In this document: piece after piece, positions 1 to 64,000 of the stretch | How the letters are laid out: each line of letters begins with the position of its first letter | Position numbering within the stretch: the first letter of the stretch is position 1 | Assembly (NCBI RefSeq): GCF_963678185.1 | Contig: NZ_OY782757.1 | Span: 1,499,001-1,563,000 of the forward strand | DNA from: an uncultured Tolumonas sp. | Lineage (GTDB): Bacteria; Pseudomonadota; Gammaproteobacteria; Enterobacterales; Aeromonadaceae | Length of the DNA stretch: 64,000 nt | Direction of reading: 5' to 3' | Program-made: the position numbers and the translations under genes | Notes under the pieces: model-generated | The model's database searches: none | The model's input: the letters and a program-made list of their open reading frames with translations, nothing else | Told to the model about the DNA's origin: nothing

Positions 1-2
1 GT

Positions 3-329
3 CATGCGGAGGTTGATCTATGGCTGGGCACTGTTAATTTTGCCGTACCTGAAGTCTGGAATGTCGGTTGCTGGTTACTCGGCACACCTCTATTACGACA
101 ATCAATCTCCGGCGGAGATATATCGCTCTTGAGTGAATGGATGACGAAATGGCGGAATAACACCATCAATGCGGAAGAGTTAATGAGATTTACAACCACT
201 TCTGGTTGGTTACAACCGCTGTTTCACCATTGGATGCGCTTGAAAGGCCCGGAACAAGCAAAAGGTATTCACTTAAACAATCTTGGCTGGTTTGATTTTA
301 AATCAACCTGGATTGAACCTGAAATATAA
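3..329 (+). CDS. 3' end of an unrecognised protein (partial, start outside window)
   Basis: An open frame enters from before the window and ends at a TAA at 327-329, giving about 108 C-terminal residues. The internal ATG at 129 is probably not the start, because the frame is open back to base 3 with protein-like composition. The visible part is rich in Trp and Leu and ends in the residues WIEPEI. There is no signal peptide, membrane span or familiar motif, and I do not recognise the family. It borders a decayed region with a umuC relic, so it may belong to an accessory element or be a truncated gene itself. Confidence 0.5.
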   Translation, partial: HAEVDLWLGTVNFAVPEVWNVGCWLLGTPLLRQSISGGDISLLSEWMTKWRNNTINAEELMRFTTTSGWLQPLFHHWMRLKGPEQAKGIHLNNLGWFDFKSTWIEPEI

Positions 330-332
330 ACA

Positions 333-358
333 TATGATTATGATTATGATTATGATTA
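333..358. repeat. TATGAT hexanucleotide tandem repeat (4 copies)
   Basis: Four perfect consecutive TATGAT units (333-356) are followed by TATA, immediately after the stop of the partial gene. It is non-coding, AT-rich and typical of a slippage-prone microsatellite. Confidence 0.85.
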
Positions 359-541
359 TAAAAGGTTTTTAATAAGAGTCACAGATTACACACAAGGTGT
401 CTAATGACCTCTATATGTGCGTAATGAAAGATTTAGTTAAAATAGCCCAAACGCAGCTCAGTGACCTAATTCAAAGATTAATACTAACTTACTTTGGGGC
501 AGAAACGTGTTAGCTCAGTGAACTTACACACCGATTAACAG

Positions 542-804
542 TACGAATGGAAACCCAACACGGCTAATTATCGCTACATGAAAGGCGGTGTCATGCTGAA
601 TGACTTTTATGATGCTGGTATTTATCAACCTGATCTATTCAGCGATACGGCAGTAAAAGCTCACTTTGAGCCATTGATGCGAGTGCTGGACAAATTAACC
701 ACTGTGGAAAAGGCAAGGTCTGACTAGCCTGAGAAGGGATCGCGAAAGCCTAGTCGATGACTGCGTACACAACAAGCGGGGAAGAACTGCTTAAGATAAA
801 GTAG
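542..804 (+). pseudogene. umuC: umuC remnant (DNA polymerase V catalytic subunit, C-terminal part)
   Basis: The frame from 542 to 727 encodes a UmuC-like C-terminal segment: YRYMKGGVMLNDF, then a DLF motif, then LMRVLDKL. After a frame change the match resumes at 736 with GIAKA, an in-frame TAG at 751-753 where a Trp codon is expected, and the UmuC-like ending AYTTSGEELLKIK before TAG at 802-804. UmuC is the Y-family error-prone polymerase of the SOS response. Only the little-finger/C-terminal part is left; the polymerase core and umuD are absent, so this copy cannot be functional. The assignment rests on remembered family C-termini. Confidence 0.75.
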
Positions 805-888
805 AATGAATAGTCGCATAGCTTTTATATAGCGTATGTTTTATGTAGTGGTTTCGGAAAAAACTAGACAGATAAACCAGCCTCTTAG

Positions 889-945
889 GGAGTTGAACCG
901 ATGTTTTTTTGAGGAGTTGAACCGAGCCTTCAGGGAATTGAACCG
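889..945. repeat. Three short direct repeats GGAGTTGAACCG
   Basis: Copies lie at 889-900, 913-924 and 934-945 (the third reads GGAATTGAACCG), with starts 24 and 21 bp apart. On the minus strand each reads CGGTTCAACTCC, similar to the T-arm of tRNA/tmRNA genes. No cloverleaf can be built around them. The cause is unknown. Confidence 0.7.
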
Positions 946-1116
946 GTATCCTATATCTCTAGTTTTGGCTAAGTAGACAGCTAAGAATATGGGTGGAATA
1001 GTCAAAAGTAACACCAAGAGTAACACAACAACAAGCAATCAATCACAAAAAACCTTTAAATTCAAATTGATAAAACTCAAACTCAGACGACGCCAGCCCA
1101 CCAAACTTAATATTTA

Positions 1117-1145
1117 AAGCCCTGATTTATCAGGGCTTTTTATTT
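1117..1145 (+). terminator. Rho-independent terminator
   Basis: A perfect stem AAAGCCCTG / CAGGGCTTT with a 5-nt loop is followed by a T-rich run. It has no intact gene just upstream, so it may be a leftover of the decayed region. Confidence 0.75.
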
Positions 1146-1463
1146 TACCCAAAGTTATATTCTCTCTTAGCCTCGGCTCAAGATAATCGAAAATTTTAAA
1201 CTGGTATTTTTGTTATTATAAATAAGCTTGCTAAGTTGCTCGTAAGGCTATAGCATAAAAACCGCTCAATGATTAAGTAATAACCAAGTTCCTCGCTACA
1301 CCGTCTCTTCTAAATCTCACATAGAAAGTCTCGTTGTTCCGGCACTGCATTCCATTTTGATGGATGTTATCTCTGCATTTTGCATTCGCACTTGATGTGC
1401 ATTTATTAGCTCCATTTATCAAAACAGCCTGTAATGGGCACCTATATTTATCCAAGGATTTTT

Positions 1464-1688
1464 ATGTTTATTAATATTTCAAACACTATTAGCGTTTCCA
1501 AACATCTTGGTCAGCAACAAAACAACTGGATCTGTTATGAACCACTGGAAGGTAATGATCAGCGCAAAAAACCGCTGTGGAAACGCCAGACCGGGTTGAT
1601 GTCAGCCAGTGCGATGCATAGCTGGTTAACCAGTCAATATAACGATCAGAATGCAGCGAACGCATTCCGTAATATCTCCGGAATGTAA
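1464..1688 (+). CDS. Small protein of unknown function (74 aa)
   Basis: I chose the ATG at 1464 because AAGGA sits five bases upstream; the frame is open further up to 1434 but without such a site. The product is a hydrophilic 74-residue protein with no signal peptide or membrane span. Its middle part (NWICYEPLEG, then a basic KKPLWKRQTG stretch) and the helix-like tail SASAMHSWLTSQYND look like real protein, but I recognise no family. It stands alone between the decayed region and the alcohol dehydrogenase, on the same strand, about 250 bp before the latter. Function cannot be inferred. Confidence 0.5.
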   Translation: MFINISNTISVSKHLGQQQNNWICYEPLEGNDQRKKPLWKRQTGLMSASAMHSWLTSQYNDQNAANAFRNISGM

Positions 1689-1934
1689 TCTGTTGTAGTT
1701 TTCTGCGTTATAAAATGCCCCATCATGATCATCCGCTTCACTTGCTGTAACGAAACGTTGCTCAGATTCAAAGTAGACTGATTTTTAACAGAACTAAAAT
1801 AACTAAAATGGGGATTCTGTTAAGTCAGTCAAAGACGCCTTGCCTGTTCTGAATGAAGATGATTGCAATTTGAGACTCATTAAAGCCTCATTGCAAATAC
1901 ATCTTTCATTTGTAACTTCATAACAGGAGCCCCC

Positions 1935-3086
1935 ATGAGCGTCATGCATTTCTCTGTTCCCCGCGATATCGTCTATGGCGAAAATGCACTGCAAACCCTC
2001 AGTACCTTAAAAGGTAAGCGTGCCGCATTAGTCACCGGTGGCAGTTCTATGAAACGATTTGGTTTTCTCGAACAAGCACAATCGCTGCTGGAACAAGCCG
2101 GTATGGCCTGCATTATCATTGATGGTGTAGAACCTAACCCATCGGTTACGACTGTACAACGCGGCGCAAAGGCGATGCGGGAATTCGAACCGGATTGGAT
2201 CGTGGCGATTGGTGGTGGCTCGGCTTTAGATGCAGCCAAAGTCATGTGGTGCTTCTATGAGCATCCACAGCTGAAATTTGAAGATATTATTGCAGTCGGT
2301 TCTATGCCGCCGCTGCGCAATAAAGCCCGCTTTGTTGCCATCCCCTCCACCAGCGGCACCGCATCGGAAATTACGGCGTTTTCGGTTATTACCGATACAG
2401 AAAACCATATCAAATACCCGATTGTGGCCGCTGACATAGTACCTGATCTGGCAATTCTCGACCCAGCGATTCCAGAGCTGATGCCACCGCACATTACCGC
2501 CAATACCGGTATGGACGTGCTGGCGCATGCCACAGAAGCAGTGGCGTCGATTGCAGCGACCTCCTTCACTGATCCGTATGCCATTGAAGCGATCCGGCTG
2601 GTGCTGGAAAATCTGGAAACTGCCTACCACGAGCCACACAACAAAACAGCACGCTTTAACATGCACAATGCCTCAGCGCTGGCCGGTATGGCATTCACCA
2701 ATGCGTCACTCGGGCTAGTGCACTCTTTGGCACATAAAATTGGTGGTGAATTTGGTGTGACGCATGGTCTGGCAAACGCCATTCTGATGCCGTATATCAT
2801 TAACTTTAACCGTCAATTTACTGATAAATATGATCGGGTGGAAAAATTACTGGGAATTAATGATTTAGCAGAATCAGTCCGTCAGTTGAATGCCAAATTA
2901 GGCATTCCAGCCTGCTTTAAACAATGTGATGAGGTGGATTTTGATGAATCAAAATTCCGTGATGTGCTCAATCGTATGAGTGCTAATGCGCACGCTGATC
3001 CTTGCACGCTGACTAACCCAGGTAAACCGACTGTAGCCGATGTTAAAGCCTTATATACCGCGGCTTACTACGGCACTAATCAGTAA
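1935..3086 (+). CDS. Iron-containing alcohol dehydrogenase (group III)
   Basis: This 383-residue protein has the usual length of Fe-dependent alcohol dehydrogenases, cytosolic enzymes that reversibly reduce aldehydes to alcohols with NAD(P)H. The dinucleotide motif GGGSALDAAK is near residues 95-104. The metal-site region carries the helix containing GMDVLAHATEA and the signature HSLAHKIGGEFGVTHG, which supply the conserved Asp/His ligands. An AGGAG precedes the ATG by six bases. It appears monocistronic: about 250 bp of non-coding DNA lies upstream and a terminator follows. The substrate (butanol, ethanol, 1,3-propanediol or other) cannot be told from sequence; the nearest relatives by feel are butanol/1,3-propanediol dehydrogenase-like enzymes. 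Confidence 0.88.
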   Translation: MSVMHFSVPRDIVYGENALQTLSTLKGKRAALVTGGSSMKRFGFLEQAQSLLEQAGMACIIIDGVEPNPSVTTVQRGAKAMREFEPDWIVAIGGGSALDAAKVMWCFYEHPQLKFEDIIAVGSMPPLRNKARFVAIPSTSGTASEITAFSVITDTENHIKYPIVAADIVPDLAILDPAIPELMPPHITANTGMDVLAHATEAVASIAATSFTDPYAIEAIRLVLENLETAYHEPHNKTARFNMHNASALAGMAFTNASLGLVHSLAHKIGGEFGVTHGLANAILMPYIINFNRQFTDKYDRVEKLLGINDLAESVRQLNAKLGIPACFKQCDEVDFDESKFRDVLNRMSANAHADPCTLTNPGKPTVADVKALYTAAYYGTNQ

Positions 3087-3107
3087 AACAGTCAGCTAAA
3101 ATTACCA

Positions 3108-3140
3108 GCGGGCGGTGTCTTCATCGTCCGCTTTTTTATT
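3108..3140 (+). terminator. Rho-independent terminator after the alcohol dehydrogenase
   Basis: GCGGGCG pairs with CGTCCGC (one G-T pair) across a loop of about 10 nt and is followed by TTTTTTATT. Confidence 0.75.
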
Positions 3141-3191
3141 GCCATAAGAATGCTACTATGCGACCGCATTAATTATTGAAATGAGGAATCA

Positions 3192-3806
3192 TTGGTCGTG
3201 TGTCAAAACCACTATACAACAGCCATTCAAGCGCCACAGACACAGCTTGCTATTCATCTGCCAGATTGGATCAATGACTTAGTCGATTGGCAACAACCAC
3301 TGCATTCTGACGATGCAAAAATGGCCCTTGCCATTGAACTGGCCAAACAAAATGTCTTACGTGGCACCGGTGGGCCATTCGCCAGCATTATCGTACACCG
3401 TAACAGTGGCGCACTACTGAGCGTGGGTGTAAATCAGGTCGTGGCACAAAATAACTCGACGCTGCATGGTGAAGTGATGGCGATCATGCTCGGTGAACAA
3501 CGTTTACAGCAATTTAGTCTGGGAAGTCAGATTGACGAATATGAGCTGTTCACATCTTGTGAGCCTTGTGCCATGTGTATGGGCGCCATATTGTGGTCGG
3601 GGGTTAAACGTTTGGCCTGCGCAGCAACGGGTGACGATGCTCGGACGATCGGTTTTGATGAAGGCCCAGTCTTTGAGCAGTCATACGATTATCTGCGTAA
3701 TGCGGGTATCGAAGTGATCCGGCAGTTACAACAACCAGCGGGACGTGCCGTACTTGAGCTGTATCTGCAACAAGGTGGCAAACTCTATAACGGTGCAGCC
3801 GATTAA
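3192..3806 (+). CDS. Nucleoside/guanine deaminase-like protein (CMP/dCMP deaminase fold)
   Basis: The zinc-dependent deaminase site is complete: H92-G-E94 provides the zinc ligand and the proton-shuttling Glu, and C126/C129 in the PCAMC block complete the site. The context CEPCAMCMGAILWSGVKRL and the later GFDEGPV resemble the guanine/nucleoside deaminase branch rather than TadA. At 204 aa it has about 40 extra N-terminal residues. The start is not an ATG: TTG at 3192 (5 nt after GAGG) or GTG at 3198 (11 nt) are both possible, and I favour TTG by spacing. It is followed 22 nt later by thpR on the same strand, so they may be co-transcribed. Role: purine or pyrimidine salvage in the cytosol; the exact base is uncertain. 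Confidence 0.8.
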   Translation: MVVCQNHYTTAIQAPQTQLAIHLPDWINDLVDWQQPLHSDDAKMALAIELAKQNVLRGTGGPFASIIVHRNSGALLSVGVNQVVAQNNSTLHGEVMAIMLGEQRLQQFSLGSQIDEYELFTSCEPCAMCMGAILWSGVKRLACAATGDDARTIGFDEGPVFEQSYDYLRNAGIEVIRQLQQPAGRAVLELYLQQGGKLYNGAAD

Positions 3807-3828
3807 CCGTAAGTGGAATATTGAGAGT

Positions 3829-4365
3829 ATGCAACGTCGTCTGTTTTTTGCCATTCCGGCACAACAACTCAGCTCCGCCTTACAGCACAGCCAACAGCAA
3901 TTGCTGCCGGAAGGTTATCTAAAACCAGTGCCTGCGGACAATTTCCATCTGACGTTGCATTTTCTTGGTCTGCAGGATGACAGCATCCTGCCCTCGCTGT
4001 ATCAGGCTGCCGCGCAGATCCAAAGCCCGGCATTCACATTACAGTTAGATCAGTACGGCCTATTTCACCATGCCCACTGTTTATGGCTAGGTCCACAACA
4101 TCCTGCGCCGGAACTGCAAATGCTGGTCGAGCAATTAAGCACAGTATTAACTCAACTCGGCTTACCAGTCAGCGCTGATTATCATCCACATATCACGCTA
4201 TTTCGCAATGCCCGAACGTTGCCAAACCAACCGGCCCCGACCTTACAACTGCCTGTTTCTGAGTTCATTTTATACGAATCAGTCTCAGGCAATGATGGCG
4301 TGCAGTACCGACCATTACAACATTGGTCGTTACTTAATCAGTTAACCCGTAAAAAACGCCAATAG
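3829..4365 (+). CDS. thpR: RNA 2',3'-cyclic phosphodiesterase (2H family)
   Basis: The protein has the two HxTx motifs of the 2H phosphoesterase fold, H40-L-T42 (before LHFLG) and H121-I-T123 (before LFRNA), spaced as in the bacterial 2'-5' RNA ligase family. It hydrolyses 2',3'-cyclic phosphates on RNA ends and can ligate tRNA halves in vitro. The ATG at 3829 gives 178 aa, close to the family length and starting right at the first beta strand (RRLFFAIP); an upstream in-frame start would overlap the deaminase gene. GAG lies just upstream. It is a cytosolic enzyme of small-RNA metabolism. Confidence 0.9.
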   Translation: MQRRLFFAIPAQQLSSALQHSQQQLLPEGYLKPVPADNFHLTLHFLGLQDDSILPSLYQAAAQIQSPAFTLQLDQYGLFHHAHCLWLGPQHPAPELQMLVEQLSTVLTQLGLPVSADYHPHITLFRNARTLPNQPAPTLQLPVSEFILYESVSGNDGVQYRPLQHWSLLNQLTRKKRQ

Positions 4366-4402
4366 GTCATATTTCTGGTATATAACCCAACGCTAACAAA
4401 CA

Positions 4403-4475
4403 ACTAAGACTAAAATAATAAGAAAATCAAACCATGCAATCCGGTTATATAACTGCAATTTATTTTAGTCTTAGT
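4403..4475. repeat. Perfect 16-bp inverted repeat upstream of dksA
   Basis: ACTAAGACTAAAATAA at 4403-4418 is the exact reverse complement of 4460-4475; the arms are separated by 41 bp. It lies in the 331-bp gap between thpR and dksA. It could form a cruciform or RNA hairpin, but the long loop and lack of a GC core make it a poor terminator. The rest of this gap (4476-4696) presumably holds the dksA promoter; I see no clear boxes. Confidence 0.9.
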
Positions 4476-4696
4476 ATTGAAATGACCGTGCCGAGTCCCC
4501 ATAAAGTGGTGCCTGTTTAAAATCACAATCAGGAATTTGGCATTTCATCTGACGTTTGTGAGGAAGTTTCAGGCTTGGCTAACATTTTTGGCCAACGGAT
4601 TTGCGAGGCGAGGCGGGTTCTGGTATAGATACCGGCCTCAAAATTCAGTGCCAGCACACAGTGACGTGCTGTGTCATGTAAAGGTAGGAGATAGGC

Positions 4697-5146
4697 ATGT
4701 CAGCAGAAGATACCAAAAAATCTCTGGGACCGCTGGCCGTCGCGGGTGTTACCCCTTATCAGCAAGCCGCTGGTGAGGAGTACATGAATGACCAGCAGAA
4801 AGAGCACTTCCGTAAAATTCTGGAAGCCTGGAAAACCCAGCTGCGCGAAGAAGTTGACCGTACCGTTGATCATATGAAAGATGAAGCGGCCAATTTCCCC
4901 GATCCAGTTGACCGTGCAGCACAGGAAGAAGAATTTGCTCTGGAATTACGTGCGCGTGATCGTGAGCGTAAACTGATCAAGAAAATCGAAAAGACCCTGA
5001 AAAAACTGGAAGAAGATGACTTCGGTTATTGCGAATCTTGTGGGATCGAAATCGGTATTCGCCGCCTTGAAGCACGTCCAACCGCAGAATTGTGCGTGGA
5101 CTGCAAAACGCTGGCTGAGATTAAAGAAAAGCAGCAGGTTGGCTAA
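4697..5146 (+). CDS. dksA: RNA polymerase-binding transcription factor DksA
   Basis: DksA enters the RNA polymerase secondary channel and, with ppGpp, reprograms transcription in the stringent response. The 149-residue protein matches E. coli DksA nearly end to end. A long coiled coil spans roughly 33-107, its tip loop FPDPVDRA carries the two functional aspartates (about 69 and 72), and a four-Cys zinc finger is formed by C112, C115, C133 and C136. The ATG at 4697 follows AGGAG; a second Met at residue 30 is internal. It is followed by a strong terminator, then by gluQ, the usual gammaproteobacterial order. Confidence 0.97.
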
Positions 5147-5186
5147 ACAGCCACTGTCTATGCATGAACTATTAATGTCTGTGCAT

Positions 5187-5215
5187 AAAAAGGGAGCTCC
5201 GGCTCCCTTTTGTTA
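5187..5215 (+). terminator. Rho-independent terminator between dksA and gluQ
   Basis: AAAAGGGAGC / GCTCCCTTTT forms a near-perfect stem with a 4-nt loop (TCCG), ending in a T-run. Confidence 0.85.
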
Positions 5216-5233
5216 TTTGACCGACACCTAATT

Positions 5234-6139
5234 ATGACCTATATCGGACGTTTCGCTCCCTCACCTTCTGGCCCGTTGCATTTTGGTTCACTAATTGCGG
5301 CAGTCGGCAGTTATCTACGCGCGCGCGCGCAGCAGGGTCGTTGGCTGGTTAGAATCGAAGATATCGATCCACCGCGTGAACAGCCGGGTGCAGCCGCACA
5401 AATTTTACGTACGCTGGAACACTTTGGCCTGTATTGGGATGACGAAGTCATTTATCAAAGCCAGCGCCACGAACGTTACCAAGCTGTGCTTGATGAGCTA
5501 TATCAGCAAGGTAAAACCTACCACTGCCGTTGTACCCGCGCCCAAATTCAGGCCGCTGGCGGTTTCTACCCTGGCACTTGTCGCAACAAACAATATCCGT
5601 CATTGAATGCTGCCGTGCGTCTACGTGTAGATGCGCCTTGTTTATCTTTCCATGACCAGTTATTGGGCTTAATTGAGGTTGAGCCTCGCTTGGCCAGTGA
5701 AGATTTTATCTTGAAGCGCCGCGATGGCCTGTTTGCCTATAATCTGGCGGTGGTGATTGATGATGCTGATTGTGGAATAACTGAAGTTGTGCGAGGTGCC
5801 GATCTGTTGGAACCAACCGTACGTCAAATCACGCTGTATCAGCAATTAGGCTGGCCTGTGCCCACATGGCTGCATCTGCCGCTGGCGTTGCAACAAAACG
5901 GGCTGAAACTGTCAAAGCAAAATCATGCTCCGGCGATTGATGAATTGCCCGTGGTGGCAACCTTATGTCAGGCATTGCTATTTTTGGGGCAAACGCTGCC
6001 AGATGATGCCGCAGACATTAGTGCGGAAAGTTTGTTGCGTTGGGCAGTTGAACACTGGCAATTGTCATCTATTCCAACAATTGCCAGCGTTCCTCATGAT
6101 CAAGAAAACATCATGTTTAAGAGCGGAAATTTAACTTAG
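5234..6139 (+). CDS. gluQ: Glutamyl-Q tRNA(Asp) synthetase
   Basis: GluQ attaches glutamate to queuosine at position 34 of tRNA(Asp). It is a truncated glutamyl-tRNA synthetase with no anticodon-binding domain; the 301-aa length fits. The HIGH-like motif lies in [12 protein letters not shown] near the N-terminus, a zinc-site region follows (CRCTRAQ and GTCR, about residues 100-120), and the KMSKS-like loop is LKLSKQ. I start at ATG 5234 (MTYIGRF), which aligns with the family start; the frame is open back to 5210, inside the terminator. A GCGCGCGCGC dinucleotide run lies near 5319-5331. The 3' end overlaps the convergent RND transporter gene by 23 bp. Confidence 0.93.
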
Positions 6140-9100
6140 CGTGCCATGGTGCCAGATAGTGATAAATCACCGGCGTCAGATACAACGTCACCACTTGCGA
6201 TAACATTAAACCGCCGACAATCGCCACACCGAGCGGTTGCCGCAACTCAGCGCCAGCACCATAACCCAACGCGATCGGCAAAGCGCCAGCCAACGCCGCA
6301 ATACTGGTCATCATGATCGGCCGGAACCGCACTAAACAAGCCTGATGGATGGCTTGATCCGGTGCCAGCCCTTCCCGCTCCCGCTCCAGCGCAAAGTCGA
6401 TCATCATGATGGCATTTTTCTTCACGATCCCAACCAGCAGTAATATCCCCACGAAGGCATATAGGGTAACCGGAAATTGGAACAACCAGAGTGTCAGCAA
6501 CGCCCCCAACCCGGCAGAAGGTAAACCGGACAGAATAGTGAGCGGATGCACGAAGCTTTCATACAACATACCTAACACGCCGTACACCACCAGCAATGCC
6601 AGTACTAACAACACCATCATGTTGGATTGTGAACTGGCAAACGCTGCCGCACTCCCCTGCAAGCTGGTTGTCAACGACACAGGCGGTGCTAGCTCAGTTT
6701 TAACATTATCCAATGCTTTCAGTGCATCACTCAATGCCATACCGGGTCGCATATTAAAAGAGATAGTTGCTGCCGGCAGCGTTCCTAAATGATTAACCGT
6801 CAATGTTTGTGGCTGACGTTTGAAGCTGGCGACAGCATCTAACGACACCAATGCCCCATTACTGCTGCGTACCTGGATCCGGCTTAAATCGGTAGTCTGT
6901 TGCTGACGTTCAGGCAACACTTCCAAAATCACCGAATATTGATTGGTATCAGCATAAATGGTGGAGATCTGCCGTGCAGCAAATGCACTTTGTAACGCAA
7001 TTTCAACCTGGCTATAACTCAGCCCGTAGCTGGCTAATTTATCGCGATCCACTGAAATCGCTAATCCGGCGCCGACTACCTCCTGATCGCTGGTGACATC
7101 CAGCAATCCGGGAATAGCTTTGATTGCCGTTAAAAAGCGATCGTGCCACAGTTTCAGTTCATCGAAGTCGTTACTTTGCAGCGTAAATTGATATTCCGAC
7201 GCACTCGCCATACCACCAATTTTAATCATCGGCGGGTTACGCAAATAAACACTGATACCGGGAAGACGGTTCACTTTGCGCCGTAACTCAGCAATCACTT
7301 TATCCGCAGAAACGCGTTGTTCGCGCGGAATTAAACGTATGGTCATCGAGCCGCCATTCGCACTGCCGTTTGGTCCGGTACTACCGACCGATGACATAAA
7401 AGCGGCCACGTTAGGATCTTCCCGAACGATCGCCGCCACTTGCTGTTGCATTCGCGATAAGGTAGCAAACGACGTATCAGGCGCTGCTTTTGTGGTCAGT
7501 GATATTTGTCCACTGTCAGTGCTCGGTAAAAAGTCTTTCGGTAATTGCTGATAAAGCACCACCGTTAAACCGATACTGGCAGCAAAACTGAACAACATCC
7601 AACGCGGATGCCGTAATGCCGTAACGAGAGAAAGGCTGTAATTTTCGGTCAGCGCACTGAAACCATTTTCCAGCCATTGCGCAAAACGACCCTGTGTTTT
7701 GACTTCCTCGTGCTGCGGGCGCAATACCCGGCTGCATAACATTGGCGTAAGCGTTAATGAGATCAGCCCCGATACCGCAATTGCCGCACTGATAGTAACC
7801 GCAAATTCGTGTAACAAACGCCCCATCAGGCCACTCATAAACAGTAAGGGAATAAATACGGCGATCAATGACAAGGTCATCGAGAGAATGGTAAAGCCGA
7901 TCTCTCGAGCACCCTTCCGTGCCGCTTGCATGGCACTCATGCCCTCTTCCATATGACGGACAATATTTTCCATCATCACGATCGCGTCATCGACCACAAA
8001 ACCAACGGCCAGCGTTAGTGCCAGTAACGAAAGATTATCCAGACTGTAGTCCAGCAAATACATCACCGGTACCGCACCCAGCACCGATAATGGCACTGCC
8101 AGCGCAGGAATAACAGTCGCGGATAAATTGCGCAGGAACAGCCATATCACCAGCACCACCAATGCACACGACAGTAACAGTGTGAACTGCACATCATGGA
8201 TCGATGCCCGGATCGATTCGCTGCGGTCATAAAGAATATCCATCTTTATGGAGTCAGGCAGTACGGTCTCAAATTGTGGTAAAGCGTGGCGTACTGCATC
8301 AACCGTACTGATGGTATTCGCGCCCGGCTGGCGTTGCACAGCCAGAATGACGCCTGGCTTATCGACAAACCAACTGGCGACCCGCGTATTTTCTTCGCTA
8401 TCTAATACGTTAGCCACTTCTGATAAATAAAGTGGTGCACCGTTACGATATGCAACCGCCAGCTTGCGATAAGCCGCTGCATTTTCCAGCTGACCATTGC
8501 TTTGCAAACTTAGACTGCGATGCTCGCCATCCAGATCCCCAATCGGATCGTTGACATTGTTATTGGCAATGACGGTGGCAAGTTCGTCTAATCCGAGGTT
8601 ATGTGCTACCAGTTTATCAGGGTCAGCCTGAACGCGTACGGCATAAGGTTTTGAGCCGAAGACTCCCACTTGTGCCACACCCGGTAACATTGACAGTGAT
8701 TGTGCCAGCTTACTTTCGGCATATTCAGTTACCGTCGAAATCGGCAAGGTATCCGAATGCAACGCGATAAAGAAAATCGGTGCATCTGCCGGATTCGACT
8801 TCCGCATCGATGGTGTTTGAGTCATGTTTTTCGGCAACTTCCGCTGTGCCGCACTGATCGCACTCTGCACATCCAAGGCGGCGCCATCAATATTACGGTC
8901 TAAATTGAATTGAACCGTAATTTTGGTAGTGCCCTGTGAACTGGTAGAGCTGATATTGTCGATACCGGAAATTGTCGCCAATTGCCCTTCCAGCGGGGTA
9001 GCCACTGCTGATGCCATTGTCTCCGGCGAAGCGCCCGATAGACTGGCTGAAATATTAATGGTCGGAAAATCGACCTGTGGTAATTCGCTGACCGGTAGAG

Positions 9101-9191
9101 CCTGATAGGCCATCACCCCAAACAGGGTAAAAAAGCCCATCAGTAAACAAGTCATCACCGGCCGACGAATAGACAACATGGACATTTGCAT
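6117..9191 (-). CDS. RND-family multidrug efflux transporter, inner-membrane permease
   Basis: This 1024-residue protein is a full-length HAE-1-type RND pump, the proton-driven component of a tripartite drug exporter. Expected features are present: a first membrane helix near residues 10-30, two large periplasmic halves, twelve predicted membrane spans, the TM4 motif [14 protein letters not shown] with the two proton-relay aspartates, and [13 protein letters not shown] with the conserved Lys late in the protein. The latter wording resembles MdtB/MdtC or MuxB/MuxC more than AcrB. The start has AAGGAG eight bases upstream, inside the end of the adaptor gene. No outer-membrane TolC partner is in the window, so it probably uses one encoded elsewhere. 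The two-gene unit lies inverted between gluQ and pcnB. Confidence 0.93.
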
Positions 9192-9196
9192 GGTGT

Positions 9197-10339
9197 TTAC
9201 TCCTTGCCAGCTGGTTTAACCGCTTTGCTGCTGCCACCTTTATGTGCAAGGGTGACCGGCGAGCCATCGTTCAGACGGAATTGCCCTTCAGTGACAACTT
9301 GATCGCCCTGCTGCAATTCACCTTGAATGGCGCTCCAACCGTCATTTGCAGCTAATTCTTCTACTGCGACTTTTTGCGCAATCCCTTTGATCACGACAAA
9401 GAGTTGTAAACCATCAGGCCCTTGTTGTAATGCCTGGCTTGGTACAACTAATACCTGCGGCAAAGTGCGTGGTGCTAATTTCACCGTAACATATTGCCCT
9501 GGCAGCCATTCACCACGCGGGTTAGCAAAATCCGCTTTCAGCGCCACACTACCACTGCTGCTGTCGACATTATTGTCGAGAAATGAAACCTGCCCATGCC
9601 GCTGTTCGGTGAGTGAACCCGAATTAACCTGTGCGGTAACATCCAGCACGCCTTTCCGTAACGCTAACTGCAGATCACCCAGATTTTTCTCCGGCAATGT
9701 AAAACTCACGGCGATAGGATCAAGCTGATTTAACGATGTCAGTACCGTGCTATATGCCTGCACGGTCGCCCCGACAGAAACTAAATGCGCACCCACCCGG
9801 CCACTGAAGGGGGCTTTAATATGTGTGTATTCAAGATTACGTGCTGCGATATCTAGACTGGCATTATCTTGCTGAACTAATGCTGCAGCGGACTGTTCTG
9901 CCGCCTGTGCACTATTCATATCTGCCTCAGAAATAAATTTTTTCTGCAGTAAAACGGTGGCCCGCGCCAGATCTGCCTGTGCTTTTTTCAATAATGCCTG
10001 ATCATGCGCCAGCACGGCTTTGGCCTGTTGCCATTTATTACGGTAATCGCTGTCATCCAATTCAATCAGGATTTGTCCTGCTGTAACCAAAGCACCTTCT
10101 TTAAATAAAATTTTAGCGATTTGTCCTTCGACGCGCGGTTTTAAGTCGACGGAAGATTTTGCAACTACACGCCCGACCGCTTGCCAACCCGCTTTAAAAT
10201 CCTCTCTTTTAACCGGTGCAACCACCACTTGAGTAGCTCGCTGAACCGACGGGGCAGTTTGTGCTTGCTGAGTTAAAGAGATGCGATAACCGACAACGCC
10301 AATAACGGCGCTCAGTGCTATCCAATGCCAGATTTTCAT
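9197..10339 (-). CDS. RND efflux periplasmic adaptor (membrane fusion protein)
   Basis: The 380-residue adaptor links the RND pump to an outer-membrane channel. It starts with a hydrophobic segment (IWHWIALSAVIGVVGY) that serves as signal or anchor; no lipobox Cys is seen. Then come a beta-barrel/lipoyl half (around PRVEGQIAKILFKEG), an alpha-helical hairpin rich in Ala/Gln (about residues 100-170), the second lipoyl half (IKAPFSGRVG) and a barrel domain. I chose the second ATG (10339) because GGAG lies six bases before it; the first Met at 10354 lacks a site. It precedes the RND gene by five bases and is certainly co-transcribed with it. Confidence 0.9.
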   Translation of the reverse strand: MKIWHWIALSAVIGVVGYRISLTQQAQTAPSVQRATQVVVAPVKREDFKAGWQAVGRVVAKSSVDLKPRVEGQIAKILFKEGALVTAGQILIELDDSDYRNKWQQAKAVLAHDQALLKKAQADLARATVLLQKKFISEADMNSAQAAEQSAAALVQQDNASLDIAARNLEYTHIKAPFSGRVGAHLVSVGATVQAYSTVLTSLNQLDPIAVSFTLPEKNLGDLQLALRKGVLDVTAQVNSGSLTEQRHGQVSFLDNNVDSSSGSVALKADFANPRGEWLPGQYVTVKLAPRTLPQVLVVPSQALQQGPDGLQLFVVIKGIAQKVAVEELAANDGWSAIQGELQQGDQVVTEGQFRLNDGSPVTLAHKGGSSKAVKPAGKE

Positions 10340-10554
10340 GTATTCTCCATTCATTCATCACAAGTTGAACAGTCCCCGACCTGAACCACAGATAAGTCTG
10401 CCTGTTAATGATGGTAAAAGTGTGTCAAACAGAAGAATCAGCGTCATAGTTTGCTGTTCTCTCTTAAAATAAGGTGATCTGCCCGCCCTGATGTTCGCAT
10501 TTACGCTGTGGTGCGCTATCATACCGCCCGCTCTTTTTTTGTGTCAGAAATCCC

Positions 10555-10567
10555 GAGGTGTACTATT
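10555..10567 (+). promoter_or_regulatory. Shine-Dalgarno and probable AUU start codon of pcnB
   Basis: GAGGTG at 10555-10560 is followed four bases later by ATT at 10565-10567, which aligns with the initiation codon of E. coli pcnB, itself known to be AUU. No ATG/GTG/TTG lies at a comparable position in this frame. Confidence 0.7.
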
Positions 10568-12094
10568 TTTTCCCATATCGCCAATTTGTATCGCAAAGTG
10601 CTTGGTAAAGAAGAGACACCAGCCACGCCAAAAACGACGCAAACCAATCCGCCAGCAGCAAAACCAAAACGCCAACCTCGCGCTACTGCGCCACAGGTGA
10701 CTAAGGTTGCCCCTGCGGCAGATTCACCTCGCCGCATTTTAACCCGCGACCAGCACAGCATCTCACGCAGCATGATCAGTGAAAATGCACTGAAGGTGCT
10801 CTATCGTTTGCACAAAGCAGGTTATCAGGGCTATCTGGTTGGCGGCGGTGTGCGCGATATTTTGCTGGGAAAAATACCCAAAGACTTTGATGTGGTGACC
10901 GATGCCCATCCAGAGCAGATCCGTAAATTATTTAATAACTGCCGTCTGATTGGTCGCCGTTTCCGGCTGGCACATATTGTATTTGGCCGCGATATTATCG
11001 AAGTCGCCACCTTCCGTGGACATCACCATCAGGTAAATACCAGCAAAAATATTGCTGAACAATCAGAAGAAGGCATGCTGTTACGCGATAACGTCTACGG
11101 CACCATCGAAGAAGATGCTGAACGCCGCGACTTTACCGTTAACGCCCTGTATTACAACATCAAAGATTTTTCCCTGCACGATTTCCATGGCGGCCTGAAC
11201 GATCTGGCCGCCGGTAAATTGGAACTGATTGGCGATCCGGAAACCCGCTATCGCGAAGACCCGGTACGCATGCTGCGCGCGATCCGCTTTGCGGCTAAAT
11301 TAGGTCTGACCATCAGTGACCGCAGTGCTGAGCCAATTCCACGACTGGCACCGCTGCTGCAAGATATTCCGTCTGCGCGGCTGTTTGAAGAAACCATCAA
11401 GCTGTTCCTCGCTGGCCATGCGTTAAGCACTTATCACCTGTTACGCCAATTTGGTCTGTTCCAGCAATTGTTCCCACAAGCCGGAAAACTGCTGACGCCA
11501 GAAGGTAATTCGGCGTATGAGCGTTTTCTGGAAAAAGCACTCGCCGGTTCTGATAAACGCGTTGCCGCCGATCAACCCGTGACACCAACGTTCTTCTACG
11601 CCACGCTATTGTGGGGTGTGGTTGCTTTGCGTCAGCGTGAAATCAGCAACGAAAGTAATCTGCCATTCCAAGATGCGATGCAGATGGCGATGAACGAAGC
11701 CATTGAACAACAGATCCACACCGTGGCGATCCCGCGTCGTTTTACCAGCGATGTCCGGGAGATCTGGTTACTGCAAGAACGTCTGCCACGTTATTCTGGC
11801 AAGCGGGCAGAAAAACTGTTTGCGCAACCTAAATTCCGTGCCGCATTCGACTTTCTGGAGCTGCGCGCACAGGTAGAACCACGCTTCCGCGATATCGTGG
11901 CATGGTGGCAAGATTACCAACAAACGCATGAATTCATTCGCCCGGAGCACACGCATACTCCGCGCACGGCTGCACCAACGGCAACTGCCGCAGTAAGCAG
12001 TGAACGTCCGCAAAGTGATGAACATGCCGCTCGGAAACGTCCGCGTCGTCGCCGCCGTTATCCGCAGCAAGCAGGTCAACGTAGCCATGACTGA
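10565..12094 (+). CDS. pcnB: Poly(A) polymerase I
   Basis: PcnB adds poly(A) tails to RNA 3' ends and promotes decay. The nucleotidyltransferase signature GGGVRDILLG is followed by the catalytic D107-F-D109; the RNA-binding wording RRFRLAHIVFG and EVATFRGHHH matches the E. coli protein. The C-terminus is basic (KRPRRRRRYP). The frame opens at ATG 10508, but the homologous N-terminus (FSHIANLYRKVL versus FTRVANFCRKVL) begins right after an ATT at 10565, so an AUU start giving 509 aa is preferred. Compared with E. coli (465 aa), the extra length is a Pro/Lys-rich linker (about 18-55) and a longer tail. It overlaps folK by 8 bases. Confidence 0.93.
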   Translation: MFSHIANLYRKVLGKEETPATPKTTQTNPPAAKPKRQPRATAPQVTKVAPAADSPRRILTRDQHSISRSMISENALKVLYRLHKAGYQGYLVGGGVRDILLGKIPKDFDVVTDAHPEQIRKLFNNCRLIGRRFRLAHIVFGRDIIEVATFRGHHHQVNTSKNIAEQSEEGMLLRDNVYGTIEEDAERRDFTVNALYYNIKDFSLHDFHGGLNDLAAGKLELIGDPETRYREDPVRMLRAIRFAAKLGLTISDRSAEPIPRLAPLLQDIPSARLFEETIKLFLAGHALSTYHLLRQFGLFQQLFPQAGKLLTPEGNSAYERFLEKALAGSDKRVAADQPVTPTFFYATLLWGVVALRQREISNESNLPFQDAMQMAMNEAIEQQIHTVAIPRRFTSDVREIWLLQERLPRYSGKRAEKLFAQPKFRAAFDFLELRAQVEPRFRDIVAWWQDYQQTHEFIRPEHTHTPRTAAPTATAAVSSERPQSDEHAARKRPRRRRRYPQQAGQRSHD

Positions 12095-12572
12095 GGTTTT
12101 TGTCGCGCTGGGCGCTAATCTGGCGCAACCACAAGCCCAGATCTTGCGTGCCATCGCGGCATTGCAAAATATACCCGCGACGAAACTGCTGGCCTGTTCA
12201 CCGCTGTATAGCTCATCACCGATGGGCCCGCAGGATCAACCGGATTACATCAATGCCGTTGCCAGATTGCAGACCTCGCTGGCACCGCATGCGTTATTAG
12301 ATGAATTACAACGTATTGAGTTGGAACAAGGCCGAGAGCGTAAAGATGAACGCTGGGGGCCACGAACACTGGATCTGGATATCCTGCTTTATGGTCAACA
12401 TATCATTGATGATGAACGTCTGACCATCCCTCACTACGGCATGAAACAACGTGCTTTTGTCTTGGTGCCGCTTTTCGATTTAGCACCACAACTGACACTG
12501 CCGGATGGAAGTCAATTAGCCGAACTGGCTGCGGTCTGTGATCGCACTGCACTGTTTCGCTTACCAGAATAA
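12087..12572 (+). CDS. folK: 2-amino-4-hydroxy-6-hydroxymethyldihydropteridine pyrophosphokinase
   Basis: FolK transfers pyrophosphate from ATP to the pterin precursor of folate. The 161-residue protein shows the family motifs FVALGANL at the start, [12 protein letters not shown] and the signature [15 protein letters not shown] with the magnesium-binding aspartates, then [18 protein letters not shown]. The ATG at 12087 is the family start and overlaps the pcnB stop (ATGACTGA), implying translational coupling. The frame is open upstream to 12000 inside pcnB, but that part is not conserved. Confidence 0.95.
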
Positions 12573-12594
12573 TTTTAGTTTCACAGGAGTCACT

Positions 12595-13389
12595 ATGAGC
12601 AAAATAAGCCTGACCCAGATTCAGAAAATGAAACAAAGCGGTGAAAAAATCGCGATGATGACCGCTTATGATGCCACCTTTGCACGTCTGTTTGACGATG
12701 CGGGTGTTCATTCCATTCTGGTTGGTGACTCACTGGGCATGGTCGTGCAAGGCCATAGTGATACATTGCCAGTCACCGTCGATGACATGGTCTATCACAC
12801 CGCAAATGTCGCCCGTGGCGTACAAAACGCACTATTGATCGCTGATCTGCCATTCATGAGCTACAGCGATGTGAAATCAGCTTGCCTCAATGCCGGTCGC
12901 CTCATGGCCGCTGGTGCCAAGATGGTCAAAATTGAAGGTGGTGATTGGTTGTGTGACACCGTCAAACAGCTGAACCGCAATGGTATCCCTGTGTGCGCTC
13001 ATTTAGGTTTAACACCGCAGTCGGTACATTTATTTGGCGGCTTCCGGATTCAGGGCCGTGACGCACAACGAGCGGAAGAGATTTACCATCATGCGCTGGC
13101 ACTGCAAGCCGCCGGTGTGCAAATGGTGGTGCTGGAGTGTATTCCTGAACAACTGGCCGAACGTATCACCAAAGCGCTGCGCATTCCTGTGATCGGTATT
13201 GGCGCAGGCGCACAGACCGATGGCCAAGTATTAGTCATGCAAGATGCGATCGGTATTACCACCGGTTACATTCCGAAATTCAGTAAAAACTTTTTGGCGG
13301 AAACCGGCGATATTCGCAAAGCCATCGAGCTTTATGTGGAACAAGTAGCAAACGGCCAGTTCCCTGCCGCTGAACATACCTTTAATTAA
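12595..13389 (+). CDS. panB: 3-methyl-2-oxobutanoate hydroxymethyltransferase
   Basis: PanB makes ketopantoate, the first committed step to pantothenate and coenzyme A. The 264-aa protein has the expected start ([22 protein letters not shown] in two parts), the active-site segments [12 protein letters not shown] and DLPFMSY, and the substrate-binding stretch [12 protein letters not shown]. An AGGAG lies six bases before the ATG at 12595. It follows folK by 22 bp and precedes panC by 12 bp, forming one folate/pantothenate run. Confidence 0.96.
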
Positions 13390-13401
13390 GGAAGTCCGAT
13401 C

Positions 13402-14268
13402 GTGTTAGTCACAGAACAGATCGACGCCCTGCGCGCCGCTATCCGAGAATTTCGTCAACAAGGCAAACGTATCGCGTTTGTCCCAACTATGGGCAATCTG
13501 CACACTGGCCATCTCACGCTAGTACGTGAAGCCAAACAGCATGCTGATGTGGTCATTGTCAGTATTTTCGTCAACCCGATGCAATTTGATCGGGCAGAAG
13601 ACTTGGTCAATTATCCACGCACACTGGATGAAGATTGCGCGTTACTGGCACAAGAAGGTGTGGCTGCCGTATTTACACCAACGCCCGCCATCATGTATCC
13701 GCAAGGGCTGGAAACACAAACCTTCGTCGAAGTACCCGGCATCTCTTCACTGCTGGAAGGCGCCATGCGCCCGGGTCATTTCCGCGGAGTCAGCACAGTC
13801 GTCACCAAACTGTTTAATCTGGTTCAGCCCGATGTTGCCTGTTTTGGTCAAAAAGACTACCAGCAACTCGCTCTGATCCGTAAAATGGTGCGCGATATGG
13901 CAATGCCCATCGACATTATTGGTGTGCCAACAGTACGTGCCGATGACGGATTAGCGCTGAGTTCCCGCAATGGTTATCTGACGGCGGAAGAACGTGTTAT
14001 TGCGCCAACACTAGCAAAGGTCATGTCATGGATCGGCGAGCAATTACCGTCTCGACAAAATGCAATTCCAGTATTGATCTGTGAAGCAGCTGACCAACTG
14101 AATGCCGCGGGTTTCCGTACCGATGCCATTGATATTGTTGATGCCGATAGCCTGTTACCACTGAGCGCACAAAGCACGCAGGCCGTGGTGCTCATGGCAG
14201 CTTGGTTAGGTAATCGGGCCCGTTTGATTGATAATTTAGTGGTCAATTTGCGCGCAACCACCAGATAG
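13402..14268 (+). CDS. panC: Pantothenate synthetase
   Basis: PanC condenses pantoate with beta-alanine using ATP. The 288-residue protein has the nucleotide-binding motif [10 protein letters not shown] near residues 30-40, [18 protein letters not shown] and FGQKDYQQ, and the late SSRNGYL loop, all family hallmarks. The start is GTG (13402) with AAGGAAG eight bases upstream; there is no suitable ATG. It is the second gene of panBCD, twelve bases after panB. Confidence 0.96.
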
Positions 14269-14332
14269 TTTATAGTCGCGCCGCTGGTGTGATCTCTGCC
14301 ACACCGAAGCCGTGTAATGTAAGGAAAAAGCA

Positions 14333-14713
14333 ATGCAACGAATCATGCTGCGAGGCAAACTGCATCAGGCCCGCGTTACCCATGCGGTACTGAATTATGA
14401 AGGCTCCTGTGGAATCGATCAGGACTTTCTGGATACTGCCGGTATCGTCGAATATGAAGCGATTGATATCTACAACATTGAAAATGGCGAGCGTTTTTCC
14501 ACTTACGCTATTTCTGGTGAGCGCGGTTCCCGCATGATCTCCCTAAATGGCGCTGCTGCACGTAAAGCTGCTGTCGGCGACCGCATCATCATCTGCGCTT
14601 ACGGGCCAATGACTGAAGATGAAGTTGCGCAGCATAAGCCGCGTTTGGTTTATCTGGATGCCCAGAACAACATTGTTCGCACCAGTAAAGACATTCCGCT
14701 GCAACTGGCCTGA
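14333..14713 (+). CDS. panD: Aspartate 1-decarboxylase proenzyme
   Basis: PanD makes beta-alanine from aspartate and carries a pyruvoyl cofactor formed by self-cleavage between G24 and S25 (in YEGSCGID). The conserved catalytic region AISGERGS and the active-site Asn in SLNGAAAR are present. The 126-aa length is typical. It stands 64 bp after panC with its own AAGGA; the stop codon lies inside a terminator hairpin that separates it from pth. Confidence 0.97.
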
Positions 14714-14731
14714 TAAAGGCCAGTTTTCTTT
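14703..14731 (+). terminator. Terminator overlapping the panD stop codon
   Basis: AACTGGCC (14703-14710) pairs with GGCCAGTT (14718-14725), loop 7 nt including the TGA, followed by TTCTTTCT. Confidence 0.7.
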
Positions 14732-14755
14732 CTACCAGCCGAAACAGTATTCGAG

Positions 14756-15349
14756 ATGACACAACCCATACAGCTGATTGTCGGATTAGCAAATCCTGGC
14801 CAAGAATATGCGCAAACCCGTCATAACGCCGGTGCATGGTATGTGGCCGAACTGGCTGCTCGTTACAATGGTAGTCTGCGCGAAGATCCAAAATATTTCG
14901 GCCTGACCGGACGCATTCAGATCAATGGCCATGATGTTCGTTTGTTGATCCCGACGACGTTTATGAACCTGAGTGGAAAATCTGTCGTCGCGTTGGCTAA
15001 ATTTTTCCAAATCCCGCCGGAGAGCATTCTGGTGGCGCATGATGAGCTCGATTTACCGCCCGGCATCGCCAAATTTAAACAAGGTGGCGGCCATGGCGGT
15101 CATAACGGTTTAAAAGACATCATCAGCAAATTAGGCAATAACAACCAGTTCCACCGCCTGCGGTTGGGTATTGGCCATCCGGGCAGTAAAGAGCTGGTTG
15201 TCGGTTTTGTCTTAAATAAAGCACCTAAAACAGAACAAGAATTGATTGATGCCGCAGTGGATGAAGCCGTGCGCGCAACTGATATACTATTCACTAATGA
15301 TATGACCAAGGCCATGAATCGCTTACACAGCTTCAAGGCTACTGCCTGA
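14756..15349 (+). CDS. pth: Peptidyl-tRNA hydrolase
   Basis: Pth releases peptides from prematurely dropped peptidyl-tRNAs. The 197-aa protein shows the Pth motifs [17 protein letters not shown] (with the catalytic His), [17 protein letters not shown] and [12 protein letters not shown], in order and with normal spacing. It precedes ychF by 19 bp, the usual gammaproteobacterial pair, so the two are probably co-transcribed. Confidence 0.97.
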
Positions 15350-15368
15350 TATTGAGGAATCAACCACT

Positions 15369-16460
15369 ATGGGTTTTAAATGCGGCATCGTCGGTTTGCC
15401 AAACGTAGGCAAGTCCACCCTGTTCAACGCGCTGACTAAGGCTGGTATCGAAGCTGCCAACTTCCCGTTCTGTACCATCGAACCGAATACCGGTGTGGTT
15501 CCTATGCCTGATCCACGACTGGATCAACTGGCTGAGATCATCAAACCACAACGCATTGTGCCAACCACCATGGAATTCGTGGACATCGCGGGTCTGGTAA
15601 AAGGTGCCTCTAAAGGCGAAGGTCTGGGTAACCAGTTCCTGACCAATATTCGTGAAACCGAAGCAATTGGTCACGTGGTACGTTGTTTCGAAAATGACAA
15701 CATCATCCACGTTGCGGGTAAAGTTGATCCGGCTGACGATATCGAAACAATTAATACCGAATTAGCCCTGTCTGATTTGGAAACCTGCGAACGCGCGATT
15801 CAACGCATCCAGAAAAAAGCCAAAGGCGGCGATAAAGACGCCAAAGCGGAACTGGAAGTGCTGGAAAAATGCCTGCCACAGTTGGAACAGGCTGGCATGT
15901 TGCGCGCACTCAACTTAAGCGCAGAAGAAAAAGCGGTGATCCGTTACTTAAGCTTCCTGACGCTGAAACCAACTATGTACATTGCCAACGTCAATGAAGA
16001 TGGTTTTGAAAACAATCCGTACCTGGATCAAGTTCGCGCGATTGCGGCTAAAGAAGGTTCTGTCGTTGTCGCTGTTTGTGCCTCTATCGAAGCCGACTTA
16101 GGCGAGATGGAAGAGGAAGACCGTGCTGAATTTATGGCAGAACTGGGTCTGGAAGAGCCAGGTTTGAACCGCGTGATCCGTGCGGGTTATGAATTACTGA
16201 ATCTGCAAACTTATTTCACCGCGGGTGTGAAAGAAGTGCGCGCCTGGACTATTCCAGTCGGTGCCACCGCACCACAAGCCGCCGGTAAAATTCATACCGA
16301 CTTTGAAAAAGGTTTTATCCGCGCGCAAACCATCGCATTTGATGACTTCATCACCTACAAAGGTGAACAAGGCGCGAAAGAAGCCGGTAAAATGCGTGCT
16401 GAAGGTAAAGATTACATCGTTAAAGATGGTGACGTCCTGAACTTCCTGTTCAACGTCTAA
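15369..16460 (+). CDS. ychF: Redox-regulated ATPase YchF (Obg family)
   Basis: YchF (OLA1 family) is a ribosome-associated P-loop NTPase that hydrolyses ATP rather than GTP. The P-loop GLPNVGKST is near the N-terminus, the switch motif [14 protein letters not shown] follows, and the base-specificity motif is NVNE (in YIANVNED) instead of NKxD, which explains ATP preference in this family. A TGS-type C-terminal domain ends in [17 protein letters not shown]. At 363 aa it is full length. A strong terminator follows. Confidence 0.96.
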
Positions 16461-16476
16461 ATCGCCCATGACTTTC

Positions 16477-16503
16477 AAGCCCGCTCAATGCGGGCTTTTC
16501 TTT
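16477..16503 (+). terminator. Rho-independent terminator after ychF
   Basis: AAGCCCGC / GCGGGCTT with a 5-nt loop, followed by TTCTTTT. Confidence 0.85.
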
Positions 16504-16619
16504 TATTAACCATTACCTTACTTTATCCGCATAAAAATTAAGCCACTATTGTCATTCCATAGTTAATACTATAAATATATTTGTGAGATATCAGTCTGAG
16601 ATAGTGAGCATAATATCCA

Positions 16620-17858
16620 ATGAGTCAGACAACACCCGTTTCAGTCGATCAACTTAAAGTCGGTCATTACGTTGTTCTGCCTTTCGGGTGGAAAAATCAT
16701 CCATTTCTGTTTAGTTCGTTTCGTATTAAAGATGAAGAACAGCTGCAAATATTGCGCGATCTGGGTGTCAGAGCAATTCCGGTCGATTTAGCTAAAAGCG
16801 TTATTATTGAAGCAGAATTTACACCACCAGAACCAGAAGAACCGGTCGTAGAACCAGAAATAACTATTCCTGACCAGCACAAAGCCCAACAACAAGCCGC
16901 CCGACGTTCTATCCGACAAGCAGAACGTAGCTATACCAATGCGTTATCACCTCTGCGTGAGTCTCTGTCGCGATTAAATTTGAAACCGGATGAAGGATTA
17001 GCGACAGTCGCAGAACTGGTTCGTAGTGCAGCAACCAGTCTGGCAGAACAAGAAGGCTCGGTGGGTTTCCATTTAGTGCGCTCTATTCGTAACGGTGACC
17101 CGCACTTATTGCACAGCCTAAATGTGGCATTTATTGCCATGCTCATCGCCAGAGAGGCGGGGTGGGAACCACTGGCTATTAAAGATGCCGGTTTAGCTGG
17201 GCTAGTTCACGATATAGGTGAATTACGTATTCCCACTCAGGTCACGCGTAAGCGTACTGAACTAACAAAAGCTGAATTCAACTTTCTTAAGCTGCACGTG
17301 CAATACGGGTTTGAGCAACTGACCCAATTAAAGGCGTATACGCCGGAAGTCCGCCAAGCCACCCTACAGCATCATGAATATCTTGATGGCTCAGGTTATC
17401 CATCAGGTTTAAAAGATGGTGAAATTGCGCCATTAAGCCGACTGATCGCGGTCGTGGATTATTACGAAGAGCAATTACATCCACGTAATGGATTAGGCAC
17501 TCTACACCCGAATCAGGTGATCGCCAGTTTATATAAAAAAGCTAATAAGCAATTTGATAGCCAGTTTACTCAGTTGTTAATCAAAGTATTAGGCGTGTAT
17601 CCACCAGGCAGTGTTGTCACTTTAAGTGATGGGACATTGGCATTAGTCATGTCAAGTGAACCCTCCGCACCATTAAAACCGATGGTGTTGCCTTATGAAA
17701 AAGGTCGCGTACAGGAAGGGGTGGATCTGATTGCCTTACAAAATGATGAACGTACCATCAGCGGGATAGTGGCACATGAAGAGCTAACGCCACAACAGCA
17801 GGAATTCTTCGGCATCACCAAACATGCCTGTTACTATTTTTCCCTGCCACATGAATAA
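16620..17858 (+). CDS. HD-GYP domain protein with N-terminal DUF3391 (c-di-GMP phosphodiesterase-like)
   Basis: The 412-residue protein combines a DUF3391-like N-terminus (about 8-65, with VDQLKVGHYVVL), an Ala/Gln/Arg-rich helical linker (about 85-140) and an HD-GYP domain (about 150-310). The metal and signature residues are visible: H165, H197-D198 in VHDIGELRIP, and H251-H252-E with DGSGYP up to residue 261. HD-GYP proteins degrade cyclic di-GMP to pGpG or GMP. The position after HDIG is Glu, where most active members carry Lys, so activity may be altered. No signal peptide or membrane span is seen. It is flanked by terminators and monocistronic. Confidence 0.88.
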   Translation: MSQTTPVSVDQLKVGHYVVLPFGWKNHPFLFSSFRIKDEEQLQILRDLGVRAIPVDLAKSVIIEAEFTPPEPEEPVVEPEITIPDQHKAQQQAARRSIRQAERSYTNALSPLRESLSRLNLKPDEGLATVAELVRSAATSLAEQEGSVGFHLVRSIRNGDPHLLHSLNVAFIAMLIAREAGWEPLAIKDAGLAGLVHDIGELRIPTQVTRKRTELTKAEFNFLKLHVQYGFEQLTQLKAYTPEVRQATLQHHEYLDGSGYPSGLKDGEIAPLSRLIAVVDYYEEQLHPRNGLGTLHPNQVIASLYKKANKQFDSQFTQLLIKVLGVYPPGSVVTLSDGTLALVMSSEPSAPLKPMVLPYEKGRVQEGVDLIALQNDERTISGIVAHEELTPQQQEFFGITKHACYYFSLPHE

Positions 17859-17863
17859 AAACA

Positions 17864-17888
17864 AACCCCGCCTAAAGCGGGGTTTTAT
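17864..17888. terminator. Bidirectional terminator between the HD-GYP gene and the glycyl radical enzyme gene
   Basis: AACCCCGC (17864-17871) pairs with GCGGGGTT (17877-17884), followed by TTAT on plus and preceded by an A-run that becomes a U-run on minus. Confidence 0.8.
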
Positions 17889-17898
17889 GTTTTCAGGC

Positions 17899-20331
17899 TT
17901 ACGCCAAAGTATGTTCAGTTCGCGCAATAATATCGTCTTGAGTATCCGGCGATAATGCAGTGAAAAACGCCGAATAACCCGCGACTCGCACCACCAGATC
18001 CCGATATTGATCAGGATGCTCTTTCGCAGCTAGCAAGGTTTCTCGGGAAACAATGTTGTATTGCACATGCCAGCCTTTGTGTACCTCAAAGAAGGTTCGC
18101 AATAACACCATCAATTTCTGGCGATCGCGCGGTTGTTCCAAACTTGCCGGGTTGAGTTTTTGATTCAGCAGCACGCCACCCAGAATAGCCGCCGTAGGTA
18201 ATTTACCCAGTGAATTAAAGACCGCGGTTGGGCCGTGACTGTCGGTGCCAGACGACGGGCTGGCTCCTTCTGCCAACGGCGCATGGGCTTTACGACCATC
18301 TGGGGTTGCCATCGTCCCGGCACCAAACGGCACATTCGCAGAAATAGACGAGGTACCGGCGTAATAGCCACCACCAATCGGGCCTCGGCCATAACGGGTA
18401 TTATGAAATTGGCTGATTTCATCAATAAACGTCTGATACGCCCGCACCAGCAAATCATCCACCGAGTCATCATCATTACCGTATTTCGCGATCCGATTAG
18501 CCAGCATCAAACGTAATGCTTCACCCTCCTCGCCAGCAAAGTCATTCCCCAATGCAGCCGCTAATTCCTGTTGTGACAATTTACCGCTGAATACCTGATC
18601 ACGCACTGCCGCTAAACTATTACCCAAATTAGCAATGCCGACCTGCAAACCGGATACCCAGTCGTATTTCGCCCCACCCTGTTTTGCCGTTTTACCACGC
18701 TCGATACAATCATCGACCAACGCGGAACACAGAATATCGTGCGCGTTTTCTTCCAACATGGTATCGACAACACAGTCAATCTCAACGGTTTTACGCGTGT
18801 AATAACGGATCTGGCGATCCCATGCCGCCAAGACTTCATCAAAATGTTGGAAGTTGCCTAAACTGAGCCCCTGTGGCTGCGGCAGGAAGGTTGTCCCTGT
18901 TGTAGCATCTTTGCCTTGTTCCAACGCTGCCAGCATGACGCGGGCAAAATTGACAAAACTCATGCCGGTACAACGGTAACCCCATTTACCCGGCACTGCA
19001 GTTTCAATACAGCCGATAGCGGAATAGTTATAAGCATCTTCGACTTCCACACCGAGCTTAATAAATTCAGGAATAACGATTTCATCATTATTGAAAGCCG
19101 GCATACCAAAACCACAGCGGATCACCGCCATACAGGCTTCGAGAAAATCATCGCTCATGCCGGCATGGTAACGCACACTTAAATTAGGCTGGGTAGAACG
19201 CAGACGACCGCATGATTCCAGAATGGTATAAGAGAGAGGATTCACGGCATCAACCGCTGCTCCTTGATGCCAACGCTGACCGCCAATGGTGACATTCTGA
19301 TACAGCGGGCTGCCGGCTGATGCTTTGGAATGCGTACCAGAGCGAATTTTATTCACCTCTAGCAGCTTCAACCAGCAGCAATGCAATAACTCAATCGCTT
19401 GCTCGCGCGGTAAGGTTTGTTCTAATTCCACATCACGGCGATACCAAGGGTAGAGATATTGATCCATGCGGCCAAACGACACTGAATGCCCGTTAGACTC
19501 GATCTGCAACACCAATTGAATGAAATAACACAACTGCAAGGCTTGCCAGAAGGTACGCGGCGGCTGTTGGGCGATCAAATCGCAGTTTTCCGCAATCGCT
19601 AACAATTCATCTCTGCGCTCAATCCGGCTTTCCTCACTGGCCATCTGGCGCGCCAGTGCGGCATAACGTTGGATATGTTCTGACAACGCCAGCAAGGTAA
19701 TATCCACCGATTTCAGAAACTGTTCACGGTGCAGATCATTCCAGTCAGCTAAATCGAGCCGTTGCCGCCGCTCTGCGACTTTGGCCTGTAAGCCATGAAT
19801 CCCCAGCTCAAGCAGTTGCGGATAATCCACCGCCAGATGCGCATCACCCGAGGTCATATTACCTTCGGCTTTGATAATGCCACTGGCTAAAATCGCTTTC
19901 TGCTCTTCGGTAAACAGTCCATAACAGCGATCTTGTACCGTTTGCCCACGCCAGAAAGGTGCTAGTTGATGGATCGCGACTTTATCTTCGGCCGTAACAC
20001 TAAAACCGGCACCAGGGCGATCGCCGAGTTCATCGATCTCTTTTTCTACCCAGCCAACGGTATATTCCGGAAAAATCGGTGCTGCGCGTAAACGAGACGC
20101 CTGATTACCAATGATCAATTCATCATTGTCGATCCAAATCGTGCGTTGTTGCAGATGATGCGCCAGCGCCAGCGCACGACGCACGACGATCGGTTTATCT
20201 ATATTCGCCTGATAACTTTCGGTGTAATGACGCGCACGCTCAGTACAAACCGGTGGTTTGACGATCTCTACCAAACGCCGTTTATGATCACGAATACGCG
20301 CAGATAACGTAGTCAGGTCTAGTTCAGTCAT
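17899..20331 (-). CDS. pflF: Glycyl radical enzyme (PflF/YbiW type)
   Basis: This oxygen-sensitive enzyme carries the glycyl radical at G785 in RVAGYSA and the thiyl Cys C441 in the block AIGCIETAV. The following E443 gives the GCxE pattern of dehydratase-type members, unlike the two adjacent Cys of true pyruvate formate-lyase. Its 810-residue length fits E. coli YbiW/PflF. From memory, YbiW has been reported to dehydrate 1,5-anhydroglucitol 6-phosphate to 1-deoxyfructose 6-phosphate, which fructose-6-phosphate aldolase can split. The activase gene lies two bases upstream and an aldolase gene is divergent next door, matching the ybiY-ybiW-fsaA set. A family member with another diol or polyol substrate cannot be excluded. 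Confidence 0.85.
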   Translation of the reverse strand: MTELDLTTLSARIRDHKRRLVEIVKPPVCTERARHYTESYQANIDKPIVVRRALALAHHLQQRTIWIDNDELIIGNQASRLRAAPIFPEYTVGWVEKEIDELGDRPGAGFSVTAEDKVAIHQLAPFWRGQTVQDRCYGLFTEEQKAILASGIIKAEGNMTSGDAHLAVDYPQLLELGIHGLQAKVAERRQRLDLADWNDLHREQFLKSVDITLLALSEHIQRYAALARQMASEESRIERRDELLAIAENCDLIAQQPPRTFWQALQLCYFIQLVLQIESNGHSVSFGRMDQYLYPWYRRDVELEQTLPREQAIELLHCCWLKLLEVNKIRSGTHSKASAGSPLYQNVTIGGQRWHQGAAVDAVNPLSYTILESCGRLRSTQPNLSVRYHAGMSDDFLEACMAVIRCGFGMPAFNNDEIVIPEFIKLGVEVEDAYNYSAIGCIETAVPGKWGYRCTGMSFVNFARVMLAALEQGKDATTGTTFLPQPQGLSLGNFQHFDEVLAAWDRQIRYYTRKTVEIDCVVDTMLEENAHDILCSALVDDCIERGKTAKQGGAKYDWVSGLQVGIANLGNSLAAVRDQVFSGKLSQQELAAALGNDFAGEEGEALRLMLANRIAKYGNDDDSVDDLLVRAYQTFIDEISQFHNTRYGRGPIGGGYYAGTSSISANVPFGAGTMATPDGRKAHAPLAEGASPSSGTDSHGPTAVFNSLGKLPTAAILGGVLLNQKLNPASLEQPRDRQKLMVLLRTFFEVHKGWHVQYNIVSRETLLAAKEHPDQYRDLVVRVAGYSAFFTALSPDTQDDIIARTEHTLA

Positions 20332-20333
20332 AA

Positions 20334-21248
20334 TTACCCCCTCAGAATAGCAGTCAGACCACAGGCTTTGGCTTGCTGCTCGGCAAAGGCCAGTAACTCG
20401 GGTCGATCAAGTGGTTTTCGGGCACAGTCATAATCCAGCCCGAGTAAATGGTATTTGTGCATGCCATAGGTGTGATACGGCAGGAAATGGATTTCGCCAC
20501 TACCACCAAATTGTTGATAGTGCTTAGCCGCTTGCTGAATGATGGCGTTCAGCGTTATTTCGTCATCGTTGAAATCAGTAATGATGGGCACACGAAATAA
20601 AATATTGGCGCCGCTTTTGCCTAGTTTTTCAATATTGTGTTGGATTAAAGGCAACTGACCATCGGTCCATTGCAGGAACTTATCTGCATCGGTGTGTTTC
20701 AGATCAACCAGCCACAAATCAACAAATTGCAGTGATGGTTCTATGTAATGCCAAGGCACATGCAGGCAGCTCTCTACTGCGGTATGAATACCTTCCTGAC
20801 GAGCCATTTGCAGCACCTGTTGTGTCAGTTTTGGCTGCATAAACGGTTCGCCTCCTGACAAAGTCAGGCCCCCACCACTGCGCTGATAAAACGCCTTATC
20901 ACGACGTACTTGCGCCATGATTTGCTCGACATCCATCTCATCGCCACAAAGTGAAATGGCACTACTTGGGCAAGCATCAGCAGCCAATCGCATCTCATTT
21001 TCTGTGAGTCCATGTCGCAAAATAGTTACGACTGAAGTGCTATCCTCGCGTTTAAAACAGGAACTATGCTGCGTGCAACGCTGACACCCCTGCGTACACA
21101 GGCGTTCGTCGTATAACAGATCTAAACTGCGCGACCGACTTTCCGGATTCTGGCACCAGCGGCAACTGAGTGAGCACCCTTTCGTGAACACTACTGTTCT
21201 GATCCCAGGGCCATCATGGGTGGCATAACGTTGCAGATTGCAGATCAT
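20334..21248 (-). CDS. pflE: Glycyl radical enzyme activating enzyme (radical SAM)
   Basis: The 304-residue activase installs the glycyl radical on its partner using S-adenosylmethionine and a [4Fe-4S] cluster. The radical-SAM motif is C25-x3-C29-x2-C32 in KGCSLSCRWCQNPE. Further Cys-rich sequence (LCTQGCQRC, a Cys in HSSC, then DACPSSA) is consistent with an extra ferredoxin-like cluster domain, although it looks shorter than the usual eight-Cys, two-cluster insert. The GGE-type motif LSGGEPFMQ and the DLKH segment are present. It is the first gene of the operon, two bases before the glycyl radical enzyme gene, downstream of an FNR-type site. Confidence 0.88.
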   Translation of the reverse strand: MICNLQRYATHDGPGIRTVVFTKGCSLSCRWCQNPESRSRSLDLLYDERLCTQGCQRCTQHSSCFKREDSTSVVTILRHGLTENEMRLAADACPSSAISLCGDEMDVEQIMAQVRRDKAFYQRSGGGLTLSGGEPFMQPKLTQQVLQMARQEGIHTAVESCLHVPWHYIEPSLQFVDLWLVDLKHTDADKFLQWTDGQLPLIQHNIEKLGKSGANILFRVPIITDFNDDEITLNAIIQQAAKHYQQFGGSGEIHFLPYHTYGMHKYHLLGLDYDCARKPLDRPELLAFAEQQAKACGLTAILRG

Positions 21249-21306
21249 AATTTATCCTGTCACTTAGCTTCGACTTTCATTTAAAAACTTTCATTCGAAG
21301 TTTATT

Positions 21307-21320
21307 TTGATTTCAATCAA
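21307..21320. promoter_or_regulatory. Perfect FNR-binding site between divergent pflEF and fsa operons
   Basis: TTGATTTCAATCAA matches the FNR consensus TTGAT-N4-ATCAA at all ten defined positions. It lies 58 bp from the activase start and 60 bp from the aldolase start, so one dimer could switch on both directions under anoxia. Confidence 0.75.
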
Positions 21321-21380
21321 GCTTTATCGTGATTCATATTTATATAGTGAGATCTGAAAAGTAGATCACAGGAGAAGATG

Positions 21381-22034
21381 ATGGAGTTTTACCTTGATAG
21401 TGCCGACCTGAATGCCATTGAACGATTAGCGCGCTTTATGCCCATTCAAGGTGTCACCACTAACCCCAGTATTGTGGCAAAAGGACGTAAACCGTTAGCC
21501 ACTGTGCTGCCAGCATTACGTAACATTATTGGTGCAGAAAATGTGTTGTTTGCACAGGTTCTGGCTGATAACGCCGAAGAAATGGTGAAAGAAGCCGAGC
21601 ATCTACAAGCTCTAGATCCTCGCTTGGTAGTCAAGATCCCAGTAACCCCGGAAGGTCTGTTAGCGATCAAATTACTGAAACAGCGCAACATCCCAACACT
21701 GGGCACCGCGGTTTATTCCCCGATGCAGGGTTTGTTGGCCGCCTTAGCCGGTGCCAGTTATGTCGCGCCTTATGTGAACCGGATTGATGCTCAAGGTGGC
21801 AGTGGCATTAAGTGTGTGCAGGAATTACAGCAACTGCTCACGTTGCATGCCCCGCACTGTCAGGTTTTAGCCGCCAGCTTTAAAACGCCACGCCAAGTGT
21901 TAGATTGTTTATTAGCAGGTTGTACCAGCGTGACATTACCGATTGATGTAGCAGAACAGCTGTTACGCAGCCCGGCAGTCGACGCAGCTCTTGTACAATT
22001 TAATCAGGAATGGCAAGAAGCATTCGGCGCATAA
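21381..22034 (+). CDS. fsa: Fructose-6-phosphate aldolase
   Basis: This small class I aldolase of the transaldolase family (217 aa) cleaves fructose 6-phosphate or 1-deoxyfructose 6-phosphate to glyceraldehyde 3-phosphate plus dihydroxyacetone or hydroxyacetone. The Schiff-base lysine is K85 in RLVVKIPVT, the same number as in E. coli FsaA; GVTTNPS and [14 protein letters not shown] also match. Two adjacent ATGs exist (21378, 21381); I use the second because the family begins ME(F/L)YLD and AGGAG is then six bases away. It is divergent from the glycyl radical operon. Confidence 0.92.
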
Positions 22035-22143
22035 GCATTGCCGCTTAATGGCTAAAACTGCAACAAAACCAGCAGATAAGCTGCGCTATTTGCTGGTTGC
22101 CGACCAAGATTTAAGCAGACAGGAACGGTTAAATAAAAAAGGG

Positions 22144-22172
22144 TTGACGGTAACAGCGCATATACGCATAAT
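22144..22172 (+). promoter_or_regulatory. Sigma70-type promoter of the tRNA cluster
   Basis: TTGACG (-35, 22144-22149) and CATAAT (-10, 22167-22172) are 17 bp apart and followed by a GC-rich discriminator (GCGCCCCG), as is common for stringently controlled stable-RNA promoters. The first tRNA begins 44 bp later. Confidence 0.7.
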
Positions 22173-22216
22173 GCGCCCCGCACAGTTCAGCAGCAATGCC
22201 GAATTGTACGAGTGTT

Positions 22217-22293
22217 GGCTATGTAGCTCAGTTGGTTAGAGCATCGCACTCATAATGCGGGGGTCACAGGTTCGAATCCCGTCATAGCCACCA
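22217..22293 (+). tRNA. tRNA-Met (CAT)
   Basis: A 77-nt cloverleaf with acceptor GGCTATG / CATAGCC and encoded CCA, D-arm GCTCAGTTGGTTAGAGC, anticodon CAT in CTCATAA and T-arm GGTTCGAATCC. It matches the elongator tRNA-Met pattern (metT type). Confidence 0.95.
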
Positions 22294-22297
22294 TTTT

Positions 22298-22372
22298 TGG
22301 GGTGTCGCCAAGCGGTAAGGCAGTGGATTCTGATTCCACCATACCCAGGTTCGAATCCTGGCACCCCAGCCA
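22298..22372 (+). tRNA. tRNA-Gln (CTG)
   Basis: A 75-nt tRNA starting TGGGGTG and ending CACCCCAGCCA, with anticodon CTG in TTCTGAT. It lies five bases after the first tRNA-Met. Confidence 0.95.
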
Positions 22373-22394
22373 TCATTATGTAAAGTTTTCCAGT

Positions 22395-22469
22395 TGGGGT
22401 ATCGCCAAGCGGTAAGGCAACGGGTTTTGATCCCGTCATACCCAGGTTCGAATCCTGGTACCCCAGCCA
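22395..22469 (+). tRNA. tRNA-Gln (TTG), copy 1
   Basis: A 75-nt tRNA starting TGGGGTA and ending TACCCCAGCCA, with anticodon TTG in TTTTGAT. It is identical to the copy 95 bp downstream. Confidence 0.95.
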
Positions 22470-22489
22470 TCTAATTTAAATATTCCAGT

Positions 22490-22564
22490 TGGGGTATCGC
22501 CAAGCGGTAAGGCAACGGGTTTTGATCCCGTCATACCCAGGTTCGAATCCTGGTACCCCAGCCA
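22490..22564 (+). tRNA. tRNA-Gln (TTG), copy 2
   Basis: Identical in sequence to the preceding tRNA-Gln, and the six-base lead-in (TCCAGT) before the gene is also shared, which indicates a recent tandem duplication. Confidence 0.95.
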
Positions 22565-22579
22565 TATTTAATCTTGAAA

Positions 22580-22656
22580 GGCTATGTAGCTCAGTTGGTT
22601 AGAGCATCGCACTCATAATGCGAGGGTCACAGGTTCGAATCCCGTCATAGCCACCA
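22580..22656 (+). tRNA. tRNA-Met (CAT), copy 2
   Basis: A 77-nt elongator-type tRNA-Met almost identical to the first copy; it differs visibly at the anticodon-stem side (ATGCGAGGG versus ATGCGGGGG). It is the last tRNA of the array. Confidence 0.95.
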
Positions 22657-22747
22657 TTTCTTCCCTATACACATCAAACAGATCTTACAATTCATTCGCT
22701 AGTTTTTGTCTGATTTCTCATCTGTTCGCTGATTGCCCTATTTTAAA

Positions 22748-22957
22748 TTATTGTGCTTTCGTTTGCTGATCGCTTAGTTGCTGTTCTTTGGCCTGCTTGG
22801 CTTTTAGGGCAATTAACTCCGTATTCAGCGCCTGCATTTTCTGCGTTAAGATCACCATATCAGCCTGTAACTTGGCATCATCAGCATGGCTGGCACAGCC
22901 AGTTAATAACAACAGACTAAGTATTAAGTTGTTACGTCGTTGTCGACATTCGGCCAT
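22748..22957 (-). CDS. Small Lpp-like lipoprotein (69 aa)
   Basis: The protein has a basic N-terminus, a hydrophobic stretch and the lipobox LLTGC, so it should be a lipid-anchored protein of 46-48 mature residues. The rest is hydrophilic and heptad-like (QADMVILTQKMQALNTEL and on), predicting a coiled coil as in Lpp-type envelope lipoproteins. There is no C-terminal Lys for peptidoglycan linkage of the Lpp kind (it ends TKAQ). It lies downstream of serS on the same strand, after a terminator. The specific function is unknown; retention in the inner membrane versus the outer is not clear, the residue after Cys being Ala. Confidence 0.7.
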   Translation of the reverse strand: MAECRQRRNNLILSLLLLTGCASHADDAKLQADMVILTQKMQALNTELIALKAKQAKEQQLSDQQTKAQ

Positions 22958-23000
22958 ATTTCCCCCGATCGAATAGGTTCGTTCAATTTTTGGGATAAAA

Positions 23001-23030
23001 AAAGCAGACCCAATGAGACGGTCTGCTTTT
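23001..23030 (-). terminator. Terminator downstream of serS
   Basis: AAAGCAGAC (23001-23009) pairs with GTCTGCTTT (23021-23029); on the minus strand it is followed by a long U-run (TTTTTTTATCCC). Confidence 0.8.
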
Positions 23031-23065
23031 CTGTTTGTTACATCATATCAACCGTGACTACATCA

Positions 23066-24442
<1,377 letters not shown>

Positions 24443-24543
24443 TTACCAAAAGCCGTCGATGGCGGGTACGCCAAAACAAGGATTATTCTATTTTGATAGC
24501 GTTATGAAGGTCTTGATAACACACTAGTGTGCCTATTTCACCG

Positions 24544-25887
24544 TTAGCGCGGTTTGGGATACCGCTGAAAAGTGGTTTGAGCATCCAGCTCTGACAGGTA
24601 ATTCAATTTTTGCGCGATCTGTTTTTCGGCACCACGTTCGGATGGCAGATAATACTCTCGTCCTTCTAATTCAGGCGGGAAATAACACTCACCTGCCGCA
24701 TAAGCACCCGGTTCATTGTGCGCGTAGCGATATTCCTCACCATACCCCAACGATGCCATCAGCTTGGTTGGTGCATTACGCAGATGCGGTGGCACTTCAT
24801 AATCCGGTTGTGTTTTGGCATCCTGTAATGCCGCTTTCCAGGCAACATACACCGCATTACTTTTCGGTGCACAAGCCAGATATACCACCGCTTGTGCAAT
24901 CGCACGTTCCCCTTCTGCCGGCCCTACCCGCTCGAAACAGTCCCATGCTGCGAGTGCAACACGCATCGCATTCGGATCAGCGTTGCCAATGTCTTCCGAT
25001 GCAATCGCGAGTAAACGGCGGGCAACATACAACGGATCACCACCGGCGGCGACAATGCGCGCATACCAGTAAAGCCCAGCCTGCGGATCAGAGCCGCGAA
25101 TGGATTTATGAAAAGCAGAGATCAGATCGTAATAAACATCACCCTGATTATCAAAACGCGCCACCTTTTCGCCGGAAACTGCCGCCAGCAGATGACGGTC
25201 CACCCGTTTCACGCCGTTGTGGGTTTCAACCATATCGTTGAGCAGTTCAAGGTAATTCAACGCTTTACGCGCATCACCATCGACCAGTTGCACCAGTGCT
25301 TTTAACACGCCCTCTTCGAACTGCAATGCTTCACCCGCCAATCCGCGAGTATCGGTTAACGCTTGCTCGACCACTTGCTGAATATCATCATCGGTCAGAC
25401 GTTTCAGCAGATAGACGCGGGCCCGCGATAACAACGCGTTGTTCAGTTCAAACGAGGGGTTTTCCGTAGTAGCACCGACAAAGATGATAGTGCCATCTTC
25501 GATATGGGGTAAGAAGGCGTCTTGTTGGCTTTTATTGAAGCGATGCACTTCATCGACAAACAGCAGAGTGCGACGACCGCGGTAGCTGTTGTCTTTCGCA
25601 CGATCAATGGCAGCTCGGATCTCTTTTACGCCCGATGTCACCGCAGAAATACGTTCGACATCGGCCTGACAATAACGTGCCATCAGCTCGGCTAAGGTGG
25701 TTTTACCCGTGCCGGGCGGCCCCCATAAAATCATGGAGTGACAATGGCCAGCCTCAATTGCTCGTCGTAGCGGTTTGCCTTCTGCCAGTAAATGGCGCTG
25801 GCCAATATACTGGTCTAACCGCTCTGGCCGCATCCGCGCAGCCAGAGGGCGAAAATCAGAAGCAAAATCCAGCGACAGATTGCTCAT
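24544..25887 (-). CDS. rarA: Replication-associated recombination protein A
   Basis: RarA (MgsA) is a clamp-loader-like AAA+ ATPase acting at stalled forks. The 447-aa protein carries Walker A GPPGTGKT at 56-63, Walker [13 protein letters not shown], a sensor segment [10 protein letters not shown] and the C-terminal tetramerisation/MgsA domain ending near the conserved [17 protein letters not shown]. Its start codon shares one base with the lolA stop (TGATG), so the lolA-rarA pair is translationally coupled, as in E. coli. Confidence 0.95.
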
Positions 25888-26510
25888 CAGCGTTGGTCGT
25901 CAACCGTCACACCTTCCGGTGTTTTGAAGTTGAAGGTATCCGCTTTGATGGTCGGGTTAGCATTGAAAGCTGACAGTGTAAATTCACTGCGCTGGCCTTG
26001 TGCTTCACTCACTTCCATCCGGGTAATATGGTTTTGATTATCAAACACCATACGCAATGATTCGATGCGTTGATCTTTTTGTTTACTGGTGATGGTGAAA
26101 GCCGAGCCATCTTGATCGATGAGGTAATTTTTCCAGATTTTATCATCGGTACTGGAGATCAGCAGAAACGGCGTATTCACCACCGCTTTGCTTAAACTCA
26201 TTACCGTGACCTGCTCAACAAACGGGTCATACAACCAAACGGCTTTGCCATCAGACAGAATCAAATTGTCATCTGGTTTTTTGGCTTCCCAGCGAAAATG
26301 ATCGGGGCGTTGCAACACCATTTCACCACTGCCATTTTGCAAAGGCTTGCCCTGAGCATCAGTCACAGTTTGTTCAAAATGCGCGCTAAACTGGCGAATA
26401 CTCGCCAATTTTTTCTTTAACGCCGCACTGTCATCAGCCAATGCATTAAAACTCAGTGACCAGATACAAGCGGTTAAACCCGCCGCACACCATTTCGCAA
26501 TTGTTGTCAT
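25887..26510 (-). CDS. lolA: Outer-membrane lipoprotein carrier protein LolA
   Basis: LolA ferries lipoproteins through the periplasm from LolCDE to LolB. The 207-residue precursor has a signal peptide ending ALA at 23-25, then the family start ([21 protein letters not shown] in two pieces), the hydrophobic-cavity residues around [14 protein letters not shown], and the closing [11 protein letters not shown]. It starts two bases after the ftsK stop and overlaps rarA by one base: ftsK-lolA-rarA is one operon. Confidence 0.95.
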
Positions 26511-26511
26511 A

Positions 26512-29142
26512 TCAGTCTCTCATAGGTGCTGGTGACAGCACTTCGCGTTGCCCATTACTACCCGGTGCACTGACAATTCCATGGCCTTCCATCTGTTCAA
26601 TCAGACGTGCCGCACGGTTATAACCGATTTTAAAACGACGTTGTACGCTGGAAGTAGAACCACGACGTGATTCCACGACAAATTCAACGGCTTCATCAAA
26701 TAACGGATCTAAATCTTCATCACGACTAGTTTGTTCACCCGGCAGCGCATTTTCTGCGGTGATCTCACCATTCAGAATTTCATCGATGTAGTTTGGTTCG
26801 CCACGCAGTTTCCAGTCATCCACTACGCGATGCACTTCATTATCACTGACAAACGCACCGTGCACACGCGCAGGGTTATTATCCCCTGGTGGCATATACA
26901 GCATGTCACCCATACCCAACAATGCTTCGGCACCTTGTTGATCCAGAATGGTCCGTGAATCGATTTTCGATGACACTTGGAACGAAATACGCGTTGGGAT
27001 ATTCGCTTTAATTAAGCCCGTAATAACATCAACCGATGGACGCTGAGTCGCCAGAATCAGGTGAATACCTGCCGCACGCGCTTTTTGAGCAATACGCGCA
27101 ATCAGCTCTTCCACCTTTTTGCCAACCATCATCATCATGTCGGCAAACTCATCGACGATCACCACGATATGCGGCAAGCGCTCCAGATCTGGCGCTTCTT
27201 CCTCAAAGGAATCATTCGGACGCCAGAATGGGTCTTTAATTGGATTGCCCGAATCCAGTGCCGCACCGATTTTAGCGTTATAGCCTTTCAGGTTACGCAC
27301 GCCCATGACGGACATCAGTTTATAGCGACGTTCCATCTCACCAACACACCAGCGCAGCGCATTGGCGGCATCTTTCATGTCAGTAACCACTTCAGTCAGC
27401 AGATGCGGAATGCCTTCATAAACTGACAATTCCAGCATTTTCGGGTCGATCATGATAAAGCGCACCTCTTCTGGTGTGGCTTTATATAGCATCGAAATGA
27501 TCATGGCGTTCACGCCAACTGATTTACCCGAGCCTGTGGTTCCTGCTACCAGCACATGTGGCATTTTCGCCAGATCCACAACGGTTGCTTCACCTGCAAT
27601 GTCTTGACCTAACACCAGCGTTAATGGGCTACTTGCATTGCGGAAGGCATCACTGTCGATCACTTCGCGCAGATGTACGGTTTGACGATAACGGTTCGGT
27701 AATTCCAACCCGATATATGGTTTACCCGGAATAACTTCAACCACTCGCACGCTCACGGCAGAGAGTGAACGCGCCAGATCACGGGATAACCCAGTGATCT
27801 TGCTGGCTTTCATACCCGGAGCCAGATCCAGCTCAAAACGAGTGATCACTGGGCCAGGATAAACACCCACCACACGGGCTTGCACGTTGTAATCAGCCAG
27901 TTTGGATTCCACCAAGCGCGCAATACGATCGAGCTCTTCTTTGCTCATCATTTGCACTTTCGGTGGTGGCGTTTCCAGCAAATTAAACGATGGTAAATCA
28001 CCAATTGCGGCTTTTTTACGAGCCCGGTCTAACAACGCCTGTTCAGCAACTTGTAGCGGGGTTGGTGCCGCCGCAGGAGCCGGTTGCACAGCGACGCTCA
28101 CTGGCGCACTTGATACAGTACTAGTTTGTACAGTCGCAGTTACTGCCGGTTTATTCTCTTTATCTTCAGTCACCCACGGCATGGTGGGTTCCCAGTCATC
28201 ATCATCTTCTAATGCTGACCAGCTAGCCGTAAAAGTAGGTTCACTACGAGCAGCGTTATTCTTCACCGGATTAAGATTAAATTCCGGCTCGCGACGCTCT
28301 GTAGTTGCAGGGGCTGGTACATCATCGTCCTCGTCATCGAGATCATCGTTTTGTACTGCAACCGGTGGTTTGCGGCTAAATGAAAAACGTGGCGCACGTT
28401 GGGGAATGACGCTCTCATCAACGCCAGCCGGTGACGGGATAAAATCATCCTCATCGTCATCATCTGTGAATGAATCATGATCATCATGCACATCAGATTG
28501 CACCCGTTGATAACCCGCTTTACCAGCAAACCAACCAACGATGCGACTTGGCAGCGTATAAATAAAATTCAACACGCCGGTCACTGCTTCGCCAATTTTC
28601 TCGGCCAGCATGAGCCATGACCAACCGGTGAAGAGCGTAATACTGGCAGCAATCAGACACAGCAACACCAGTGTGGTGCCTAACTGACCAAAGATCGGCA
28701 ATAGCGCGGTATACAGCATGTCACCGATCAATCCGCCCGAGGAGAAGTTATGAATATCAGTGAAATTCATACTGCCCATGGCAGACATCGACAGAAACAG
28801 CGCAATGAAACCGATAATGCGTAAACCTAAGGCAAAATAGTCCACTTCCAATAAGCGATATGGTGCTTTGAAAATAGCCCAGCCGATGATCACGACCAGC
28901 ACTGGGATAATATAAGCAAACACCCCGAAGACAAAAAACATCAGATCAGCCAGCCATGCACCCGCACTACCTGCGGCGTTATGTACTGTGCCGCCCCAGG
29001 CCGTTTGCGACCAACCCGGATCAGACGGATGGTAAGTAATTAATGAAAGCAGCATGAATAACGCGGCAACCGTTAAAACTATTAACCCCGTCTCAAAAAC
29101 GCGCCGTAAACCTGACATCGGCGTAAACTTTCCAGCAGCCAA
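26512..29142 (-). CDS. ftsK: DNA translocase FtsK
   Basis: FtsK links chromosome dimer resolution to cell division. The 876-residue protein has four N-terminal membrane spans (about 20-195), an acidic, Pro/Ala-rich linker (about 215-390), the RecA-like motor with Walker A GTTGSGKS near residue 530-540 and Walker [13 protein letters not shown], and the C-terminal winged-helix gamma domain (about 810-870) that reads KOPS sites. The linker is much shorter than in E. coli FtsK (about 1330 aa), as in many other proteobacteria. lrp lies upstream on the same strand, 167 bp away. Confidence 0.95.
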
Positions 29143-29282
29143 ACCTATACTCCTTATTGGAAAGCGATAATTATGCGTCTGAGGATATAAAGAGAACTGA
29201 GCTCAGACTTGAATTCTGCGGCGTATTATAAGCGGTCGTGGAGGAAGTAGGTACAATTCTGTTGCGCGGGATGATGAACATA

Positions 29283-29302
29283 GCCCGTGCAATAGCACGG
29301 GC
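29283..29302 (-). terminator. Stem-loop after lrp
   Basis: GCCCGTGC / GCACGGGC with a 4-nt loop, eight bases past the lrp stop on the minus strand. No good U-run follows, so termination is only probable. Confidence 0.45.
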
Positions 29303-29309
29303 CTCACTC

Positions 29310-29801
29310 TTAACGGGTGTTAATGACCAAACGACTGGTCTGTTTGACCTCTTCCATCACCACATAGGTGCGCGTATCACTCACACCTGGTAAGCGCAGC
29401 AGCGTTTCACCCAACAACCGACGATATGCAGACATATCTGGCACACGCGTCTTTAACAAATAGTCGAAATCACCAGAAACTAAGTGGCATTCCTGTATTT
29501 CTTCTAAAGAAAGAACCGCTTTGTTAAATTGTTCGAATACATCCGGCGCACCTTTCTGCAGCGTGATCTCTACGAATACCAGCAGCGAGGCTTCCAGATA
29601 ATGGGGGTTAAGAATAGCGGTATAACCTTCGATAAAGCCTTGCCGTTCCAGGCGTCTTACACGCTCCAGACATGGCGTTGGGCTTAACCCCACACGTTTA
29701 GACAGCTCAACATTCGAGATGCGACCGTCTTTTTGCAGTTCATTCAGGATGTTTCTATCTATACGATCCAAATCCCTGAGTCTGATCTGTTCTTCCAGCA
29801 T
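29310..29801 (-). CDS. lrp: Leucine-responsive regulatory protein
   Basis: Lrp is a global feast/famine regulator of amino-acid metabolism. The 163-residue protein is nearly identical to E. coli Lrp from DLDRIDRNILNELQKDGRIS onward: winged-helix DNA-binding domain (about 10-70, recognition part LSPTPCLERVRRL) and the RAM ligand domain (about 75-155, with GDFDYLLKTRVPD). Only the N-terminal dozen residues differ. It is divergent from ald, a common Lrp/AsnC target arrangement, so Lrp probably controls ald. Confidence 0.97.
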   Translation of the reverse strand: MLEEQIRLRDLDRIDRNILNELQKDGRISNVELSKRVGLSPTPCLERVRRLERQGFIEGYTAILNPHYLEASLLVFVEITLQKGAPDVFEQFNKAVLSLEEIQECHLVSGDFDYLLKTRVPDMSAYRRLLGETLLRLPGVSDTRTYVVMEEVKQTSRLVINTR

Positions 29802-29827
29802 TTCCTTCCACCTTAGATATGAAACAC

Positions 29828-29840
29828 AGTGATAATCACT
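29828..29840. promoter_or_regulatory. Palindrome in the lrp-ald intergenic region
   Basis: AGTGAT-A-ATCACT is a perfect 6+6 palindrome 28 bp upstream of lrp; TATAAT-like sequence follows at about 29850. It may be an operator, possibly for Lrp, but the Lrp consensus is too loose to be sure. Confidence 0.35.
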
Positions 29841-29963
29841 ATTTGTTTTATAATGAACAAACTAAACTTTTACAAGAACATAACCATACTATGTTAACAA
29901 TTCCTTATTACCCCCTTATTAGACAAACAGAATAATCGTCTGATTTTAAAAGGAAAAACCAGT

Positions 29964-31091
29964 ATGATAATCGGAGTCCCAAAGGAAATAAAAATCCATG
30001 AATATCGCATAGGTATGACGCCAGCTAGTGTACGCGAATTGACCGCCAGAGGCCACACCGTACTAGTAGAAACTGATGCCGGTAAGGCGATTGGCTATAC
30101 AAATGAGCGCTATACCGCGGCTGGTGCGGATATTGTCAGCGATGCACACCATGTTTTTGCTGCTGCGGAGATGATTGTCAAAGTAAAAGAATTGCAAACG
30201 ACCGAACGCGCCCTGCTACGTCCAGGGCAAATTTTATTCACTTATTTACATCTGGCACCCGATCTCCCCCAAACGCAGGATCTGCTGAAAAGTGGCGCTA
30301 TCTGTATTGCCTATGAAACTGTTACCGATGATAAAGGCGGCCTTCCTTTACTTGCTCCCATGTCAGAAGTGGCAGGTCGGATGGCCATTCAGGCCGGAGC
30401 AACAGCTTTAGAAAAATCACATGGTGGTGCCGGCGTCTTATTAGGTGGCGTTCCCGGCGTCGCGCCCGCAAAAGTGGTCATTTTAGGTGGTGGTGTTGTT
30501 GGCTCGAATGCCGCACGAATTGCCATTGGTATGCGTGCTGATGTGACTGTGCTGGATAAAAACACCGATACCCTGCGTAAACTGGACAGTGAATTCAAAG
30601 GTGCCGCCAAATTGATTTATTCCACGGCGGAAACTATCGAGCATGCGGTTTTAGACGCTGATCTGGTCATTGGCGGTATTTTATTGCCGGGTGCGGCCGC
30701 GCCTAAACTCATTACTGCAGCGATGGTCAAACAGATGAAAGCCGGCTCTGCCATTGTAGATGTGGCGATCGATCAAGGCGGTTGTGCTGAAACCTCACAT
30801 GCCACGACACACAGCAACCCAACTTACATTGTGGATGATGTAGTGCATTACTGTGTTGCCAATATGCCCGGTGCCGTTGCGCGCACTGCAACACAAGCAT
30901 TAAATAACGCCACCCTGCCCTTTATTATCAAACTGGCGGAACAAGGTTATGCCGCGGCTTTAAATAATGACAAACATCTGCGTAAAGGGCTGAACGTCTT
31001 TAAAGGACAATTAACTTGTGCAGAAGTGGGACAAGCACATGGATTACCAACCATTTCAGCCGAACAGGCATTAAGCGCAGATCAAGACTGA
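29964..31091 (+). CDS. ald: Alanine dehydrogenase
   Basis: Ald interconverts L-alanine and pyruvate plus ammonia with NAD(H). The 375-residue protein begins MIIGVPKEIKIHEYRIG (family start with the substrate-binding Arg), has the catalytic K and H in VKVKE and TYLHLAPD, and the NAD-binding GGGVVGSNAARIAIG near residue 173. It is transcribed away from lrp with AGGA before the ATG. In E. coli this spot next to lrp holds no ald. In a nitrogen fixer it could assimilate or release ammonia, but that is inference. Confidence 0.96.
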   Translation: MIIGVPKEIKIHEYRIGMTPASVRELTARGHTVLVETDAGKAIGYTNERYTAAGADIVSDAHHVFAAAEMIVKVKELQTTERALLRPGQILFTYLHLAPDLPQTQDLLKSGAICIAYETVTDDKGGLPLLAPMSEVAGRMAIQAGATALEKSHGGAGVLLGGVPGVAPAKVVILGGGVVGSNAARIAIGMRADVTVLDKNTDTLRKLDSEFKGAAKLIYSTAETIEHAVLDADLVIGGILLPGAAAPKLITAAMVKQMKAGSAIVDVAIDQGGCAETSHATTHSNPTYIVDDVVHYCVANMPGAVARTATQALNNATLPFIIKLAEQGYAAALNNDKHLRKGLNVFKGQLTCAEVGQAHGLPTISAEQALSADQD

Positions 31092-31266
31092 ATTAAGAGA
31101 AAGACCGGCTTAATAGGTCGATGAGCAGATAAATTGTATTTTTTCTGCTCATTTTTCCGCTGCTTATACATAATTAGTCTTTAATAGATAAAACCGATTG
31201 GAGTAATCGGTTTCTCCTGCTTTACCCCATCGGTATCATTTCCTATTATCTCGTCAATATTCATAA

Positions 31267-32235
<969 letters not shown>

Positions 32236-32254
32236 CGTTTTCTGGTCTGATGAG

Positions 32255-32281
32255 AATGCCGCAGAATGCGGCATTTTTTAT
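32255..32281 (+). terminator. Terminator after trxB
   Basis: AATGCCGC / GCGGCATT with a 4-nt loop (AGAAT region) followed by TTTTATT. Confidence 0.85.
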
Positions 32282-32351
32282 TGCTGCGAGATCACGCCAT
32301 GACAAAACCGGCCATGCTGGTTATTATCAAATGAACGCATCTTAAAAATGA

Positions 32352-33061
32352 ATGCAGTTAATGACGAGTTATCTGACAGAATTGGACTCCACACTCTATT
32401 TTCCTTCACCGGAAGAAGCATTAGAGGAACCGAATGGGCTGTTAGCCATTGGTGGTGACCTGTCACCCTCCCGATTATTAACCGCCTATTACAATGGCAT
32501 ATTCCCTTGGTATAACGCATACCAGCCTATTTTGTGGTGGTCGCCTGATCCGCGTGGCGTATTGCCCACCGATCAAATCCATATCAGCCGTACCCTCAAA
32601 AAAGTGCTGCATAAAACTTCGCTGCGCTTTACCGTGAATCAGGCCTTTATGCAGGTGGTAACGGAATGTGCAGCACCGCGCCGGTATTCCGAGGACACCT
32701 GGATCACCAGTGAATTTATGCGGTCGTATGCAATATTGCATGAGATGAAACAGGCGCATTCCATCGAAGTATGGGAGAACGAGCAACTGGTTGGTGGTTT
32801 ATATGGCATCAGTATTGGCAAACTGTTTTGTGGTGAATCGATGTTCCATCACCGACCCGATGCGTCCAAAATGGCCTTGGTAGCTTTATGCCGCCATCTC
32901 GCCCGTTATGAAGCGCCACTGATCGATTGTCAGATGCAAAATGAATATCTCGCCACCATGGGGGTACAAGAGTGGCCGCGCGCTGATTTTTTACACCAGT
33001 TAGCGCTGTTACGTGAACAATCCTTCCCCGATGAATGCTGGCAACCACAGGTAGTAACGTT

Positions 33062-33065
<4 letters not shown>
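32352..33065 (+). CDS. aat: Leucyl/phenylalanyl-tRNA--protein transferase
   Basis: Aat adds Leu or Phe to N-terminal Arg/Lys proteins, creating N-degrons for ClpS-ClpAP. The 237-residue protein shows FPSPEEAL, EPNGLLAIGGDLSPSRLL, GIFPWYN, WWSPDPRGVL and GGLYGISIGKLFCGESMF, all family hallmarks. Two in-frame ATGs (32352 and 32361) are near each other; neither has a strong Shine-Dalgarno. It overlaps bpt by four bases (ATGA). The N-end rule partners clpA and clpS lie just downstream. Confidence 0.95.
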
Positions 33066-34061
<996 letters not shown>

Positions 34062-34073
34062 GATCCAGATAGA

Positions 34074-34105
34074 AAAAAGCCCCAGCATCAATCCGGGGCT
34101 TTTTC
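34074..34105. terminator. Terminator between convergent infA and clpA
   Basis: AAAAGCCCC / GGGGCTTTT with an 11-nt loop, T-run on plus and A-run upstream, so it can serve both genes. Confidence 0.85.
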
Positions 34106-34125
34106 TTTTTGGTCTTTACGCACGT

Positions 34126-36402
34126 TTACGGCTGCAAGACACTCTCTTTGTTCGGTGTAAAATGGAACTTGAGTTTGTCATCCTGCAAGTCGACTTTCAC
34201 TACACCGCCTGCAACTAACTCGCCGAACAGCAGTTCGTTGGCCAGCGGTTTCTTCATTTGCTCCTGGATCACGCGTCCCATTGGACGAGCGCCCATAGCT
34301 TTGTCGTAACCTTTTTCTGCCAGCCAGTTGCGAGCAGCAGAGGTCACTTCCAGCGAGACGCCTTTGACATCCAGTTGTGCCTGCAACTCAACGATAAACT
34401 TATCCACGACCTGGTGGATCACATCCATATCCAAGTGGTTAAACCAGATCACGTTATCTAAGCGGTTACGGAACTCGGGTGAGAAAGTTCGATTAATTTC
34501 CGACATCGCATCATGGGTGTGATCCTGATTTTGGAAACCAATCGATTTACGCTGGGTTTCCTGTACCCCGCAATTGGTCGTCATGACCAGCACGACGTTA
34601 CGGAAATCGGCCTTACGGCCGTTGTTATCCGTCAGCGTGCCGTTATCCATAACCTGCAACAGCAGATTAAAGACATCCGAATGTGCCTTTTCAATTTCAT
34701 CCAGCAACACCACACAATGTGGCTGTTTGATAACCGCATCGGTCAGCAAGCCACCCTGTTCATAACCAACATAACCTGGTGGTGCGCCGATCAGACGGGA
34801 TACGGTATGCCGTTCCATATATTCCGACATATCAAAGCGCAGCAGTTCAATACCCAGCGCTTTAGCCAACTGCAGCGTGACTTCGGTTTTACCCACCCCG
34901 GTTGGGCCGGCAAACAGGAACGAACCAACCGGACGACGTTCATTCCCCAAGCCGGAACGACTCAGGCGAATGGCATCAGTCAGCACTTCAATGGCTTTAT
35001 CCTGCCCGAACACCACCATCTTCAGATTACGTTCCAGATTGCGCAAGGTATCGCGATCACTTGAAGAAACTGATTTTTCCGGAATACGGGCGATCTTGGC
35101 CACGATCGCTTCGATATCCGGCACATTGATCACTTTCTTACGTTTGCTCGGTGGCAACAAGCGCTGGCTGGCACCGACCTCGTCAATCACATCAATGGCT
35201 TTATCCGGCAGATGACGATCGTTGATATATTTCGCTGCCAATTCGGCTGCGGCACGCAGTGCTTTATTGGTATAACGCACATGGTGATGTTCTTCGTAGC
35301 GTGGTTTTAAGCCCATCAGGATCTTGGTCGTGTCATCGATGGATGGTTCCACCACATCAATTTTCTGGAACCGACGTGCCAGCGCATGATCTTTTTCAAA
35401 GACCTGCGAATATTCCTGATAAGTCGTTGAACCCATGCAACGCAGCTGACCGGACGAGAGGATCGGTTTGATCAGATTGGCGGCATCCAACTGCCCGCCA
35501 GACGCAGCCCCTGCCCCGATGATGGTGTGGATCTCATCGATAAACAGGATCGCGCCTTTTTCGCGCTCTAATTGCTTGAGCACGGCTTTAAAGCGTTTTT
35601 CAAAATCACCGCGATATTTAGTCCCCGCCAGCAGTGAGCCCATATCCAGTGAATACACAGTGTTATCGGCAATTACTTCCGGCACATCGCCATGCACAAT
35701 CCGGTAGGCTAAACCTTCGGCAATCGCGGTTTTACCCACCCCAGCTTCGCCCACCAGCAGCGGGTTATTTTTACGGCGACGACATAAAATCTGAATGGCA
35801 CGATTTACCTCAGCATCACGACCAATCAACGGGTCAATATTGCCTTCAACCACTTTCAAATTCAGATTCGTAACAAAATTTTCAATTTGGTTAGCGGCGG
35901 CTTCTTCACTCATGCCCTCGCCGTCACCGGCATTGTGACCAGACTGGCCATCATCCTGCTGTGGCACATCTTTGCGCACGCCGTGCGAAATATAGTTCAC
36001 CACATCTAAACGGTTGATATCGGCTTTTTTCAGGAAATAGACGGCTTGTGATTCCTGTTCGCTGAAAATAGCGACCAGAACGTTGGCACCAAACACTTCG
36101 TTGTGGCCGGAGGATTGCACATGGAATACGGCACGTTGCAATACACGTTGGAAACCGAGAGTTGGCTGTGTATCCCGCTCTGCCTCTTCCAGAGGGATCA
36201 GCGGTGTGGTCTGCTCCAGAAAAACGGTTAATTCTCTGCGCAGTTGATCAACTTCAGCACCACATGCCAGTAGTGCATCGCGGGCGGAATGGTTATCGAT
36301 TAATGCCAGCAACAAATGCTCGACCGTCATAAATTCATGACGCGCTTCTCTTGCCGACTTGAATGCCTGGTTTATCGATTTTTCCAGTTCTTTGTTTAGC
36401 AT
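34126..36402 (-). CDS. clpA: ATP-dependent Clp protease ATP-binding subunit ClpA
   Basis: ClpA unfolds substrates, including ClpS-delivered N-degron proteins, and feeds them to ClpP. The 758-residue protein has the N-domain (1-145), AAA-1 with Walker A GEAGVGKT and AAA-2 with GPTGVGKT, and the ClpP-docking loop region near I-G-F (KSIGFQNQ). I start at MLNKELEKSI (36402), preceded by GAGGTG; the frame runs six codons further up without conservation. clpS lies just upstream, 53 bp away, as in E. coli. Confidence 0.97.
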   Translation of the reverse strand: MLNKELEKSINQAFKSAREARHEFMTVEHLLLALIDNHSARDALLACGAEVDQLRRELTVFLEQTTPLIPLEEAERDTQPTLGFQRVLQRAVFHVQSSGHNEVFGANVLVAIFSEQESQAVYFLKKADINRLDVVNYISHGVRKDVPQQDDGQSGHNAGDGEGMSEEAAANQIENFVTNLNLKVVEGNIDPLIGRDAEVNRAIQILCRRRKNNPLLVGEAGVGKTAIAEGLAYRIVHGDVPEVIADNTVYSLDMGSLLAGTKYRGDFEKRFKAVLKQLEREKGAILFIDEIHTIIGAGAASGGQLDAANLIKPILSSGQLRCMGSTTYQEYSQVFEKDHALARRFQKIDVVEPSIDDTTKILMGLKPRYEEHHHVRYTNKALRAAAELAAKYINDRHLPDKAIDVIDEVGASQRLLPPSKRKKVINVPDIEAIVAKIARIPEKSVSSSDRDTLRNLERNLKMVVFGQDKAIEVLTDAIRLSRSGLGNERRPVGSFLFAGPTGVGKTEVTLQLAKALGIELLRFDMSEYMERHTVSRLIGAPPGYVGYEQGGLLTDAVIKQPHCVVLLDEIEKAHSDVFNLLLQVMDNGTLTDNNGRKADFRNVVLVMTTNCGVQETQRKSIGFQNQDHTHDAMSEINRTFSPEFRNRLDNVIWFNHLDMDVIHQVVDKFIVELQAQLDVKGVSLEVTSAARNWLAEKGYDKAMGARPMGRVIQEQMKKPLANELLFGELVAGGVVKVDLQDDKLKFHFTPNKESVLQP

Positions 36403-36455
36403 GGGCACCTCCCAAACCAACTGACGACAACGCTATGCAAGGTACCTGCTGATCT

Positions 36456-36770
36456 TCAGGCTTGTTCCATAATACACAGCAACGGATGTTCATGCTTACG
36501 AGCGTAACGGTTCACTTGATCAACTTTTGTTTCTGCTATATCTGCAGTATAGACGCCACAAATTCCTTTGCCGTCATAGTGCACAGCCAGCATGACCTGA
36601 GTCGCCTTTTCCATATCCATATGGAAAAAACGCTGTAAAACCTCGACCACAAAATCCATCGGGGTGTAATCATCATTCATCAACACCACTTTATACATGG
36701 CGGGTGGCTGGATTTTAGTTTTGCTCTCATCCACCGTTTCGGGTGTAGGTGAGACACGCGTTTTGCTCAT
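36456..36770 (-). CDS. clpS: ClpAP adaptor protein ClpS
   Basis: ClpS binds N-degron substrates and hands them to ClpA. The 104-residue protein contains the binding-pocket sequence [14 protein letters not shown] and the conserved helix [11 protein letters not shown], with the His pocket region [11 protein letters not shown]. The N-terminal extension is flexible and charged. It is transcribed with clpA and is divergent from cspD. Confidence 0.96.
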
Positions 36771-36984
36771 TTCCGACTACCTTTTTCTTTCATTACTACC
36801 GAGATAAGAATAGTTGTCAATATACTATTTGAATTAGATCTTGCTTTAGATATCTGCTACTTGACTCATCAACTTTTTACACTAGATTGATGAATTGGTG
36901 AGCAGCTGAACAGACGATATCACTGTCAGCAGTGTGATCATCTAGCGGCGTTTAAGGTAATTTCATCTTTGAGGACGTAGATGT

Positions 36985-37203
36985 ATGGCTACTGGAACCG
37001 TAAAGTGGTTTAACAATGCGAAAGGATTTGGCTTCATCTGCCCGGATGAGGGCGGTGATGATATTTTTGCTCATTACTCCACTATTGATATGAATGGGTA
37101 CAAAACGCTGAAAGCGGGGCAGCCTGTAGAGTTTGAACTACAAGCCGGGCCTAAAGGCTCACATGCAACCAGCATTGTGCCTAATTCATCCCAGGAATCA
37201 TAA
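36985..37203 (+). CDS. cspD: Cold-shock-like protein CspD
   Basis: This 72-aa cold-shock-domain protein has RNP1 KGFGFICP and RNP2-like DIFAHYS. The position divergent from clpS and the sequence (NGYKTLKAGQPVEFELQAGPKG) match CspD, the stationary-phase inhibitor of replication, rather than CspA. GAGG lies upstream and a strong terminator follows. Confidence 0.93.
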   Translation: MATGTVKWFNNAKGFGFICPDEGGDDIFAHYSTIDMNGYKTLKAGQPVEFELQAGPKGSHATSIVPNSSQES

Positions 37204-37232
37204 TTAGAAACACGGGATGTACGCGCTAAATA

Positions 37233-37268
37233 GAGAAGCGGGAACTGATGTTCCCGCTTCTGTTTTTT
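37233..37268 (+). terminator. Terminator after cspD
   Basis: GAAGCGGGAAC / GTTCCCGCTTC stem, followed by TGTTTTTT. Confidence 0.88.
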
Positions 37269-37272
37269 GCTG

Positions 37273-37306
37273 TTTAAAAATCACGACTCGCGCCATGATT
37301 TTTAAA
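37273..37306 (-). terminator. Hairpin downstream of icd
   Basis: TTTAAAAATCA (37273-37283) is the exact complement of 37296-37306, five bases past the icd stop on the minus strand. The U-rich part lies inside the stem, so it may terminate icd or stabilise its 3' end. Confidence 0.55.
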
Positions 37307-37310
37307 CCAA

Positions 37311-38564
37311 TTACATCTGGCTGATCATGTCATCAGCAAATTCAGAGCATTTACGCAGTGTGGCGCCGTCCATCAGACGTTCAAAGTCATAAGTCACGGT
37401 CTTGTTACGGATCGCACCTTCCATGCCTTTCACGATCAGATCGGCTGCTTCAACCCAGCCCAGATGACGCAGCATCATTTCTGCTGACAGGATCAGTGAA
37501 CCAGGGTTAACTTTATCCTGACCCGCATATTTTGGCGCAGTGCCGTGAGTCGCTTCAAACAATGCAACAGTGTCACCGATGTTGGCGCCTGGCGCGATAC
37601 CGATACCACCCACCTGTGCCGCCAGTGCATCAGAGATGTAGTCACCGTTCAGGTTCATGGTGGCGATAACGTCATATTCTGCTGGGCGCAGCAGGATCTG
37701 TTGCAGGAACGCGTCAGCAATCACGTCTTTAACGATGATGTTTTTGCCGGTGTTCGGGTTTTTGAACTGGCACCATGGGCCGCCATCAATCAGTTCTGCA
37801 CCGAACTCTTCACGCGCTAACTGGTAACCCCAGTCTTTGAATGCACCTTCGGTGAATTTCATGATGTTGCCTTTGTGTACCAAAGTCAGTGAGTCACGGT
37901 CATTGTCGATCACATACTGCAGCGCAGCACGCACCAGACGCTGTGTACCTTCCGCAGACATTGGTTTAACACCGATACCGCAGTTGTCTGGGAAACGGAT
38001 CTTGGTAACGCCCATTTCAGTGCGCAGGAACTCGATCACTTTTTTCGCCTCGGCAGAGTCAGCTTTCCACTCGATACCGGCGTAGATGTCTTCAGCATTT
38101 TCACGGAAGATCACCATGTCAGTCAGCTCTGGCTGTTTAACTGGGCTTGGAGTGCCTTCGTAATAACGAACTGGGCGCAGACAAACGTACAGATCCAGTT
38201 CCTGACGCAGTGCAACGTTCAATGAACGGATGCCACCGCCAACTGGTGTAGTCAGTGGGCCTTTGATACCGACGTGGTATTCACGCATGGCATCTAACGT
38301 TTCGGCTGGCAACCAAACATCATCACCGTAAACTTTGGTTGATTTCTCACCGGTGTAGATTTCCATCCAGGAGATTTTCTTTTCACCTTTGTAGGCTTTC
38401 TCAACAGCGGCATCCACTACTTTCAGCATGGCCGGAGTCACATCAACACCGATACCATCACCCTCGATAAAAGGGATGATTGGATTGTTCGGTACCACCA
38501 GCTTGCCCGTGGCGTCTAAAGAAATTTTTTCGCCTGTAGCGGGTACAACGATTTTACTTTCCAT
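37311..38564 (-). CDS. icd: Isocitrate dehydrogenase (NADP+)
   Basis: Icd oxidises isocitrate to 2-oxoglutarate in the TCA cycle and supplies NADPH. The 417-residue protein matches E. coli Icd: [15 protein letters not shown], the substrate and phosphorylation-site loop [13 protein letters not shown] (the Ser modified by AceK in E. coli), and [24 protein letters not shown] in the NADP/metal region. It is convergent with cspD and divergent from nudJ, the usual arrangement. Confidence 0.97.
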
Positions 38565-38831
38565 CTGTGTCTCCTGACTTCCGGTTTATTGTCTCGCCTG
38601 AACTAACCTGCACCAGCGGCAAGGTACGTCGTTGGTTAGTCATGCACACTTTTCAAATTATTTTTGTGACCGTCATCTTAGCCCATCGCTGCATTTCTGC
38701 AAACGGCGTCAGGGCGCCAGAACGCTGATTTCATGAAAACAAAATACATTTAATCAGTTTGTTGGGCACAGTGAAGGATGACGGCACGACAGCAAATCAG
38801 GTAATCTATAGCTGTTTTCTGAGGAGTTCGC

Positions 38832-39287
38832 ATGACTTTTCGTCCCAATGTAACGGTTGCTGCCGTTATTCGCTTTGAAGATCGCTTCTTGTTGGTTGAG
38901 GAGATGGATCGTCGTCGACATGTTTTTAATCAGCCGGCAGGTCATCTGGAGTTTGGTGAATCTATTTATCAGGCTGCTTGCCGCGAAATTAAAGAAGAGA
39001 CCGGATTAACCTTAGCGCCGGATGGCTGGTTGGGTACTTATATGTATTCCAGCCCTTACCGTAAGCTGACTTATCTGCGTTTTTGTTTTTATTGCGAATT
39101 AACCGAAGCACCGGGCGAACATTATCCGCAAGATCCGGATAACGACATTCTGGCTTGTCACTGGAAAACCATGGATGAGATCCGCGCGTTAGGTCGCCAA
39201 TTGCGCAGCCCGCTGGTGATGGAATGTTTTAATGATTATCTGGCTGGTGTGCGATTACCGCTTTCAGCACTAAAAGATCGCCGCTGA
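38832..39287 (+). CDS. nudJ: Phosphatase NudJ (Nudix family)
   Basis: The Nudix box is complete (GHLEFGESIYQAACREIKEETGL in two halves, residues about 37-59), with the catalytic Glu pair. NudJ hydrolyses HMP-PP and nucleoside di/triphosphates. Its 151 aa length, the start MTFRPNVTVAAVI and the place before mnmA-hflD-purB match E. coli NudJ. GAGGAG lies before the ATG. Confidence 0.93.
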   Translation: MTFRPNVTVAAVIRFEDRFLLVEEMDRRRHVFNQPAGHLEFGESIYQAACREIKEETGLTLAPDGWLGTYMYSSPYRKLTYLRFCFYCELTEAPGEHYPQDPDNDILACHWKTMDEIRALGRQLRSPLVMECFNDYLAGVRLPLSALKDRR

Positions 39288-39366
39288 GGTTATCCCCTTG
39301 GGTATAGGCTTAATGTTGCTTTTTTGCTAAAATAAGCGCCGATTTTCCATCTTTACTGATATCCCG

Positions 39367-40476
39367 ATGACAAACAACAGCCAAATCAAAGTCATCGTCG
39401 GCATGTCCGGCGGTGTAGACTCTTCCGTTTCAGCGTATTTGCTTCAGCAACAAGGCTATCAGGTCGAAGGCCTGTTCATGAAAAACTGGGAAGAGGATGA
39501 TTCAGACGAGTACTGCTCTGCCGCGACCGATCTGGCCGATGCCCAGGCTGTTTGTGACAAACTCGGGATCAAACTGCATACCGTGAATTTTGCTGCCGAA
39601 TATTGGGATAACGTCTTTGAGCTGTTCTTAGCTGAATACAAAGCCGGTCGCACGCCAAACCCGGATATTCTGTGCAACAAAGAGATCAAATTTAAGGCGT
39701 TTTTGGAGTTTGCAGCCGAAGACTTAGGTGCTGACTATATTGCTACCGGCCATTATGTGCGCCGGGATGACAGCACCGGTCAAGCGCGTTTGTTGCGGGG
39801 TTTGGATAACAACAAAGACCAGAGTTATTTCCTCTACACCTTAAGTTCAAAACAGATCGCACAAAGCCTGTTCCCGGTGGGTGATTTAGAGAAACCAGCC
39901 GTTCGTGCGATTGCAGAACAGTTAGGTTTAGCCACGGCGAAGAAAAAAGACAGTACCGGTATCTGTTTTATCGGCGAGCGGAAATTTACAGAATTCTTAG
40001 GCCGTTATTTGCCAGCGCAACCCGGCGTTATCGAAACCGTTGATGGCAAAGTAATTGGTGAACATCAGGGCTTGATGTACCACACACTCGGCCAGCGCAA
40101 AGGTTTGGGTATCGGTGGTTTAAAAGACGGCGATGAAAACCCATGGTATGTGGTGGACAAAGACGTTGCCCGTAACGTGTTGATTGTCGCGCAGGGTCAT
40201 GATCACCCTCGCCTGTTCTCCGATGGTCTGATCGCCAAACAGCTGGATTGGGTTGACCGTCAGGTGCGTCGTGAGCCGTTTGATTGTGTCGTGAAAACCC
40301 GTTATCGCCAACAGGATATTCCTTGTCATGTTGAGTCGTTAGATGACGAAACCATTAAAGTGACATTTGCATCGCCACAAGCTGCTGTCACCCCAGGCCA
40401 GTCTGCTGTGTTTTATCTGGGTGATGAATGTTTGGGTGGCGGTATCATTGAACAACGATTTTCCGGGAGTGTGTAG
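39367..40476 (+). CDS. mnmA: tRNA-specific 2-thiouridylase MnmA
   Basis: MnmA puts sulfur on U34 of Glu, Gln and Lys tRNAs. The 369-aa protein has the PP-loop [11 protein letters not shown] near residue 13, the catalytic Cys in [12 protein letters not shown] and the second Cys in [12 protein letters not shown], and [10 protein letters not shown]. It is followed two bases later by hflD. Gln tRNAs, one of its substrates, form the array at 22.3 kb. Confidence 0.97.
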
Positions 40477-40478
40477 CC

Positions 40479-41102
40479 ATGCGTAATAAGCAGGCAGTAC
40501 AAACCATGGCACTGGCAGCTGTCTGCCAGGCCGCTTGGTTAGTACAACAAGTCGCACGACACGGCAGTTGCGATGAAGAGTCTATGCGCTGCCTGTTGCA
40601 GGGGATCTTAGTGACTGATCCTGATAAAGCGGAGTCTGTTTATCCGAATCATGCGCTATTGCGTAATGGTTATTCCACATTAGTAGAGCAACTGGGCAAT
40701 AACCGTAACCCGAAAAATGTGGAATTGACCCGCTATGTCATCGGCATGGTTGCGCTGGAACGCAAATTAAGTGGTAAGCGCCGCGTATTATCCGTACTCG
40801 GTGAGCGTGTAGGCCAGATCAAGCGTCAGGCTCTGCATTTTGATCTGATGGCTGATACCGTATTAGGTAATCTGGCCGGAATTTACAGCGACGTTATCAG
40901 TAATCTGGGCCCCCGTATCCAGGTTTCCGGTGCGCCGCTTTATTTACAGCAACCGCAGGTGCAGCACAAAATCCGCGCGTTGTTGCTTGCCGGGATTCGG
41001 GCCTGTGTGCTCTGGCGACAGCTGGGAGGCCGTCGTCGTCATATCCTGTTTTTCCGTAAAAAAGTCATTGCCGCTGCCGAAGCTGCTTTGCGCCAACTTT
41101 AA
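40479..41102 (+). CDS. hflD: High-frequency lysogenization protein HflD homologue
   Basis: The 207-residue all-helical protein matches HflD, a membrane-associated protein that in E. coli affects lambda CII. It shows the family segments LAAVCQAAWLVQQVARHG, NPKNVELTRYVIGM and RALLLAGIRACVLWRQLGG RRR. It is invariably between mnmA and purB. Its native role is unclear. Confidence 0.93.
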   Translation: MRNKQAVQTMALAAVCQAAWLVQQVARHGSCDEESMRCLLQGILVTDPDKAESVYPNHALLRNGYSTLVEQLGNNRNPKNVELTRYVIGMVALERKLSGKRRVLSVLGERVGQIKRQALHFDLMADTVLGNLAGIYSDVISNLGPRIQVSGAPLYLQQPQVQHKIRALLLAGIRACVLWRQLGGRRRHILFFRKKVIAAAEAALRQL

Positions 41103-41114
41103 TCTTATCAGTGA

Positions 41115-42509
<1,395 letters not shown>

Positions 42510-42550
42510 GCTCATCAGACATAAAACCCGTAATTTATTGATTTATTTGG

Positions 42551-42574
42551 AAGCACGCTTCGGCGTGCTTTTTT
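42551..42574 (+). terminator. Terminator after purB
   Basis: AAGCACGC / GCGTGCTT with a 4-nt TTCG loop, followed by TTTT. Confidence 0.88.
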
Positions 42575-42689
42575 GATCACAATTTAAATTTCCTAAAAAC
42601 CTGCGCTCGGGATAAAAATTTATGGCAAGCAAGAAAGGAACTAAATACCTATTCCAGGGTCTGATCTTTCGACCAAAATTGAACAATCC

Positions 42690-43512
42690 ATGAACTAATT
42701 ATTGAAATTATTCTGCGAAATTGATGATTTTTGCGCCGTATTTATCCCTTAATGACAACAACAGTTGATCGCTAATCATGAACGAAAGCGTCAACGTGTT
42801 GGTCACATAAATACCAGCTAGATCATGACCTTATAATTGCGTTTACATGCCACATCACCGCGATTTAAAAAATTTTTATACCGGTTTCCTTCAGCGTTTT
42901 TATAGAGAGGATTTCCCTCAATTACTCAGTTGCACCCGATTTATAAAAATGATGATGCAATCTGTTTTGGTGCAGTTATCGGTCTATTTCACATAATTCA
43001 AGGCTCAACCGACCGAAATAGAATTTATCGATTCAGCCAGTATCAAGGTTTGCCAAAATCTCCGCATTCCTCGCCTAGTGCGGCGCAACGCGGTAAAGGT
43101 GCCATGGGTTGGTTTTATGGCTTTAAATGGCTTTAAATGGCTTTAAATGGCTTTAAATGGCTTTAAATGGCATTTGATCGTCAATCACCTTGGCAGGATC
43201 GTGGCAGCAAAGCTAATCCAGCCAATGTTGATAATCGTAAACCAGTAAAAGGACCATGAATTTGCCTAGTCGATGTATGGTGATAGAAGTTACATTAGCC
43301 AAGTCCTGAGCAATAATTTAGCACACGAAGGGATAATATTGATCACAGGGCAAGGCAAGAACATGAAAATAAAAGAATTGTCTTTTTCAACAAAGCGATG
43401 CTATCGAAGCAGTTCATTATCGAAACCATCAATTACCAGCTGAAAAACATATCCCAGATAGAATATTCACGACATCGGAACCTGCATGGTTTTATGCTCA
43501 ATCAGCTGGAGG
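42690..43512 (+). pseudogene. IS982-family transposase pseudogene
   Basis: An ancestral transposase can be read through multiple stops and frame changes. It starts M-N-stop-LLKLFCEIDDFC, continues IP then QQQLIANHERKRQR, then DLKNFYTGFLQRFYREDFP, FIDSASIKVCQNLRIPR, QRGKGAMGWFYGFK, HLIVNHLGRIVAAKL, and near the end FIIETINYQLKNISQIEYSRHRNLHGFMLN in two parts. These match IS982-type transposases by memory. Damage includes TAA/TAG stops at Gln/Glu positions, small indels and a 40-bp expansion of a 10-bp unit at 43117-43166 that shifts the frame. Not functional. Confidence 0.8.
43117..43171. repeat. 10-bp tandem repeat (ATGGCTTTAA)x5 inside the transposase relic
   Basis: Five perfect units at 43117-43166, then a partial unit (ATGGC). 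The unit derives from the codons for the GFK residues of the transposase, so it arose after insertion by slippage; four extra units add 40 bp and break the frame. Confidence 0.95.
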
Positions 43513-43554
43513 GTTGACGCGTACTGTCAAACAAGCATTGAAGATCAATGCTGG

Positions 43555-43852
43555 CGGCGAGATAACTTTGGTTGATGCTGATTTTGTAGTGTTCAATAAA
43601 GGTTACAACAGTGAACTCATCTGGGAGTTGGTCGTGAAAAAGAACGGTAAACCAGCACCCCACAGAAAATCGAATTGAAAGATCAGTAATGTCAATATTG
43701 ATTGGTATTTATATAAATATCGACATTTAGTCGAAAATACGTCGCGCGACTAAAACATTATCGCGCCATCGCAACGCGATATGACAAATTAGCACGAAAC
43801 TATGCTGCACATTAGCACTGGCCTGTTGCATGATGAGGTTGCCGATGTGAAA
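43555..43852 (+). pseudogene. IS5-family transposase C-terminal fragment
   Basis: The frame ending at TGA 43676-43678 contains LVDADFVVFNKGYNSELIWELV followed by HRKSN (in pieces), the family pattern VLADKGYDS ... IPRKSN. After it come NIDWYLYKYRHLVENT, then in a shifted frame RLKHYRAIATRYDKLARNYA, then TLALACCMM and the ending RLPM before TGA at about 43850. These are IS5-group transposase C-terminal blocks. At least two frameshifts and the missing N-terminal two thirds make it a pseudogene. Confidence 0.75.
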
Positions 43853-44039
43853 TGCATAACATGTAATCAGCAAAGATCAACAGGCCCTAGTTTCCATATT
43901 TGTTGATTTTTTGATTAAAACGCGATCTTTCAGGATTCATTGTTGTCTCTTCAGTGATAACATAAGATTGGCATATATGGATATGCCTATGCCTATTTGT
44001 AAATTATGGCTATGTTTTTTCAATTTTCAGGATACTTCT

Positions 44040-44540
44040 ATGAAATCAATGCTCCAAAAAGGTCTATTTGGACTATTTATACTACTTGCAGGCGGATATG
44101 CGAATGCAACCGTTTCCACAGTAAAAACCTCGGATATCAATAGTTTGCTTGTTACTACTAAAGCTGTAGGTTTAACAAATATTTCTTTTGATCTGTCATC
44201 ACCGAGCAATCTGACAATGGATTTAGCTAGTGTTAAAACTACTGGCTGGAATATTGGTTTATTTGCAGCAACTATGTTGAACAAAACAACTAATACCATC
44301 GTTGATTTTGCTGGTGATTTGTGGGCTAAAAAAGGCCAATACATATCATCATTTACATTTGAAAATCTAACTTCTGGTTCTTATGTATTGTCATTGGCAA
44401 CTGTAGGCAATAGTAAATTGACTGCAGATTTTTCTGTTGCTGCTGTGCCAGAACCAGAAACTTATGCTTTGATGGGTATTGGTTTGTTGGGTCTGTTAGC
44501 TGCTCGTCGTAAAAAACCTCAAACAATTGTTGCTGCTTAA
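44040..44540 (+). CDS. PEP-CTERM sorting-domain protein (166 aa)
   Basis: The protein has an N-terminal signal peptide (LFGLFILLAGGYANA), a Ser/Thr/Asn-rich mature part of about 115 residues, and a textbook PEP-CTERM tail: VPEPETYALM, a hydrophobic helix (GIGLLGLLAA) and a basic RRKK end. Such tails are cut by an exosortase (EpsH family), and the proteins are usually exported into biofilm or extracellular matrix. No exosortase gene is in the window. The start at 44040 follows an AGGATA; the frame extends back to 43911 without a site. It stands alone between the IS relics and nifA, convergent with nifA. Confidence 0.85.
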   Translation: MKSMLQKGLFGLFILLAGGYANATVSTVKTSDINSLLVTTKAVGLTNISFDLSSPSNLTMDLASVKTTGWNIGLFAATMLNKTTNTIVDFAGDLWAKKGQYISSFTFENLTSGSYVLSLATVGNSKLTADFSVAAVPEPETYALMGIGLLGLLAARRKKPQTIVAA

Positions 44541-44575
44541 TTGAATTTTTTTATTTAGAAATTTAGTGTAGTTAG

Positions 44576-44605
44576 ATCCCCCTTTAATATTTTAAAGGGG
44601 GGGAT
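44576..44605. terminator. Hairpin between the PEP-CTERM gene and nifA (convergent)
   Basis: ATCCCCCTTTAA pairs with TTAAAGGGGGGAT around a short loop. The U-run is weak on both strands, but the position 32-36 bp from both stops suits a shared terminator. Confidence 0.6.
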
Positions 44606-44636
44606 TCAGTTCAAAATCCCTTTTATCTAGACCCAA

Positions 44637-46229
44637 TTAAATCCGCCGCATATTGATATTCATGATCTGAATGCGATAGGCAATCTGGCGTGGTGTCATG
44701 CCCAGCAAACGCGCTGCTTTGGCTTGCACCCAGCCACAACGTTCTAACGCGGCAATCAGGCGCTGACGTTCATCCAATTGCGGATCAGTGAAATCAACAT
44801 CCGTCGCAACGCTCGGTTTACTGACCGCCACCGGCGCACTAAAACCGGTTTGTGGACGTTCGTTGGCATGGAACAACACCACATCACGGTCAATGAGGCC
44901 AGTTTCTGACATGATGGTGGCTCGCTCCAGACAGTTTTCCAGTTCGCGTACGTTACCCGGCCAGTCATGCCCCAACAGCATACGGATCGCACCATCGCTG
45001 ATTTTAATTTCTCTGCCCTGCTTTTCTGATAGTTTTTGCACTAAGAATTTAGCCAGCTCAGGAATGTCTTCCAGACGCTCGCGCAGTGGCGGCAGCTGGA
45101 TCGGCATGACGTTCAGACGATAATAGAGATCTTCACGGAAATTGCCTTTGCGCACTTCATCTTCCAGATTGCGGTTGGTCGCCGTGACAATACGCACATC
45201 GACCTTCAGCGTATCGGTACCACCAACGCGCTCCATTTCCCCTTCCTGCAAGATACGCAGTAACTTGGCTTGGAATGAAGCACTAATTTCACCGATTTCA
45301 TCCAGAAACAGGGTGCCACCATCGGCCATTTCAAAACGGCCTTTCCGCTGTTTCACCGCACCGGTAAAAGCCCCTTTTTCATGCCCAAACAGCTCACTTT
45401 CCAACAGCGTATCCGGCAGCGCCGCACAGTTCAGTTTGACAAACGGCCCGTTCACCCGTGGAGAGTTGTAATGGATCGCGGTGGCAATCAACTCTTTACC
45501 GGTACCACTTTCACCCCGTACCAGCACAGTGGTATCCCATTTCGCCACCTGCCGGATGGAATCAAAGATCTGCCGCATCGCCTGTGTCTGGCCAACCATA
45601 TTGTCAAAACCATATTGGCTACGAACTTTACGACGCAGACTATCACGCTCCGTTTTTATCGCTTCATGTTCAGTGTGCACCTTACCAATCAGACGTACGG
45701 TCTGCCCGATCAGGTTTGCCACCATTTCCATAAAACGGGTGCGGGCTGGCAGCTCGGTTTCATCTAAGGACTGCGGTTGTGCGGCTAATACCCCGATCGG
45801 CTGACTATCGGCACCGGGGATCGGTACACAGATAAATGGCAGCGCATAATCATACAAATTCAGGCGATCCAGAAAGCGCGGATCATCCGCCACCCGCGGG
45901 ATCACCAGCGCATGGCCCTGATGCATCACGGTGCCCATGATGCCCTCGCCCATACGGTAGCGGACGCCTTTCACATCTTTGACAACTTCCGCATCAATGC
46001 CGTGTACAGCCTGGATAAACAAGGCGCTCCGGTTGTGATCAAACAGAGAAACCAGACCATATTGCATGTGTGCGATATCACTCAGCGTTTGCAAAGTACT
46101 GCGTAGCGTTTCTTCCAGATCGAGTGAGCGACTCAGCACGATACTGATCTGGTGTAACGCATTCAGCTGCTGCTGCATGCTGAGGCTTTTGTTTCCATTG
46201 GCGGAAAATAGGCTAGCGTGCGTATTCAT
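44637..46229 (-). CDS. nifA: Nif-specific regulatory protein NifA
   Basis: NifA is the sigma54-dependent activator of nif genes. The 530-aa protein has a GAF domain (about 36-180), a AAA+ domain with Walker A GESGTGKE at 239-246, the sigma54-contact loop GAFTGA at 286-291 and Walker B GGTLFLDEIGE, and a C-terminal Fis-type helix-turn-helix (AKAARLLGMTPRQIAYRI). The Cys motif between AAA+ and HTH that makes rhizobial NifA oxygen-sensitive is absent, fitting control by NifL. Its ATG overlaps the nifL stop (ATGA), ensuring coupled synthesis of the two partners. Confidence 0.96.
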   Translation of the reverse strand: MNTHASLFSANGNKSLSMQQQLNALHQISIVLSRSLDLEETLRSTLQTLSDIAHMQYGLVSLFDHNRSALFIQAVHGIDAEVVKDVKGVRYRMGEGIMGTVMHQGHALVIPRVADDPRFLDRLNLYDYALPFICVPIPGADSQPIGVLAAQPQSLDETELPARTRFMEMVANLIGQTVRLIGKVHTEHEAIKTERDSLRRKVRSQYGFDNMVGQTQAMRQIFDSIRQVAKWDTTVLVRGESGTGKELIATAIHYNSPRVNGPFVKLNCAALPDTLLESELFGHEKGAFTGAVKQRKGRFEMADGGTLFLDEIGEISASFQAKLLRILQEGEMERVGGTDTLKVDVRIVTATNRNLEDEVRKGNFREDLYYRLNVMPIQLPPLRERLEDIPELAKFLVQKLSEKQGREIKISDGAIRMLLGHDWPGNVRELENCLERATIMSETGLIDRDVVLFHANERPQTGFSAPVAVSKPSVATDVDFTDPQLDERQRLIAALERCGWVQAKAARLLGMTPRQIAYRIQIMNINMRRI

Positions 46230-47752
46230 TTTTTATCCTCCCTGATAATGGCGCACAGAGGCAGCCTGAGCCGGATACAACTACCCCCTAAATCACTCGT
46301 TTCCACTTCGATCACCCCTCTATGATCGTTAACGATATTTTGTGCAAAACCTAATTCGATAGTGTCGTTCCGTTTCCCGCCGTTGTCGGTTTGTGGTTGT
46401 AATAAGCGGTGGGTCGCGGTGACAGCGGGTGCTTGCCCACTGTCGTGCACTTCCAGACAAAGTTCCTGTTCGTTCTGATAAGCACATAATTTCAGTTGTC
46501 CGGCCGATTGCCCGGTAACGGCCTGACAGGCGCGATCAAACAACAGACTCAGTGCCGTTAATAAGCGGGTTCGTTGCGTAAACAGTTCCGGTAGATCAGC
46601 GGCGATGTCCAGCTGCATCAGCACATCGAGATGCTCTAAACGCAGTGTCAGCATGTCGTGCAGATCGGCAAACAGACTCATGAGATCAAAACGGGACGGA
46701 TCTTCTGCCTTAATAGCAGGGCGATATTGTTCCAGCTGCTGTAATGCTTGATGCCCGGCATCTAAGGCGGTCTGGATCGCAATGGCCGCCCGGCTGTCGG
46801 GGTTGGATTCCAGACGCAACGCGGCTTGCAGCATGTTGAGGGGCGCCTGACTTTGTACCATCGCAACATCCAGTGTTTCCCGAATGGCAGAAAACAGGGT
46901 TTGTTCTTCCACCTGCATACGCAGTTGTTCCAGACGCGATTGTTCGATCTGCTGTCGGCGTTCGGTTTGATCGCTGATCATCAACAACGCGCACGGTTTT
47001 TTCCCTTCGCCAAAATAGTTGCTGGCTTCTTCATTCAGCTCAGACAGTGGCTGGATCAGAATGCTGAACCAACGCTGACGACCACGGATGGTCAGTGGCC
47101 ACAGCTGGTCACGATCCGGGCGTTGGGCTCCTGGTGTAAAACCCAGTGCGGTGTAAGGTTCATGACCACGCAGGTCAGTGCGTAGAGTTTTGTAGGTCAG
47201 GTTGTCGAGCACGACCTGATGATGTTCATCGAGCACGGCAATGGCCGTTGGTGCGGCATCGAGCACCGCTTCAATCATCGCTTTTTGGTTGTGTACCCGC
47301 TGTTCCAACGCAAATTGCTCGCTGATATCACGGTGCATGCCCAGATAGTGGGTGATCTGGCCTTCGCCGTTGACCACTGGCGTGACGGTCACTTCCGCCA
47401 AATATAAAGAGCCATCTTTACGTTTGTTGATCAGCCGGCCCGTCCACGGTTGATGCTGCGATAACTGATGCCACATCGCCTGATAGCGTGATTTCGGAGT
47501 TTGCTGGCTGGCCAGAATATTGTGGTTCCGATATTGCAGCTCACCGCGTTTATAACCGGTGGTACGACAAAAAGCGGTATTACAATACAGAATGTTGGCA
47601 TTCGGATCGGTGATCGATATGCCGACAGATGATTGCTCAACCACACCATAAAACAGCTCCATCGGCAGCACAGACAGCATTTGCTGTAGGCTAGCACTGT
47701 TGATGCAGACCGCTCCGGTGGTCTCAGGGATATAGTTTTGCAGGATGTTCAT
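46226..47752 (-). CDS. nifL: Nitrogen fixation regulatory protein NifL
   Basis: NifL is the anti-activator that blocks NifA when oxygen or fixed nitrogen is present. The 508-aa protein has PAS1 (about 32-150, with NANILYCNTAFCRTTGY), which binds FAD as redox sensor in the family, PAS2 (about 155-280), a helical H-like region (about 285-400) and a GHKL-type ATP-binding C-terminus (HDSGQAP, then IELGFAQNIV). The transmitter lacks a clear phosphorylatable His, as in other NifL proteins. I start at ATG 47752 preceded by GAGAGG; the frame runs 17 codons further upstream. It is divergent from rnfA. Confidence 0.94.
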   Translation of the reverse strand: MNILQNYIPETTGAVCINSASLQQMLSVLPMELFYGVVEQSSVGISITDPNANILYCNTAFCRTTGYKRGELQYRNHNILASQQTPKSRYQAMWHQLSQHQPWTGRLINKRKDGSLYLAEVTVTPVVNGEGQITHYLGMHRDISEQFALEQRVHNQKAMIEAVLDAAPTAIAVLDEHHQVVLDNLTYKTLRTDLRGHEPYTALGFTPGAQRPDRDQLWPLTIRGRQRWFSILIQPLSELNEEASNYFGEGKKPCALLMISDQTERRQQIEQSRLEQLRMQVEEQTLFSAIRETLDVAMVQSQAPLNMLQAALRLESNPDSRAAIAIQTALDAGHQALQQLEQYRPAIKAEDPSRFDLMSLFADLHDMLTLRLEHLDVLMQLDIAADLPELFTQRTRLLTALSLLFDRACQAVTGQSAGQLKLCAYQNEQELCLEVHDSGQAPAVTATHRLLQPQTDNGGKRNDTIELGFAQNIVNDHRGVIEVETSDLGGSCIRLRLPLCAIIREDKK

Positions 47753-47858
47753 ATCCTCTCCTTTCTTCACGCGTTCATTCGCCAGCTGTGAGCAATCAGA
47801 CAATTTGTCGGTGTTGATGAATCTGTGATGTGGTTGTCGCCAGACCTGTTTGATAAAA

Positions 47859-47872
47859 GCAAGAGTTGTTCC
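47859..47872 (-). promoter_or_regulatory. Sigma54-like promoter for nifLA
   Basis: On the minus strand GG (47872-47871) and GC (47860-47859) are ten bases apart, in the context CGGAACAACTCTTGCTT, with the -12 element CTTGCT. It would start transcription near 47847, about 95 nt before the nifL ATG. Confidence 0.5.
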
Positions 47873-47907
47873 GAAAAAATCATTTTGACGTGATCAACTG
47901 GCTCGCT

Positions 47908-47923
47908 TGTTATATCCAGAACA
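47908..47923. promoter_or_regulatory. NifA upstream activator sequence (TGT-N10-ACA), site 1
   Basis: TGTTATATCCAGAACA fits the NifA site exactly. It lies 139 bp upstream of the rnfA -24 element and 36 bp from the nifL one. Confidence 0.5.
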
Positions 47924-48039
47924 AAACCATACAAAAAATAGGCTTATAGCGACAAAAATAGCGGCGTGCTGTCGGCTTTAACGCAATCAAAGTCCGGTTT
48001 TGTCAGATCCAAATGCCTCGTTATGGGGCAACGCCTCAC

Positions 48040-48055
48040 TGTGATGCAGCACACA
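48040..48055. promoter_or_regulatory. NifA upstream activator sequence (TGT-N10-ACA), site 2
   Basis: TGTGATGCAGCACACA fits TGT-N10-ACA. It is close to the rnfA promoter but about 170 bp upstream of the nifL -24 element. It also partly matches a CRP site (TGTGA at the left), so the identity is open. Confidence 0.4.
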
Positions 48056-48060
48056 ATTTT

Positions 48061-48076
48061 TGGCATAAGTTTCGCA
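48061..48076 (+). promoter_or_regulatory. Sigma54-like promoter for the rnf operon
   Basis: TGGCATAAGTTTCGCA has GG and GC exactly ten bases apart and the TGGCA core of -24. The predicted start near 48087 gives a leader of about 27 nt with AGGAG at 48099. Confidence 0.65.
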
Positions 48077-48113
48077 TTTTCCCTTGCATCTGGGTTTAGG
48101 AGAGGCAAACGGA

Positions 48114-48692
48114 ATGCATGAACTGCTGCTAATCATACTGGCCAACGGGCTGGTGAATAATGTGGTGCTGTCCCGCTTTTTGGGGCTGTGCTCATTCATG
48201 GGGGTAACCAACAAAATCGAATCTGCCATTGGCATGTCGATGGCCACCACCTTCGTTATTACGGTATCAAGCTGTGTCAGCTGGGTGCTGAACTACGCCG
48301 TGTTAGACCCGCTCGGGCTCGGTTATCTGCGTCTTATCTCTTTCATCATGGTTATTGCATCGCTGGTGCAGTTAACCGAACTGTTTGTCGCCAAATACAG
48401 CCCTGAGTTGTATCGCACGCTGGGGATCTTCTTGCCGTTGATCACCACCAACTGTGCGGTGCTGGGGGTCGCTTTGCTGGTGATCGAAGAAGACCTGAGC
48501 TTCATTAAATGTCTGTTCTTCTCGTTCAGCTCGGCGCTGGGTTATTCGTTGGTAATGGTGTTGTTTTCTGGCTTGCGTGAACGTCAGGAGCGCGCGCAGT
48601 TACCTGATTTATTCCGTGGTGTTCCACTCAACTTTATCACTGCCGGCATTCTGGCATTGTCATTTGCCGGCTTTGCGGGTCTGGCGGGTTAA
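48114..48692 (+). CDS. rnfA: Rnf electron transport complex subunit RnfA
   Basis: RnfA is an integral membrane subunit of the ion-pumping NADH:ferredoxin oxidoreductase Rnf. The 192-residue protein has six predicted membrane helices; the segment NGLVNNVVLSRFLGLCSFMGV and the central FLPLITTNCAVLGVALL (half-membrane Cys that bind an iron-sulfur cluster with RnfE in the family) are intact. I start at ATG 48114 (MHELLLIIL) with GAGAGG upstream. As first gene of rnfABCDGEH next to nifLA, this is the nif-linked rnf1 type known in Azotobacter. Confidence 0.95.
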   Translation: MHELLLIILANGLVNNVVLSRFLGLCSFMGVTNKIESAIGMSMATTFVITVSSCVSWVLNYAVLDPLGLGYLRLISFIMVIASLVQLTELFVAKYSPELYRTLGIFLPLITTNCAVLGVALLVIEEDLSFIKCLFFSFSSALGYSLVMVLFSGLRERQERAQLPDLFRGVPLNFITAGILALSFAGFAGLAG

Positions 48693-48703
48693 GGAGAATA
48701 ACG

Positions 48704-49249
48704 ATGATGACTTTACTAGCAGTAGTGGCCATTCCTCTGTTTGCTGCCGTGATCGGTTATGCGCTGGGTTATGCCGCGATCCACTTTAAGGTGGAAGGTG
48801 ATCCTTTGGCGGAAGCCATCAACGATTTATTACCACATGGTCACTGTGGACAGTGTGGTTACCCGGGTTGTGCGCAAGCGGCCAAAGCAATGGCGCGCGG
48901 TGAAGCAGCCCCAACTGTTTGCCCACCAGGTGGTACGGTGCTGGCGCAGAAAATTGCCGCCGTATTGGGTGTCAGCCTGAATGCCGATGATCAGCAAGGC
49001 CCTGTCGTGGCCGCAATTGATATGAGCAGCTGCGATGGTTGTGGCCGTTGTATCAAACAATGCACTTACGACGCGATTATTGGTGCGACTCGTCAGTTAC
49101 ATGGGGTGATTGCCGATGCCTGTACCGGTTGTGGCGCTTGTGTGAAAGTCTGCCCACACGGTGGCGTCAATCTCTATGCCGACCCCGCGTTGACATTGCA
49201 AGTCAGCAAACCAGGAACCAGCCCAGCAGGAGAATGGAATCATGCTTAA
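48704..49249 (+). CDS. rnfB: Rnf complex ferredoxin-type subunit RnfB
   Basis: RnfB is the iron-sulfur subunit that donates to ferredoxin or flavodoxin. The 181-aa protein has one N-terminal membrane anchor (about 2-25), a four-Cys cluster motif in HGHCGQCGYPGC with the later CPPGG, and two ferredoxin-type clusters, CDGCGRCIKQC and CTGCGACVKVCP. AAGGAG precedes it. It overlaps rnfC by eight bases. Confidence 0.95.
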   Translation: MMTLLAVVAIPLFAAVIGYALGYAAIHFKVEGDPLAEAINDLLPHGHCGQCGYPGCAQAAKAMARGEAAPTVCPPGGTVLAQKIAAVLGVSLNADDQQGPVVAAIDMSSCDGCGRCIKQCTYDAIIGATRQLHGVIADACTGCGACVKVCPHGGVNLYADPALTLQVSKPGTSPAGEWNHA

Positions 49250-50690
49250 GGCCAAGATCAAACCACATGGTGGCGTGCATCCTGACGGGCATAAACATCT
49301 GACCAGTCAGAGCCCGATCAAAGCGATGAAACTGCCTCGTCGCTTAATTGTGTCGCTGAAACAACACACCGGCGCCCCTGCCGTACCGGTGGTGGAAGTC
49401 GGTGATCGTGTGATCGGAAATCAGTTGCTGGCCAAAGGTAATGGCCGTGCTTCATCACCGGTGCATGCGCCACTGGCGGGTGATATCACCGACATCAATC
49501 TGGAAAAACAAACCATCACCATCAAGGTCGATCAGGATAAGCAGGAAAGCAGCAAATCGCTGATGCGCTATGAAGAGCTGCCGGAACGTGACGCATTACT
49601 GTCGCTGATCGAACAAGCCGGTATTGTCGGCATGGGCGGCGCGATGTTCCCGGCCGCTGACAAAATTCGCATGAGTCTGCGTTTCCCAATCGAAACGCTG
49701 ATCATCAACGGCAGTGAATGTGAGCCTTACCTGACCGTCGATGACCGTTTGATGCAGGAACAAGGAGAACAGCTGATTGGTGGTATTCGTTTTCTGAAAC
49801 AGATCACCAAAGCTAAACGGGTGTATATCGGCATTGAAGATAACAAACCCGATGCACTGGCAACACTCGATGCCTTGTGTGAATTAGAAGACGGCATGGA
49901 TGTCGTGGCACTGCCCGCTTTATACCCTATGGGCTCGGCCAAACAGATGATCGAAGCCGTGACCGGTATGCAGATCCCACAGGGCAAACGTTCCACTGAA
50001 ATGGGTGTACTGGTACAAAACGTCGGTACCTGTATTGCCATCTTTAACGCCATTCGCTTTGAAAGACCACTGACCCATCGTGTCGTGACGGTCAGCGGTG
50101 GCGCCATCGAAGAACCCACCAATCTGATGGTACCGATTGGTACGCCAGTGTCTGAGTTGATCGAACAGTGTGGCGGTTTGAAAGAAGATGCCGCCCGCAT
50201 GGTACTCGGTGGCCCCATGATGGGTCGTGCGATTACCGACATTCATGAGCCGGTCACCAAAGGCACCAGTGGTCTGTTATTACTGACACAAAATGAGCTG
50301 CCCAAACCACAAGCCAGCGCTTGTGTACGTTGTGGCCGTTGCATGGATGTCTGTCCAATGAGCCTGCCGCCGTTGGATATGGTCGTTGAGATCAAAGTCG
50401 ACAATCTGAACACCGCAAAAAATATGGGGCTGGAAGAGTGTCTGTTGTGTGGCTCTTGTTCCTATGTCTGCCCGGCTGCGATTCCGCTGACACAGTATTT
50501 TGACTGGGGGCAACAAGAGCTCAACCGTCAGTGGCGTATGGAACAAAAAACCAAACGCACTTGTGACAACAGCGCCGCACACCGTGAACGCATGGAACGT
50601 GAAGCCGCAGAACGCGAAGCTGCTAAAGCAGCCAAACAACAAACACGACGTCCATCTCGTCGCTCAACTACATCGCAGGAGGCATCATGA
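49242..50690 (+). CDS. rnfC: Rnf complex subunit RnfC
   Basis: RnfC is the peripheral subunit that binds NADH and FMN. The 482-residue protein has the N-terminal barrel-sandwich region (GGVHPDGHK), the nucleotide-binding GIVGMGGAMFPAADK near 128-140, and two [4Fe-4S] motifs, CVRCGRCMDVCP near 361 and CLLCGSCSYVCP near 400. The C-terminal tail is only about 70 residues of Ala/Arg/Glu-rich helix, shorter than the long repeat tail of E. coli RsxC (740 aa). Confidence 0.95.
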   Translation: MLKAKIKPHGGVHPDGHKHLTSQSPIKAMKLPRRLIVSLKQHTGAPAVPVVEVGDRVIGNQLLAKGNGRASSPVHAPLAGDITDINLEKQTITIKVDQDKQESSKSLMRYEELPERDALLSLIEQAGIVGMGGAMFPAADKIRMSLRFPIETLIINGSECEPYLTVDDRLMQEQGEQLIGGIRFLKQITKAKRVYIGIEDNKPDALATLDALCELEDGMDVVALPALYPMGSAKQMIEAVTGMQIPQGKRSTEMGVLVQNVGTCIAIFNAIRFERPLTHRVVTVSGGAIEEPTNLMVPIGTPVSELIEQCGGLKEDAARMVLGGPMMGRAITDIHEPVTKGTSGLLLLTQNELPKPQASACVRCGRCMDVCPMSLPPLDMVVEIKVDNLNTAKNMGLEECLLCGSCSYVCPAAIPLTQYFDWGQQELNRQWRMEQKTKRTCDNSAAHRERMEREAAEREAAKAAKQQTRRPSRRSTTSQEAS

Positions 50691-51667
50691 CTCTAATGGC
50701 CCCACATGCACATGAAGGACTCACCATCCAGCGTGTGATGTTTAAAGTTAACCTGGCGCTGATCCCCGCCGCGCTGTTTGGCGTGTTGCAGTTTGGGATG
50801 CCCGCGCTGTTTTTGATGCTGACCTGTGTGCTCAGTTGCTGGCTGTGTGAGTTGATCGCGTTAAAGCTCAACCCGAAGGCGGGTGGTGAATTGACCGATG
50901 GCGCCAGCTTGCTGACTGCATTGATTTTAGGCATGAGCTTACCGCCGCACGCCCCGCTTTGGCTGGGTGCGTTGGGTGGCATGATTGCTATTTTATTCGG
51001 TAAACACATCTACGGTGGTTTGGGGCAAAACCTGTTTAACCCTGCCATGCTGGCCCGCGTCGTCTTGTTGATCGCTTTCCCTGTGCAGATGACCCACTGG
51101 GTAGAACCGAGTGCCTTTATGGACGGTCAGTTTTACAAGATGGGCGTCGATGGTGTCTCTGGCGCCACGACGTTGGGCTATTTCAAAGAAAGCCATAAAC
51201 AGAGCTTTGAGTGGATGCATCATCTGATGGGCACCAGCAAAGGCAGTATGGGGGAAACCTCTTCCATTCTGTTGCTGCTGGGTGGTTTGTGGTTGTTACA
51301 GCAGAAAGTGTTCACCTGGCATGCGCCGGTGGCAACACTGGCAGGCTGTCTGGTGCCAGGCGCCCTGCATTGGTTGCTGTCTCCTGCATCAATTACCGAG
51401 CCTTTAGCGCAATTAACCAGCGGCGGTTTGTTGATTGGCGCGTTCTTCATTGTCACTGATCCGGTCACCACACCAAGCAGCACCAAAGGCAAACTGGTGT
51501 ATGGCCTGATGACCGGCTTCCTGATTTACATTATCCGCAGCTTCGGCAACTTCCCAGAAGGTGTTGCATTTGCGGTGCTGCTGACCAATGCCGCTACCCC
51601 GCTGATTGATAACTTTACCCGCCCGAAAGCCTACGGCTATCAGATGAAAAAGGAGGGACAATCATGA
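50687..51667 (+). CDS. rnfD: Rnf complex subunit RnfD
   Basis: RnfD is a membrane subunit with a covalently bound FMN. The 326-aa protein has about eight to ten membrane helices and the flavinylation motif SGAT in GVDGVSGATTLGYF near residue 165. FGKHIYGGLGQNLFNPAM is the conserved cytoplasmic stretch. The gene overlaps rnfC and rnfG by four bases each. Confidence 0.94.
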   Translation: MTLMAPHAHEGLTIQRVMFKVNLALIPAALFGVLQFGMPALFLMLTCVLSCWLCELIALKLNPKAGGELTDGASLLTALILGMSLPPHAPLWLGALGGMIAILFGKHIYGGLGQNLFNPAMLARVVLLIAFPVQMTHWVEPSAFMDGQFYKMGVDGVSGATTLGYFKESHKQSFEWMHHLMGTSKGSMGETSSILLLLGGLWLLQQKVFTWHAPVATLAGCLVPGALHWLLSPASITEPLAQLTSGGLLIGAFFIVTDPVTTPSSTKGKLVYGLMTGFLIYIIRSFGNFPEGVAFAVLLTNAATPLIDNFTRPKAYGYQMKKEGQS

Positions 51668-52305
51668 GTTCCCAGACCGCAGCTACTATTCCGTTTCGTG
51701 ATAAACCCTATACCCAAGGGCTGATCTTAGGCACGTTTACCTTGTTGGTGTGTGTATTTGTTTCCGCCGTGGCATTTGTCACCAAATCACCGATCAAACA
51801 ACGCCAGATTGAAGATACTCAAAACATGCTGTCGCAGGTTTTTCCAGCCAGCCTATATGACAACCATCTCGGTCAGGAAGAGTACACCCTGACGCTGGAT
51901 GGCAAACCAGTGCATTTCTTTCTGGGTCGTAAAAATGGTGTGCCCAGTGGCATCGTGTTGTTTGCGGACACCACCGGTTATTCCGGTGCCATCAATATGC
52001 TGTTAGGCATTGATGCCAATGGCGTGCTGACCGGCGTGCGAGTAACCAACCACAAAGAAACACCGGGTCTGGGCGATTTGATTGAACCAGCCAAAAGTAA
52101 GTGGATCTTTGGTTTTGAAGGCAAATCACTGGATAACACCTCACAGAAAAACTGGCATGTGAAAAAAGATGGCGGGGAGTTTGACTCCTTTACCGGGGCC
52201 ACGATCACGCCGCGCGGTGTGGTCAAAGGGGTCTACGAAGGGCTACAGCTTTTTGCCAAACATAAAGGCGAGATTCTAAGTGTCAAACAGGGAGAGAAAT
52301 CATGA
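51664..52305 (+). CDS. rnfG: Rnf complex subunit RnfG
   Basis: RnfG is a periplasm-facing flavoprotein with one N-terminal membrane helix (about 18-40). The covalent-FMN motif is TGAT in DSFTGATITPRGVV (about residue 175-185); HKETPGLGD and the flavin-domain start GYSGAINMLLGID are conserved. It has 213 residues and four-base overlaps with rnfD and rnfE. Confidence 0.94.
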   Translation: MSSQTAATIPFRDKPYTQGLILGTFTLLVCVFVSAVAFVTKSPIKQRQIEDTQNMLSQVFPASLYDNHLGQEEYTLTLDGKPVHFFLGRKNGVPSGIVLFADTTGYSGAINMLLGIDANGVLTGVRVTNHKETPGLGDLIEPAKSKWIFGFEGKSLDNTSQKNWHVKKDGGEFDSFTGATITPRGVVKGVYEGLQLFAKHKGEILSVKQGEKS

Positions 52306-52994
52306 GCCATTCCGAACAGAGCTACTATGACATCTTTGCTGATGGTGTTTGGCGCAATAACGTGACGTTCGTTCAGATTTTAGGGTTGTGCCCGTTAATG
52401 GCCATCACCACCACTGCCACCAACGGTGTCGGGATCGGCGTATTGACCATGATGGTCATGACCGGTGCCAATCTGATGGTGTCACTGCTGCGTAAACTGA
52501 CACCGAATCAGATCCGTATTCCTATTTTCATCGTCATTATCGCGTTTTTGGTGACGCTACTCGATCTGACCATGAACGCCTGGATGCACGATTTACACAA
52601 AGTACTAGGGCTGTTCATTCCTTTGATTGTAGCGAACTGTGCACCATTAGGCCGAGCTGAAGCGTTTGCCATGAAAAACAAACCCTTAGCCGCAGCCATG
52701 GACGGTTTTGCGACCGGCATCGGCTTTACGATCGGTGTGACTAGCGTGGGTGCAGTGCGTGAAATCATCGGCAGCGGTACCCTGTTTTCGGGTGCGTCAT
52801 TACTGCTTGGCCCGCATTTTAAATTTTTGGAAATGCACGTATTACCGGGCTACCACGGCTTTTTGCTAATGCTGTTACCACCGGGTGGTTTTGTGGTCAT
52901 GGGGTTATTGCTGGCAGGTATTCGTCTGCGTAAGCGTTTGTTTGCCAAAGACACAACGCCTGTGGTTGCCATTCAAGCTGGAGGTTGTCACTAA
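52302..52994 (+). CDS. rnfE: Rnf complex subunit RnfE
   Basis: RnfE is a paralogue of RnfA with six membrane helices in opposite orientation. The 230-aa protein has WRNNVTFVQILGLCPLMA near the N-terminus and FIPLIVANCAPLGRAEAFA in the middle, with the Cys residues that share a cluster with RnfA. It overlaps rnfG by four bases and rnfH by one. Confidence 0.94.
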   Translation: MSHSEQSYYDIFADGVWRNNVTFVQILGLCPLMAITTTATNGVGIGVLTMMVMTGANLMVSLLRKLTPNQIRIPIFIVIIAFLVTLLDLTMNAWMHDLHKVLGLFIPLIVANCAPLGRAEAFAMKNKPLAAAMDGFATGIGFTIGVTSVGAVREIIGSGTLFSGASLLLGPHFKFLEMHVLPGYHGFLLMLLPPGGFVVMGLLLAGIRLRKRLFAKDTTPVVAIQAGGCH

Positions 52995-53257
52995 TGAAAA
53001 TCAGTGTTGCGCATGCCCGAGGAGCTAAGGGCAACTGGTATCATCTCGATTTACCCGAACCCATTACTGCGGCAGAAGCACTGCGTGCTTCACCGGTATT
53101 CCAGCATTATCCGGATCTGGATTTAGAAACGCATCGCATCGGTATTTTCGGCAAATTTTGCACACCCGATACGGAGTTGAAAGCGGGCGATCGGGTTGAA
53201 ATCTATCTGCCAGTGCAACGTGAACCGGATGCCGATGAAGATGAGGAAGAAGATTAA
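52994..53257 (+). CDS. rnfH: RnfH (ubiquitin-fold, RnfH family)
   Basis: This 87-residue protein has the RnfH/UPF0125 pattern: ISVAHARG at the start, TAAEAL, IGIFGKFCTPDTELKAGDRVEIYLP. It ends in an acidic Asp/Glu run. RnfH accompanies nif-linked rnf operons in Azotobacter and Rhodobacter; its biochemical role is not settled. I use ATG 52994 (MKISVAH), with GGAGG 10 nt upstream, rather than the upstream in-frame start in rnfE. Confidence 0.88.
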   Translation: MKISVAHARGAKGNWYHLDLPEPITAAEALRASPVFQHYPDLDLETHRIGIFGKFCTPDTELKAGDRVEIYLPVQREPDADEDEEED

Positions 53258-53395
53258 TCACACCGGCAAATAACATGCACTGATAAATGGCGTTGAGATA
53301 GATTCGAAGCCAGATATTTAAGATAGATATCTTCGTACATAAAAAGCCTGTTAAAATTCCGGAAAATAATTCGGGCCAGCATTGGCCATTACGAA

Positions 53396-53433
53396 CCACA
53401 ACCAGAAAAGCTTGTTAAGTTTTCTGGTTGTGG
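53396..53433 (+). terminator. Strong 14-bp hairpin between rnfH and nhaD
   Basis: CCACAACCAGAAAA is followed after ten bases by its exact complement; the AAAA/TTTT part lies at the loop end. It ends 20 bp before the nhaD ATG. No U-run follows directly, so it could act as terminator of rnf, as an RNA-stability element, or as a control element of nhaD. Confidence 0.5.
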
Positions 53434-53453
53434 TGTTTCTGGATAAGTTGTAA

Positions 53454-54785
53454 ATGAAAAAAAATACTGTTGTTTCCGGTTTTACCCGCACTCTCTGTGT
53501 ACTGTTCACCCTGCTATTGCCTACATTGGCACTCGCTTCTGATGGCAGTGGCATGCTGCAATTAGGCGGCATCCGGATTGAATTTATACTCTTCGCTGTC
53601 ACCCTGCTCGGAGTAGCTTTGTTTCATAACTACACCATGTGGGTGTCATTGGCCGGACTTTCCGCCATTTTGATCAGTAAATATCTGTTCCTGAATGATT
53701 TTTCATTTACTCAGCACATTTTTGGCAGCAGCGGGCATGAAGGTGAATGGCGTGTTCTGCTTAACTTGATTGGTCTGCTGTTTGGTTTTGCTATTTTGGC
53801 CAAACATTTCGAAGAATCGGAATTGCCGAAGATATTGCCTAAATATCTGCCGGATGATTGGAAAGGTGGATTCGTATTACTGATCATGATTTTCGTGATC
53901 AGCGCCTTCCTCGACAATATTGCCGCCGCCATGATTGGTGGTGCGGTCGCTTTTGTGGTGTTCAACAAACGCGTACATATCGGTTATCTCGCCGCCATTG
54001 TGGCCGCCAGTAATGCCGGTGGTTCAGGCTCAGTGGTCGGTGACACCACCACCACACTGATGTGGATCGACGGCGTTAATCCACTGCATGTGTTGCATGC
54101 GTATATCGCTGCGGGCACTGCATTAATCCTATTTGGTGTTATTGCCTCCATTCAACAAGATAAATATCAGCGCATTACCAAAGATGCACCGATAGGTGTC
54201 ACCGTTGAGTGGAAAAAATTAGGCATCGTTGCGTTGATCCTAGTGTGTGCAATTATCGCAAATTATGCATTGGACTTTCCGGCTCTCGGTGTCTGGGTCG
54301 CTATTTTGCTTGGAGCACTAACGGTAAAAACACCATGGGGTGAGCTGAAAAACGCCGCAGCAGGAACGGTATTTCTAGTTGGTTTGGTGACTTGTGCCTC
54401 CTTAATGCCGGTGGACGAGCTACCGCCAGCAACCTGGCTGACCACATTTTATCTTGGTTTTGTTTCTGCCGTGTTTGACAACATTCCACTGACCAAATTG
54501 TGTCTGGAACAAGGTGGTTATGACTGGGGTTTCCTCGCTTATGCGGTGGGTTTTGGTGGTTCTATGTTGTGGTTCGGTTCATCCGCTGGTGTCGCACTCG
54601 CCAACATGTATCCGGAAGCGCGTTCTGCCGTGAGTTGGTTGCGTCAAGGCTGGCATGTCGCCGCAGCTTATGTCATTGGCTTCTTCGTATTACTGGCATT
54701 ATCTGGTTGGGCACCGCATGCCCCACATAAAGCCTCGCAGGAAAACATCGTAAAACAAGAAACCACGACCAAGCCTGATGCATAA
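53454..54785 (+). CDS. nhaD: NhaD-type Na+/H+ antiporter (ion transporter superfamily)
   Basis: The 443-residue membrane protein has an N-terminal hydrophobic, signal-like segment ending ALAS (about 10-30) and eleven or so further spans. Motifs of the NhaD/citrate-transporter (IT) superfamily include FVISAFLDNIAAAMIGGAV, ASNAGGSGSVVGDTTTTLMW and the second-repeat FVSAVFDNIPLTKL, each with the conserved Asp-Asn in a helix break. NhaD exchanges Na+ or Li+ for H+. The Shine-Dalgarno is weak (GATAAG). It sits between rnfH and nifF on the same strand, separated from them by a hairpin and a terminator. A transporter for an organic anion of the same superfamily cannot be fully ruled out. Confidence 0.8.
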   Translation: MKKNTVVSGFTRTLCVLFTLLLPTLALASDGSGMLQLGGIRIEFILFAVTLLGVALFHNYTMWVSLAGLSAILISKYLFLNDFSFTQHIFGSSGHEGEWRVLLNLIGLLFGFAILAKHFEESELPKILPKYLPDDWKGGFVLLIMIFVISAFLDNIAAAMIGGAVAFVVFNKRVHIGYLAAIVAASNAGGSGSVVGDTTTTLMWIDGVNPLHVLHAYIAAGTALILFGVIASIQQDKYQRITKDAPIGVTVEWKKLGIVALILVCAIIANYALDFPALGVWVAILLGALTVKTPWGELKNAAAGTVFLVGLVTCASLMPVDELPPATWLTTFYLGFVSAVFDNIPLTKLCLEQGGYDWGFLAYAVGFGGSMLWFGSSAGVALANMYPEARSAVSWLRQGWHVAAAYVIGFFVLLALSGWAPHAPHKASQENIVKQETTTKPDA

Positions 54786-54811
54786 TCTGCAAAGAATAAT
54801 TTGTTAACTCA

Positions 54812-54839
54812 GAGACCACCCTTGCGGTGGTCTTTTTTT
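54812..54839 (+). terminator. Terminator after nhaD
   Basis: GACCACC / GGTGGTC with a 5-nt loop and a TTTTTTT tail. Confidence 0.88.
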
Positions 54840-54856
54840 GCAGTTTTGTCGCAGAT

Positions 54857-54872
54857 TGTGCGTTTTATCACA
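54857..54872. promoter_or_regulatory. NifA (or CRP) site upstream of nifF
   Basis: TGTGCGTTTTATCACA fits TGT-N10-ACA and also nine of ten CRP positions (TGTGA-N6-TCACA). It is 66 bp upstream of the nifF -24 element. Confidence 0.45.
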
Positions 54873-54937
54873 AGCCACATCAAACAACAGGAAACAACAT
54901 CTCCTTTATTTTCAATAAATTAAGATTTAAATGACGA

Positions 54938-54953
54938 CGGCACTGTTCATGCA
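54938..54953 (+). promoter_or_regulatory. Sigma54-like promoter for nifF
   Basis: CGGCACTGTTCATGCA has GG and GC ten bases apart and matches GGCAC and TGCA of the consensus. It ends 36 bp before the nifF ATG. Confidence 0.65.
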
Positions 54954-54989
54954 GCATAAGAAACAACACCGTATTCAAGGAGAGACACC

Positions 54990-55526
54990 ATGGCTAAAGT
55001 CGGAATTTTCTTCGGAAGTGACACAGGTAAAACTCGCAAGGTTGCGAAACTGATCCAAGACGCATTTGGTAGTGATGAAGTAGCCGCCCCAGTAAACATC
55101 AATAAAGCCAGCATTGATGATCTGTTGGGTTACGAATACCTGATTTTAGGTACACCAACCCTGGGCGATGGTGCCTTACCAGGTTTAGATTGTGACTGCC
55201 AAGCTGAAAGCTGGGCGGAATTTGTACCTGATTTGGAAGCCGCCGATCTGAGTGGTAAAAAAGTAGCGCTGTTCGGTTTAGGTGATCAGGCCAGCTATGG
55301 TGATGCATTCGTGGACGCATTAGGTGAATTATATGATGTGGTGTCTGAAGCCGGCGCGTCTGTTGTGGGGTTCTGGCCTAACGAAGGTTATGAATTTAAC
55401 AGTTCTAATGCGTTGGATGGCGACGATTTTGTTGGTCTGGTTATTGATCAAGATAACCAATCAAGCCTGACCGCAGAACGCGTTAAAACTTGGGTTTCCA
55501 GCCTAAAAACTGAATTTGCACTCTGA
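54990..55526 (+). CDS. nifF: Nitrogenase electron-donor flavodoxin NifF
   Basis: NifF passes electrons to the nitrogenase Fe protein. The 178-aa long-chain flavodoxin has the FMN phosphate loop GSDTGKTRKVA (about 9-19), LGTPTLGDGALPGL (isoalloxazine loop 1) and FGLGDQASYGDAF (loop 2), and the ending GLVIDQDNQ typical of Klebsiella NifF. AAGGAGAG precedes the ATG. It has its own sigma54-like promoter and terminator, thus a single-gene unit. Confidence 0.93.
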   Translation: MAKVGIFFGSDTGKTRKVAKLIQDAFGSDEVAAPVNINKASIDDLLGYEYLILGTPTLGDGALPGLDCDCQAESWAEFVPDLEAADLSGKKVALFGLGDQASYGDAFVDALGELYDVVSEAGASVVGFWPNEGYEFNSSNALDGDDFVGLVIDQDNQSSLTAERVKTWVSSLKTEFAL

Positions 55527-55554
55527 TACTCCGTTCTACTACTCGTCAAGTTTT

Positions 55555-55590
55555 GAGCCGCAGAATCCTGCACCTGCGGCTCCTTTTTCT
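55555..55590 (+). terminator. Terminator after nifF
   Basis: GAGCCGCAG / CTGCGGCTC with a 10-nt loop, followed by CTTTTT. Confidence 0.85.
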
Positions 55591-55659
55591 GCTTTTTGCA
55601 CTGCTACCCCGTTTGACGCATAATTACGCTCTCTTCTGACTCCATGGGTTCCTTTCCCA

Positions 55660-56904
55660 ATGGCACATTTGAAACAACACATAGGTTTATGGCAAGGCAC
55701 CGGTTTGCTGGTTTCCACCCTGCTTGGCTCCGGCGTTTTTATTGTTCCAGCCATGACAGCCAGTCTGGCGGGAAGCTGGTCGTTACTGGCTTGGGTATTA
55801 ATGGGCGCACTGATCTTGCCTATCGTTTTTACGTTTGCCTCGTTAGGTAAACGTTACCCCGATGCCGGTGGCACCGCTTTTTTTGTGGAGCAAGCATTTG
55901 GCGAGCGTGCGGCGGATGCGATCAGCTGGTTATTTTTGTCAGTTATTATGATTGGCCCGCCTGTGGTGATTGTCACTGCCACCGGTTATTTGTGCCAAAC
56001 ATTTGGTTTGCCGGAAAGCCAACATGGCATCTGGCAATTCCTGCTATTGGGCAGCATGCTGGGGCTGAATTTACTGAATATGAAAACAGCAGCGTGGATC
56101 CAAAGTTTTATCAGCTTTGGCATTTGCAGCACGCTGTTGTTAGCGGTGGGTTTATATCTTTATGGCCATCCGGTCAGTTTACCGGCCACCAATTTTTCGC
56201 TGACCAATCTGGCACAAGCAACCGGGCTGATTTTCTGGTGTTTCGTCGGCATTGAAGCGATTGCTCACTTAAGTGGCGAATTTCATCATCCAGCACGTGA
56301 TTTTCCACGGGTCGTTATGCTGGGTATGCTCATCGCGTTAGTGTTGTATCTGTGTCTGAGCACCGTGCTGCTTTCATCTGGTTTTTACGGCAATGAAGCG
56401 CAAAATCTGACTTCGATTATTCAGTTGATGAGTTCTCTCACTGGCCAAACTGGCCATCTGTTGATCGGCTTATTTGGTCTGATGACCTGTTTCATCGCGG
56501 TAAATCTCTATATCACCAGCTTCTCGCGTTTGTTTTATAGCATGGCAGAACGCGGGCAGATCCATGCCTGGGCCGGTAAACTCAATCGTTACGGTGCGCC
56601 CACCAATGGCCTGCTGGTCACCTGCGGGCTCATTGCCATCACCTTATTACTTCGAATGAGCGTGCATTTGCCGCTTGATGGATTGATCGGTTATGCCAAT
56701 GGTGTGTTTGTGCTGATCTACCTTTCGGCAGCGTTGTCGGGCTTGAAACTACTGCCAGGTAAAGAGCGCAAACTGGCCATCATGGCAACAGGAGTTTGTC
56801 TGCTGGTAGCGGCATCACTGGCACTGCATACGCTGTATGCCGCAGCAGTTTTAGGTGCTTGTTTGTTACACAAGCGCCATCCACAAGCCGATAACCAGAA
56901 GTAG
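55660..56904 (+). CDS. yjeH: APC-family amino-acid exporter (YjeH-like)
   Basis: The 414-residue protein has about twelve membrane helices and the APC-superfamily features GLLVSTLLGSGVFIVPA in TM1 and FWCFVGIEAIAHLSGEF in TM6, both nearly matching E. coli YjeH, which exports methionine and branched-chain amino acids. Other pieces (RYPDAGGTAFFVEQAFG, YANGVFVLIYL) also agree. It is preceded by the nifF terminator and has its own upstream region. Substrate is inferred only from YjeH. Confidence 0.82.
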   Translation: MAHLKQHIGLWQGTGLLVSTLLGSGVFIVPAMTASLAGSWSLLAWVLMGALILPIVFTFASLGKRYPDAGGTAFFVEQAFGERAADAISWLFLSVIMIGPPVVIVTATGYLCQTFGLPESQHGIWQFLLLGSMLGLNLLNMKTAAWIQSFISFGICSTLLLAVGLYLYGHPVSLPATNFSLTNLAQATGLIFWCFVGIEAIAHLSGEFHHPARDFPRVVMLGMLIALVLYLCLSTVLLSSGFYGNEAQNLTSIIQLMSSLTGQTGHLLIGLFGLMTCFIAVNLYITSFSRLFYSMAERGQIHAWAGKLNRYGAPTNGLLVTCGLIAITLLLRMSVHLPLDGLIGYANGVFVLIYLSAALSGLKLLPGKERKLAIMATGVCLLVAASLALHTLYAAAVLGACLLHKRHPQADNQK

Positions 56905-56964
56905 TTTTAGCAATGTAGGCACGTGGCTTACTCATGTGCCTACATCCAGCTTACGTTTTGGTTT

Positions 56965-56980
56965 TGTGCTGAATAGCACA
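56965..56980. promoter_or_regulatory. Operator-like palindrome upstream of pntA
   Basis: TGTGCT-GAAT-AGCACA is a perfect 6+6 palindrome in the 315-bp gap before pntA, and also fits TGT-N10-ACA. No GG-N10-GC promoter lies at a proper distance, so NifA control is not supported. The rest of the gap shows an AT-rich stretch (57077-57093) but no clear boxes. Confidence 0.35.
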
Positions 56981-57219
56981 GTTTTCCCGCAAATTGTCAT
57001 TTTCGGCTCATGCGTAAAATGAGGCGCTAATTTCTAAAAATGCTGTTTTCATAGTGCACTGCATGCTAACTAAATGTTTTTGTTATTATAAATTCCAATT
57101 TTAGTAATTAACGAAGCTTGGCTTTCGTGTTAAGAACGTTTATTGCAATGCCAATCAACCTCGCTTTGAGGCTGTTTAGTACAGCGCAACCCTACTCTAT
57201 TCGTTACGAGGATCCTTGC

Positions 57220-58752
57220 ATGTTAGTAGGAATACCGAGAGAAAGCCTTGCCGGTGAGACGCGGGTCGCTGCGACTCCGAACACCGTTGAGCAACTAAAA
57301 AAACTCGGCTTCGACGTGGTTGTCGAGTCTGGCGCGGGTGCACTGGCCAGCTTTGATGATGCCGCGTATGTCGCCGCCGGCGCCAGCGTCGCCGCGTCTG
57401 CCGATATCTGGCAGGCCGATATTATTTACAAGGTGAATGCCCCGTCCGATGCCGAAATCGGTCTGATTAAAGAGGGTGCTACCTTAGTCAGTTTCCTGTG
57501 GCCAGCACAAAACCCTGAGCTCGTCGCCAAACTGTCGACTAAAAAAATCAATGTACTGGCGATGGACATGGTGCCGCGTATTTCGCGTGCGCAGTCCTTG
57601 GATGCCTTGTCTTCGATGGCCAACATTGGTGGTTACCGTGCGGTGATTGAAGCAGCCCATTCATTTGGTCGTTTCTTCACCGGTCAAATCACCGCTGCCG
57701 GTAAAGTACCGCCAGCCAAAGTGCTGGTGATTGGTGCCGGTGTTGCCGGTCTGGCTGCGATTGGTTCAGCGCGTTCACTGGGTGCGATTGTGCGTGCCTT
57801 TGATACCCGTTTAGAAGTGGCGGAACAAATCGAATCCATGGGTGGCGAGTTCCTGAAACTCGACTTCGGTGGGGAAGACGGTTCATCGTCGGACGGTTAC
57901 GCGAAAGTCATGTCCGATGAGTTCATCAAAGCGGAAATGGCCCTGTTCGCGGAACAAGCCAAAGACGTGGATATCATCATCACCACGGCGCTTATTCCAG
58001 GTAAACCCGCACCAAAACTGATTACCAAGGAAATGGTTGATTCGATGAAACCGGGCTCGGTGATTGTCGATTTGGCCGCAGCGACCGGTGGTAACTGTGA
58101 ATACACCGTACCGGGTACACTGTCCGTGACCGACTCAGGTGTGAAAGTGATTGGTTACACCGACCTGCCAGGTCGTCTGCCAACGCAGTCTTCACAGCTG
58201 TATGCCACCAACCTGGTGAACTTGGCCAAACTGTGGTGCAAAGAGAAAGACGGCAACATCAATCTGGATTTCAACGACGTCGTGTTGCGTAACATGACCG
58301 TAGTGCATCAAGGTGAAGTGACCTTCCCGCCACCGGCGATCAGTGTTTCTGCGGCACCGAAACAAGAAGCGGCCAAACCAGCTGCGGCGAAAGTCGAAGC
58401 GAAGAAACCATGTAAGTCGAAAAAATGGCTGGGCGTGGTGGGCTTAGGGCTGTTTGGTCTGTTAGGCCATGTGGCACCGCCAGAGTTCCTGTCGCATTTC
58501 ACCGTATTTGTACTGGCCTGTGTGGTGGGTTATTACGTGGTATGGAACGTCAGCCACTCACTGCATACACCACTGATGTCAGTAACAAACGCGATTTCCG
58601 GCATCATCGTGGTCGGCGCCCTGTTACAGATTGGCAGTGGCTCGGGTCTGGTGTCAGCACTGGCGTTTGTCGCCGTACTGATTGCCACCATTAACATCGT
58701 CGGTGGTTTCACCGTGACTCAGCGCATGCTGAAGATGTTCCGTAAGGGTTAA
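57220..58752 (+). CDS. pntA: NAD(P) transhydrogenase subunit alpha
   Basis: PntA with PntB moves hydride between NADH and NADP+ coupled to proton flow. The 510-aa chain carries the NAD(H)-binding domain I (about 1-380; [22 protein letters not shown] near 165-190) fused to the four-helix domain IIa (about 400-510), as in E. coli. I start at ATG 57220 (MLVGIPRES), the family start, with GAGG nine bases upstream; the frame continues to 57118 without conservation. pntB follows 11 bp later. Confidence 0.96.
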
Positions 58753-58763
58753 GGGGAGCTGAC

Positions 58764-60260
58764 ATGTCTCAAGGTTTAGTAACTGCTTCATACATCGTGG
58801 CAGCGGTGCTGTTCATTGCCAGTCTGGCGGGTTTGTCGAAACAGGAGACCGCAAAATACGGTAACTTGTTTGGCATGACCGGGATGGCAATTGCACTGAT
58901 TGCGACCATTGCCAGCCCAAGCGTGCATGGTGTGGTCTTTATTCTGGTGGCGATGGTCATCGGTGGCTCTATTGGTGCACGTTTAGCACTGAAAGTTGAA
59001 ATGACCCAAATGCCTGAGCTGGTTGCAGTATTGCACAGCTTTGTGGGTTTGGCGGCCGTTTTAGTAGGCTATAACAGCTTCATCGAACTGTTACCGGCTA
59101 ACGCGGTGCAACAACTGGTGTTGCCACTGAACGGCTCACCGGAAGAAATCATGGCGGCGGCACAAGCAGCCATCAGCCAGATTGCACAACAAACCGCGAA
59201 TGGTCACGGTCATCTGACCGGCGCGATGCTGAACATCCACCTGACTGAAATCTTCTTAGGCGTGTTCATCGGTGCGGTGACCTTCACCGGCTCTATTGTG
59301 GCGTTCGGTAAATTGCGTGGCACTATCAGCTCGAAACCGCTGAATATTCCACACAAACATAAACTGAACCTGCTGGCCGCAGTGGCCTCGTTCCTGCTGA
59401 TGCTGTTGTTCATCAAAGTCGGTGGCTCAACGTTTGCTATCATCGTGATGACGCTGATTGCACTGGCGTTCGGCTGGCATCTGGTCGCCTCTATCGGTGG
59501 TGCGGATATGCCAGTCGTGGTTTCCATGCTGAACTCCTACTCCGGTTGGGCGGCCGCAGCAGCCGGCTTTATGCTGTCTAACGACCTGCTGATTGTGACC
59601 GGTGCCTTGGTGGGCTCGTCAGGTGCCATCCTGTCTTACATCATGTGTAAGGCGATGAACCGTTCGTTTATCTCCGTGATTGCCGGTGGTTTTGGTACTG
59701 ATGGTGTGGCATCTTCCTCTTCGGAAGAAGAGATGGGCGAATACCGTGAAATGTCACCGGAAGATGTGGCTGAGCTGCTGAAGAACTCCAGCTCCGTTAT
59801 CATCACCCCGGGCTACGGCATGGCGGTAGCCCAGGCACAATACCCGGTTGCGGACATCACCCAGAAACTGCGTGATAAAGGCATCAACGTGCGCTTTGGT
59901 ATCCACCCGGTGGCGGGTCGTCTGCCAGGTCACATGAACGTGCTGCTGGCGGAAGCGAAAGTACCTTACGATATCGTGCTGGAAATGGACGAAATCAACG
60001 AAGACTTCACAGAGACTGACACCGTACTGGTTATCGGTGCCAACGACACCGTGAACCCGGCGGCGATGGAAGACCCGGGCAGCCCGATTGCCGGTATGCC
60101 AGTGCTGGAAGTGTGGAAAGCGCAGAACGTAGTGGTGTTCAAACGTTCGATGAACACCGGTTACGCCGGCGTGCAGAACCCGCTGTTCTTCAAAGAGAAC
60201 TCGCACATGTGCTTTGGTGATGCAAAAGCCACCGTAGAAGCCATTCTGAAAGCGCTGTAA
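58764..60260 (+). CDS. pntB: NAD(P) transhydrogenase subunit beta
   Basis: PntB has nine membrane helices (domain IIb, about 1-270) forming the proton path and the NADP(H)-binding domain III (about 310-498) with [18 protein letters not shown] and [23 protein letters not shown]. The length of 498 aa is slightly longer than E. coli PntB (462), with an insertion near [23 protein letters not shown] precedes the ATG. Confidence 0.96.
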
Positions 60261-60281
60261 CAGCTCAATCAGAACGCAGAA

Positions 60282-60310
60282 GAGGGAGGCTTACTGGCCT
60301 CCCTTTTTTA
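60282..60310 (+). terminator. Terminator after pntB
   Basis: GGGAGGC / GCCTCCC with a 6-nt loop, followed by TTTTTTA. Confidence 0.85.
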
Positions 60311-60393
60311 TTTTAACCCAGCGTTTTATTGACTATCCGATGACTTAACGACATGCTGCCCGCAATAAAATTACCGGTAGTTTGCAGTAACTC

Positions 60394-61569
60394 ATGACAA
60401 TCAGTACCTCGCTTTGGTTTGTGTACCATTCCATTATTTATGCTGGAATTTGTGGCCTGCTGCTGACTTTGGTGCCGCATCTGCGCCTACACAAACGCAC
60501 GTTGTGGATCTACTGGATCATCAACCTGCTGATTTTCAGTATTTGGCTAATCTCGCAATTTTCTGAGCAAAACTGGCTGGTCACTTCAACACCGCTACGC
60601 TGGATCATCGCATTGTGGCTCAATGCATCGATGGCTTATGTCGCTATCGGTGGTGGTTTTACCGTGTTACGTGTATTGCTGCGCGTGGCGCGGCGAAAAT
60701 TGAGCGCTCACTTCTGGCATCAGCCCAATGCCATCTTGCTGCCATTGGTCTGGATGTTATCTGCGTTCGGTGTTTATGAGGCGATGTCAGCACCGCTGTT
60801 ACGCCATTATGATGTCTATCTGGAACAACTTCCCGCTGAGTTAGATGGGTTTAAAATTGCGCAAATCACAGATAGTCATGTCGGCGATTTTGTGGGTAGT
60901 CGTGAATTGGCCAACGCCGTTAGCCGACTAAATGCCACAAACCCTGATTTACTGGTCATGACCGGTGATTTACTCGATGACGAACGCCAGTTAGACAGCG
61001 CCTTTGCCGCCCTCACCCAGGCCAATGCGCCGATGGGCGTGGTTGCCATTCTGGGAAATCATGAGAAATATCATGGTCTGCCAACTATTTTGCAAAAATA
61101 CAAAACCGAAGCAACACAGACTAATTTACGTCTGCTGGTTGATGAAAATATTACACTGAATTATCACGGTGCCGAATTTCAGATCGTCGGGGTCGATTAT
61201 CCCATTCTGCCGGATAGCCGTCGCCGGATGGCTGAAACAGCTAAGTTGGATTACATGCAACGCTCAGCAGATAAAGCATTCCGCGGGGTTAAACCCAGCG
61301 AGTGGATTTTATGCCTGACACATCATCCGGACTTTTTTGATCTCGCAGCAACAAACCATGCTGGCCTGAGTTTGGCCGGACACACCCACGGTGGGCAGGT
61401 TTTACCATTAGGTTACACGGTCGGCAAATTATGGTTTAACTATTTAAAAGGCTGGTATCAACTGCACTCAAGTCAGTTGTTTGTATCGGTAGGCATGGGT
61501 CATGTTTGGCCTTACCGCTTAGGTGTGCCGCCTGAGATTGTGACCTTTACGCTGCACCGAAAAATATAA
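60394..61569 (+). CDS. Membrane-anchored metallophosphoesterase (YkuE/YaeI-like)
   Basis: The 391-aa protein has about four N-terminal membrane helices (residues 8-125) and a calcineurin-type phosphoesterase domain (about 150-385). All metal-binding blocks are present: ITDSHVGD, MTGDLLDD, ILGNHEKYHG, LTHHPDFF and LAGHTHGGQ. Relatives include YkuE and YaeI, which act on lipid or nucleotide phosphates, but the substrate is unknown. It is convergent with nifM and separated from pntB by a terminator. No link to nitrogen fixation is evident. Confidence 0.82.
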   Translation: MTISTSLWFVYHSIIYAGICGLLLTLVPHLRLHKRTLWIYWIINLLIFSIWLISQFSEQNWLVTSTPLRWIIALWLNASMAYVAIGGGFTVLRVLLRVARRKLSAHFWHQPNAILLPLVWMLSAFGVYEAMSAPLLRHYDVYLEQLPAELDGFKIAQITDSHVGDFVGSRELANAVSRLNATNPDLLVMTGDLLDDERQLDSAFAALTQANAPMGVVAILGNHEKYHGLPTILQKYKTEATQTNLRLLVDENITLNYHGAEFQIVGVDYPILPDSRRRMAETAKLDYMQRSADKAFRGVKPSEWILCLTHHPDFFDLAATNHAGLSLAGHTHGGQVLPLGYTVGKLWFNYLKGWYQLHSSQLFVSVGMGHVWPYRLGVPPEIVTFTLHRKI

Positions 61570-61621
61570 TACTCAAAGTAATTAGAATCGCTGCAATTCC
61601 AAGTGAAGGATATAGGAGGCA

Positions 61622-62461
61622 TTACGCCTCCTGTTGCATCAACCAAGTCAGCCACTGTTTTTGCAGTTTTTTCTTCGCCTGTTGTAACTGTGCTTCGATA
61701 ATTTTTGGCACCGCTTCGCTGAGTGGCATCGGAGCGGCAGCATGGATTTTTTCACACCACAGCAGATGAAATCCCATCGGGCTACGCGTGATCTGACTAA
61801 ACCCACGTTCTGGCAGCTGAAACAACACTGCATCCAATTCTGGATAGAGTTGCCCCGCCTTCACCAGACCAATTTTTCCTTCATTGACGGCAGTGGGACA
61901 TTCCGAATAGCGCATCGCTAAATCGGCAAATTTCCCCGGCGAACTGATCAACTGGCTACGGATATTCTGCAACCGCGCATAAGATGTTTCCTCGTAGTTC
62001 TCAGGGTTGGTATCGTCAATCGTGATCAAGATATGCCGCACCAAACGACGTTCCGGTTGCAAGAATTGACGCGGATGATCCAGATACCACGATTTAGCTG
62101 CTTCTTCCGTCAACGGTTTGATATTTTCGACCACTTTGTCCATCACCTGCGACACCAACAGCTCACGCCGCAGCGCCTCTTTCAGACTTGGCAGATCCAG
62201 CTTTACCGTGGCCATTGAGGCTTTCCAGGCTTCTTCATCCGGATAAGCTTTTTTAACCTCTTCAAGTGCCGCATTCAGATCAGCGGCTGACACAGACATT
62301 TCCGCCTGTGCTGCGTAATCAAGAATACGTGCTTCCATCGCCAATTGGTGATCGAGCATTTTTGCCAGCTGGCTTTGTTCATCCGCCGACAAGTCAGCGG
62401 GCACTTTACCAAAATGCTGGGCTGCCAGTTTTAAGGTGGGATACGCTTGCCAATTCAGCAT
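61622..62461 (-). CDS. nifM: Peptidyl-prolyl isomerase NifM
   Basis: NifM is the PpiC-type isomerase needed to mature the nitrogenase Fe protein NifH. The 279-residue protein has an N-terminal SurA-like helical region (about 1-120) and a parvulin domain (about 125-245) with RRLVRHILITIDD, FADLAMRYSECPTAVNEGKIG and SPMGFHLLWCEK. It has no signal peptide, so it is cytosolic, as expected. It overlaps nifZ by seven bases and is the last gene of nifVWZM; a hairpin (AGGAGGC / GCCTCCT) overlaps its stop. Confidence 0.92.
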   Translation of the reverse strand: MLNWQAYPTLKLAAQHFGKVPADLSADEQSQLAKMLDHQLAMEARILDYAAQAEMSVSAADLNAALEEVKKAYPDEEAWKASMATVKLDLPSLKEALRRELLVSQVMDKVVENIKPLTEEAAKSWYLDHPRQFLQPERRLVRHILITIDDTNPENYEETSYARLQNIRSQLISSPGKFADLAMRYSECPTAVNEGKIGLVKAGQLYPELDAVLFQLPERGFSQITRSPMGFHLLWCEKIHAAAPMPLSEAVPKIIEAQLQQAKKKLQKQWLTWLMQQEA

Positions 62462-62919
62462 GCCGCCTCCTCGGCCGGTTCTACCTCCGGCGGCCAGCAG
62501 ATGGCCGATAACGGCACCAGTAACATACGATCCTGAAACAGTACCTCATACATGATCGGATCCATATCCCGACGCACCGACATCACCTGCCCGCGCGAAC
62601 CGGCTTCAGCAATCACTTCACCTTTGATGGCCAGATGATTAACTGCGTTGATCCAATCGCCGAATTCGAATTCACTGTCCACCCAAGGTTCATCGGCTGA
62701 AATAAGCTCCTGGCTGCGACAACCGACAATCACATCCTCCTCGATGAAATGCACCTGATAAATCAACTGATCTTGCAGGAATACCCCCACATCGCGGACA
62801 TAACCACAGTTACCTTTGCGTACGATCAGATCGCCACGCTGTTTACCCGGGAAAGTACCATCATCACGAATGGTGCGCACCACGCGCACGACGTCGCCAT
62901 AGTCATATTCAGGTTTCAT
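62455..62919 (-). CDS. nifZ: Nitrogen fixation protein NifZ
   Basis: NifZ is an accessory protein for P-cluster assembly on the MoFe protein. The 154-residue protein starts with the family sequence YDYGDVVRVVRTIRDDGTFPG, followed by RKGNCGYVRDVGVFLQDQLIYQVHF in two parts and later RGQVMSVR; the second half repeats the same small-barrel pattern. The ATG overlaps the nifW stop by four bases, with AGGAGG inside the end of nifW. Confidence 0.93.
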   Translation of the reverse strand: MKPEYDYGDVVRVVRTIRDDGTFPGKQRGDLIVRKGNCGYVRDVGVFLQDQLIYQVHFIEEDVIVGCRSQELISADEPWVDSEFEFGDWINAVNHLAIKGEVIAEAGSRGQVMSVRRDMDPIMYEVLFQDRMLLVPLSAICWPPEVEPAEEAAC

Positions 62920-63242
62920 AACAACACCTCCTGCAATTTAGACATGGCCACAAAACTCGGCGTTAAACGGTTATACACACCCAGCGTAGAATTCGATTTC
63001 ACATCCTGATGATGGAAAATGCGGTAGCTGTCTGCCAGCAAGGTTTTCGCTAACAGAAAACGATCTTGCTCATTCATACAGCGTTCTGAGCTGGCGTTTT
63101 TAATCTGCTGATTAAAGTGATGCATGATATGCAGTCGTTTACTGCGCACCTGTGCTGCTTCATACGGAATACCGAAAAAATCCAGAAAGGCTTCTGCACT
63201 TTCTAACTCTTCAATACCATCCAGTGAGGTAAACCAATCCAT
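62916..63242 (-). CDS. nifW: Nitrogenase-stabilizing protein NifW
   Basis: NifW protects or helps assemble the MoFe protein. The 108-residue protein shows the family start (MDWFTSLDGIEELESAEAFLDFF), FGIPYE and VHVxRLHIMHHF-like RSKRLHIMHHFNQ, and the conserved end KSNSTLGVYNRL. I use ATG 63242 with GGAG upstream; the longer open frame back to 63476 runs through nifV and is spurious. It follows nifV by 19 bp. Confidence 0.93.
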   Translation of the reverse strand: MDWFTSLDGIEELESAEAFLDFFGIPYEAAQVRSKRLHIMHHFNQQIKNASSERCMNEQDRFLLAKTLLADSYRIFHHQDVKSNSTLGVYNRLTPSFVAMSKLQEVLL

Positions 63243-63261
63243 AGAGACTCCTTGGCCTGCA

Positions 63262-64000
63262 TTACAAGGCAACACGTTGGGGGGAATTAAACAGACGCTG
63301 ATAGACCCAGCGTAATTCTGATTCAGTCGGGTTTCGTTTCGCCCGTTCGGCAAAATGGCGGATCTGCTCCAGCACCATATCGATTTGCTCATTGGCCAGC
63401 TGATAACCAAGGCTGGCAAATACGGAACGCACCGAATTACGGCCGGAATGTTTGCCCAGCACCAGCTTGTGCTCACGACCTAAACTGGCGGGATCAACAC
63501 CCTGATAGTTGTTTTTGTCTTTCAGTAAACCGTCGACATGCACGCCGGATTCATGCGTAAAAGCATATTCACCGACCAGTGATTTTTGCTGGGCAATCTC
63601 ACGACCCGATGCTTTGGCGACTAATGCACACAGCGCCGGTAAACGGTGACTTTGAATGCCGGAATCGATGCTAAAACACTGCTTGAGCGCCATCACTACC
63701 TCTTCCAGCGGTGCATTGCCCGCCCGTTCCCCCAAACCAATCACGGTGGTGTTTGCATGGGTGGCACCAGCACGGAAGGCCGCCAAGGTATTGGCGGTTG
63801 CCAGCCCCAGATCGTCATGCGCATGCATTTCCAGCTGCAACGGCCAATACTGACGCAGGGCGCGGATGCGATCATAAGTGGTAAATGGGTCAAGAATGCC
63901 GACCGTATCGGCATATCGCAGGCGCTCAGCCCCCGTACGTAATGCTAAATCAGCCACGATGCGCAAATCGCCCAGCGTGGCGCGGGAGGCATCTTCACAA
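63262..64000 (-). CDS. nifV: Homocitrate synthase NifV (partial, 5' end outside window)
   Basis: NifV makes homocitrate, the organic ligand of FeMo-cofactor. The visible 245 C-terminal codons read in frame to the window edge (EDASRATLGDL at the very edge). Motifs of the isopropylmalate/homocitrate synthase family are present: RYADTVGILDP, LEMHAHDDLGLATANT (metal-binding HxH-type), TVIGLGERAGNAPLEEV, and the NifV-type GEYAFTHESGVHVDGLLKD and LGKHSGRNSV. nifW, nifZ and nifM follow in one operon; upstream nif genes (nifUS expected) lie outside. Confidence 0.95.
   Translation of the reverse strand, partial: CEDASRATLGDLRIVADLALRTGAERLRYADTVGILDPFTTYDRIRALRQYWPLQLEMHAHDDLGLATANTLAAFRAGATHANTTVIGLGERAGNAPLEEVVMALKQCFSIDSGIQSHRLPALCALVAKASGREIAQQKSLVGEYAFTHESGVHVDGLLKDKNNYQGVDPASLGREHKLVLGKHSGRNSVRSVFASLGYQLANEQIDMVLEQIRHFAERAKRNPTESELRWVYQRLFNSPQRVAL

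Follow-up and report, generated by a model that had tools for sequence, protein, structure and literature searches.

The locus lies in an uncultured Tolumonas sp. (RefSeq assembly GCF_963678185.1, contig NZ_OY782757.1), in a stretch of 64,000 nt (positions 1,499,001 to 1,563,000, forward strand) that was analysed whole and is referred to here as the window; the genome that it comes from is G000. The nifLA-rnf-nifF core of this nitrogen-fixation island is ordinary, and in Azotobacter vinelandii, too, rnf1 is linked to nifLA. Less ordinary are an additional pntAB under a control region of its own and the existence of two rnf alleles. The genes and elements are listed below in window coordinates; a dot marks features given no strand.

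44637..46229, - strand: nifA, nif-specific activator (TIGR01817, 710 bits, cut-off 529)
46226..47803, - strand: nifL, negative regulator (TIGR02938, 337 bits, cut-off 242); its real start is probably further inside than that of the longest frame
47908..47923, (.): NifA-type upstream site TGT-N10-ACA of rnfA, read by eye in 9/9 aligned islands
48040..48055, (.): TGTG-N8-CACA palindrome 5' of rnfA, in 9/9 islands with the nifL-rnfA gap covered
48061..48076, + strand: -24/-12 (sigma-54 type) element of rnfA, GG-N10-GC, read by eye in both alleles
48114..53257, + strand: rnfABCDGEH, allele A, with 4Fe-4S motifs in RnfB/RnfC and flavin-attachment motifs in RnfD/RnfG
53395..53434, + strand: strong hairpin in the gap between rnfH and the NhaD-like gene (fold z -5.0)
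53454..54785, + strand: NhaD-like antiporter of a distant subfamily
54811..54838, + strand: terminator-like hairpin and T run, 3' of the NhaD-like gene
54857..54872, (.): NifA-type site / TGTG-N8-CACA palindrome of nifF, in 9/9 islands with the front of nifF covered
54938..54953, + strand: conserved -24/-12 element of nifF, GG-N10-GC
54990..55526, + strand: nifF, long-chain flavodoxin (TIGR01752, 212 bits, cut-off 147)
55555..55582, + strand: terminator-like hairpin, 3' of nifF
55660..56904, + strand: amino-acid permease of the L-methionine/branched-chain kind, 414 aa (NF008245, 366 bits, cut-off 284)
56913..56945, + strand: strong hairpin in the permease/pntA gap (fold z -6.3)
56965..56980, (.): palindrome TGTGCTGAATAGCACA 5' of island pntA, fitting both TGT-N10-ACA and TGTG-N8-CACA
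57158..57185, (.): two short palindromes within the leader of pntA that form no stable RNA fold
57220..60260, + strand: island pntAB, membrane transhydrogenase (TIGR00561, 892 bits; NF006974, 887 bits); pntA 57220 (ATG) to 58752, pntB 58764 to 60260
57628..59605, + strand: tract of 1,978 bp without a mismatch to the housekeeping pntAB, attributed to gene conversion
60394..61569, + strand: metallophosphoesterase between pntB and nifM (PF00149; YaeI-like through a sub-cut-off match), probably outside the system
61622..63966, - strand: nifM, nifZ, nifW and part of a nifV-like gene

Gene content

Gene calls and profile searches place rnf, the NhaD-like gene, nifF and pntAB on the + strand, where the original prediction had put them, flanked on the - strand by nifL and nifA to the left and by nifM, nifZ, nifW and the partial nifV-like gene (HMGL-like and homocitrate-synthase domains in a domain search) to the right. 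The further claim that every gene here touches membrane energy or redox supply fails, because an amino-acid permease, overlooked in that prediction, separates nifF and pntA. The rnfABCDGE(H) set is complete with its 4Fe-4S and flavin-attachment motifs, and both PntAB subunits exceed the curated cut-offs. Location and promoter suggest that nifF encodes the nitrogenase flavodoxin.

The exchanger that had been called NhaD-type resembles NhaD antiporters in profile alignment (hhalign probability 97.8, E 1.1e-12, 291 columns) and in the membrane-core motifs DN, NAGG..GD.TT, DNIP and GS.AGVA, whose polar residues we take to belong to the ion site. However, it scores far below the cut-offs of TIGR00775 (57.2 against 577.1 bits) and NF038006 (40.9 against 80 bits) and matches no Pfam family at E<=1, and is thus a distant relative only, with putative Na+/H+ exchange. 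A canonical NhaD or NhaC was rejected on these scores, and a profile search with PF03553 found no match in the window's genome. The gene lies between rnf and nifF in eight of nine readable Tolumonas genomes, the window included. Outside the island, gene families other than the gene itself recur in at most 3 of the 15 loci with NhaD-like genes; two families co-recur near such genes at L062, L073 and L078.

Control elements and transcription units

The rnf genes adjoin nifLA and are preceded by a NifA-type site and a -24/-12 promoter, both read by eye. The window has four TGTG-N8-CACA sites, three of which precede rnfA, nifF and pntA, a placement with a chance of ~1e-5 as computed after the pattern was noticed. 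The palindrome, which also resembles a CRP site, is absent from the nifH region. Before pntA, the TGTGCTGAATAGCACA palindrome, and with it a TGT-N10-ACA upstream site, is found in four of four island copies, and it is absent within 400 bp upstream of all eight housekeeping copies examined. No GG-N10-GC element was found before island pntA, either by pattern (56905-57220) or by eye, so NifA/sigma-54 control of this gene is presumptive; the NhaD-like gene has no promoter recognisable in sequence. A VnfA-type site, for which we assume the motif GTAC-N6-GTAC, was sought before pntA and not found, the sole match in 44-64 kb (50130) being inside rnfC.

The palindrome pair in the pntA leader, searched with a pattern built from G000 and G002, recurs with 0-1 mismatch in G000, G001, G002 and G005 and has no match in the seven other Tolumonas genomes. 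A known RNA element in this leader was considered and rejected, given a leader that matches nothing in Rfam at E<=1 and a double palindrome that folds no better than shuffles (z -0.58).

Hairpins, two of them terminator-like, lie in the gaps rnfH/nhaD, nhaD/nifF, nifF/permease and permease/pntA. Their arrangement suggests that the island comprises several transcription units and, because they separate the genes, a single operon is unlikely.

A second pntAB, homogenised with the housekeeping copy

The island pntAB is a second copy, with a housekeeping pntAB elsewhere in the genome, a duplication that was not visible to the original prediction. pntB occurs twice in G000 and G002; in G005 the island pntB is open and the second pntB is split into two frames. 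The island pntB is stop-free in all three. In G006, two partial pntB matches at contig ends by coordinates (L259, L260) appear to be the pieces of a single broken copy. Within a genome the two pntAB copies are sisters in the tree (support 100) and 98.0% (G000), 99.4% (G002) or 96.1% (G005) identical, with no further flank in common.

All 62 mismatches between the G000 copies fall at 0-407 and 2386-3010 of 3,041, so that the copies of this genome can be told apart by their first 408 and last 655 bases, and the G002 copies are mismatch-free between 303 and 2298; under an even spread the chance of such gaps is ~5e-29 and ~5e-10, respectively, for tracts picked post hoc. From this pattern, gene conversion evidently homogenises the coding DNA of island pntAB with the housekeeping copy. 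Homogenisation is weak in G005, where the 120 differing positions are scattered. A fresh duplication was rejected, given that the G000 and G002 mismatches occur only at both ends and that the island upstream regions are homologous across distant relatives.

The upstream region is common to the island copies and differs from that before the housekeeping copies. This control region is present in G000, G001, G002 and G005 and in none of the seven other Tolumonas genomes (11 in total). Between G000 and G002 it is 72% identical overall with its elements kept; the permease side of island pntAB differs between these two genomes.

Rnf alleles and conservation

In Tolumonas a single locus holds rnf in either of two deeply split alleles. 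The island pntA region is found in four of four allele A genomes and in none of six with allele B, whose nif islands have no island pntAB. Vanadium nitrogenase follows the alleles less strictly (4/4 with A, 1/6 with B). Only two allele switches are firmly supported, and the pair test, which needs at least six informative pairs for 0.05, has two on supported branches. An RnfC scan of genome contigs gave 71 loci, one from Tolumonas (L176, G001) and the others at <=39% identity.

Outside Tolumonas, rnf adjoins nifL in 19 of 20 nifL-bearing genomes, and none of the 20 has an NhaD-like or PntB match within 30-40 kb around nifL. A pntB search of 54 nif-bearing genomes gave 48 places in 46 genomes. 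With nifD or nifL as the single nif marker of each genome, 13 places share its contig, the closest of them 126 kb from it; the remaining 35 are on different contigs, which give no distance. The predicted rnf-nhaD-nifF-pntAB synteny therefore holds in part within Tolumonas (NhaD-like gene as above; island pntA region in 4 of 10 islands) and in none of these outside genomes. Taken with the NhaD-like gene's lack of a recognisable promoter and the absence of a clear -24/-12 element at pntA, this leaves the ion-coupled module as such unsupported. A pntAB copy dedicated to nif has indirect support in the separate control region, in the upkeep of the copy and in the way it accompanies one Rnf allele.

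Discussion

Literature searches, with subscription journals mostly outside their scope, found no paper on nif-island pntAB or NhaD in Tolumonas. The portions available on A. vinelandii rnf1 do not mention a linked transhydrogenase or NhaD, whereas Tolumonas has two exchangeable rnf alleles at one locus. According to parts of one report, the transhydrogenase genes azo1003-1005 of Azoarcus sp. BH72 are among the clusters that NifA strongly activates, with no modulation by ammonia or glutamate (PMC3916325). They are like island pntAB in being transhydrogenase genes, positively affected by NifA in that organism, but those parts mention no nif-island duplicate or NifA site, and the genes are unaffected by nitrogen source (PMC3916325). 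Excerpts on A. vinelandii place sthA next to apbE and equal to it in importance on acetate, where rnf1 matters most, which ties a transhydrogenase to Rnf1 through acetate fitness (PMC12811062). SthA is soluble and apbE-linked, in contrast to the proton-driven PntAB of the Tolumonas island. A modelling study of A. vinelandii includes a transhydrogenase among added enzymes that are said to act during nitrogen fixation (PMC8686835).

We favour, at about even confidence, a known nif-Rnf-flavodoxin line joined by a lineage-specific transhydrogenase that would balance NADPH and NADH during nitrogen fixation. Along the known supply line, Rnf would draw on an ion gradient to drive electrons from NADH onto the flavodoxin NifF, which would pass them to nitrogenase. 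One Tolumonas Rnf allele lineage would have gained an extra pntAB together with a separate control region, and this region leads us to propose that nitrogen-fixing cells could increase the transhydrogenase independently of the housekeeping copy. Island PntAB would most likely keep the NADH/NADPH ratio in step while Rnf drains NADH, to the presumed benefit of nitrogen fixation. Hydride would probably pass from NADPH to NADH, although the reverse, which would provide ammonium assimilation with NADPH, is almost equally likely. Ion entry through Rnf may be offset by the NhaD-like antiporter, the ion species being presumed.

PntAB normally runs toward NADPH, and it is possible, though on the unlikely side, that the island copy serves assimilation, generating NADPH from NADH in exchange for proton influx, to build glutamate from new ammonium, with rnf adjacency reflecting shared timing only. 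This overlaps in part with the favoured reading, and the co-occurrence and control-region evidence fits it equally well; however, PntAB would then compete with Rnf for NADH and the gradient, and the link to one Rnf allele is left unexplained. That pntAB is a chance passenger, kept alike by conversion of long duplicates and with no role in nitrogen fixation, seems improbable to us: gene conversion can be neutral, its position differs between G000 and G002 and allele B relatives lack it, but the island pntB has stayed stop-free in three genomes, and the upstream elements are kept in a region that has otherwise diverged. We are equally sceptical that NhaD, Rnf, NifF and PntAB form one unit through which Na+ and H+ gradients, along with the NADH/NADPH ratio, are coupled to nitrogenase. 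The physical gene order and the recurrence of the NhaD-like gene between rnf and nifF speak for it, but hairpins divide the stretch, an unrelated permease lies inside it, and the parts come apart: G002 has allele A and pntAB in an island without the NhaD-like gene, and allele B genomes have the NhaD-like gene without island pntAB.

Vanadium nitrogenase uses more electrons per N2. A more doubtful extension of the favoured reading is that a single nif locus of Tolumonas hosts either of two interchangeable packages for electron supply, swapped by recombination between near-constant flanks. Package A, Rnf allele A with a dedicated, separately regulated PntAB, would suit high demand and be selected in vanadium-nitrogenase strains; package B would serve strains without that enzyme.

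Engineered nitrogen fixation faces the practical question of what supplies NADH to an Rnf-driven nitrogenase and how NADPH and NADH are balanced while nitrogen is fixed. With a duplicated island pntAB that is tied to one Rnf allele, nature has provided an experiment: the package varies among close relatives whose flanks are similar, which makes its effect directly testable.

Results

Island content and conservation

In the 3.95 Mb, single-contig genome that holds the window (G000), sequence analysis bears out the plus-strand rnfABCDGEH, nifF, pntAB and NhaD-like protein of the proposed nitrogenase-energising island (48114–60260), flanked on the minus strand by nifLA on one side and nifM/Z/W plus a nifV-like gene on the other. 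The original prediction had missed an amino-acid permease encoded between nifF and pntA. For pntA, the ATG at 57220 is a more likely start than the TTG of the longest frame. The purB–nifA gap (42510–44636) is about 2.1 kb long and contains a PEP-CTERM protein (43911–44540), compared with <0.1 kb in the eight relatives in which it is readable; no DNA matching this stretch was found in seven of these.

We compared eleven Tolumonas genomes including G000; island counts use ten, leaving out G008 (70% complete, no NifA above the cut-off, RnfC of neither allele described below). Where contigs extend far enough, the ten share the order purB, nifAL, rnf, nifF, permease, yaeI, nifMZ(W)V; the permease is absent from the island of G004, and yaeI and nifM have no match in the 14.9 kb beyond pntB of G005. 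In eight of nine readable islands (G001 is unreadable) rnf and nifF are separated by the NhaD-like gene; the ninth, G002, lacks it at this place and encodes a relative elsewhere.

NifL scored above the cut-off in 24 of 394 genomes of the order, G000 among them, and we compared the 30–40 kb around nifL in 20 of the 23 others (leaving out G089, G140 and G157). In these non-genus genomes rnf adjoins nifL in 19/20, and nifF lies within the stretch in 20/20 and ≤3 kb from rnfE in 16/20; NhaD-like and PntA/PntB matches occur in none of the 20 stretches (tblastn, E ≤ 1e-10). Hence the nifLA-rnf-nifF part of the island is conserved beyond the genus; the NhaD-like gene and pntAB appear to be Tolumonas-specific additions.

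The NhaD-like gene

Profile comparison of the NhaD-like protein with five canonical NhaD proteins gave a probability of 97.8. Among 368 other genomes of the class, 10 carry a member of the subfamily (42–62% identity, E ≤ 1e-12), and no neighbour family is shared by more than three of the 15 non-island loci that were compared. Extra copies (71–76% identity) lie outside the nif island of G009, G010 and G002 (loci L074, L079, L062 and L008). Island alignments reveal no conserved promoter of the gene's own. In allele B strains it may be co-transcribed with rnf, whereas the two are separated by a strong hairpin in G000.

Two rnf alleles

Two deeply split rnf versions occupy one locus in the genus: allele A (G000, G001, G002, G005) and allele B (G003, G004, G006, G007, G009, G010), separated with a support of 100/100. 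Their DNA identity is about 61–74% in rnfA–rnfE and 72–79% in rnfH, leaving out two spurious matches at 44–50% (G010 rnfA, G001 rnfE), and the scanned cofactor motifs are found in both. Compared in 300-base steps with its near relatives G009 and G006, G000 has 88–97% identity at 44.9–48.2 kb, 66–83% at 48.2–54.8 kb where alignable, 84–88% over most of nifF and 90–96% at 55.4–56.9 kb; past pntAB, G009 is at 90–93%, and G006 drops to 69–87% and later climbs again. A core tree built from mnmA, purB, nifA and nifL rejects allele A as a single clade (p-AU 2.3e-7) and is compatible with a G000, G001 and G005 clade (p-AU 0.42); at least two allele changes are forced by its starred branches, and three occur on the best tree. 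Given the identity drop at rnf and the rejected clade, recombination has exchanged the rnf block.

Alternative nitrogenases

A vanadium nitrogenase locus lies within 512000–531999 of the G000 contig (L256), with two NifA-like regulators nearby. VnfD (955 bits, cut-off 823) and VnfG (142.0 bits, cut-off 141.7) exceed their cut-offs, and vnfK was assigned by position alone. Next to them is an oxidoreductase with a FixC match below the cut-off (62 bits); two frames beside the vnf genes, read by eye, are perhaps FixA and FixB, and a profile scan of one gave no match. Judged from equal AnfD-model scores (699–702 bits), the vanadium type also occurs in G001, G002, G005 and G010. AnfD is above the cut-off in G005 and G009, and G005 seems to have three nitrogenases, the Fe-only type above the cut-off and the V and Mo types by score. 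The vanadium type is found with allele A in 4/4 genomes and with allele B in 1/6 (Fisher p 0.048); with relatedness counted, two supported pairs are left and significance is out of reach. G010, the allele B exception, is a draft of 87% completeness and 7% contamination, and genes may be missed in G003 (63% complete) and G006 (87%).

A second pntAB copy kept alike by gene conversion

The island pntAB (57220–60260) is a second transhydrogenase copy; the other is called housekeeping because its surroundings align from genome to genome. G000 and G002 each have two pntB copies, and G005 (loci L058 and L057) has an open island pntB and a housekeeping pntB broken into two frames, possibly a sequencing error since its icd is split as well. 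A single pntB match was found in G001, G003, G004, G007, G009 and G010, none in G008, and two partial ones, both at contig ends, in G006. Island pntAB follows the permease in G000, G005 and G001, whose contig stops within island pntA, and precedes it in G002. In G000 and G002 the duplication starts ≤9 bases from the A of the pntA ATG and extends 1–54 bases past the pntB stop.

Island and housekeeping copies are 98.0% (G000), 96.1% (G005) and 99.4% (G002) identical. Copies within one genome are closer than either is to another genome, by a slight margin in G005 (pntA 96.3 against 95.8), and the tree pairs both copies of each genome at a support of 100. Protein starts are ML[VI] in island and MQI in housekeeping copies. 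All 62 mismatches between the G000 copies fall within the first 408 and last 655 of 3,041 bases, and the G002 copies do not differ across positions 303–2298; in G005 the 120 mismatches are scattered, so conversion there is older or partial. A fresh duplication is ruled out: the two copies are an old pair subject to gene conversion.

Control regions of rnfA, nifF and pntA

The 324 bases up to and slightly into island pntA are present in G000, G001 and G005 at 89–100% and in G002 as 264 bases at 72%, and are lacking in the remaining seven genus genomes; by allele, the region is in 4/4 of A and 0/6 of B (Fisher p 0.005, relatedness ignored; G003 and G006 incomplete). Conservation is highest at TGTGCTGAAYAGCACA and at a double short palindrome just upstream of the pntA start. 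The double palindrome (57158–57185) is near-unchanged in four genomes and missing from the other seven; it has neither a match in Rfam nor a stable RNA fold.

The window contains four copies of TGTG-N8-CACA, which could be a NifA or a CRP-like site; 1.9 would be expected, and since 17 of 100 shuffles also reach four, the number is ordinary. Three of these copies sit in the intergenic stretches upstream of rnfA, nifF and pntA, and it is this placement that is striking. The site is retained upstream of rnfA in 9/9 and upstream of nifF in 9/9 islands where the respective gap is readable, and is absent from the 400 bases before 8/8 housekeeping pntA genes compared and from the nifH region; 163 kb of G000 DNA hold six. 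GG-N10-GC promoters precede rnfA and nifF, and none precedes pntA.

Discussion

Both a NifA-affected (PMC3916325) and an Rnf1-like transhydrogenase (PMC12811062) have precedent; in the literature searched, we found no transhydrogenase duplicated within a nif island. The Rnf–flavodoxin supply line in the window is real and ordinary, and the extra transhydrogenase is a lineage-specific addition with a control region of its own, its sequence being maintained close to that of the housekeeping copy.
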